Positions 1 to 32,605 of a DNA stretch of 32,605 bases are shown here, piece by piece. This DNA comes from a virus, in IMG/VR virus record IMGVR_UViG_3300045256_000662, positions 1-32,605 of that record; one strand, given 5' to 3'. A program made the translations under genes and the position numbers. The notes beneath the pieces are model-generated. The model saw only the letters and a list, made by a program, of their open reading frames with translations. It was not told where the DNA came from and did not search any database. Position 1 is the first letter of the stretch, and each line of letters starts with the position of its first letter.

Positions 1-2
1 CC

Positions 3-143
3 ATGCATCCGCAACTCGATGCGCTGGTCGAGGTGTGCGGCGATGAGAAGGTCAGCCATGTGGTGCTCGCCGGCGGCCTGCCGCCTGCGCCCGCGATCAA
101 GCGGCTGAAGGAATTGGGCGCGAAGCGACGCAGCCCGGTGTGA
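3..143 (+). CDS. 3' end of an unrecognised plus-strand gene (partial)
   Basis: An open frame enters from the left edge and ends at a TGA at 141-143. An ATG at 3 is in frame, but the true start may lie outside the window. The 46 visible residues contain a hydrophobic strand (HVVLAGGLPPAP) and then a basic helix (AIKRLKELGAKRR). This could be the last strand and helix of an alpha/beta domain, but I do not recognise the family. A hairpin with a T-run follows 30 bases after the stop, which supports this being the real end of a transcription unit. Whether it belongs to host or phage is unknown. Confidence 0.5.
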   Translation: MHPQLDALVEVCGDEKVSHVVLAGGLPPAPAIKRLKELGAKRRSPV

Positions 144-171
144 CAACCGGAACGAGTGTGAGGCGCGTCCC

Positions 172-204
172 AAACCGCGCCGGAGAACCGCCTGCGCGGT
201 TTTT
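172..204 (+). terminator. Rho-independent terminator after the left-edge gene
   Basis: A perfect 9-bp stem, AAACCGCGC (172-180) with GCGCGGTTT (194-202), encloses a 13-base loop. The descending arm runs into the T-run at 200-204. Orientation fits the gene ending at 143. Confidence 0.7.
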
Positions 205-308
205 CGGTCCTACGGTCGGGCGCGTCGGGAGGCCTTCGGGCCTGCCGGTCTTCGCCTCGCGCTCCCGGTTTGTCACCCCGGCGACGCCCGGCCACCAGGG
301 CATGTGTC

Positions 309-342
309 CGCTTTTCCCTCCTCGTTTGAGGCCAGAAAAGCG
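309..342. other. Inverted repeat in the leader of the 391-966 gene
   Basis: CGCTTTTC (309-316) pairs with GAAAAGCG (335-342), and an inner CCTC/GAGG pair can stack within it. The structure lies about 50 bases upstream of the start at 391 within an otherwise gene-free stretch (144-390). It could be an operator or an RNA hairpin in the leader. No T-run follows, so it is not a simple terminator. Function is unknown. Confidence 0.4.
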
Positions 343-390
343 AACAGGCGATCACCCGGCAAGGTCGGGCCTAACCGAGAGGAAAAGGCC

Positions 391-966
391 ATGACCAGCA
401 GTCCGACCACCGCCGCCTTCATGAACTTCGAGGGCGGGCTCCGCATCGCCGACTTCGAACTCGCCAAGCTGATCGGCATCGTTCACCTGCCCGATTACCG
501 CCGCCGCCTGGCCGACGGGCGGCTTGAGCGTACCGGCGGCCAGAGCGATGTGATCTGCGGCCTCGATCATGAGGGCACGACGATGTTCTGGCTGAGCGAA
601 AGACAGGCGCTCGCTCTGGCGCGGTCGACCACGCCGATCATGCGCAAGGCGGCTACCCAGGCCGTGACGGCCGCATTTGCAGCGGCCCGCGAAGGCCGCC
701 AGGAGGCCCCCACAGCGCCGATCGCTCGACCGTCACCGAACGGCGGGGCGGCATCCTTCCTCGCGTACGCAGCCCCGCCAGCGCCGGCGCAACCCGACGT
801 CCTGGCGGGGCTTGATGACCCGGACGAGAGCGATATCGAGCAGCTGGTGACCCGGCTGCTGTTCCTGACGGATCAGATCGACCGCAAGCTCAAGCGGCTG
901 CGGCAGGAGACCGAGGGTCTAGGCGAAGTTCTTGCCCGGGCCCAGGCGCGGGCGGAGGCGAACTGA
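391..966 (+). CDS. Hypothetical 191-aa protein, possibly antirepressor-like
   Basis: The ATG at 391 is chosen because AGAGGAAAAGG precedes it at good spacing; the frame is open further upstream but has no comparable ribosome site. The N-terminal half (residues about 10-90) has a LAKLIGI helix and a later stretch with FWLSERQALALARS and a conserved-looking helix ending TAAF. That layout resembles the N-terminal regulatory domain of phage Rha or antirepressor proteins, but this is by eye only. The middle (about 95-140) is Pro/Ala-rich and probably disordered. The C-terminus (about 145-191) is a charged heptad-like helix. It lies directly before hicBA on the same strand. A DNA-binding regulator is plausible; it could equally be an uncharacterised accessory protein. 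Confidence 0.6.
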   Translation: MTSSPTTAAFMNFEGGLRIADFELAKLIGIVHLPDYRRRLADGRLERTGGQSDVICGLDHEGTTMFWLSERQALALARSTTPIMRKAATQAVTAAFAAAREGRQEAPTAPIARPSPNGGAASFLAYAAPPAPAQPDVLAGLDDPDESDIEQLVTRLLFLTDQIDRKLKRLRQETEGLGEVLARAQARAEAN

Positions 967-1000
967 GCCAATCGGTAAAGGGACGCTTGACGGGGAACCG

Positions 1001-1037
1001 TTGCGATCCGTGCAATTTGTTTACACATAGGGTATGT
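1001..1037 (+). promoter_or_regulatory. Candidate hicBA promoter with palindromic operator
   Basis: ACATA (1025-1029) and TATGT (1033-1037) form an inverted repeat around GGG, 33 bases upstream of the hicB start. TTGCGA (1001-1006) could serve as a -35 box, with CACATA (1024-1029) 17 bases downstream as a weak -10. HicB antitoxins of other systems bind palindromes at their own promoter, so autoregulation here is a reasonable inference. Confidence 0.4.
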
Positions 1038-1070
1038 AATCCACAGGCGACGTGGACCGCCGAGGACGCA

Positions 1071-1304
1071 ATGGCTGATTTCAAAGTGTATGCGATCAAC
1101 GCCCGCTTCGACCCCGAAGCGCGTGTTTGGGTTGCGGAAGGCATCAACTTCCCGGGGCTGGTCACCGAGGCCGAAACCTTCGACCAGCTCCGGCAGAATG
1201 TGCTCGACCTGATGCCGGACCTGATCGAACTGAACCGCCTCGGCGCAAGCGGAATGCTCGAAATCCGCGCCGAAGTGTTCGAGGCCTTGCCGGCCATCGC
1301 CTGA
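1071..1304 (+). CDS. hicB: HicB-family antitoxin (DUF1902 type)
   Basis: A 77-aa protein that should bind and neutralise the HicA ribonuclease encoded immediately downstream. The start at 1071 is preceded by GAGG. The N-terminal strand (FKVYAINARFDPEARVWVAE), then FPGLVTEAET and a helix DQLRQNVLDLMPDLIELN, match the partial RNase-H-like fold of the DUF1902/HicB group. No separate C-terminal DNA-binding domain is evident, which is common for this short type. Gene order is antitoxin then toxin, and the stop overlaps the toxin start as TGATG, so the two are translationally coupled. In a prophage this pair may stabilise the element or act in abortive infection; that role is inferred. Confidence 0.88.
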   Translation: MADFKVYAINARFDPEARVWVAEGINFPGLVTEAETFDQLRQNVLDLMPDLIELNRLGASGMLEIRAEVFEALPAIA

Positions 1305-1498
1305 TGGGGTCACTGTATCGGGACCTGCGGGAGATCCTGAAAGCGGCCGGTTGCACGTTCGTCCGCCAAGGCAAAGGCAGTCACGAGATCTGGCATAGCC
1401 CCGTCAACGGGGCGAACTTCTCGGTGCCCGTTACCATCAAGAGTCACTGGACCGCCAACGGCATCCTCAAACAGGCGGGCCTGCCGCTCGCGTTTTGA
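1304..1498 (+). CDS. hicA: HicA-family mRNA interferase toxin
   Basis: A 64-aa protein of typical HicA length. HicA has a double-stranded-RNA-binding-like fold and cleaves mRNA using a conserved histidine. Here the key segment is RQGKGSHEIWHSP (about residues 21-33), where the His after GKGS fits the catalytic position. An N-terminal helix (YRDLREILKAAG) and the C-terminal GILKQAGL also fit the family. The start shares one base with the hicB stop. Longer upstream readings of this frame run through hicB and are shadows. The toxin looks intact. Confidence 0.9.
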   Translation: MGSLYRDLREILKAAGCTFVRQGKGSHEIWHSPVNGANFSVPVTIKSHWTANGILKQAGLPLAF

Positions 1499-1573
1499 TG
1501 CCTGGGAGCAGTTTACGCGGCCGCAGGCGGGTGTAACTTGTGTCCGCCGCATCCTCGCCAAGCCACCTACCCG

Positions 1574-1777
1574 ATGAACCGAAAAGGCTGCCCCCTCCCC
1601 GACGGAATGCAGAAGGTCGTGGACCTTTTCGTGCGTATGGCAAACGCTTCGCCCTCGGATCTGGCTGAGGCCATCTTGGCCGGTGATGAACGCCGCGACG
1701 TTCGGCGCTACGTGGTCGGACGAAAGAAATCGATCGTGAAAGGTGCCCGCCGTTCGTCGGCACGATTCCGACTATGA
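1574..1777 (+). CDS. Doubtful small ORF, 67 aa
   Basis: An open frame with an ATG at 1574; an upstream start at 1538 is also possible. No strong ribosome site is seen. The protein has one helical segment (MQKVVDLFVRMANASPSDLAEAIL) followed by a basic end (RRYVVGRKKSIVKGARR). I do not recognise it. It may be a small nucleic-acid-binding protein or a remnant. Third-position GC is less biased than in the phage genes, so it is kept only as a possibility. Confidence 0.3.
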   Translation: MNRKGCPLPDGMQKVVDLFVRMANASPSDLAEAILAGDERRDVRRYVVGRKKSIVKGARRSSARFRL

Positions 1778-1791
1778 TTTGCGCTGATCCG

Positions 1792-1839
1792 AGCGCGTTG
1801 GACCCTGCAGACCTCCAGCGCGTTGAACCAAGCGCGTCG
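1792..1839. repeat. Short direct repeats with core AGCGCGT in the accessory intergenic region
   Basis: AGCGCGTTGGACC (1792-1804) and AGCGCGTTGAACC (1817-1829) differ at one base, and a third partial copy AGCGCGTCG follows at 1831-1839. They lie in the gene-poor stretch 1499-1967, which otherwise holds only the doubtful ORF. They could be operator sites; nothing in the sequence proves it. Confidence 0.4.
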
Positions 1840-1967
1840 CCCGCATAACGCACGAACATAGGGTGAACTTCTCCTGCGGGCGCAGTGGGCTGGCGCGATA
1901 GGAGAATCGTAACTATGGTTCCGGCACGATCTGCGGCCGATAGGCCTTCTCCATCCTTCCCGGATTC

Positions 1968-2246
1968 ATGCGCGTTTTCGTGGTCGTTCACCTGCCTGCA
2001 AAGGAAGTGGCGCTTCTCCAAAGCGCAATCGCTCGCCTTTACCCCGGCGACAGCTTCCAGCTTGCAAGCAATGTCTGGCTGGTGGCCGATAACGCAACAG
2101 CCATGGAAGTCTCTGGAAAGCTGCAAATCACAGGCGGCGAGAACGGAAGCGCCATCATCACCGAGATGGGCGACTATTACGGGCGGGCGGGCAGCAACAT
2201 CTGGGCGTGGATCAAGGCGAAGCGGGAGCTTGTACCTGGTGCCTAG
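1968..2246 (+). CDS. Hypothetical 92-aa protein, SinR/Cas2-like length and pattern
   Basis: The protein begins with a hydrophobic strand (MRVFVVVHLP), then a helix, then another strand (NVWLVADN), and ends with NIWAWIKAKRE. The alternation suggests a small ferredoxin-like alpha/beta fold, as in the small proteins annotated SinR or Cas2-like, but no diagnostic catalytic residue can be claimed. The ATG at 1968 is the first start in this frame and has only a weak ribosome site. The stop at 2244-2246 overlaps the start of the next gene, so the two are probably co-transcribed and coupled. Function is unknown. Confidence 0.6.
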   Translation: MRVFVVVHLPAKEVALLQSAIARLYPGDSFQLASNVWLVADNATAMEVSGKLQITGGENGSAIITEMGDYYGRAGSNIWAWIKAKRELVPGA

Positions 2247-2589
2247 GAAGCCGCCCCAAAACGATGGACCGACGACGCCAGGCGAGTATCCGCAGACGCC
2301 GCCCGTTCGTAATCTCTATGAGACAAGCGACATTCGCTTCGTCACGCTTGAGATCGGTAAGCTGGTCACCAAGGTTGATCGGCTGATCAACGACGTCGAT
2401 AAGCACGGCGCGAAGATCGAGGCGATGGAGAAAGAGATCGTCGCCGCGAGGACGTGGATCAAGGCAGGGCTTCTGGCAATTACACTGATCGCCGCCGGCG
2501 TCGGATTCTATCTCAGCGAGCGATGGGACAAGGCAATCGACCGCCTGCAGTCGACTGTATCCGCGCCCTTGCAATCAGACAAAAACTGA
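2239..2589 (+). CDS. Small coiled-coil membrane protein, XhlA-like architecture
   Basis: A GTG at 2239 is chosen because GGGAG lies 10 bases upstream and the coding region overlaps the preceding gene by 8 bases. Of 116 residues, the first 28 are Pro-rich. Residues about 30-70 form a heptad-type helix (IGKLVTKVDRLINDVDKHG), and a single membrane segment follows (about 76-94, AGLLAITLIAAGVGFYL). A short charged tail closes the protein. Coiled coil followed by one membrane span is the architecture of XhlA-type phage lysis accessory proteins, so a lysis-related or membrane-anchored exclusion role is possible, but it lies on the opposite strand from the lysis genes. Confidence 0.65.
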   Translation: MPRKPPQNDGPTTPGEYPQTPPVRNLYETSDIRFVTLEIGKLVTKVDRLINDVDKHGAKIEAMEKEIVAARTWIKAGLLAITLIAAGVGFYLSERWDKAIDRLQSTVSAPLQSDKN

Positions 2590-2612
2590 ACGGCCCGGAT
2601 CGCTCCGGGCCG
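2581..2612 (-). terminator. Terminator at the end of the late operon, probably bidirectional
   Basis: CGGCCCGGA (2591-2599) and TCCGGGCCG (2604-2612) form a perfect 9-bp GC-rich stem with a 4-base loop. Read on the minus strand, the stem is followed by TTCAG and five T residues (2585-2581). It lies between the convergent ends of the plus-strand accessory genes (stop at 2589) and the minus-strand spanin gene (stop at 2638), so it can serve both. Confidence 0.75.
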
Positions 2613-2637
2613 CTCGTACGGTTCATCGCATTCCCGG

Positions 2638-2997
2638 TTACGGCCGCGCGGGCGGCGCTCTGACGGGCGGAGGGCCGCCGCGTTTTCGGCTTTCATCGTC
2701 GGCACGGGCCAATAGCGCCGTCTGCAACTCGGCGATACCGCGGCGGTCGGCCTCGCACTGCAAGCCCCACTTGCGAAGCTCGAGGATGAAGTCAGCGACT
2801 TCGATCTCGGTCGGCACCTTGGAGGCGGGGACCGGCGGCATCGGCCGGGGGCGGAGCAGATCGGGAGAAATCGTCTGCACGACCGTCTGCACCTCGACTT
2901 TCGTGATCACCGGCGGCTCCGGCCGCGGCGTCGACGCGCAAGCCGTCAAAAAGGCGCTGAAGCACAGGGCCGGTAGGGCGGTCTTTATCAAGCTCAC
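2638..2997 (-). CDS. Rz1: Rz1-like outer-membrane spanin lipoprotein
   Basis: The 119-aa protein has a lipoprotein signal peptide with lipobox LTAC (Cys at about residue 20), followed by a Pro-rich segment (PRPEPP, PRPMPPVP), as expected for an outer-membrane spanin. The GTG start is supported by a perfect AGGAGG upstream. The first 206 bases overlap the 3' part of Rz in another frame. In gram-negative phages Rz and Rz1 bridge the envelope and fuse the membranes at lysis. The C-terminal part (about 68-119) is a longer charged extension than in lambda Rz1 (60 aa precursor). Confidence 0.82.
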   Translation of the reverse strand: MSLIKTALPALCFSAFLTACASTPRPEPPVITKVEVQTVVQTISPDLLRPRPMPPVPASKVPTEIEVADFILELRKWGLQCEADRRGIAELQTALLARADDESRKRGGPPPVRAPPARP

Positions 2998-3307
2998 GAA
3001 GCACCTCCTGCTTGAGTCTGTCCGTACGTTTCTGAACCGCTTCGCGCTCTGCGGCGGCCGCGGCGGTCATGGCAGCGCTCGTCTTCGCGATCTCGTCGAC
3101 TCGACGAGCTGCGCGCGCATTCGCTTCGGCGATGTCGATCGCGGTCGCGAGGTCGGCCTTCAGCTGCTCAACCTTGGCCTGCTCGAGCTTCAAACGCTCG
3201 CGCGCGTTCTCGACGCGGCCGCTCTGAATCCAAAGCGCTCCGCCGGCGGCAACAGCCAGCAGCGCGGCAGCAACCCAACCGACGAAGGGTTTCAGCATCC
3301 AGCCCAT
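2792..3307 (-). CDS. Rz: Rz-like inner-membrane spanin
   Basis: A 171-aa protein with one N-terminal membrane segment (about residues 9-28, GWVAAALLAVAAGGALWI) and then a long charged, Ala/Glu-rich coiled coil (about 30-115) that would extend into the periplasm. This matches Rz i-spanins. The gene overlaps the endolysin stop by 16 bases and carries GAGG before its ATG. Its last third is overprinted by Rz1 in another frame, and in that zone the Rz product becomes Arg/Asp/Gly-rich and low in pattern, suggesting that Rz1 coding dominates selection there. Confidence 0.8.
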   Translation of the reverse strand: MGWMLKPFVGWVAAALLAVAAGGALWIQSGRVENARERLKLEQAKVEQLKADLATAIDIAEANARAARRVDEIAKTSAAMTAAAAAEREAVQKRTDRLKQEVLRELDKDRPTGPVLQRLFDGLRVDAAAGAAGDHESRGADGRADDFSRSAPPPADAAGPRLQGADRDRSR

Positions 3308-3867
3308 GTCGCCTCGAGCCTCGTCCAGGTTGCTTGGATGCGATCGACATACTGTATCGTCTCGCGGCTATGCGCGCCGGTGACCTGCGGCAGGCAGACG
3401 ATGATCTCGCGATACAGCGGTCGGCCGCCGCATGCGCGCTGCGCAGCGAGAAGGTTTCCGTGGCCGGCGTTGTAGGAGGCCTGCGCGAGTTGCTGCCGAT
3501 CGAGCAGCGGTCGAGGCGCGCGCCAGTCCGCGCGGCGCTTCGCCATGTAGAAGGCTCCGGCCTCGATCGCGACTTCGGCTTGGAAAGGCGTGCTGCCGAG
3601 CGGCAAACCCATCTGCCTCTGCAAATCGGCCCAGGTGCCCGGCATGATCTGTGCGATTCCCATCGCGCCGACCGGGCTGACGGCATCGGCGCGCAGGTTG
3701 CTCTCGGCGATCAGCTGAGCCTTCCACGCGCACCAGAAGGGGAAGTCACCCCACCACCGCTTCACCGCCTGCTCGATTGCCCCGTCGTATTTAGCTGTAG
3801 ATGTAGCCGGCGAGGAGGCACAGAGCGAGATAGCGAAGGCCGCGATAAACACCCAAAGACAGCGCAT
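3292..3867 (-). CDS. Endolysin, SLT-family lytic transglycosylase with signal peptide or signal-arrest anchor
   Basis: Cleaves the MurNAc-GlcNAc bond of peptidoglycan during lysis. From the ATG at 3867 the protein is 191 aa. Residues 1-25 are a hydrophobic leader (MRCLWVFIAAFAISLC) that could be cleaved or act as a signal anchor. The Slt core shows the catalytic Glu55 in QLIAESNL, then GAMGIAQIMPGTW (about 67-79) and SYNAGHGN. Alternative upstream starts in the same frame are ATG 3894 and GTG 3909; none has a clear Shine-Dalgarno. All three start inside the preceding gene, so translational coupling is likely. The stop overlaps Rz. Its place between holin candidates and spanins supports lysis rather than tail-tip penetration. 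Confidence 0.88.
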   Translation of the reverse strand: MRCLWVFIAAFAISLCASSPATSTAKYDGAIEQAVKRWWGDFPFWCAWKAQLIAESNLRADAVSPVGAMGIAQIMPGTWADLQRQMGLPLGSTPFQAEVAIEAGAFYMAKRRADWRAPRPLLDRQQLAQASYNAGHGNLLAAQRACGGRPLYREIIVCLPQVTGAHSRETIQYVDRIQATWTRLEATWAGC

Positions 3868-4030
3868 TTTCGGCGATCTTGTTGAAGACGTCATTACGGA
3901 AAGAGACACCGTTCAAACGGTCGAGGATGCGACCGTTCACCCAGACGAAAAATGCAGCCGCGATGAAGGTCAGCGTCTTCATCGCGAACGAGAGCGCTAC
4001 GACATCGCTGATGGGCCAGGCGGTTTCCAC
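3791..4030 (-). CDS. Small membrane protein, holin candidate
   Basis: A 79-aa protein with a GTG start preceded by GAGGAAGG. Two hydrophobic segments are visible: about residues 18-35 (TLTFIAAAFFVWVN) and about 62-79 (GLRYLALCLLAGYIYS), separated by a charged loop. Size, topology and position directly upstream of, and overlapping, the endolysin fit a class II-like holin that would release or activate the endolysin. The family is not recognised from sequence, so the call rests on context and membrane segments. Confidence 0.65.
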   Translation of the reverse strand: METAWPISDVVALSFAMKTLTFIAAAFFVWVNGRILDRLNGVSFRNDVFNKIAENALSLGVYRGLRYLALCLLAGYIYS

Positions 4031-4033
4031 GGC

Positions 4034-4294
4034 TCAGCCTTCCTCACCATAAGGCGCGGCGGCCGCGCGCGTATCGCACTTGCATGTCCGCTCAAGCGTA
4101 TCGATGCGGTGCGTGAGGACCGGGATGGTCGCGACGATCGGCTTGATGGCGGCGATGTCGTCGCGGATCGTTTCGAGCATGGCGCTGAATTTGCCGGCCG
4201 CATACACAGCGAGAACGATCTGCACCGCAAGCACTGTGGGGATCGCGAAGCGATTCACGTTGATCGTATTTCCGCTCGGCTCAATCTGCGACAT
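4034..4294 (-). CDS. Small single-span membrane protein, lysis-module candidate
   Basis: The ATG at 4294 (or the adjacent one at 4297) is preceded by GAGG inside the end of gene D and overlaps its stop. The 86-aa product has a short polar N-terminus, one membrane segment (AIPTVLAVQIVLAVYAAGKF, about residues 16-35), a helix (ETIRDDIAAIKPIVATI) and a Cys-containing charged tail. With the two-span protein just downstream it could form a holin/antiholin pair. It is otherwise unrecognised. A longer reading from 4345 lies fully inside gene D and is less likely. Confidence 0.6.
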   Translation of the reverse strand: MSQIEPSGNTINVNRFAIPTVLAVQIVLAVYAAGKFSAMLETIRDDIAAIKPIVATIPVLTHRIDTLERTCKCDTRAAAAPYGEEG

Positions 4295-5333
4295 CATCGG
4301 CCTCGAAATCTTCCGGCTCCGCGACGGAATCTGTTCCTGGATCATCGCCCGGCAAGTGCGCTTCCAGAATCGTCCTATAACCGGCGTTGCTCAGATCGTG
4401 CACCACTTTTCTCGCGACCCAGGTGCCGTCGACTCCGCTGCGAAATCCGCTGACGATCAGCGTGCATTCGGCGAGCAGCGATGGTTCACCCACCATCGCG
4501 ATCGAGAGGCGGTTCGCCGCCCGCTTCATGTCTTTCGCTTTGGCGGCTGCGGCGGCACGTGCCTCCGTTGCCGTCGCGAATTGCTTTTTCAGGCGGTGCG
4601 CGGGGCCCGGCCCGACGGCCACCCGTTCGACTTTCGACTCGCCGGAAACGAGGTCCCACCATTCGGCCTCGATCGAGCCGTACTTCGCGCGCTTTCCGAT
4701 CGTGACCGACCAGTTGGACACTTGCGCGGGCGAGATGGAGACGGTCCGGCCCGCGCCTGGGCCGGGCCGCCCCTTGCCCATATCGCCGAACCACAGCTTG
4801 CCGTTCGTCGGCTTCGCGGCAGCGCCGATATCGTAGCCGAGGCGCGTCAGGAAATTCGCATCCGACTCGGCCGTCTGATCCATGTGCGGAATCGCGATCT
4901 GCGCCAGCGTCGGATCGACGGAAGCCGCGAAGCCGTGCTCTGCGGCGATTTTCTGCACGATCGCGCCGACGGTCGTGTCGTGCCAGCTGCGCGTGCGCGC
5001 CGCCTTCATCGATGAAATCACCGCAGCGCCGCCGGAACGCGTGTCGGCGCTTCGCGCGTTGACGGTGATCATGCGATCGGGCCCGTCGATCTCGATCTCG
5101 TCGACGACGTACGCGCCGCTCTGATAGAGCGTTCCGCCTTCCCAGCCGATCGCGGCAGTGAGTTCAGCGCCGATGCGCGGCAGCTCGAGCGTGCCGCCCT
5201 CGTCGGTCAGCGAAAGCGATAGGCGGTCCGAGGTGAATCCGACCTCGTCCGAAATGCTGAGGCCTGCGAAGCGCGAAGCGATAGTCGCCGTCAGATCGCT
5301 GCCGCCCAGGGTGATGCGATAGGCGGGGCGCAT
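4281..5333 (-). CDS. D: Baseplate hub protein, P2 gpD family (late control protein D)
   Basis: A 350-aa protein (P2 gpD is 387 aa) related to T4 gp27 and the VgrG N-terminus, forming the hub at the tail tip above the spike. The N-terminal part (YRITLGGSDLT, then SDRLSLSLTDEGGTLELP) is the usual first barrel. The middle contains QTAESDANFLTRLGYDIGA, the typical motif of this family, then the second barrel. An Asp/Glu-rich tail ends the protein. The start lies 1 base after the X stop codon, in the classical U-X-D order. Confidence 0.92.
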   Translation of the reverse strand: MRPAYRITLGGSDLTATIASRFAGLSISDEVGFTSDRLSLSLTDEGGTLELPRIGAELTAAIGWEGGTLYQSGAYVVDEIEIDGPDRMITVNARSADTRSGGAAVISSMKAARTRSWHDTTVGAIVQKIAAEHGFAASVDPTLAQIAIPHMDQTAESDANFLTRLGYDIGAAAKPTNGKLWFGDMGKGRPGPGAGRTVSISPAQVSNWSVTIGKRAKYGSIEAEWWDLVSGESKVERVAVGPGPAHRLKKQFATATEARAAAAAKAKDMKRAANRLSIAMVGEPSLLAECTLIVSGFRSGVDGTWVARKVVHDLSNAGYRTILEAHLPGDDPGTDSVAEPEDFEADDVAD

Positions 5334-5334
5334 T

Positions 5335-5547
5335 TCACCAGAGCCTGACGGTTTCGACGGCGGGTGCTGTCACGCCCTTCGGCTCTGGCAGCAGGATCTC
5401 GACACCGGCCGGCAGCACTTCGCCGTACGCGGCGAGGCCTGGATTCATCTCAAGCACGGTCTCGGCAATGCCGACGACGTCGCTCCCGTAAACGAGAGCG
5501 CAGATGGCGTCGACCATGTCGCCGTCGTTGGTGATGTAACGCATCAT
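5335..5547 (-). CDS. X: Tail protein X (LysM-like)
   Basis: A 70-aa protein close to the 67 aa of P2 gpX. It begins MMRYITNDGDMVDAICALVYG and contains the LysM-like core with NPGLAAYGEVLPAGVEILLP, as in the tail X family that binds at the base of the tail. The ATG at 5547 overlaps the U stop as ATGA. A long upstream reading of this frame runs through U and is a shadow. Confidence 0.9.
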   Translation of the reverse strand: MMRYITNDGDMVDAICALVYGSDVVGIAETVLEMNPGLAAYGEVLPAGVEILLPEPKGVTAPAVETVRLW

Positions 5548-6308
5548 GAGCGGATCCGCGCGTAATCGAGGATGCCGCCGACGCGCGGCTCGACCCGCGG
5601 CGCGGTGAACATCGGCACGTCGTTTCCGATCGCCTCGTTGATCGCGCTGCGACCGTACCGCCGAAGAGCGCCTTGCGCGGCCGCGCTCGGCGACTGCAGA
5701 GCAAGCCCTAGAGGCGCGGCCGAGCCGCCATACCCGTCGAACGAGCGCGCCATCGTCGCGCTGAAACCGCGCGCCGCTCCGGTGAGCGTGTTGCCTTCGA
5801 GAGCGCCGTCGAGCGCGCCGTTCAGCACATCGCCGAGAACGCGCCCGCCGACGCTTTCGACAGAGGGCAGGCCCAGCGGCTCGAACGGGTCGACATTCCA
5901 GCGGCGCGAAGAAGCCGTGTCGGTTTCGTCGGGATAGCGCTGCAGTCGCAAGGCGAAGTCGATCCGCCGCGGCAAGCCGGGCCCCAGCAGCGAAGAGAAT
6001 CGCTCCTGGATCGTGAGAATGACCCAGCGCCCGAGCGCATCGCCGACGCCCGAGGTCATCACCAGCGGTTCGCCCCTGCCCGCCTGCGCGCGCATGGCAT
6101 CGACCTGGCCCAGGCCGCCGCGGTAATGCGGCATGATCGTGCCTTCGAGATCCATCGTCTCTTGCCCGGGCCCGATCCATTGGACCGAAGGACCGCGGTT
6201 GATGCGATCGAGGCTCGCCCATCGGTACTCGGTCGCACGCGCCACCGATTGGTAAGCGGCGGTCGCCACCGAGAACCGGAAATCGCCGAGCGACATCAAG
6301 ACATCCAT
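5544..6308 (-). CDS. U: Tail protein U, P2 gpU family, C-terminally extended
   Basis: The start at 6308 is preceded by GAGGTAAGG; the open frame upstream of it lacks support. The N-terminal about 130 residues (MSLGDFRFSVATAAYQSV, WIGPGQETMDLEGTI, GRWVILTIQERFS) match P2 gpU, a baseplate-associated tail protein. At 254 aa it is about 95 residues longer than P2 gpU (159 aa). The extra C-terminus (from about residue 140) is Gly/Ala/Ser-rich with a predicted helix and no recognised domain. It is placed between tape measure and X, as in P2. Confidence 0.9.
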   Translation of the reverse strand: MDVLMSLGDFRFSVATAAYQSVARATEYRWASLDRINRGPSVQWIGPGQETMDLEGTIMPHYRGGLGQVDAMRAQAGRGEPLVMTSGVGDALGRWVILTIQERFSSLLGPGLPRRIDFALRLQRYPDETDTASSRRWNVDPFEPLGLPSVESVGGRVLGDVLNGALDGALEGNTLTGAARGFSATMARSFDGYGGSAAPLGLALQSPSAAAQGALRRYGRSAINEAIGNDVPMFTAPRVEPRVGGILDYARIRS

Positions 6309-6318
6309 GGGCCTTACC

Positions 6319-8187
6319 TCAGTCGTGCAGAGCGGCGCGGCGTTCCGATTCCGCCGCGCGCATCGATCGCTGAAGCGCCTGTTCGACTGCAGCGCCGATT
6401 GCGTTCGGATCACCGCCGCCGGAGACGGTGATGTTGATCGGCGCGTTCACCGTCATTGCACCGCCGTTCACCGTGCGTGCGGTCGCGTTGTCGTTCGCCG
6501 CCGCCGGGCGCATCAAGGGCGTGGGGCGCTCAGCGGGGCGCGGCCCGAAAAGCCCCGTCGCCGGCGAAGCGCCCGCCACCAAGCCCGGCGTCGCGGCAAC
6601 CGGGGCCGACGGGCCGACGGGCGGCCGCACCGCATCCGTGGCCGCTTTGGCGGGGTTTACGGCAAGGTTTCGCAGCCAGCTCGCTACGCGCTCCCATGCC
6701 GCGACCATCCCGCGCCAGAGGCTGCCGATGATGCCCGCCCCGATCTCGCCCAGGTCGAGCGATTGCAGCCATGCGACGCCGGCTGTGAACGCGTCGCGGA
6801 TGCCCGTCCACACGCCGACCGCTTCGGCGACCGTCGCGCGCCAGCGCGCGGTGAATGCGTCGGCGATGCTGCCGGCGGCCGCCACCAAGCCGCCCCAGGC
6901 CCATGCGATAAAGCGCTCGATGCCGGTCGTGATCTGATCCCAGACGCCGGCGAAGAAGCCCGCGATACTGCCCCAGTTGCGGTAGATCAGATAGCCCGCG
7001 GCGGCGATCGCGGCGACGCCGGCGATGAACCACCCGATTGGGGTTGCCGCCAGCGCGATGCCAAGCTGCGTGAAAGCGAGCGTGAGCGCCGCCAGCGCCG
7101 TAACCACCGGGCCCAGGATCACTGCTGCGATCGCGATCATGGCCGCGTTGAAGGGCCCGCCGACCATAGCGGAAAGGCGATCGAGAAAGGCGACGCCGGC
7201 CTGCACGCGCTCCCACAACGCCGCCAGCCGCTTTCGCGCTTCGCTCGTCGGATCGAGAAGCGAGCGCACGGCGGCAGCCGCCCTGCCCGCCCATTCGGCA
7301 AGGCGCGCGCGGATGGCATCGGCATTGGCGAGAACAAGCGAGCGCATCGTCTCGACAAGCTCATTCGCCACGGGCATCAGCGCCGATCCGACCATCAGCC
7401 GGAAGCCGTTGAAGATCGCCATCAGCCGGCTGATGTTGTCGTTCAGCGTATCGGCGGCGGACGCGGTATCTTTGCCGAGCACGCCGCCGATGCGGTCCAG
7501 CTCGTCGCCGTACGCGCGCAGCGCACTGCCGCCCTCGTTCAGCAGCGGGATCAGGTCCGAGCCGGAGCGGCCGAACAGGCGGAGCGCAATCGCGGTCTTC
7601 GCCGGCCCGTCGGGCATCTTCTGAAAACGATCGGCGATGTCCTGCAGCAGCGTTTCGGTCGGCTTGATCTGGCCGCGCGCATCGCGCAGCCCGACGCCGA
7701 TCGAGGCAAAGGCCGCCGCTTGCTCTTTTCCTCCCCGAGCCGCTTGCGTGAGGTTCTTGCTGAAGATCTTCAGCGCGGTGTCGAGTCCCTCATGGGATAC
7801 GTTCGCGATGCCCGCCGCATACGCCAGGCGCTGATACGCTTCGACGGCGACGCCGACCTTCTGTGCCGCGTTGAAAACGCTCTCGCCGGTATCGGCCGTC
7901 GTCTTCACCAGAGCGAGGAGAGCGCCGGCACCTGCGGTCGCCATCAGCGAAAACTGCGTGACCGCCCCGGCGGCCGCGCTCGCCACGCCCGCGACTCCGC
8001 TCGCGACCCCGGCGACGGCCGTACGCAGCCGCGGCAGCCCGAGCGCTTTGTCGAGTTCGACGAACGAGGAGCGCAGGCGGCGCACCGGCGCTTGAATACG
8101 GTCGATTCTGTCGTTCAGCGCCTTGAGCGGCGCGGTGATGCGATCGAGCGCACCGATGACGACTTCGACGCCGGGGACCTTCGTCAT
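6319..8187 (-). CDS. T: Tail tape measure protein
   Basis: A 622-aa protein that would set tail length and span the tube lumen. The N-terminus (VEVVIGALDRITAPLKALNDRID) and the following Ala-rich helical region are typical. Residues about 345-410 are strongly hydrophobic (GPVVTALAALTLAF, GWFIAGVAAIAAAGYLIY), likely the membrane-active part, followed by a Trp-rich segment with NWGSIAGFFAGVW that is common in Mu/P2-type tape measures. P2 gpT is 815 aa, so the tail should be shorter. It starts just after the E' stop and immediately precedes U. Confidence 0.93.
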   Translation of the reverse strand: MTKVPGVEVVIGALDRITAPLKALNDRIDRIQAPVRRLRSSFVELDKALGLPRLRTAVAGVASGVAGVASAAAGAVTQFSLMATAGAGALLALVKTTADTGESVFNAAQKVGVAVEAYQRLAYAAGIANVSHEGLDTALKIFSKNLTQAARGGKEQAAAFASIGVGLRDARGQIKPTETLLQDIADRFQKMPDGPAKTAIALRLFGRSGSDLIPLLNEGGSALRAYGDELDRIGGVLGKDTASAADTLNDNISRLMAIFNGFRLMVGSALMPVANELVETMRSLVLANADAIRARLAEWAGRAAAAVRSLLDPTSEARKRLAALWERVQAGVAFLDRLSAMVGGPFNAAMIAIAAVILGPVVTALAALTLAFTQLGIALAATPIGWFIAGVAAIAAAGYLIYRNWGSIAGFFAGVWDQITTGIERFIAWAWGGLVAAAGSIADAFTARWRATVAEAVGVWTGIRDAFTAGVAWLQSLDLGEIGAGIIGSLWRGMVAAWERVASWLRNLAVNPAKAATDAVRPPVGPSAPVAATPGLVAGASPATGLFGPRPAERPTPLMRPAAANDNATARTVNGGAMTVNAPINITVSGGGDPNAIGAAVEQALQRSMRAAESERRAALHD

Positions 8188-8188
8188 T

Positions 8189-8601
8189 TCAAGACCCCTT
8201 CTTCGGGAGCCGCGCTTCGATCTCGCTGCGCCACATGAACAACTCGTCGAGGTCCATCGCGCTGATCTCGGCCGCCGACCAATGGAAGGTCATGGCGATA
8301 TCGGCCATGGCGGAGATCACCGCCGGGCCGATCTGCGCTATGGCTTGGCGAAAGGGGTTGCCCCCATCTGCTTTCCAAGCAGGTCGGCGATCGCCGCGTA
8401 ATCTTCACCGTCGATCGTGTCCACGGCCTCTGGCGGCATCTCGGCGAGGTCGCGGATCATTGCCAGGCTCATTTCGACGGGACCGAGCTTTTCCTTTTCC
8501 CAGCGGCGGAAGTCGCCGGCGCGGAGCCGGCGGAGACTTAGCGTGGTGTAGTGCGTGCCGTTATGTTCGAACGGATGCTTCAGCGTGTACTGCGTCGTCA
8601 T
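8189..8601 (-). CDS. E': E-E' tail assembly chaperone fusion made by -1 frameshift
   Basis: The region below the E stop is open in the frame one base back and encodes about 50 residues rich in GpE' features (ADIAMTFHWSAAEISAMDLDELFMWR), ending at 8189-8191. It has no well-placed start of its own. The slippery heptamer C CCT TTC (8356-8350 on the minus strand) fits X XXY YYZ exactly in the E frame, four codons before the E stop. Slipping back one base would give a 137-aa product: 84 residues of E and 53 of E'. P2 and most long-tailed phages make such a fusion, which with E coats the tape measure during assembly. Confidence 0.88.
8338..8601 (-). CDS. E: Tail assembly chaperone E (short product)
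   Basis: An 87-aa protein (MTTQYTLKHPFEHNGTHYTTL...) of the Mu gp41/P2 gpE tail assembly family: an N-terminal beta part with LSLRRLRAGD, then helical LAMIRDLAEMPPEAVDTID. The ATG at 8601 has GAGGAG upstream; a start at 8613 in the track frame would overlap the tube gene stop and is less likely. It lies between tube and tape measure, where the tail chaperone is always found. It ends at TAG 8338-8340 unless the ribosome shifts at 8350-8356. Confidence 0.9.
   Translation of the reverse strand: MTTQYTLKHPFEHNGTHYTTLSLRRLRAGDFRRWEKEKLGPVEMSLAMIRDLAEMPPEAVDTIDGEDYAAIADLLGKQMGATPFAKP
8350..8356 (-). promoter_or_regulatory. Slippery heptamer CCCTTTC for -1 ribosomal frameshifting
   Basis: On the minus strand the E codons are ACC CCT TTC GCC. 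The heptamer C CCT TTC allows both tRNAs to re-pair as CCC TTT one base back. The new frame continues to 8191. The shift direction and the position near the end of E match the conserved frameshift of phage tail genes. Confidence 0.8.
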
Positions 8602-8609
8602 GGGGCTCC

Positions 8610-9122
8610 TCACGCGCCGATCGCGTTGCGCATCGCCTCAAGCTGGTCGACGCCGTTGACGACGCGGCGCGCGTTTTCGATATCGACCTCGAGCACGTCC
8701 TGGCCGCCGATGTTGAGGCGGTAGTACGAGGCGCGCGCGGTATACGCGATGGGTGCGTTCTGCCCGGCCACCCAGTTTTCGGGCTCGACCGCGCTGATGA
8801 TGCCGCGGACGTAAATGTTGACCGGCTGCACATCGGCGCTGCCGCCGTTCGCGAGCTGGTAGGCCCCTTTGAAGGTGATCGCCGTGCGCGTGTTGCCGTA
8901 CTGGCCGAAGAGCGCGACGATCTCCGGATGCCAATGGCTCAAGGTGAAATTCACCTCGATCGGCTCCATGCCATAGTCGACCGGCAGCGCCATATCGAAT
9001 CCGCCCGGGCGGAAGTCCTCGAGGATCAGGGACAGATTGCCCGGGGTCAGCTCCATCACCTCGCCGAGATAGCCGCGGCCGTCGACGAAGAGGTTGAAGC
9101 CTTTGAGAACGCGGCCTTTCAT
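8610..9122 (-). CDS. FII: Major tail tube protein, P2 FII family
   Basis: A 170-aa protein against 172 aa for P2 FII. The start has AAGGAG upstream. Residues such as GRGYLGEVMELTPGNLSLILEDF near the N-terminus, MALPVDYGMEPIEVNFTLSH in the middle and DVLEVDIENARRVVNGVD near the end are characteristic of this tube family. It polymerises as the inner tube inside the sheath encoded just upstream. Confidence 0.94.
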   Translation of the reverse strand: MKGRVLKGFNLFVDGRGYLGEVMELTPGNLSLILEDFRPGGFDMALPVDYGMEPIEVNFTLSHWHPEIVALFGQYGNTRTAITFKGAYQLANGGSADVQPVNIYVRGIISAVEPENWVAGQNAPIAYTARASYYRLNIGGQDVLEVDIENARRVVNGVDQLEAMRNAIGA

Positions 9123-9137
9123 GGTGTGCTCCTTGGC

Positions 9138-10559
9138 TTAGGCGGCTTCGTCAATGAGTTCCGACAGATAGTCGGGCGTGACGATCGCGCGGAACGTGAT
9201 GCGCTCCGCCACCGGGCTCGGCGTGAAATCGAAGTCGAGGTAAAGGCGGCCGTCGGCGAGCGACTGCGGCGTGTTGAGATCCGGATTCGGCCAGCACTTC
9301 CCGCCGACGATCGCACCGAGGGCAATCAGGCGGCGCAGATAGTCGTTCACGCTCTCGACCACCGCCTCGATGAAGTTGCGCGTGATGTTGCGGTCGACGG
9401 CCCACAGATGCGCGCGCTGCACGCTGTCCATGATCATGTCTGCGGTGCGGCTGTGAGCGAGGAACGCGAAAGCAGGATCCGCGCTCGTCGTGCGGTTGCC
9501 CCACAGGCGGTATCCCTGCTCGCGGATGATGGTCGCGATCTCGTTCTCGTTGAGATAGTTCGCAGTCGTATTCGGGTCGCCCAAGCTGAAATCGATCGGG
9601 CGGCCCATGCCGGTCGTGCCGGTGAGAATGTGGTTCGAAGGCGATACCCAGAAACCTTCCTCGACATCGACCTGTGCGATGAGGCCAGCCACCGCCGCAC
9701 TGGCGGGCATCGCGATCTGCGCGCCCGTGACGCCGTCGATCGTCTTTTCCCAGGGATCGACGATAAAGATTCGGCGGCTGCCCCAGTCGTTGCGATAGGC
9801 GAGCGCATCGGCGTTGTTCGTGTTCGGGCCGTCGGCGACGATGTGAGCGCGCAGCGAGTTCGCCGGCGTCGAAAGAGCCGCCACCACGCCGTTCGCGTTG
9901 CCTCCGGCACGCTGATGCGTATGGCCGGTCGCGATCAGGATTCGCGGCGTCACATCGTGCAGCGCCTGCGCATTCAGCAGCGCATAGACGCCGGTGCGCG
10001 TCGTGCTGCTGCCGATGACCGCGGCTTCGAGAACCTTGCTCGGATCGACCCATGCATAGGCCACGTGCGCTGCGGCGTCGTTGGTCAGCGCGCCACCGGT
10101 AATGACGGTGATCAGGCCCTTGTCAGCGTCGAGCGTGTAATCGGTGCCGACGACGAGCGCAGCCCCGGCCCCGCCCGCCTCTTTCACCACCACTTCGCGT
10201 ACGAAGCGGTGCGGCAGCTGGATCTGCTTGTTCGTGATGGTGCGGTCAGCGCCAGCGACAGCGGTCTTGTGCGTGGCCGGGTCGCAGACGTTGACGACGA
10301 CGACGGTCGCGCCGCCGAAGTCGAAAATGCGCTTGAGCGCTTGCGGAATCGTGAAACCGCTCGAATAGCCGGCCAGGTCGGGCGTGCCGAAGAGTTCGGC
10401 CGCCTGCGTCGGGCTTCCCACGATCAGCACAGGCTCGTTCAAAGCGCCCTTCGGCGCGGTGCCGACAAGGCCGATGACGCTCGAACGCAGCGTGCGGATC
10501 GGTCGCGCGCCTTCCGTGAGCGTAATGACCTCAACGCCGTGCAGAAACTGGTCGCTCAT
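9138..10559 (-). CDS. FI: Contractile tail sheath protein, P2 FI family
   Basis: A 473-aa protein; the ATG is preceded by GCAGGAGTC. It begins FLHGVEVITLTEGARPIRTLRSSVIGLVGTAP, the typical FI opening, and its C-terminal half carries PSNHILTGTTG and the final domain with NITRNFIEAVVESVNDYLRRLIALGAI. P2 FI is 396 aa; the extra length lies mainly at about residues 100-170 (a beta-rich insert around VVKEAGGAGAALVVGTDYTLDADKG), probably a domain on the sheath surface. The sheath shows that this is a contractile-tail phage. Confidence 0.95.
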   Translation of the reverse strand: MSDQFLHGVEVITLTEGARPIRTLRSSVIGLVGTAPKGALNEPVLIVGSPTQAAELFGTPDLAGYSSGFTIPQALKRIFDFGGATVVVVNVCDPATHKTAVAGADRTITNKQIQLPHRFVREVVVKEAGGAGAALVVGTDYTLDADKGLITVITGGALTNDAAAHVAYAWVDPSKVLEAAVIGSSTTRTGVYALLNAQALHDVTPRILIATGHTHQRAGGNANGVVAALSTPANSLRAHIVADGPNTNNADALAYRNDWGSRRIFIVDPWEKTIDGVTGAQIAMPASAAVAGLIAQVDVEEGFWVSPSNHILTGTTGMGRPIDFSLGDPNTTANYLNENEIATIIREQGYRLWGNRTTSADPAFAFLAHSRTADMIMDSVQRAHLWAVDRNITRNFIEAVVESVNDYLRRLIALGAIVGGKCWPNPDLNTPQSLADGRLYLDFDFTPSPVAERITFRAIVTPDYLSELIDEAA

Positions 10560-10574
10560 GTCGGACTCCTGCGG

Positions 10575-10802
10575 TTACAGCCGCGCGTTCGGATACGTAA
10601 GCTCTATGTCCTGAGCCAGGTCGCCTTTCAAGCGCACAGTGTGCACCGGCGGTTTGTCGAAGCCGCCGGCTTCGTTCTTTTCGACGTCGTAGAAATGCAC
10701 TTCGCGCACGACGCCGCCGCCTGGCGCGGCAACGATCTCGGTGACGATGACGGTTTTCACGCCCTCGATTGCGATGCTCATGTTTGTGTAGGTGATGCTC
10801 AC
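10575..10802 (-). CDS. Hypothetical 75-aa protein between fiber genes and sheath
   Basis: The GTG at 10802 overlaps the stop of the preceding gene as GTGA and has GGAGA upstream. The product is beta-rich (MSITYTNMSIAIEGVKTVIVTEIVA, then VREVHFYDVEK and VHTVRLKGD). I do not recognise the family. Position after the fiber genes suggests a fiber accessory, assembly or baseplate-associated factor. An internal ATG at 10781 is an alternative start. Confidence 0.6.
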   Translation of the reverse strand: MSITYTNMSIAIEGVKTVIVTEIVAAPGGGVVREVHFYDVEKNEAGGFDKPPVHTVRLKGDLAQDIELTYPNARL

Positions 10803-11260
10803 AATGCGTTCTCCATCGGCCAAGCGGCGAGCACCGCCTGCACCTCTCCTGAAGTGATGCGGCCCTTGGAAATCAGCGACGCGAAAAAGCCGGTCGGACC
10901 CACCAGCTGCGACGAGGTGCGGCTGATCAGACGTTCCTCAGCGACTTTCAGAAACCCGATGAAATCCGTATCGGCGAGCGTTGCGTTGATCTCGGAAAGC
11001 GTCATGCCGCCCGGGCCCGGCGCGCCGAGCAGAGTCATCAAGCCGACGACGGTCAGCATCTTCGGCACCATGTCCTTAGGCGGCTCGCCGGGATCGTCGA
11101 TGATCTCCCAGCCGTTGACCCACACCGCCTTCTTGCCCAGCGGAATGGTGTCTGGCGGCGGTATGAGGACGGCGTTCGCAGGTCTCGGCTGCCCTTCGGA
11201 AAGCGTGGCCGTCTGCCCGCTGTAGAAGCCCCGCGCGGTGAGAAGATAGGCCGTGGTCAT
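10799..11260 (-). CDS. Hypothetical fiber-associated protein, 153 aa
   Basis: The protein has an N-terminal beta part (AYLLTARGFYSGQTATLSEGQPRP), a Pro-rich middle with AVWVNGWEIIDDPGEPP, and a helical C-terminal half (EINATLADTDFIGFLKVAEERL, GEVQAVLAAWP). The opening and the WVNGWEI stretch resemble segments of small proteins encoded next to tail fibers, including fiber assembly factors, but the match is not firm. It immediately follows the 441-aa fiber gene, so a chaperone or partner of that fiber is the likeliest role. Confidence 0.55.
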   Translation of the reverse strand: MTTAYLLTARGFYSGQTATLSEGQPRPANAVLIPPPDTIPLGKKAVWVNGWEIIDDPGEPPKDMVPKMLTVVGLMTLLGAPGPGGMTLSEINATLADTDFIGFLKVAEERLISRTSSQLVGPTGFFASLISKGRITSGEVQAVLAAWPMENAL

Positions 11261-11261
11261 G

Positions 11262-12587
11262 TCATTTCACCCGAACCATCTTGGTGTAGTTTACGGCCGC
11301 GCTGAGGTTCGGCAGCTGGAATTCCGTGGTCGGATCGTACGGCTTGGGCAGTGCGTAAACACCCGCAGTGCCGACGCCGCGTACAACGCCATCCCGACTG
11401 AAGGCTTCGCCAACTGTAATGCCCGTATACTGCGTGCCGACGCCGCCAGCGCCGAAGCGGATCGTGTTGCCGCCATAGAGAAAGCCGTCCAGCTCCGCGA
11501 ACTGGTTGGCGACCATCGACGTGCGCATGCCGAAGGGCGCGATCGACGCGAGGTTCGAGACCGGTGCGCGCTGCTCGCTGCCGCTTGCGACGCCGTACAG
11601 GAAGCCCTGCACGACAGGCCCGAACGAGCCGGTTTGGAATCCTACGATCGGCCAGTTCGTGGCACCGGTTCCGAGGATATGGGCGCGGACGGTGCCGCCG
11701 TTTGTGGCCCAAAGCACGCCGTCACGAGCAGTGATCTGCTGCGCGCTGATGCCCGTGGTGGTCCAGCTCAGCCCGCCATCATCGCTGTACCAGATCGTGG
11801 ATTGGGCGATGACGCAGAAGATCCGCGTGCCGTCGGCATGCAGATCGCCGATGCTCTGCGTCGGAACGCCGGTCGGATGCGAGCCGCCTGTCCACGAGCC
11901 TGACAGCCCGGTCGCGCTCGATCGGATCGAGTAGTCGCTCGTACCGTCCCACAGCGCGACGCAGAAGCGGTTCGACGTGACGACGCCGGCGACGAGGTAT
12001 CCGCCAAGTCCGCTGCCGACCGGGTTGCCGGTGCCGCTGATCGTGTAGAGAGACTGATTAACTCCGAAATTGAATCCGCTCGGCAGGATCAGGCCGCGGC
12101 AGTACCCGCCCCACAAGCATTGGGCCATCAGGCCGAACGAGCCGATCTGCACGACGGCGGACTCGACCCACGTGGAGAAGTTCGTCGTGCTGAGAAGCCG
12201 AACCGCGGCGTTGCCGCTGCCGTCGTTGTCGGTCACATAAAGGCAGCTGAAGCCGTTCGAATCCGCCCACATGCGCCGCCAATGACGATCGGGGGGGGCC
12301 GCCAGCGCGCTCACCGTCGCAGGACGCGCGCGCAGCAACGTCGGCGTCAGCACGAGCGGCACATGGCCCATGCTCGAAAAGAGTTCGGGATAGGCCGACT
12401 GCAGGACGATGCTGCCGTTCGCGCGCTTCCAATACTCGCTCTCATACCCAGCGCCGTACACATCGCAGGGATAGCCGACGGGCTGGCTCGCTTCACGCGC
12501 CTGCAGCGCGCGGGCCGAAGCTTCGGTCGCTTTAAGGCGCGCAGAAAGAGACTGCGCGATGGTGAGCGCGAATGCTTGAACGATCAT
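11262..12587 (-). CDS. Tail fiber-like protein with BNR/Asp-box beta-propeller features
   Basis: A 441-aa protein. An N-terminal helix (about residues 1-33, SLSARLKATEASARALQA) leads into a segment containing GYPCDVYGAGYESEYW and then a Trp/Gly-rich repeated pattern. The sequence WYSDDGGLSW is a clear Asp-box (SxDxGxxW) of BNR or sialidase-like propellers, and several weaker S-x-W/T turns occur around it. The final residues FQLPNLSAAVNYTKMVRVK are like the C-terminal ends of tail fibers. A glycan-binding or glycosidase function in host recognition is inferred. No catalytic sialidase Arg triad is claimed. Confidence 0.65.
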   Translation of the reverse strand: MIVQAFALTIAQSLSARLKATEASARALQAREASQPVGYPCDVYGAGYESEYWKRANGSIVLQSAYPELFSSMGHVPLVLTPTLLRARPATVSALAAPPDRHWRRMWADSNGFSCLYVTDNDGSGNAAVRLLSTTNFSTWVESAVVQIGSFGLMAQCLWGGYCRGLILPSGFNFGVNQSLYTISGTGNPVGSGLGGYLVAGVVTSNRFCVALWDGTSDYSIRSSATGLSGSWTGGSHPTGVPTQSIGDLHADGTRIFCVIAQSTIWYSDDGGLSWTTTGISAQQITARDGVLWATNGGTVRAHILGTGATNWPIVGFQTGSFGPVVQGFLYGVASGSEQRAPVSNLASIAPFGMRTSMVANQFAELDGFLYGGNTIRFGAGGVGTQYTGITVGEAFSRDGVVRGVGTAGVYALPKPYDPTTEFQLPNLSAAVNYTKMVRVK

Positions 12588-13180
12588 CCGAGCGTGCCCG
12601 TGTGTGTCATGTCTTTGACGCGGCGGCCGAACGTCGGATCGACCTCGTACTCGATCGCGGTAAGGCCGCTCTTGCCGCGCCAGCCCGAAAGGATCTCCAC
12701 GACCTCGCCATCGACCCAGGTAAGGGCGATCGTGAACGGGCTCGCGCCGAGCATGCCGCTCAGACCGGTCAACTCCCCTGTTGACGGATCGTAGCCGAAG
12801 GAAAGCGCGCTCGGGTTGCGAGTCGCCCAGAGGACATCCTCGTTCGCAGCCGCGAAAAATGCGGCGAGCGCGGCTTCCTGCGCCGCCAGCGAAGCCGCAG
12901 CATCCGCTCCGAATTCATCGACGGCATCTTGCGCGCCTTCAAGAACCGCTTCGGCATCGGCGACACGCTCCTGGACCTGGTTGAGGATCGGCCCTACGGT
13001 TTCGTCGATCCGCGCCAAACCGAAGCGCTGCAGCTCTTCGATCGTCGACTCGACGGTACCGCGCTGCTCTTCGAGCTTGTGGAATCGCAGATCGACATCT
13101 TCGAACCGAACATTGAATTCGGCCTCGGACAGCGGCGTCTTGCCGTCCTGAAATCGATAGAGCTGGTCGAAACGGCGCAC
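12584..13180 (-). CDS. Coiled-coil fiber-connecting protein, 198 aa
   Basis: The GTG at 13180 is chosen because GAGGAG, overlapping the stop of the preceding small gene, lies just upstream; the frame is open further but Arg/Ser-rich there. The protein opens RRFDQLYRFQDGKTPLSEAEFN, has a long Ala/Glu-rich coiled coil (about residues 25-110), and ends with a beta part (LTWVDGEVVEILSGWRGKSGLTAIEYEVDP) that looks like a pre-neck or attachment domain. It could trimerise and connect a distal fiber to the baseplate. The stop overlaps the fiber gene start. Confidence 0.6.
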   Translation of the reverse strand: MRRFDQLYRFQDGKTPLSEAEFNVRFEDVDLRFHKLEEQRGTVESTIEELQRFGLARIDETVGPILNQVQERVADAEAVLEGAQDAVDEFGADAAASLAAQEAALAAFFAAANEDVLWATRNPSALSFGYDPSTGELTGLSGMLGASPFTIALTWVDGEVVEILSGWRGKSGLTAIEYEVDPTFGRRVKDMTHTGTLG

Positions 13181-13184
13181 CGGC

Positions 13185-13364
13185 CTACTCCTCGATCGGC
13201 TCGGCCGTCGCGACGATCTCCGCCACCTTGGAAAGCTCCGCACCGAGCACTTCGTACTCGCGGCCGGGAAACACGGGGCGGCCGACGATCGTCGTCCGCT
13301 CCGAGAACTTCGCCCGGTAGAGCTGATCGGCGGCGAAGCCCGCCTTTGCATTGGCCTTGGGCAT
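13185..13364 (-). CDS. Small 59-aa hypothetical protein in the fiber cluster
   Basis: A short frame with ATG at 13364 and AGGGAGAGG upstream, ending at a TAG that sits within the ribosome site of the next gene. The product is MPKANAKAGFAADQLYRAKF followed by VFPGREYEVLGAELSKVAEIV and an acidic end. The tight spacing on both sides (11 and 4 bases) and good ribosome site support it being real. Many P2-like fiber clusters carry such small proteins of unknown role. Confidence 0.65.
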   Translation of the reverse strand: MPKANAKAGFAADQLYRAKFSERTTIVGRPVFPGREYEVLGAELSKVAEIVATAEPIEE

Positions 13365-13375
13365 GATCCTCTCCC

Positions 13376-15562
13376 TTAGAGCGCGACCCAGACGCTTTCC
13401 GCGACCGTGAACGGTTTCACCGCGGCGCTGCTGCGGTTGCCGGAAAGCTTGATCCGGAACTGCGTCAGAGCCGGGCTCGGGTTGAACGTGAAGGTCTTTG
13501 TGTAACTGCCGTCGCCGTTATCGACCGTCTCGACCAGTGCGGCAGTGACTTCACTGTTGTCGGGCTTCACGAGCCGCGCGGTCAGCGTATGGTTCGCCGG
13601 CTCGAAGCCCGGCAAGCGCACGATGACTCGGATATCGGACGAAGCCGAACCGAGCGTGTTCATCGTGCTGAAGTGAATGAACGCCAGATTCGGGCGGCTG
13701 GCGGTAATCTTGTTCGCGCCGAGCAAAAGCCCCGGCGCAAGATCCTTCGTGCCCACCATGACGACGCGCAGCGGAACGATGTCCGGCAGGGTCGAAAGGC
13801 GGCCCAGCGCCGTCGAGATCGGATACCACAGGCCTGCGACCTGGATCTCGTACACGAGGTCCGTGCCGTTCGGCACGACCTGCTGCGTTTTGATGGCGAG
13901 ATCGCCGATGCCGCCTGCCAGAGTCACCGCGCCGAGCATGATCTCGGTGCGCGCCTGTCGGAATTCCGCGCCGTAAATCGCGAATTCCAGATCCTTCGTC
14001 ACGTCTCCGACGAAATACTCGCCGTCGTTGCCGTAGAAGAAGGTGCCCTGCGTGAAATTGTTGCCCGAAACGACCGCAGCCTTATGGCCGCCGGTCGTGA
14101 TCAGCGCGAGCGCATAACGCTTGCCGGATTCGATCAGCACCGGCGGCATGCTCACGCGCGTTTCCTCGCGGTTGCCTTTGAGGTCGGCCACCGGGACGGT
14201 TATGCGGCTCAGCACGCGGCTCAGCACCGGCTTGCCGTGCTCGGTTTCGCACAGAAGCACATGCAGATCGCCGGCGTTCGATTTCTCGGTCAGGTAGATG
14301 CCCGTACCGGTGAACCACTTGTCTGCAGGCGAGACGAACGTCTGCGCCACGATCACGCCGTTGTAGTTGGTGGTGACCGTGTCCTGGTAATAGTGGGTGA
14401 CCGGATACTGCGTGTAATACCCATAGCTCTGGTAAGACGCCGTGTACCACCAGTAATCATAGCCATAATACTGGTAGTAATAGCTGTAGTACCAGGGGTT
14501 CCACCAATAGTTATAGGTCCAGCCGTAATTGTAGACGTATTCGTAAGTGACGTAACTTTTGATCGAATGCGTCTGGACCTGATAGGTCGACAGCGACACG
14601 TCGCCCGAAAAGCCTTCGGTCTTCAGCATGAGCCGCGAATCGTACTTCGGCATCAGCCAGTCGCCGGCGCGCGTGACGTTCGGGTCGATCGGATTCTGCA
14701 GAGCGAGAGCGGCTTGCACGCTCGCCGCATGCGGGAACAGGACGCCGTTGTTAACGATCGCCGTCGCGCCGGTCAGTACCGTATCGGTCTGGGCGGTGTT
14801 GCCGAAATAGTCTGCGCGATAGCTCTCGTAACCGGCCGGGAGGTTGAGCGCCTCGCGCAAGCGCGCGACGTCCGCGCTCAGGCGGATAAAGCCGGGAAGA
14901 TCGGCCTTGTTCGCGGTCTTTTCCGCCAGCGCGGCAATGTTCGACGTGAGAGAAGCGATGGTCGGCTCACTGCGGCCGCGCCAGAGTTCAAGATCAGTGA
15001 TCTTCTGCCGGTTCGCCGCTGCGCTCGGCAGCACGTTGCCGACCAGCTGCTCGATGCTCTCGATGCCGGTCGTTCCGAGCGTCACGTGCGCAATCGCCAG
15101 ATAGGTAGCGGCAACGGCCGGCGGAACCGGTGTTGCGGATTCTGCTCCGGCAAGAGCCGAAACGTTCAATGCCCGCAGCCGCTGCATGGCGACGGCGTTC
15201 GGCTCGGTCGTGTTGGTATCGACGTCGATCAGGAAGTCGCGCGGCTCGACGTCGGTATCGACCACTGAGCCGAAGGCAACGATCGTGACGATCTTCTTCG
15301 CCGCCAGCGGCAGGAAGGTGGTCAGGCTGATATCGTTCGCGCTCTCGAGGACGTACACCTTGCCTGCGTCGTAGAGCCGGCCGATCGCGCAGCGCACGAG
15401 GGTCGAGCTTTGCTGCGTGACCCCAAGGCCGGTGAAATGGCGACCGCTGCTGAGCCCGTCGGTAACGACGTGGTCGAGCGAATCCGCAATGAACTTCTGC
15501 ATGTCGCCGAAGTCGTTCGGGCCGATCTCTTGGCGATCACGGAAGATGACCTGTTTTTCCAT
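13376..15562 (-). CDS. Large fiber/baseplate protein (DUF4815-like) with Tyr/Trp-rich segment
   Basis: A 728-aa protein; the ATG at 15562 has AGGAG upstream and shares a base with the I stop. The N-terminal third (DRQEIGPNDFGDMQKFIADSLDHVV, VYVLESANDISLTT) resembles the DUF4815-type phage structural proteins found after gpI. Residues about 200-260 are helical. Residues about 337-394 are exceptional: 24 Tyr and 6 Trp in 58. The rest is beta-rich, with a jellyroll-like part and a final Ig-like domain (TARLVKPDNSEVTAAL, then NGDGSYTKTFTF). A structural fiber or baseplate role is inferred from position and fold. Confidence 0.7.
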   Translation of the reverse strand: MEKQVIFRDRQEIGPNDFGDMQKFIADSLDHVVTDGLSSGRHFTGLGVTQQSSTLVRCAIGRLYDAGKVYVLESANDISLTTFLPLAAKKIVTIVAFGSVVDTDVEPRDFLIDVDTNTTEPNAVAMQRLRALNVSALAGAESATPVPPAVAATYLAIAHVTLGTTGIESIEQLVGNVLPSAAANRQKITDLELWRGRSEPTIASLTSNIAALAEKTANKADLPGFIRLSADVARLREALNLPAGYESYRADYFGNTAQTDTVLTGATAIVNNGVLFPHAASVQAALALQNPIDPNVTRAGDWLMPKYDSRLMLKTEGFSGDVSLSTYQVQTHSIKSYVTYEYVYNYGWTYNYWWNPWYYSYYYQYYGYDYWWYTASYQSYGYYTQYPVTHYYQDTVTTNYNGVIVAQTFVSPADKWFTGTGIYLTEKSNAGDLHVLLCETEHGKPVLSRVLSRITVPVADLKGNREETRVSMPPVLIESGKRYALALITTGGHKAAVVSGNNFTQGTFFYGNDGEYFVGDVTKDLEFAIYGAEFRQARTEIMLGAVTLAGGIGDLAIKTQQVVPNGTDLVYEIQVAGLWYPISTALGRLSTLPDIVPLRVVMVGTKDLAPGLLLGANKITASRPNLAFIHFSTMNTLGSASSDIRVIVRLPGFEPANHTLTARLVKPDNSEVTAALVETVDNGDGSYTKTFTFNPSPALTQFRIKLSGNRSSAAVKPFTVAESVWVAL

Positions 15563-16788
15563 CAAACGCTCCTACGCCATGCGCCCGCGACAAGGTCGCC
15601 GGCTTTGATTCCGTATCCGGCGGTCACCGGCTTGGTGACCGCAAAATTGAGAAGAACGCGATCGCGGGCCGCCTTCGCGAGACGCACCGCCTCGACCACC
15701 CGATCGACGCGCGATGGGTCCGGCTTCATCAGATGCCCGCCGACATATCGACCGAAGCGCCTGCGCGAGGTGCGGCCACGGACCTGGACGAGCAACTCCG
15801 CGGTGTACGCCGGCATGTTCAGCCGCATGACGCCGAGATGGGTCGTGCGGCCCCGGGCCTCCGGGCGGCGCTCGGGGTCGTGCAGGTAAGTCCGGCTGTA
15901 TAGCCGGGTCGCAGCCGTGCTCGGGTTGAGAAAGCACTTGCGATCGCCGAAGAAGCCGACGCCTTGCATGACGCCGCGCCGCGTTCCCTGCTCGGCAACC
16001 TTCTCGACCCGCACGTCGATCGGCTGCAGGCTGGGGATCACATCGCGACGCGCCAGCACTTGCTCGCTGACCTGATAGGTCGTGCTCGTGCGGATGGTGT
16101 ACAGACGATCGGCGGCGGTCGACGGCAGGCCGAAGCGCGCAAAGCGCCTCACGTAAGTGCCGCCTTTGGCGCTGCCCTTGCGGCGGACTTCTACGAACTC
16201 GACTGCGTCGGTGCTGCGGATATCTTCGCGGCGATCGATCGTCGTGAGCGGGGTTTCAGTTCCTTGGTCCCACAGGAAAGCCCGAGCGCCGTAGCGGATC
16301 TCGGCATCGCTGCGGCGCGGGCAGGACGAGGGCGTGCCGACATAGGCATGTCCCATGATAGCCCCGACGCGGCTGCCGCGGTCCCGGAAACGGTAAATGC
16401 GAAGCTGCGGGTGCCGCGCATAGAACGCCTGCATCTCGGCTTCAGAGCGGTTCGGCGCGAGGTGGGTTTTGCCGGGAGGCACGACGGCGCGAATGACCTC
16501 GCCGCCCGCCATATCGACCGCGAGCTTGATGCCGGCCAGGGTGCCTTTCTGCCGATGCAGCTCGAAGCTGCGGGCGACGACGTTGCGTTTCTTCTGCTCG
16601 TCCCAGTCGCGGTCCCAGATATCGACCGAATGCTCGTAGGCCGTGAAGGGCAGTGCGCCAGCGGGCGCGCGCTGAGGGTCGGTCACGGCATCGACGTCGC
16701 TTCGCAGCGCGAAGCCCCGCGCCATGGCGACGCTCAGCGCGCGCTGCAGCGGTGTGGCATTGGACGGGAGCAGCGGCTCAGTCGTCAC
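15562..16788 (-). CDS. I: Tail protein I, P2 gpI family, strongly extended
   Basis: Baseplate wedge protein that links the J/W wedge to the fibers. The N-terminal about 110 residues (LLPSNATPLQRALSVAMA, LPFTAYEHSVDIWDRDWDEQKKRNVV, FELHRQKGTLAGIKLAVDMAGG) are typical gpI. At 408 aa it is more than twice the 176 aa of P2 gpI. The C-terminal part (about 130-408) is basic and beta-rich and includes a MGHAYVGTPSS stretch; it may form a separate baseplate domain, as in some alphaproteobacterial prophages. The start overlaps the J stop by 11 bases. Confidence 0.9.
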   Translation of the reverse strand: MTTEPLLPSNATPLQRALSVAMARGFALRSDVDAVTDPQRAPAGALPFTAYEHSVDIWDRDWDEQKKRNVVARSFELHRQKGTLAGIKLAVDMAGGEVIRAVVPPGKTHLAPNRSEAEMQAFYARHPQLRIYRFRDRGSRVGAIMGHAYVGTPSSCPRRSDAEIRYGARAFLWDQGTETPLTTIDRREDIRSTDAVEFVEVRRKGSAKGGTYVRRFARFGLPSTAADRLYTIRTSTTYQVSEQVLARRDVIPSLQPIDVRVEKVAEQGTRRGVMQGVGFFGDRKCFLNPSTAATRLYSRTYLHDPERRPEARGRTTHLGVMRLNMPAYTAELLVQVRGRTSRRRFGRYVGGHLMKPDPSRVDRVVEAVRLAKAARDRVLLNFAVTKPVTAGYGIKAGDLVAGAWRRSV

Positions 16789-17626
16789 GGCCGGTCACCG
16801 TGATCTTGACGCTGCGCAGCCACCCGGCTTGGGCCGGACCGATGACGAGGTCGGCCGCGGGAGACAGCAACCGCACGCGCTGTACGCCGGGCCGATGCAG
16901 CGCCGCGATCAACGCCGAGCGCGGCACATCGGTGCCGACGCGAAAAAGGGAATCGGCCTGCCCAGCAAGCGCTAGGCGTGCCGCGGCCTCGACGATACCG
17001 GCGTCGGGCCCGCGCTTGAGCGTAAGCTCCGCCACGACATCGTAGGCCGCCAGCTCGGCTTGGCGGACGAGCACCGTGTCCGTCAGCGGCTTGATGTCCT
17101 CTGCGTTGAGGCGTCGGACCACGGCTTCCAACTCTGCAGCGCTGCACACGCCGTCCGGCCGCACGGACAGGAGCGCTACGAGGACCGCGCCCGGTCGCGG
17201 CTGGGAAACTCCCGCGTCCCGGATCGCTTCATGCGCGGAGAGCGCATGGAATTCGTACGCGCCGCGGCTGCCGGCCGTGTTGAAGGCTTCCGGGGCAAGC
17301 TGCACCCGGGCGCGCAACCGCGCGTCATCCTCCCCCGCCAAACGGGCCACGGCGTAGCGGGCTGCGATCTGATCTAGGTCGCTGCCGGTCGCGAGAGCCA
17401 GCATGACGGCGCGCGAGCTGTCGTTCACACGCTGCCGGAGCAACAGTTCGCGGTAGGATGAAACCTCGAGCAGCGCGATGCCGGGGTCGCTTTCGAGGAT
17501 CGCGGTGTACGCCGGGTTGATCGCGCGCAGATCCGCAATCTGGGCCGCGCGAATCGCCTCATACGAGAGGTTCTCCACGAGCGCCGGCGGCGGCAACTGG
17601 CTCAGATCAATGGCGTCAAAGCGCAT
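16778..17626 (-). CDS. J: Baseplate wedge protein J, P2 gpJ family
   Basis: A 282-aa protein (P2 gpJ 302 aa). It opens with RFDAIDLSQLPPPALVENLSYEAI and contains LLEVSSYRELLLRQRVNDSSRAVMLALATGSDLDQIAA, the classic Mu gp47/P2 J signature. The central EAFNTAGSRGAYEFHALSA stretch is also family-specific. It forms the wedge with W and I. An 11-base gap separates it from W. Confidence 0.94.
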   Translation of the reverse strand: MRFDAIDLSQLPPPALVENLSYEAIRAAQIADLRAINPAYTAILESDPGIALLEVSSYRELLLRQRVNDSSRAVMLALATGSDLDQIAARYAVARLAGEDDARLRARVQLAPEAFNTAGSRGAYEFHALSAHEAIRDAGVSQPRPGAVLVALLSVRPDGVCSAAELEAVVRRLNAEDIKPLTDTVLVRQAELAAYDVVAELTLKRGPDAGIVEAAARLALAGQADSLFRVGTDVPRSALIAALHRPGVQRVRLLSPAADLVIGPAQAGWLRSVKITVTGRDD

Positions 17627-17637
17627 TGGACCGGTTG

Positions 17638-17994
17638 TTACGAATTCAGACGAACGTCTGCCTCTATAACCGATCCCTCCGGCAGGTACAGACCCGAAAT
17701 CGTGATGATGATCTCGCCCGGTGTAGCCGCGTTCACGCGCACCCGCTGAAGCTTGAATCGCGGTTCGACGGGCGCGCCGCGGATCGTCTGGCTGAAGGCT
17801 TCCGCGATCGTCTGCGTGAGATCGGCGACGGTTTCGGCGTTCATCGGCCGATCGACGAGATCGAGCAGGCCCGCGCCGTAGCTGCGCGTGCCCACCCGGC
17901 TTCCGATACGCGTGGTGACGATGTCGCGGATGCTCTGAATGAGGTGTTCGCGACCGCTGAGCGCCTTACCGGTGGAAGATGCAAGCCCGCGCAT
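17638..17994 (-). CDS. W: Baseplate wedge protein W, P2 gpW/T4 gp25 family
   Basis: From the ATG at 17994 (TGATG overlap with V) the product is 118 aa, like P2 gpW (115 aa). The sequence GREHLIQSIRDIVTTRIGSRV, RSYGAGLLDLVDRPMN and the C-terminal strand IITISGLYLPEG are gp25/GPW hallmarks. T4 gp25 is involved in starting sheath assembly at the baseplate. An upstream start at 18036 lies inside V and is less likely. Confidence 0.93.
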   Translation of the reverse strand: MRGLASSTGKALSGREHLIQSIRDIVTTRIGSRVGTRSYGAGLLDLVDRPMNAETVADLTQTIAEAFSQTIRGAPVEPRFKLQRVRVNAATPGEIIITISGLYLPEGSVIEADVRLNS

Positions 17995-18674
17995 CAGACC
18001 GCCTTCACTTTGCTGCTGCCCTCGACGATCGGCCAAAAGCCGGCGGACGAGCCGCTGCCGACTTGCACGCGATCGCCGATCCGCGCTACGCGCGCGCCGC
18101 CAGCGCCGCCGAGGTTCAGGGTATCCGCCTCGATGGTCGCATTTACCGCCTTGATGCTCACACTGTCGGACTTGCCGCCCGCCTTGCTGGATTCGATCAA
18201 GGGCGTATCGAGAACGACTTTGTCGGCTTCGACGCGCACCTCGCCTCCGGAGGCGATGATATCGATCTTGCCGCCTTGGGCGACCTGCACGAGCAGCCGG
18301 TTCTCTTCGCGATCGTACTCGACCACGGTGCCATCTTCGTAAACCGTACGGTGGATATGCGGCTCTTGCGCCGGCGCAGGGTGTGCGCCGCTGTATAGGC
18401 TGGCGACGATGACACCACGACGGAGATCGCCGTCGGGGCTGGCGACGAGCACCTGCTCACCCTCGCTCGGGCACCACCAGGATCGATCCGCGCCCGCCCT
18501 GCTCGTGGCCCAAGGCAGGGCGGCGGTTTCGGTCTCGCCCATTTTCACGCGCGCGCGGGCATTCTCAACGTCGACGCTCATGACGACGCCGATGCGCAGC
18601 AGATTCATCAGCCGGCGCTCGATTTCGGCCTCGGCGTACGACGCTGACGCAAGAGAACGGGCGGGATCGCTCAT
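17994..18674 (-). CDS. V: Baseplate spike protein V, P2 gpV family
   Basis: A 226-aa protein (P2 gpV 211 aa) that forms the membrane-piercing trimer at the tail tip. The N-terminal OB-fold shows RIGVVMSVDVENARARVKMGE, TAALPW and WWCPSEGEQVLVASPDGDL. After HIHRTVYEDGTVVEYD comes a beta-helix-like region with repeated V/I strands (about 115-190). The C-terminus (RIGDRVQVGSGSS..FWPIVEGSSKV) is a tip segment. No HxH iron motif at the very tip is evident, unlike P2. It is translationally coupled to both neighbours. Confidence 0.92.
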   Translation of the reverse strand: MSDPARSLASASYAEAEIERRLMNLLRIGVVMSVDVENARARVKMGETETAALPWATSRAGADRSWWCPSEGEQVLVASPDGDLRRGVIVASLYSGAHPAPAQEPHIHRTVYEDGTVVEYDREENRLLVQVAQGGKIDIIASGGEVRVEADKVVLDTPLIESSKAGGKSDSVSIKAVNATIEADTLNLGGAGGARVARIGDRVQVGSGSSAGFWPIVEGSSKVKAV

Positions 18675-19255
18675 GGCTCGCTCAGGATCTCGGAGATAGG
18701 CCGATACTTGTCGACATGAGGCGGCCCGATCTCCGGCGACCAGCTGCCGAGAATCTCGTCGGCCTGGAATGCGTCGACCGGAAGCGGCGTTGCGGTTCGA
18801 TATTCGACGCTGAAAGTCAGCGTCGTGCGGCCGAAAATGTATTCGACGCCGTTGTCATCGGCCGCGCCGATATCGTGATCGACTTGCGTCAGGCGGCTTT
18901 TCACGATGACGCCCGAGGGATGATCTTCCATCCGCTCGAGAGCGCTCTCGATCTCGTCGGCAAACTCGTCGAGAGCATCCTCGAGCCCGTCTTCCGTTGC
19001 CAGCACGCCGGAAACAGTGACGGTGAGCGTCTTCACTTTGTCGCCATACCCATCGGCGTCTTGGCTCGTGGCGGCGAGCGCCTGGCTCAGCGCGGCAATC
19101 ATGATCGCAGGCATTTCAGAAGGGCCGGAGACTGGATCAATGAGGTTGAGGTGGACGCGCGTTGCCGCGCGCGTTATCGGTGCCGGCGGATCGCCGACGA
19201 CGAGCAGGAGCCGGTCGCGGAACGCTTGGCGGATGAGCGTACGCGGCGACGTCAT
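18671..19255 (-). CDS. Tail terminator/completion protein candidate
   Basis: A 194-aa protein between the FII-like connector and V. The N-terminus RTLIRQAFRDRLL, the LNLIDPVSGPSEMPAIMIAAL stretch, a strand KTLTVTVSGVLA and a helix ALDEFADEIESALERM give the alpha/beta layout of lambda gpU-type tail terminators, which cap the tail and join it to the head. The later SVEYRTATPLP is a closing strand. Assignment is by layout and gene position, not by a unique motif. Overlaps V by 4 bases. Confidence 0.7.
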   Translation of the reverse strand: MTSPRTLIRQAFRDRLLLVVGDPPAPITRAATRVHLNLIDPVSGPSEMPAIMIAALSQALAATSQDADGYGDKVKTLTVTVSGVLATEDGLEDALDEFADEIESALERMEDHPSGVIVKSRLTQVDHDIGAADDNGVEYIFGRTTLTFSVEYRTATPLPVDAFQADEILGSWSPEIGPPHVDKYRPISEILSEP

Positions 19256-19572
19256 GCCAGAAGCTTCCTGAGCACGAGAAGCGCGCCGGCCGGGTCCTGA
19301 CGATGAACCTGCGCGACTTTGTAGGCGACACCTTCGACGGTGACCCGATCGTCGCGCTCGGGGGCAGCGACTGCGCTGTACGGTACCAGCAGCACCGTTT
19401 CGACGCTCGTAACGCCCTGCCCGTCGTCACCGAGCGCCTGGTATTCGTAGCTGGAATCGAAGGCTGCCCGAATCGTCACAGGGGCAGCGTTGCCACGTCG
19501 GTAAAGCACATCGCCGCCGAATTCCTCGACGATATCCTCGAACACTTCGCGCTGAATCTGCGGCCAGCTCAT
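19252..19572 (-). CDS. Head-tail connector, lambda FII-like
   Basis: A 106-aa beta-rich protein (lambda gpFII is 117 aa). Features are VLYRRGNAAPVTIRAAFD near the start, a middle strand VETVLLVPYSAV, then RDDRVTVEGVAYKVAQVHRQDPAGALLVLRKL, the usual closing motif of the FII/attachment family. It joins the filled head to the tail. Overlaps both neighbours by 4 bases. In lambda FII follows E and FI; here 5 kb of spike-type genes intervene. Confidence 0.82.
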   Translation of the reverse strand: MSWPQIQREVFEDIVEEFGGDVLYRRGNAAPVTIRAAFDSSYEYQALGDDGQGVTSVETVLLVPYSAVAAPERDDRVTVEGVAYKVAQVHRQDPAGALLVLRKLLA

Positions 19573-20324
19573 GCTGCAAGCGGGTGTCTACGGGTGACGA
19601 TGAGATCGTCGCCCTGAGTTAGCTGGATCCCCAGATTGCTGAAGTTCAGATTGGCGTGCTGGCGACGACGTATTGGCGGATGGTACCCGACAGGATTGGG
19701 CAAATTGCCGGGCGAAATCATGCGCGTGCCTGAGCGCCGCTCTGTAATGTTCTGCCCGACACTTTCGTCAAACGGAAGCTGGAACATAAGGCGACCCGGA
19801 GCAATTTGCTCCGGAAGAACATTGCCCCGAAACAGTAGCGCGACGTCCGCGTCAGTGAGGCCGTACTGCATCCAGCCGAAGCACTCCGCGAGGAAGCCGT
19901 TCCAACTGTTCACGTTTGAAGAATGGCCGACCTGAATCAGATTTCCGATGCCGGCGATTGCTCCAATGTTCGTGGACGTATCGTCGACTCGCGAGCCATT
20001 GACCCAGAAGCTTCGGCTCGTAGCCGATCTAATTACGCCGGCGAAATGCACCCACTGGCCAGCTGCGAGCGCCGTCGTCGAGGTTAGCGTCGCCGTCGTC
20101 GAGTTTCCGTTGTGCCTAAAGCGCCATGCAGCGGCTGTCGAATCGTAGTCGATCGTCATCGAACCGGTGTTGCCGGTGACGACAAGCGCAGAAGCGGTGC
20201 CGCTAGGTAGCGTTTCCGCCCAGGCCCAACATTGCATCGAGAACGGATAGGCGCTGCTCGTCGGAATAGCGCCAGACGGAGTGGAGCATCGTTCAGTGTT
20301 CGACCTGACGAAGCGGTACGCCAT
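19569..20324 (-). CDS. LamG/concanavalin-like carbohydrate-binding protein
   Basis: A 251-aa protein. Residues about 25-190 have the LamG jellyroll pattern: FSMQCWAWAETLP, ALVVTGNTG, WRFRHNG, AAGQWVHFAGVI, SFWVNGSRVDD and a strand with WNGFLAECFGWMQYGLTDADVALLF. Such domains bind sugars. The C-terminal segment (about 190-251) is basic and may be the attachment part. TAATG overlap with the preceding gene. Placed in the block between capsid and connector genes, so it may be a virion surface lectin. Confidence 0.75.
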   Translation of the reverse strand: MAYRFVRSNTERCSTPSGAIPTSSAYPFSMQCWAWAETLPSGTASALVVTGNTGSMTIDYDSTAAAWRFRHNGNSTTATLTSTTALAAGQWVHFAGVIRSATSRSFWVNGSRVDDTSTNIGAIAGIGNLIQVGHSSNVNSWNGFLAECFGWMQYGLTDADVALLFRGNVLPEQIAPGRLMFQLPFDESVGQNITERRSGTRMISPGNLPNPVGYHPPIRRRQHANLNFSNLGIQLTQGDDLIVTRRHPLAA

Positions 20325-20680
20325 TAGACGCTCGTCAATTCCTGGAAGAAGGCCTCGACCGTTACAGCTTGGCCGGTGTTTCCGGTGAAGACGGAACGGA
20401 TGTACATCGTGCCCGGCGGGATATCGATCGAGTGAGAAACCACTTCGCTGTTCGCCACTCCGCCAGCCCGACCGTTGTAGCGGTACCAGTTCGTGTTGTC
20501 GTGGCTGACCTCGATAAACCCGGAGCAGGCGACGCTTGGTCCAGTCGCACCGTTCGTAAACTTCAGCGTCGCGACGCCGCCAAGCGAAGTGCGAATGTCG
20601 ACCGAAGAAGAAGTGGTGGTCGCGCCAGCGGCGTTCGAGGTCGAACTCTGCAGCGTGCGGGCGGTTTTCGTAATCGGCAT
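20324..20680 (-). CDS. Small beta-sandwich structural protein, 118 aa
   Basis: The Ser/Thr-rich N-terminus (MPITKTARTLQSSTSNAAG) is followed by strands VATLKFTNG, SGFIEVSHDNTNWYRYN, SHSIDIPPGTMYIRSVF and VTVEAFFQEL. This is a compact jellyroll-like protein, similar in pattern to small decoration or fiber-head proteins encoded near capsid genes. The family is not firmly recognised. A 60-base gap precedes it, the longest in this block. Confidence 0.65.
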   Translation of the reverse strand: MPITKTARTLQSSTSNAAGATTTSSSVDIRTSLGGVATLKFTNGATGPSVACSGFIEVSHDNTNWYRYNGRAGGVANSEVVSHSIDIPPGTMYIRSVFTGNTGQAVTVEAFFQELTSV

Positions 20681-20740
20681 GGTGGTCTCCTATGGGCCGG
20701 CAGCACTGCGCCGGAGAAAGTTGATCCGCTGTCTACGACC

Positions 20741-23446
20741 TCAGATAGCCTCAGCCGTATTCCACCGGGTGTTGCTGCCGTAGAAGCTGCCGATCGCGGG
20801 GTAATCTGGCAGAGCCGTAAACGCGTCGTGAAACTCCTGCAGGGTGGTGCTCATGGTATTGTCGTTGACGGGAGAAGTCGCCTTGACAACGCGCATTAAG
20901 CCCAGCGCATGCGTGGAATAGTCATCCGGTCCGGCACTCGTCGTCGTCGCGTAAGGATCGTTGCGGTATGCCGCCCGAGCGCCGCTGAGCGAGGCGAGAG
21001 GAACGATCTCTGCGCCGCCAGGCGTCGCCGATAGCGTAACCGTGAAATTGGGATGCGTTCCCGAGACTGATTTGACGTAATAGAGCACGTTGTCGGCGAA
21101 CGGCGCAGGCGGAGACTCGAGTCGAAATACACCGTTCACCACTGGATCGACGGGGCTGAAAGAGTCTGCAACGGTGGTGATTTGCGCGCTTCCGGAAGTG
21201 TAAACGACGCTCGCGTGCCGGCGGCTCATCCAATGCGTAAGTGGCGTGAACATTGCACCGCCGCTGACATGGCGGATCGTGAAAAAGTAAGGCGCGAACG
21301 CGAACGTCTTTTGCGTCGACCAGCCGGTGACAGCCCAGTCACGCACGTACTGCCGCAGCGCCTCACTCTTGCTTTCCCAGCCGAGCCCTGAACCGCGAAG
21401 CATCCAAGCAGCGTGAATGAGCTGCATGGCCATAAAGCACCATTGCCATGGCGTCATGTCAGTAGACGTCCAATTGTTGCTCAGAGGCGCTTTGATCGCG
21501 ACTTCCGTCGGCGTCACAGACTGCGTGATGTATGCATGCAGATATTCGATGTTCTGCTTGAGGACTTCACGCCAGTACTGTCGCTCGTCGCCTGTCGATA
21601 TCGAGTATGCGGCGAGCACATAGCGCAGCGACCAGGATCGACCACGATATTGAACTTCCTTCACAACGAGCGGCTGATAGGTGGTGCTGTCGATCGTGTG
21701 ACGGCGACCAGTGTTGCCTGTCGCGCTGTAGTTTGGCTGATTGACCATGCAATGCGTCGCGAAAAGGTTGTTTAGATCGCGCCACCACACATCGCCGGTC
21801 AGAAGATAGAGCGGCCGATAGATGTCCGGGCAATGCCGGCTTTCCGGCATGAAGTTGGTGCCCGGACCGTTAAAATTGAAAGAGAAGCTGTTGTTGTTGC
21901 CGTTGAGGCCCCGCCAATTCGCCACGCCGCTGAACGCGCTCAGCGTGTTGTCGATGTAATGCTGAACGTTCGGCTTTGCGGTTCCAGCGCCAAAGAAGTC
22001 AGTCGTAGAGACGGTGACGTAGCGCAGCGTCGTGTCATCGATGTAATGGAACGCCCAATGCGAGAAGCACAGAGCGTTGATCCGAGCTTGCCGCAGACGC
22101 GCAAGGTTCGGCGATACCCAGTACGCCAGCGGCCATTCGCAGGTGTACCCGATCTCGGCTCGACCGCCGACGTTGCTTTGGTCAGAAGAGAGGTTGCCGC
22201 CATAGCTCGGTCGGTAGTCTTCAACCGTCGTCGACATCGTCGAAACAGCAGCCGTCGAATACGGCGGCATCATGCGCGTCTGATTCCAGTGTTGCTGATT
22301 ATGCCGCGGTATCAGCGTCGGGCGCGTGCCGCCGATCCAGACTGCAGAGCCGTCAGCACTCGCGATCGCAAACGAGCCGCGATAAACGACCCATCGACCC
22401 GAATAGTTGCTGTTGCCCGCATCATGCCCCGCGATCGCGGAGGCCCCGTTGAGCAGAGACACATTGCATGAAGTGATGGCCTCGCCGCCGGCGGTGGCCG
22501 TGAGGCCGTTGACGACGCGCGGTAGAACTTCGCGGGCGGTAACGGTGCCGCCAGCATTCTTCCAGCATCGGATGTGGGTATAGAAAACGAAAAAGGTGCT
22601 GACCAGCCGCGTCACCATCCATTCGTCGCAGATCGGACCTTGGCGGACGCGGGCCCAGGTGCCGCCGTTGATTGCGCACTCCACATCGCCGTAGGCTCCG
22701 CTGAACGACCGCGTAACGCTCGCAAGCTTCACACGGAAATCTGTCGCTGCCTGCTCGTTGGAAGCCTGGTAGCTGCTGGTGTTCGTCCAGGGGTTGGTCT
22801 CTTTCCCAACCCACAGCGTCATCGTTCCGCCAGCGGCAATGCTGCTCGGCGTGCGGATCGAAATGGCGCAGAACGACAGCGAGCCGTCCTCATGGAAAGT
22901 TCGCTGATCGAATTGGGCGTCGACGGCAGTTCCGTTTACGTCAGAAACTCGCACAACGAGCCGATCGCCGCTCGGTACTTCGCCGGGTGCGAATGGCTGC
23001 CCCCAGGAGTAATAGCTCGCCGCCGGCACCGCATCACTGCCAGAAGTATTCTGAAGGGTGTGCGTGAGGCCTCCCGGATAGATTTCGCTCGGCGGCAGCG
23101 AGGAAACCAAGGTTAGGCTGACGTTGAAAGCCGCCGTGCCTGCTGAGTTTGTGACGTTGACGGAAAGATTTCGGACAGCCGCTATGGCGCTCGTAGTCCA
23201 CGACAGGAGTCCGCTGGACGAAACGGAGATGCCTGCCGGCCAAGACCCATTGGCCGAAAACGTCACCGAAGAAGGCACTGCGCCTTGCGCCTGCAGCTGT
23301 ACGGAGCCCGCAATGCCGGCGATCGCGCTTTCTTCCGTCGGCGAGATGCTCGTCGCTACGCTGGGCGTAGGTGGCGGAACGATGATCTTCACACCGATCT
23401 TGCCGCCGGTGCGCCGAACCTTACCTCCGAAAAGCCTGATCCCCAC
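20741..23446 (-). CDS. Large receptor-binding/possible polysaccharide-degrading protein, 901 aa
   Basis: Probably a virion surface protein acting on host glycan. Residues about 1-25 are basic (GGKVRRTGGKIGVKIIV). Residues about 30-115 form an Ig/cadherin-like domain with the SVTFSANGSWPAGISVSSSGLLSW pattern typical of putative-Ig repeats. Residues about 120-400 are a beta-sandwich, including GDRLVVRVSDVNGTAV. Residues about 420-720 are rich in aromatic helices (DIYRPLYLLTGDVWW, WSLRYVLAAYSISTGDERQYWREV, MTPWQWCFMAMQLIHAAW) and look like an alpha/alpha-toroid, as in rhamnogalacturonan-exolyase-like and heparinase-like enzymes. The C-terminal about 150 residues are beta-rich. Enzyme activity is inference from fold pattern; catalytic residues are not identified. 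Confidence 0.6.
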   Translation of the reverse strand: MGIRLFGGKVRRTGGKIGVKIIVPPPTPSVATSISPTEESAIAGIAGSVQLQAQGAVPSSVTFSANGSWPAGISVSSSGLLSWTTSAIAAVRNLSVNVTNSAGTAAFNVSLTLVSSLPPSEIYPGGLTHTLQNTSGSDAVPAASYYSWGQPFAPGEVPSGDRLVVRVSDVNGTAVDAQFDQRTFHEDGSLSFCAISIRTPSSIAAGGTMTLWVGKETNPWTNTSSYQASNEQAATDFRVKLASVTRSFSGAYGDVECAINGGTWARVRQGPICDEWMVTRLVSTFFVFYTHIRCWKNAGGTVTAREVLPRVVNGLTATAGGEAITSCNVSLLNGASAIAGHDAGNSNYSGRWVVYRGSFAIASADGSAVWIGGTRPTLIPRHNQQHWNQTRMMPPYSTAAVSTMSTTVEDYRPSYGGNLSSDQSNVGGRAEIGYTCEWPLAYWVSPNLARLRQARINALCFSHWAFHYIDDTTLRYVTVSTTDFFGAGTAKPNVQHYIDNTLSAFSGVANWRGLNGNNNSFSFNFNGPGTNFMPESRHCPDIYRPLYLLTGDVWWRDLNNLFATHCMVNQPNYSATGNTGRRHTIDSTTYQPLVVKEVQYRGRSWSLRYVLAAYSISTGDERQYWREVLKQNIEYLHAYITQSVTPTEVAIKAPLSNNWTSTDMTPWQWCFMAMQLIHAAWMLRGSGLGWESKSEALRQYVRDWAVTGWSTQKTFAFAPYFFTIRHVSGGAMFTPLTHWMSRRHASVVYTSGSAQITTVADSFSPVDPVVNGVFRLESPPAPFADNVLYYVKSVSGTHPNFTVTLSATPGGAEIVPLASLSGARAAYRNDPYATTTSAGPDDYSTHALGLMRVVKATSPVNDNTMSTTLQEFHDAFTALPDYPAIGSFYGSNTRWNTAEAI

Positions 23447-23449
23447 TGA

Positions 23450-24178
23450 TCACCACTCCAAGAGGATCGTCCCCGAAATCTCGGCAGTCAGAGCGCCGGT
23501 CGAAATCTCAATCCGGTCGCCGAGCGCAAGAGTTACGGGTGTCGAATCGATGATGTCGGTGGGCGTTGTCGTCACCGCCGCAGCGTTGATCTCGGTCGAA
23601 GTCGTGTCGTTGCCTGCGCGCCGGGCCGCCGTGATCGTGGTTGCATCGCCCTTGGTTTCGACCTGACCGAGGCCCTTGAACTTCTTTCCCACGTCGGCCG
23701 CCCCGGCGACAAAAACCGTGCGCGAGGTCAGCACAGTCGTCGTGGAGAACGTGGCGGCAACGAATACGGTGCCGGTCATCCGCTGCTGAAGGTAAGCGGG
23801 CGTCCGGTTGATGCCGTTGCCGCTGCTGTCGAACATGACGATTTCGTCGGCCGAACCGTTGAGCACGTCGTTGTCTGAAATGTCGGCGGAAGAGTGCGTA
23901 TGCCCGACGTTCGACTTCAGGCTGAGCGCGGTAGCAACGGAATCGAAGTTGCTGTCGACCGAAGTTTGATCGGCCTTCGCGGCGAGCGCGGAGACGAGGC
24001 CTGTGATGCGCGCTTGCGCCAGCGTCAGATTCGACTCCAGCCAGATCTTGACGACGGAGAGCACGCCACGCCGCTTCGCGCCGCTCAAGGCCGCAGGGAA
24101 GGTGACGTCGGTGCCGTCGCCAAGCTCGCCGCTGTTGATGGCCGGCACATCGCCAGCCGACCACGCTTTCTCAGCCAT
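23450..24178 (-). CDS. Fiber-like protein with HTH-motif knitting segment, 242 aa
   Basis: The N-terminus (MAEKAWSAGDVPAINSGELGDG) resembles a virion-attachment end. Residues about 45-85 form a helical stalk (LTLAQARITGLVSALAAKADQTSVDS). GHTHSSADISDNDVLNG (about residues 92-108) carries the HxH pattern common in phage fiber shafts, where it can bind metal in the trimer. The C-terminal half is a beta-rich tip (TGTVFVAATFSTTTVLTSRTVFV). TGATG overlap with the preceding small gene. A head or tail fiber is the likely role. Confidence 0.68.
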   Translation of the reverse strand: MAEKAWSAGDVPAINSGELGDGTDVTFPAALSGAKRRGVLSVVKIWLESNLTLAQARITGLVSALAAKADQTSVDSNFDSVATALSLKSNVGHTHSSADISDNDVLNGSADEIVMFDSSGNGINRTPAYLQQRMTGTVFVAATFSTTTVLTSRTVFVAGAADVGKKFKGLGQVETKGDATTITAARRAGNDTTSTEINAAAVTTTPTDIIDSTPVTLALGDRIEISTGALTAEISGTILLEW

Positions 24179-24333
24179 CAGCTACCCCATCCAACCACAT
24201 CGCCATCCGGCCAGAGCAGGATATCGCCGTCCGGCCAGGCGACGGCGTCGGTATAGATCGCGCCGCCAAGCGGCGGCGGTGTTGCGCCGCCGGCGCGACC
24301 GGTAACGAACAGCGAGAAGAAGAAGCCGATCAT
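24178..24333 (-). CDS. 51-aa small protein with repeated WPDGD motif
   Basis: The ATG at 24333 overlaps the stop of the spike-base-like gene as TGATG. A hydrophobic N-terminus (MIGFFFSLFVTG) is followed by a Gly/Pro segment and AWPDGDILLWPDGDVVGW, where WPDGD occurs twice, with a 24-base DNA period (24199-24213 and 24223-24237). Short beta-hairpin repeats of this sort occur in several phage structural proteins. The family is not recognised. Tight coupling to both neighbours supports a real gene. Confidence 0.6.
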   Translation of the reverse strand: MIGFFFSLFVTGRAGGATPPPLGGAIYTDAVAWPDGDILLWPDGDVVGWGS

Positions 24334-24584
24334 CACCAGATCCCGTGCAGGTTGTTTGCGGTGACCGTCGTGCCGGTCACATAGACGCGCCGCGCAATCG
24401 CGGGCACGGGCCCGATCACGACGTTGATCGTGACCGGCGTGTCGCTGTTCGCGGGCAGGAACCGGATCGCGCCCGCGGCGCTCGCCCACATGCTGCGCAC
24501 GGGGCCATCGGGAATGTCGGCGCTATCGTTGGGCGTGATCACCGCCCATTTCGAGCCGGGCGAAGACAGATCATCGGGAAACAT
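24333..24584 (-). CDS. Spike-base-like protein (RCAP_Rcc01079 type)
   Basis: An 83-aa protein with ATG at 24584 and AGGAGG upstream. It contains WAVITPNDSADIPDGPVRSMW, then GAIRFLPANSDTPVTINV and ARRVYVTGTTVTANNLHGIW, a pattern I recognise from the small beta-barrel spike base proteins found after the capsid gene in Rhodobacter gene transfer agent and related phages. Those sit on the capsid and anchor head spikes or fibers. The match is by eye. It opens the block of lectin and fiber genes, which suits an anchor for head-borne spikes. Confidence 0.7.
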   Translation of the reverse strand: MFPDDLSSPGSKWAVITPNDSADIPDGPVRSMWASAAGAIRFLPANSDTPVTINVVIGPVPAIARRVYVTGTTVTANNLHGIW

Positions 24585-24601
24585 CAACCCTCCTTACGCG
24601 T

Positions 24602-24632
24602 GGGGCCGGGCAGGTCTCCCCGCACCGGCCCC
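24602..24632 (-). terminator. Hairpin between capsid gene and spike block, attenuator candidate
   Basis: GGGGCCGG (24602-24609) and CCGGCCCC (24625-24632) form an 8-bp GC stem in the 73-base gap between the capsid stop and the next gene. On the minus strand no T-run follows, so it is a weak terminator at best. It may reduce read-through, giving more capsid than spike mRNA, or protect the 3' end of capsid mRNA. Confidence 0.45.
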
Positions 24633-24657
24633 TCTCTCACGGGTGTTCTGGCAGCGC

Positions 24658-25674
24658 TTAGGTCTTGGTGCCCTTGATCAGCACGCGCGGACGAAGGCAA
24701 ACGCTCAGAGGGTTGCTCTGCAGCATCAGCGAAACCGAGCGATTCCACTTGGTGTCGGGAGCGATCTTCGCGTAGCGCGGCAGGCCGATCGTGTTCACCG
24801 TTTCAAGGAAGTCGCCCGGCGCGTAGTAGGTGCGGAACAAGCCAGGCACGCCGACCGGGAAGAAATGCGCATCGTCGTCGCCGACGAATTGCGTGTTCCC
24901 GACCTTGCCGCGATACTCTTTGAACCGGATGCCGTAGATCGTCACGTCGCGCCGCGCCAGCGGCTCGCGCATGATTCCGTTCGTCGCTTCGTAATTGAAG
25001 GCTGCAAGGAATTCCTTGTGGGTCACCAGCTTGTCGAAGAAGTTCGAGCCGACCAGCGCCATGATGCCGGGCAGCATCATGTTGCCGTCGAGTTCGTCCT
25101 CGATCTTGCGGTAGACCTCGTGGCACTTCAGGCGGAGCGCGCCGAGGGCCGGGTTCGCGTTGTCGAGATCGAAGTCGATCGTATCGTAAGCGGTGACGCC
25201 GAACTCGTCGTAGAGATTGCTCACGACGCTCGAGCCGTCCGCATCGAGGATCAGGCCGCGAAGCGCACCAAGGCGGTGATATTCGAGCGTCGCGTCTAGG
25301 TTGCGGGACATTTCCGCGAAGCGGCTGTCGACCACGCTCTGCACGGAGGCGAGCTGGTTTTCGCTGCCGAACTGGCGCACGCCCTGCACTTCATCCGCCG
25401 TAACGGTGTCTTCCTGCGGAAGCTGCGGAATCGGCATCTTGCGGATCGTGCGCTTGTTGGGCGTACCCTGCATCGGAGGAGCGCCGCGCGGCCGGGTCGG
25501 AACCAGGCGAAGCTTGCCGCTCTCCTCTTCGATCGAGATATCCGTCGTCGGCACGCCGGTCTCGTTGAACAGACCGAGGCTCGAAACGAAGCCCGGAACG
25601 AACGGAATTCGGTTCACGCGATCGGTCAGGCTGACGAGGCTGAACGCCTGCGTGTTGAAAACGTCCATAAACAT
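24658..25674 (-). CDS. Major capsid protein, lambda gpE family
   Basis: A 338-aa protein (lambda gpE 341 aa) with the HK97 fold. MDVFNTQAFSLVSLTDRVNRIPFVPGF at the start, TDISIEEESGKLRLVPTRPRG, then the E-loop/spine region RFAEMSRNLDATLEYHRLGALRGLILDADGS, and the closing part with KWNRSVSLMLQSNPLSVCLRP are typical of the family. It follows the decoration gene, as in lambda. Confidence 0.95.
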   Translation of the reverse strand: MFMDVFNTQAFSLVSLTDRVNRIPFVPGFVSSLGLFNETGVPTTDISIEEESGKLRLVPTRPRGAPPMQGTPNKRTIRKMPIPQLPQEDTVTADEVQGVRQFGSENQLASVQSVVDSRFAEMSRNLDATLEYHRLGALRGLILDADGSSVVSNLYDEFGVTAYDTIDFDLDNANPALGALRLKCHEVYRKIEDELDGNMMLPGIMALVGSNFFDKLVTHKEFLAAFNYEATNGIMREPLARRDVTIYGIRFKEYRGKVGNTQFVGDDDAHFFPVGVPGLFRTYYAPGDFLETVNTIGLPRYAKIAPDTKWNRSVSLMLQSNPLSVCLRPRVLIKGTKT

Positions 25675-25697
25675 GGTCGAGTCCCTTCCCTTCCCGC

Positions 25698-26357
25698 TTA
25701 CGCGCGAGCGACGATGTTAAGCTCAGCGAGCTGCGCGAGCGCTGCAGCCTTCGCCGGGTTCGAAATGCCGACCGGCCACACCAACTCAGCGGCGTTGACC
25801 TGAGCGAGGCGCACGATGGCAACCGTCTTCACGTCAGCGGAAGCTGCAGCGGCGGCATGGTAAAGGATGCCGGCCGCGATCTGTCGGCCGTCGTTGCCCG
25901 AAGGATCGAGGCGCACATACTTGCCGGTGCCGGCGGTCACCGTCACATCGAAGCCGTCGCCGACAACGAAGTCGGTTGCGCCGTCAGCAACCGTGAACTT
26001 GATGTCGTCGTCGAACGTGCCGCCTGTCGCAACCGTGCCCAGCACGAAGCCTTCCGGATCCTCGACCTGGAACGTCGCGGCGTTCGTCGCGGCGGCGATC
26101 GCGCGGACGGTGTAAACGCCGATCTTCGCGCCCGCCTTGACCGGCGTCGTAGGGTCCATCGTGAACGCGCCGTTACCGGTGTTGCCGCCCGCCTTCGCCG
26201 CGGCGGTCGCGCTTCCGGCGATGATACGGCCCAGCACCGTGCCAGGGTCCAGGTTAGCGCCGGCGGCGATGACGATCTGTTCGCGGCTCAGGCCGCGCTC
26301 GTCTTCGCTGACGATGAACTCGCCGCTATAGCGGCCTTCGGTAAGCACTTGCGCCAT
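25698..26357 (-). CDS. Head decoration protein, lambda gpD family with inserted domain
   Basis: A 219-aa protein, twice the 110 aa of lambda gpD. The N-terminus (LTEGRYSGEFIVSEDERGLSREQIVIAAGANLDPGTVLGRI) and the C-terminus (GRQIAAGILYHAAAAASADVKTVAIVRLAQVNAAELVWP) are gpD-like. Between them, residues about 65-140 are a beta-rich insert (TPVKAGAKIGVYTVRAIA, ATFQVEDPEGFVLG, DIKFTVADGATDFVVGDGFDVTV) that likely forms an extra surface domain. It stabilises the expanded capsid. Confidence 0.9.
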   Translation of the reverse strand: MAQVLTEGRYSGEFIVSEDERGLSREQIVIAAGANLDPGTVLGRIIAGSATAAAKAGGNTGNGAFTMDPTTPVKAGAKIGVYTVRAIAAATNAATFQVEDPEGFVLGTVATGGTFDDDIKFTVADGATDFVVGDGFDVTVTAGTGKYVRLDPSGNDGRQIAAGILYHAAAAASADVKTVAIVRLAQVNAAELVWPVGISNPAKAAALAQLAELNIVARA

Positions 26358-26375
26358 GATGTATCTCCGATCGGA

Positions 26376-26810
26376 TTAGCCGATAACCGGCGGCCGGCTG
26401 ATAGCGATGTGCTCCATGCCGAAGCGCTGCGCGGCGTCCTGCATCGCGGCCGCGCGGTCGGCGTAGATCTTCGTCGTGTCGATGTTGGCTTGTGCAGGTG
26501 CGCCGCCCTGCCCGGAGGAAACGCCGATCGTCGGACTTCCATCGGCGGCTGCGGCCCGCATCTTCGTCAGCTCCGCGCGGATCTCGGTGAGGGATTTTCC
26601 CGAGCGGATGAAGTCGGCAGAAAGATCGGGGCGACCGGCGAGACTGCACAGCGCCGCAATTTCTGCGGCATCCGCGCTGACCTGCTGCCGAAGCTGATTG
26701 AGATCGACGACGTTGCCGGCGGCCGGCGGTTCACCGCCAACCGCAGCAGCGGTCGGGACGGCCGGGCTTACGGGTTGACCGACGATCGTGCCGTTCTCTT
26801 GGCCTTCCAT
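26376..26810 (-). CDS. Possible nested scaffold protein (Nu3-like) inside the protease gene
   Basis: In frame with the protease, an ATG at 26810 is preceded by AGGGA at good spacing. The product would be 144 aa: a Pro/Ala-rich start, helices NQLRQQVSADAAEIAALC and SLTEIRAELTKMR, then a Gly-rich linker and a C-terminal helix (YADRAAAMQDAAQRFG). In lambda, Nu3 scaffold is made in exactly this way from within gene C. A separate scaffold gene is absent here, which supports the idea. Not proven from sequence. Confidence 0.55.
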   Translation of the reverse strand: MEGQENGTIVGQPVSPAVPTAAAVGGEPPAAGNVVDLNQLRQQVSADAAEIAALCSLAGRPDLSADFIRSGKSLTEIRAELTKMRAAAADGSPTIGVSSGQGGAPAQANIDTTKIYADRAAAMQDAAQRFGMEHIAISRPPVIG

Positions 26811-27731
26811 GGCGATTCCCTGCAGTTGCTGGCGTTGAACAGGAACGTCCAAAGCCAATGGACTTTTGGCGCTATAACCTGACTTTTCAACCTTGGCTAG
26901 GGCCTCTTCGAACGTCAGGATTTCATCGGCAAGGTTCGCTTCGATCGCTTCGTTTCCGAAGTAGAGCCTCGCCTCGGTACCGCGCACAGTTTCCGCGCTG
27001 AGCTTGCGATTGCGCGCGACTCCATCGACGAAAAGCCCATAGATGCGATCGAGCTGACCCTGGATGGTCTCGCGGCCGCTATCGTTCAGCGGCTTCAGCG
27101 AAGAGATGTCGGCTTTGTGCTTACCGGCCACCAGGATCGTGTGTTTGACCCCGGCTTGGCGGTACGATTCGCTCAGGTCCGCATGAACGAACACCGCGCC
27201 GATGCTTCCGACGCCGCCGCTCGGCGTCAGGTAGACCTTGGTCGCTGCAGAAGCGATCCAATAGGCCGCGCTGAAAGCCTGGCCGTTCGCGATCGCATGC
27301 ACCGGCTTCTCCTGCCGCGCCTCGAAGATCATATCCGACAGCGCGATGACGCCTTCGGCTTCGCCGCCACCGCTGTCGATGTCGAGCAGGAGGCGTTTCA
27401 CCAGCGGATCCGCGACTGCGGCAGCGATCTGCTGCGAGAGACGCTCGTAGCTGACCACGCCGCTATAGCCGTCGAATCCGCTGCTGCGATGGACGAGCGA
27501 ACCTTGAATGCCGATCACTGCGGTGCCGGCAGGCGTGATCTTGAAGCCGTCGCGGTGCCGCTGCATCTGGATCTGTTCGACTGCAGCGCCGACGCTTTCG
27601 AGCCCGAGCCGGGGCCCGAGGAACGCCATGATCGACTGCAGCTTGCCCGGCTCGATCAGCAGAGGCGTATTCAGCACGCGCGCCGCAATGTGCGGCAAAG
27701 GCAGCGCTTCGGTCACAAGTTCGTCCATCAT
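26376..27731 (-). CDS. S49-family prohead protease, lambda gpC-like
   Basis: A 451-aa protein (lambda gpC 439 aa) that cleaves head proteins during prohead maturation. Motifs: substrate region LLLDIDSGGGEAEG (about 115-128), nucleophile Ser154 in QAFSAAYWIAS, GGVGSIGAVFVHAD, and the general base Lys206 in AGKHKADIS. The catalytic domain ends near residue 290; the rest is a scaffold-like tail. ATG 27731 or 27728 follow GGAGGG and overlap the portal stop. Confidence 0.94.
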   Translation of the reverse strand: MMDELVTEALPLPHIAARVLNTPLLIEPGKLQSIMAFLGPRLGLESVGAAVEQIQMQRHRDGFKITPAGTAVIGIQGSLVHRSSGFDGYSGVVSYERLSQQIAAAVADPLVKRLLLDIDSGGGEAEGVIALSDMIFEARQEKPVHAIANGQAFSAAYWIASAATKVYLTPSGGVGSIGAVFVHADLSESYRQAGVKHTILVAGKHKADISSLKPLNDSGRETIQGQLDRIYGLFVDGVARNRKLSAETVRGTEARLYFGNEAIEANLADEILTFEEALAKVEKSGYSAKSPLALDVPVQRQQLQGIAMEGQENGTIVGQPVSPAVPTAAAVGGEPPAAGNVVDLNQLRQQVSADAAEIAALCSLAGRPDLSADFIRSGKSLTEIRAELTKMRAAAADGSPTIGVSSGQGGAPAQANIDTTKIYADRAAAMQDAAQRFGMEHIAISRPPVIG

Positions 27732-29368
27732 GCCCTCCGGCGTTCTCTATCAGCGGCGTCATACGGCGCATCGGATTCCGTGCGCTGTTCGTCGGCCGAT
27801 TGGTCAGCGCGAGTTGCGTCCGACGAGGGTTGCGCGGTCGCGCCGCCCTTTTCCGGTTGCCGCCCATCGCTCGTGTAGACGAGACCAAGCTCGTCCGCCT
27901 TTGCGTTTTCAGCTGCGATCTCGGCGTCGATCTCGTCGATGTTGAGGCCGCGCCCCGCGAGCTGTCGGCGGCGGGAGTTGTATCCGGCGCGGCGTTCCGA
28001 CTGCAGGCCCTTGATGTCTTTCTCAGGATCGATCCAGTCCCAGCCCGGCGGTACGTGCTCGACAGCGAGATACTTCTCGCGATCGCGCTGATAATCGCCG
28101 ACCGAGATCGGCAGCGCGCCGGCCAGCACCGCCGTATCCATGAAGTGCTTCCACACGAAATCGCAGAGCAGCGGACTGATGAAATTCTCCTGCAGCGATT
28201 CCATGCCTCGACGATGCTTGAGAAGCGCCGCGCGCGCGGAAAGATAAGTGACCTGACTGTAATCGCCGGTCAGCGATTCATAGGGCACGCCGATCGGGCC
28301 GAAGCCGGCGGCAAGCATGCGCGCCTGATGCTTCATGTACGGGTCATAGGTCGCGCCGGTGTCCGGCGGATCGGAGAAAGACGGTTCGTCGCCTTCTTCC
28401 CCGACGATGACCGAGCCGGGATCCCATTCGACAGCGCGCGCCGAGCCGTCCTCCGACTCGCTCGACATGCTGTCCCCAGGCGCGGGGATATCGTCGTCGT
28501 CAAGCTCGCCGGCTTCGGGGGCCTTGCGCTTGATGAACATCGTGTAGAGCGTCGCGACCTGTTTCCGGATCAGCTCGTTGTTGTCGTAGAGGTCGATGTC
28601 GCGAAGCTTGAGCAGGCCGGATGCGCCCCAGGGCACGCCGCGGATCTGGTTGGGCTCTTCCTCGATGAAGAGGTGGCAAACCTCGGATGCCGGGACGCGG
28701 ACGCGGGTCCGATCGCTGTAGAACAGCGGCCGCTCGCCGGGATGCTCGCGCCACAGATGGTAGGCAACGCGGCGGCCGATAAGGTCAAACTCGATCCCCT
28801 GCCGGATCGGGTTGCCGTTAAACGTGTCGTTGTAATCGAGCGCGAGATGGTCGGCCTGCAGCACCTGGAATTGCAGCGGCACTTCGAGACCGTCCTCGCC
28901 CATGCGGCGAGGCCTCGCGCGGATCAGGACCTCGCCGGCACGCACCATTTCGCTGCCGGCGATGTATTGCAGACCGTAGATCGTCGTGCGGCCGCGGGCG
29001 TCGGCCTTCTTCGCCCAGCGCTTCCACAGCGCCGAGATCGTTTTCCGCAACTCCTCGTCTTCGACGAGCGGCTGCGGATAGAAGCCGATGCCGATCATGT
29101 CGATGACGCTCGCGTTGATCGCCGACCGGCCCCATGGCGTGTTCCGGTAGACGTTGCGCGCGCGCGCCTTGAGCAGCGGCAGGTCGGCGTTGATCAGCTC
29201 GTTCGCAGATGACGGATTGGGCCGCCAGCCCGCCATGCGCTTTGCAACCGACGCGCCCTCGAAGCCGGCGTAGGTCTGCCGTGGGGTCCCGACGTCCGCG
29301 CCGAAGAGCATCCGAGTCGCCGCGGCGAGGCGCGAGAATAAGCCGGGCGGCTTGGTTTGCTTGCCCAT
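27728..29368 (-). CDS. Portal protein, lambda gpB family
   Basis: A 546-aa protein (lambda gpB 533 aa) that forms the ring through which DNA enters and leaves the head. Typical segments are RMAGWRPNPSSANELINADLPLLKARARNVYRN, then YFRNTPWGRSAIN-type region, GIEFDLIGRRVAYHLW, LFIEEEPNQIRGVPW and LTGDYSQVTYLSARAALLKHRRGMESLQ. The acidic stretch near residues 295-330 (DDDDIPAPGDSMSSESEDG) is expected in the wing. TGATG overlap with gpW. Confidence 0.95.
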   Translation of the reverse strand: MGKQTKPPGLFSRLAAATRMLFGADVGTPRQTYAGFEGASVAKRMAGWRPNPSSANELINADLPLLKARARNVYRNTPWGRSAINASVIDMIGIGFYPQPLVEDEELRKTISALWKRWAKKADARGRTTIYGLQYIAGSEMVRAGEVLIRARPRRMGEDGLEVPLQFQVLQADHLALDYNDTFNGNPIRQGIEFDLIGRRVAYHLWREHPGERPLFYSDRTRVRVPASEVCHLFIEEEPNQIRGVPWGASGLLKLRDIDLYDNNELIRKQVATLYTMFIKRKAPEAGELDDDDIPAPGDSMSSESEDGSARAVEWDPGSVIVGEEGDEPSFSDPPDTGATYDPYMKHQARMLAAGFGPIGVPYESLTGDYSQVTYLSARAALLKHRRGMESLQENFISPLLCDFVWKHFMDTAVLAGALPISVGDYQRDREKYLAVEHVPPGWDWIDPEKDIKGLQSERRAGYNSRRRQLAGRGLNIDEIDAEIAAENAKADELGLVYTSDGRQPEKGGATAQPSSDATRADQSADEQRTESDAPYDAADRERRRA

Positions 29369-29592
29369 CAGATGCCCTTCCGCGAGTGGATGTTCAGCAT
29401 GCGCGTGCGGCGTTTCCCGTTCGCCGCACGCTCGGTCCGCGCGATTTCCTGATCGAGAAGCTGCAAGGCTTTCTCGCCCTGGCTGAGGTCGCGCTCGACG
29501 GTTTTATCGCCCCAGGAAACACGATTGCGGAGGCTGGTGATGTTCTCGACCAGTTTCTCGCGGCGACTGCGAAGCTGTTCAACGGAGGCCAT
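29368..29592 (-). CDS. Head-tail joining protein, lambda gpW-like
   Basis: A 74-aa protein (lambda gpW 68 aa) of helix-hairpin-helix type: MASVEQLRSRREKLVENITSL, then NRVSWGDKTVERDL with the beta hairpin, then QLLDQEIARTERAANGKRR. In lambda it binds below the portal and is needed before FII can attach. It lies between terminase and portal as in lambda. The start overlaps the terminase stop by 14 bases. Confidence 0.87.
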   Translation of the reverse strand: MASVEQLRSRREKLVENITSLRNRVSWGDKTVERDLSQGEKALQLLDQEIARTERAANGKRRTRMLNIHSRKGI

Positions 29593-31513
29593 CGATCGAC
29601 TTGTTCCTGATCACGCGACGCCCCGCTCTCGGCTTCTTCCGAGGCGGCGGCTGAAGCGGCATAGAGCCTTCGTCCTCAGGTCCGGCGGGGATGGACGCAA
29701 GTCCGATGCTCTTTGCCTCCCGGTTCAGCGATAATCCGAGAGAGATCAGTCCGTAAAGGGCCGCTGTGCCATAGACCCTGCAGTCGAGCGGCTCGTTCCG
29801 GGCGCTGTCTTTCTTGTACCACTCGACAATCTTCCGCCCCTTGATGAACTTCACCCGGCGCTGTTCCGCCGTCAGGCCGTCGAAGTAGTCGGCGTCGCGG
29901 TCCATTGGGAAGTGCAGATAGCCTGGCCCCGGCTCCTCGATCGCGAGGCGCTGGTAGAGCGCCTCCTTAACGGCGTCGACGCCGACGATGTAAAGCGGGA
30001 CCCGACCCTTGTTTTTGCTGCTCGCCTTGCGCGGCCACACCGGCTTACCGAACCCCCCACTCCCTTTGATCGGCCATACGCGCCGGTCGACCCGGCGCTT
30101 GCAGAAGCGATAGACAGCCAGCGTGTGGTGACCGCCCGAGTCGATACAGGCCGCCTTGATCCGCATCGGCGGCACCGCGCGCGTATGCGGCCAGGCGCGC
30201 AACAGTAAGGTTTCGAGCTGCTCCCACACGTCGTTGCCGGATGGGTCGCCCCACAGTTGCTCGTACGCGATCGACCAGCTTTCCTCGTCCTGCCCCCAGC
30301 CGATGACTTCGACCTCGAGGCGATCGTCCTGTACGTCGACGCCGGCGGTCAGAACGGCGACGCCGGCCGGCAGCTTCGCGGTGAACTCTTCGCGCCGATC
30401 GACGAGCTTCTTTCGGTCGGGCCGATCGCCCTGCCCGCGCCAAACCTCCGCCAGCTTGGTGTTGACGAAGGTCTTGAGGCGCGGCGAATCCTTGTAGACG
30501 TTGCCGTGCTCGATCGCGATCGACGCCCAGGACAGCCAGCCCAGCGGGCTATAGAGGCTGTTCAGGAAATAGCTGGTGGTGCGCCCGTCGCCTTTCGCGT
30601 GCGGGATCCACTCGCCATGCTCCAGCATCCACGTCTTTTCGCTCTCATGCAGGCGTTCATGGCAGCCTTCGCACTCGTACCAGGGCGCGTACCGCTTGCC
30701 CTTTTCCCACTTCAGGTTCGACCATTTCAGCCATTGCGTGACGCCGCAGGCTGGACACGGCACGTAGAAATGCCGCTGATCGCCTTCCTGAAACGCCTTC
30801 TCGATGCGGCTTAGGTCTTCCTCACCTGGGGTGCTGGTGATGCCGATTTTGCGGTTCGAGAAGGTGGCTGTTCGCTGAATGGCCAGATCGAGCGGGTCGC
30901 CTTCGGACTGCACATCGAGCCCGTACGCGTCGACCTCGTCGGCAAACAACCACCGGATGGGCATGCTTCGCAGATCGGCCGCGCTCGATGCCGAAGACAT
31001 TGCGAGCACGCCGCCGGGGAATTCCTTCATCCACATCGTGTTGCCCGGCTCGCGGCCTTTTTGCTCGGGCACTTTCTCGAAGAGCGACGGGGAGAAGTTG
31101 ATCAGCGGGTCGATACGCGTCCGCATTACGCGCCGGATCGTATCGTCCGACGGCAGAAGCATCATCGCCGGGCCGGGCGCGCAGTCGATCATGTAGCCGA
31201 TCGCGTTCAGCAAAGTTTCGGTTTTGGCCGTCTGCGCGCCCCATTTCAGAACGACGCGCTCGATCGGATCGCGCGTGCTGAATCGGTTCATGGGCTCGCG
31301 GGTGTAGGGCGCGCGCGTCGTACGCCACTGCCCCGGCTCTTTCGAGGCGACGGTCGACAGCACGCGATTCTGGTCGGCCCATTGGCTGACCGTCATGTAC
31401 GGGTCTGGCAGCCAGGCGTCGGCGGCGCTGTCGATCAGCTCCGCCAGCGCGACGGCATAATCATCGGGCCGGGGCTTGCGGGGTGCGGACTGATTTGAGA
31501 GCACGGGTGTCAT
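29579..31513 (-). CDS. terL: Terminase large subunit, lambda gpA family
   Basis: A 644-aa packaging motor and nuclease (lambda gpA 641 aa). Walker-type A motif WGAQTAKTE (91-99, Lys97), Walker B LFADEVDAY (Asp192, Glu193), a four-Cys zinc-binding site (CPAC at 253-256, CEGC at 281-284), and the nuclease start LTAGVDVQDDRLEVEV with Asp393. The basic C-terminus (RKKPRAGRRVIRNKS) likely touches the portal. It cuts concatemers at a cos-type site in lambda relatives. Overlaps the small subunit by 53 bases. Confidence 0.96.
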   Translation of the reverse strand: MTPVLSNQSAPRKPRPDDYAVALAELIDSAADAWLPDPYMTVSQWADQNRVLSTVASKEPGQWRTTRAPYTREPMNRFSTRDPIERVVLKWGAQTAKTETLLNAIGYMIDCAPGPAMMLLPSDDTIRRVMRTRIDPLINFSPSLFEKVPEQKGREPGNTMWMKEFPGGVLAMSSASSAADLRSMPIRWLFADEVDAYGLDVQSEGDPLDLAIQRTATFSNRKIGITSTPGEEDLSRIEKAFQEGDQRHFYVPCPACGVTQWLKWSNLKWEKGKRYAPWYECEGCHERLHESEKTWMLEHGEWIPHAKGDGRTTSYFLNSLYSPLGWLSWASIAIEHGNVYKDSPRLKTFVNTKLAEVWRGQGDRPDRKKLVDRREEFTAKLPAGVAVLTAGVDVQDDRLEVEVIGWGQDEESWSIAYEQLWGDPSGNDVWEQLETLLLRAWPHTRAVPPMRIKAACIDSGGHHTLAVYRFCKRRVDRRVWPIKGSGGFGKPVWPRKASSKNKGRVPLYIVGVDAVKEALYQRLAIEEPGPGYLHFPMDRDADYFDGLTAEQRRVKFIKGRKIVEWYKKDSARNEPLDCRVYGTAALYGLISLGLSLNREAKSIGLASIPAGPEDEGSMPLQPPPRKKPRAGRRVIRNKSIDGLR

Positions 31514-32114
31514 CCGCCATCTGGCGCAGCAGCGTTTCGATTTCCTCGGTGAATTTGACGACGAGTTGGCGCGCCAGCGCCGGGTCCGCGACGTGCTGTT
31601 CGACGATGCGCTCGGGCAGCGCCAATAGCCGGTCGCGGGCGGCGCGCACGATCGAGAACCAAGTCTGGCTGACCTGGCCGGCGCGGAGGAGCCCGCCGGC
31701 CTCCATCATGAACTTCTGCTCTTTGAGCTTTGCGTCCCATACGGCGGCCAGCGTAAGCGCGTCCGCGCGGCTGGGTGGGCCCTTCCCGGGCGACGGCGCG
31801 CCCTCGCCGGGCTCCGGCTCTGCAACGGCCGTGTCGCCGCCTGGGCGGGCCTGCGTGGGCTGCGGACGCGGCTGCCGAGGTGACGGGGCCGTCGTCCGCG
31901 CCTGCCCTATCTGCGGACCTGCCTGGGCGGCGATCTTGCTGCGCCGAGGGTCGCTGTTGCCAACCCACTGAGCCAGCAGCTTTTCAAGGTCGACGGTGCC
32001 GTCAGGTTCAAGCGTGACGCGGCCTTCGGCGCGCGCCTTGCGGATTCCTCGTTCGGAGATCGGGAAGCCCCGGGCAGTCAACTGCCGGGCGGCTTCCCTA
32101 ATCGAGACGCCCAC
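31461..32114 (-). CDS. terS: Terminase small subunit candidate
   Basis: A 217-aa protein with GTG start. The N-terminus SIREAARQLTARGFPISERGIRKARAEGRVTLEPDGTVDLEKL is a winged-helix-like DNA-binding domain as in lambda Nu1. Residues about 55-120 are Pro/Gln/Gly-rich linker. The C-terminal part (DALTLAAVWDAKLKEQKFMMEAGG, then WFSIVRAARDRLLALPERI) is helical and resembles Nu1-type subunits that bind the large terminase. The gene lies immediately upstream of terL and downstream of three helically phased repeats that may be its target. Confidence 0.82.
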   Translation of the reverse strand: MGVSIREAARQLTARGFPISERGIRKARAEGRVTLEPDGTVDLEKLLAQWVGNSDPRRSKIAAQAGPQIGQARTTAPSPRQPRPQPTQARPGGDTAVAEPEPGEGAPSPGKGPPSRADALTLAAVWDAKLKEQKFMMEAGGLLRAGQVSQTWFSIVRAARDRLLALPERIVEQHVADPALARQLVVKFTEEIETLLRQMADDTRALKSVRTPQAPAR

Positions 32115-32143
32115 TGCGGACCCCCGCGGACCAAGTGCGGACC
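32115..32143. repeat. Three helically phased GCGGACC repeats upstream of terS
   Basis: YGCGGACC occurs at 32115-32122, 32125-32132 and 32136-32143; starts are spaced 10 and 11 bases apart, close to one helical turn. They directly precede the small terminase start. This is the pattern of a site bound by an oligomer, such as a cosB or pac site, or of an operator for the late operon. Confidence 0.65.
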
Positions 32144-32334
32144 TCCCCCCATTTCGCTAACTGGCGAGGTCCCGGGCTCGCGCGGCCCCCGCATCGCCCG
32201 AGGGCCCAGAAAGGACCCGTCGAGCATGGGTCGGCATCGAGCATTGCATAGGCAGCATAGCGGGGGCGCATCGGCATGCCGACCTCAATGCACCCGGGCG
32301 ACCAACTTCGTCAAGCCCGATTGGACGTTCCTGG

Positions 32335-32454
32335 TTGCGAAATGCTGGGGCTGGTGTAGGCTGCGTCCTGCCGAGGGTAATGGGAGTGCGCTCGGCAGAC
32401 ATGCCCTAGCCTTCAGGCGCTCTTGCCCATATGCGGCAAGAGCGCCTTTTTCTT
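32335..32454 (+). ncRNA. Possible small structured RNA ending in a terminator
   Basis: On the plus strand, TTGCGA (32335-32340) and TAGGCT (32357-32362) make a weak promoter with a 16-base spacer. A perfect 8-bp hairpin, CTGCCGAG/CTCGGCAG (32368-32398), and a 12-bp terminator with T-run (32416-32454) follow. About 90 nt could be transcribed without any coding region. The terminator must serve some plus-strand transcript, and no upstream gene in the window explains it. Confidence 0.35.
32416..32454 (+). terminator. Strong rho-independent terminator, plus strand
   Basis: GGCGCTCTTGCC (32416-32427) and GGCAAGAGCGCC (32435-32446) form a perfect 12-bp stem around a 7-base loop, followed by TTTTTCTT. 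Confidence 0.88.
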
Positions 32455-32574
32455 CGACGCAATCTGACCACTTTGCCCTCGCACAAAGGCGTCGTCACTT
32501 CACCGCTTCGGCCGCGCCGCACGGTAAAGGGATTCGAGGGAAAGCGCCCGCCCTGCCCCTATCTCTCGATCAGG

Positions 32575-32605
32575 AACGGCCCGGCATCGACCGGGCCGTT
32601 TCTTC
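32575..32605 (+). terminator. Rho-independent terminator at the right edge
   Basis: AACGGCCCGG (32575-32584) and CCGGGCCGTT (32591-32600) form a perfect 10-bp stem with a 6-base loop; TTTCTTC follows at the edge of the window. The stem resembles that of the terminator at 2591-2612. Confidence 0.75.

Follow-up and report, generated by a model that had tools for sequence, protein, structure and literature searches.

The virus represented by IMG/VR record IMGVR_UViG_3300045256_000662 (positions 1 to 32,605; the whole of this 32,605-nucleotide stretch is hereafter the window) carries a six-gene block between its capsid and connector genes, the first protein of which is, by sequence, profile and predicted fold, a homolog of the head-spike base of the gene transfer agent RcGTA. 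Given this homology, the plug-like start of the second protein and the presence of the first three genes in the same slot of another phage, we consider it very likely that the base, a 51-aa miniprotein and a 242-aa fiber form spikes on the capsid vertices. That the block encodes capsid head spikes of the RcGTA type we regard as probable, with the products of its other three genes as possible further head proteins.

Genomic context and organization of the block

The structural genes lie on the minus strand in the order terminase small and large subunits, gpW-like protein, portal, S49 protease, D, E, the six-gene block, FII, tail terminator, gpV, J, I, fiber genes, sheath, tube, tape measure and hub genes (Table 1). 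The P2-type contractile tail is represented by the sheath, tube, baseplate J and V, tail protein I and tape measure. Hence, a lambda-type head (D, E, FII) is combined with a P2-type baseplate and sheath in one phage, as in Wolbachia phage WO and AcaML1; in the latter two, however, FII directly follows E. The separate fiber cluster at the P2 position, noted in the initial annotation, is indeed present: its ORF at 13376-15565 matches phrog_17470 at 7e-147, and that at 11262-12587 gives a sub-threshold match to Collar (PF07484, 0.0013). ARAGORN additionally calls a 97-nt tRNA-Gly (tcc) on the plus strand at about 8338-8434 of the window (found in locus L007 at 5701-5797); it sits between the tube and tape-measure genes, an odd place for a tRNA, and may be spurious. 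The 55-kb contig IMGVR_UViG_3300045107_000845 shows no difference from the window over its first 29,968 bases (window positions 2638-32605); it is therefore a further record of this virus and adds no independent case.

Table 1. Features of the window discussed in the text
Feature	Position	Strand	Basis
Major capsid protein, lambda gpE family; upstream flank	24658..25674	-	PF03864 2.4e-96
Shine-Dalgarno AAGGAGG of base gene	24589..24595	-	sequence
Head-spike base, 83 aa, Rcc01079 family	24333..24584	-	phmmer, phrog_12296, leave-window-out profile, AF2 + Foldseek
Miniprotein, 51 aa; predicted plug IGFFFSLFV, linker, two WPDGD repeats	24178..24333	-	position, plug, TGATG coupling, like loci
Fiber, 242 aa, with GHTH motif; putative spike shaft/receptor-binding part	23450..24178	-	PF12789 1.3e-4, sub-threshold; position as in base-mini-fiber loci
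Putative polysaccharide-acting enzyme, 901 aa, weak PcRGLX-like N-terminal domain	20741..23446	-	PF19501 0.005; fragment 2.4e-4
Predicted beta-sandwich protein, 118 aa	20324..20680	-	PF00754 0.003, sub-threshold
LamG (concanavalin A-like) protein, 251 aa, probable carbohydrate binder	19569..20324	-	PF13385 9.6e-13
Head-tail connector, gpFII family; downstream flank	19252..19572	-	PF05354 7.4e-16
Separate tail-fiber cluster, between tail protein I and sheath	10575..15565	-	profile matches to two ORFs
Contractile tail sheath	9138..10559	-	phrog_23 1.2e-120

All six ORFs of the block (19569-24584) are present where the initial annotation placed them. Their overlaps and their PF03864 and PF05354 flanks bear out its description of six coupled genes filling the place between E and FII, a place occupied in lambda, as it correctly stated, by FI alone. 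The base and miniprotein genes, and likewise the miniprotein and fiber genes, overlap in a TGATG; 3 bp separate the fiber gene from that of the 901-aa protein, the 118-aa and LamG genes overlap by 1 bp, and LamG and FII by 4 bp. The sole real gap within the block, of 60 bp, lies between the 901-aa and 118-aa genes. A promoter scan of the block predicted no promoter, internal ones included, and terminator calls did not exceed those in shuffled sequences.

We surveyed 160 capsid-E loci from genomes and IMG/VR, in 104 of which both E and FII were recognized. The two genes are at most 103 bp apart in 92 of the 104 loci, and the gap of 5107 bp in the window is the second largest. The other long gaps hold different contents: in L044 and L135 an LLEDG-type miniprotein with a fiber, in L025 ORFs resembling sugar enzymes, and in L098, a lambda-E relative, a 111-aa protein followed by a homolog of the RcapMu head fiber (2e-43). 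Profile comparison ruled out the 111-aa protein as a diverged base. It belongs to a family of about 111-117 aa found between E and FII in L098 (11083-11418), L051 and L166; this family, though no homolog of the base, may be another spike base. In L109 (11025-11903), a 292-aa ORF directly after E appears to join an FILGGG-type enzyme N-terminus to an FII-like C-terminus, and in L025, L105, L114, L128, L155 and L165 ORFs resembling glycosyltransferases or sugar enzymes lie either in the stretch from E to the connector or immediately past the connector. Apart from that of the window, no base was found in the 160 loci.

Homology of the first protein to the RcGTA spike base

The base gene starts with the ATG at 24584, behind a strong Shine-Dalgarno sequence. 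Searched alone with phmmer, its product matches the PDB chain of the RcGTA base Rcc01079 at 0.0025 and the capsid spike base of Cobetia phage Carin-1 (PDB 8CJZ chain h) at 0.044; against PHROG it matches phrog_12296 at 2.7e-10. With a family profile of 13 rows, the window's among them, Rcc01079 scores 8.2e-25 and the Carin-1 base 8.9e-8, and no other match is convincing; a 56-row profile built without the window recovers the window's base at 3.6e-14. The AlphaFold (AF2) model from a 57-row alignment (pLDDT 89.8) displays a six-stranded jelly-roll like that of 6tb9: Foldseek against the PDB aligns it with the RcGTA base 6tb9 (TM 0.83, rmsd 1.5 Å, probability 1.00) and the Carin-1 base 8cjz (TM 0.71, probability 1.00), and the matches that follow are far weaker. 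Thus, the likeness to the RcGTA spike anchor recorded in the initial annotation is upheld both by the sequence comparisons and by the structure prediction that it had proposed as a check.

Glu12 of Rcc01079, a cation ligand on the side facing the MCP, is replaced by Ser8 at the aligned position of the window protein; since Ser is also the family consensus, Glu12 is better seen as a detail of RcGTA than as a defining trait. In the tree of the family long branches meet, giving no firm place to the window's base.

The base family in other phages

A search seeded with the window's base recovered L290 (IMGVR_UViG_3300044993_000587), ruling out that a base in the E-FII slot is unique to the window. 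It shares with the window the lambda-type order D-E-base-miniprotein-fiber-FII, the fiber being of 293 aa; hence, L290 is a second, independent instance of both the slot and the three-gene set. It differs in that its slot holds these three genes only, and no sheath was found in its 35.9 kb, so that it is apparently non-contractile. Of the block, base, miniprotein and fiber thus recur at the same place, whereas the 901-aa, 118-aa and LamG genes are absent from that slot.

Elsewhere, the HK97-type contigs L206, L208, L216, L257 and L280 have the base after protease/MCP and ahead of the connector; it directly follows the MCP in L192 and L234, and stands away from the capsid genes in L194, L211 and L295. 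As it also occurs near the terminase or after baseplate genes, position by itself is no proof of a capsid location. The viral contigs L252, L266, L220, L277, L278 and L241 each encode two ORFs of the family, possibly reflecting two spike types per virion. At least six contractile contigs other than the window carry a base: the Mu-type prophage L194; G398/L285 with a P2-type tail; G442, G470 and G496 with long sheaths; and G471/L299, where the sheath follows 2.8 kb after a base whose family match is below the cut-off, with a local profile match present. In two samples of base-carrying viral records sheaths turned up in 2 records out of 50 and in 3 out of 47, counts that are lower bounds because many records are fragments.

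Counting against the spike reading are the change from Glu12 to Ser8, the PHROG name of the base family ('tail fiber protein'), and the base not always lying beside capsid genes. One could accordingly picture the block as an adhesin cassette of the tail or neck that happens to sit in the head operon, with its products on the connector, collar or tail and not on the vertices. The PHROG label, the tail-repeat-like fiber and the adjoining connector gene would agree with this, as would the base-fiber pairs placed after the tail genes in RcapMu and after the baseplate genes in the Mu-type contractile L194. However, both structurally solved members of the family are capsid spike bases, several unrelated phages have the base gene immediately after that of the MCP, and this phage already has a complete fiber cluster at the P2 position. 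We therefore hold a tail or neck location to be quite improbable and retain the vertex spike as the preferred reading.

The miniprotein carries a candidate plug

In RcGTA, five base proteins on each capsid pentamer hold one fiber by its residues 2-10, IALGLGLGL (PMC7296036). The miniprotein gene of the window starts on the stop codon of the base gene, and its product begins MIGFFFSLFVTG: residues I2, F4, F6, L8 and V10 are in register with the RcGTA plug, giving five of five alternating hydrophobic residues. This pattern is over-represented behind bases. Of the 68 first starts after a base, 28 have four or five of the five alternating positions filled by large hydrophobics and 7 have all five; among 1746 control starts the corresponding shares are 4.8% and 0.23%.

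Many base loci have the plug at the head of one long fiber, whereas more than a dozen contigs encode it as part of a separate protein of 37-52 aa, with the fiber gene next; these miniproteins end in C-terminal repeats of W-x-D or LLxEDG types (e.g. VWNDAGVWDDTDVWND, ATWDDTTTWNDNLAWSD and LLLENGNDLELEDG). The window, in which plug and receptor-binding fiber are likewise not one polypeptide, falls into this class by its repeat, AVAWPDGDILLWPDGDVVGW. The WPDGD-repeat miniprotein of the initial annotation thus acquires a probable role: by analogy with RcGTA and with the miniproteins after bases elsewhere, it would act as an adaptor between base pentamer and fiber. The docking of the fiber by its C-terminal repeats would be the weakest step of this proposal.

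A short protein with a hydrophobic start might alternatively be something unrelated to spikes, the start being a membrane- or signal-like segment, and no profile ties the window's miniprotein to the others. We find this unlikely in view of the five alternating hydrophobics in the RcGTA register, the TGATG coupling to the base gene, and the miniproteins of 37-52 aa with similar plugs at like positions in other contigs. An adaptor remains the favored interpretation.

The fiber and the three downstream genes

The 242-aa protein matches the PF12789 tail repeat below the cut-off. The 'HTH motif' ascribed to it exists as the peptide GHTH in a tail-repeat-like stretch, and is no helix-turn-helix. No window protein matched the RcapMu head-fiber profile (Rcc01080/RcapMu58), so homology of the fiber body to that family was not found.

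The LamG protein is clearly recognized (Laminin_G_3, 49 bits, cut-off 27.6), in accord with the lectin of the initial annotation. Its other two assignments gained matches that are all sub-threshold: F5/8 type C for the beta-sandwich protein, and for the N-terminal fragment of the putative glycan-acting protein PcRGLX_1st (21.3 bits, cut-off 22.1), the rest of that protein being without a match. An AlphaFold model of the 901-aa protein from its single sequence was unusable (pLDDT 30.6). From its sequence it is a possible polysaccharide-acting enzyme. We found no relatives of it among phages; close relatives of it and of the 242-aa fiber in IMG/VR came from the same virus only, and none of the 242-aa, 901-aa, 118-aa and LamG proteins has a detectable relative in the fetched loci. 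Accordingly, these four are assigned to the spike by operon position. The coupling of the last three to the spike genes and FII suggests that they are virion proteins.

The head spike might nonetheless comprise the base, miniprotein and fiber alone, the 901-aa, 118-aa and LamG proteins being separate adhesin or enzyme cargo in the same slot, such as a released depolymerase or a tail-borne protein. The L290 slot, with just the three spike genes, is in line with this division, as are the 60-bp gap and the low GC of the 901-aa gene stretch: at 0.59 (about 20137-22637) it is the lowest of the contig, compared to 0.61-0.69 elsewhere, and fits a recent acquisition. On the other hand, only 3 bp part the fiber from the 901-aa gene, LamG overlaps FII, no internal promoter is predicted, and in other loci the base is followed by fibers of 700-1032 aa encoded in one gene. 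We judge this separation to be a serious contender, with just under an even chance.

A model for the spike and its relation to known systems

On the preferred reading of a vertex spike, five copies of the base would form a jelly-roll pentamer, as seen in RcGTA, at every free vertex of the capsid, of which there may be up to 11. The miniprotein peptide IGFFFSLFV would thread into this pentamer as a plug, like IALGLGLGL of the RcGTA fiber, as register and gene order suggest, and its W-P-D-G-D tail would hold the 242-aa fiber. Standing out from the vertex, the fiber would make an initial, reversible contact with the surface of the cell, probably by binding glycans there, after which the contractile tail with its own fibers would inject; the products of the remaining three genes of the operon would probably add glycan binding or cleavage. 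The vertex location, plug insertion, fiber docking and adsorption role are what we infer.

The RcGTA spike, with base Rcc01079 (GhsA) and fiber Rcc01080 (GhsB), resembles that of the window in base family, predicted fold and plug at residues 2-10; in both, the base gene directly precedes the plug-bearing gene and there are separate tail adhesins. RcGTA, however, is non-contractile with an HK97-type MCP, has its spike genes outside the structural cluster and unites plug and fiber in one protein, whereas the window combines a separate plug protein with a lambda-E capsid, a contractile tail and enzyme- and lectin-like genes that follow. Carin-1, which shares base family and fold, is a T7-like podophage (as cited in PMC11476376), unlike the contractile phage of the window. 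The Rhodobacter phages RcapMu and RcWaterboi share a pair of base and head-fiber homolog, the rcc01080 match of which was reported earlier (PMC8601537). Their pair ends the tail genes, their tail module is sheath-less with a lambda-J-like protein, and their fiber is encoded by a single gene.

RcGTA-type vertex spikes are known from a few other particles, and the kind of spike is itself no novelty. In the contractile Agrobacterium phage 7-7-1, fibers from the capsid pentamers bind flagella as the first contact (PMC12796354). No Rcc01079-family protein was detected in its genome by profile at E up to 10, ruling it out as a carrier of this type of base. In view of these capsid fibers and the other contractile base carriers, the suggestion that a contractile tail together with a second, capsid-borne adsorption apparatus is undescribed fails for the general combination. 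Base, miniprotein and fiber are best read as a vertex spike. The literature searched yielded no account of a contractile phage bearing an Rcc01079-type spike, which does not by itself prove that there is none.

Tentatively, and at less than even odds, we propose a general split-anchor arrangement, in which adaptors of 37-52 aa plug the base pentamer with their first ten residues and dock interchangeable fibers or enzymes at the vertices of many phages through C-terminal repeats (WPDGD, VWNDxxVWDD, LLxEDG); the head of the present phage would thereby bear a lectin and a glycan-acting enzyme. The findings as a whole would take RcGTA-type head spikes beyond one gene transfer agent and a handful of phages: they would constitute a modular means of capsid adsorption, widespread among HK97-type, lambda-type and contractile phages. 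This also offers a likely role for the many very small phage proteins that have a plug and short repeats but lack annotation, and points to capsid-borne receptor-binding candidates among proteins commonly labeled as tail fibers.
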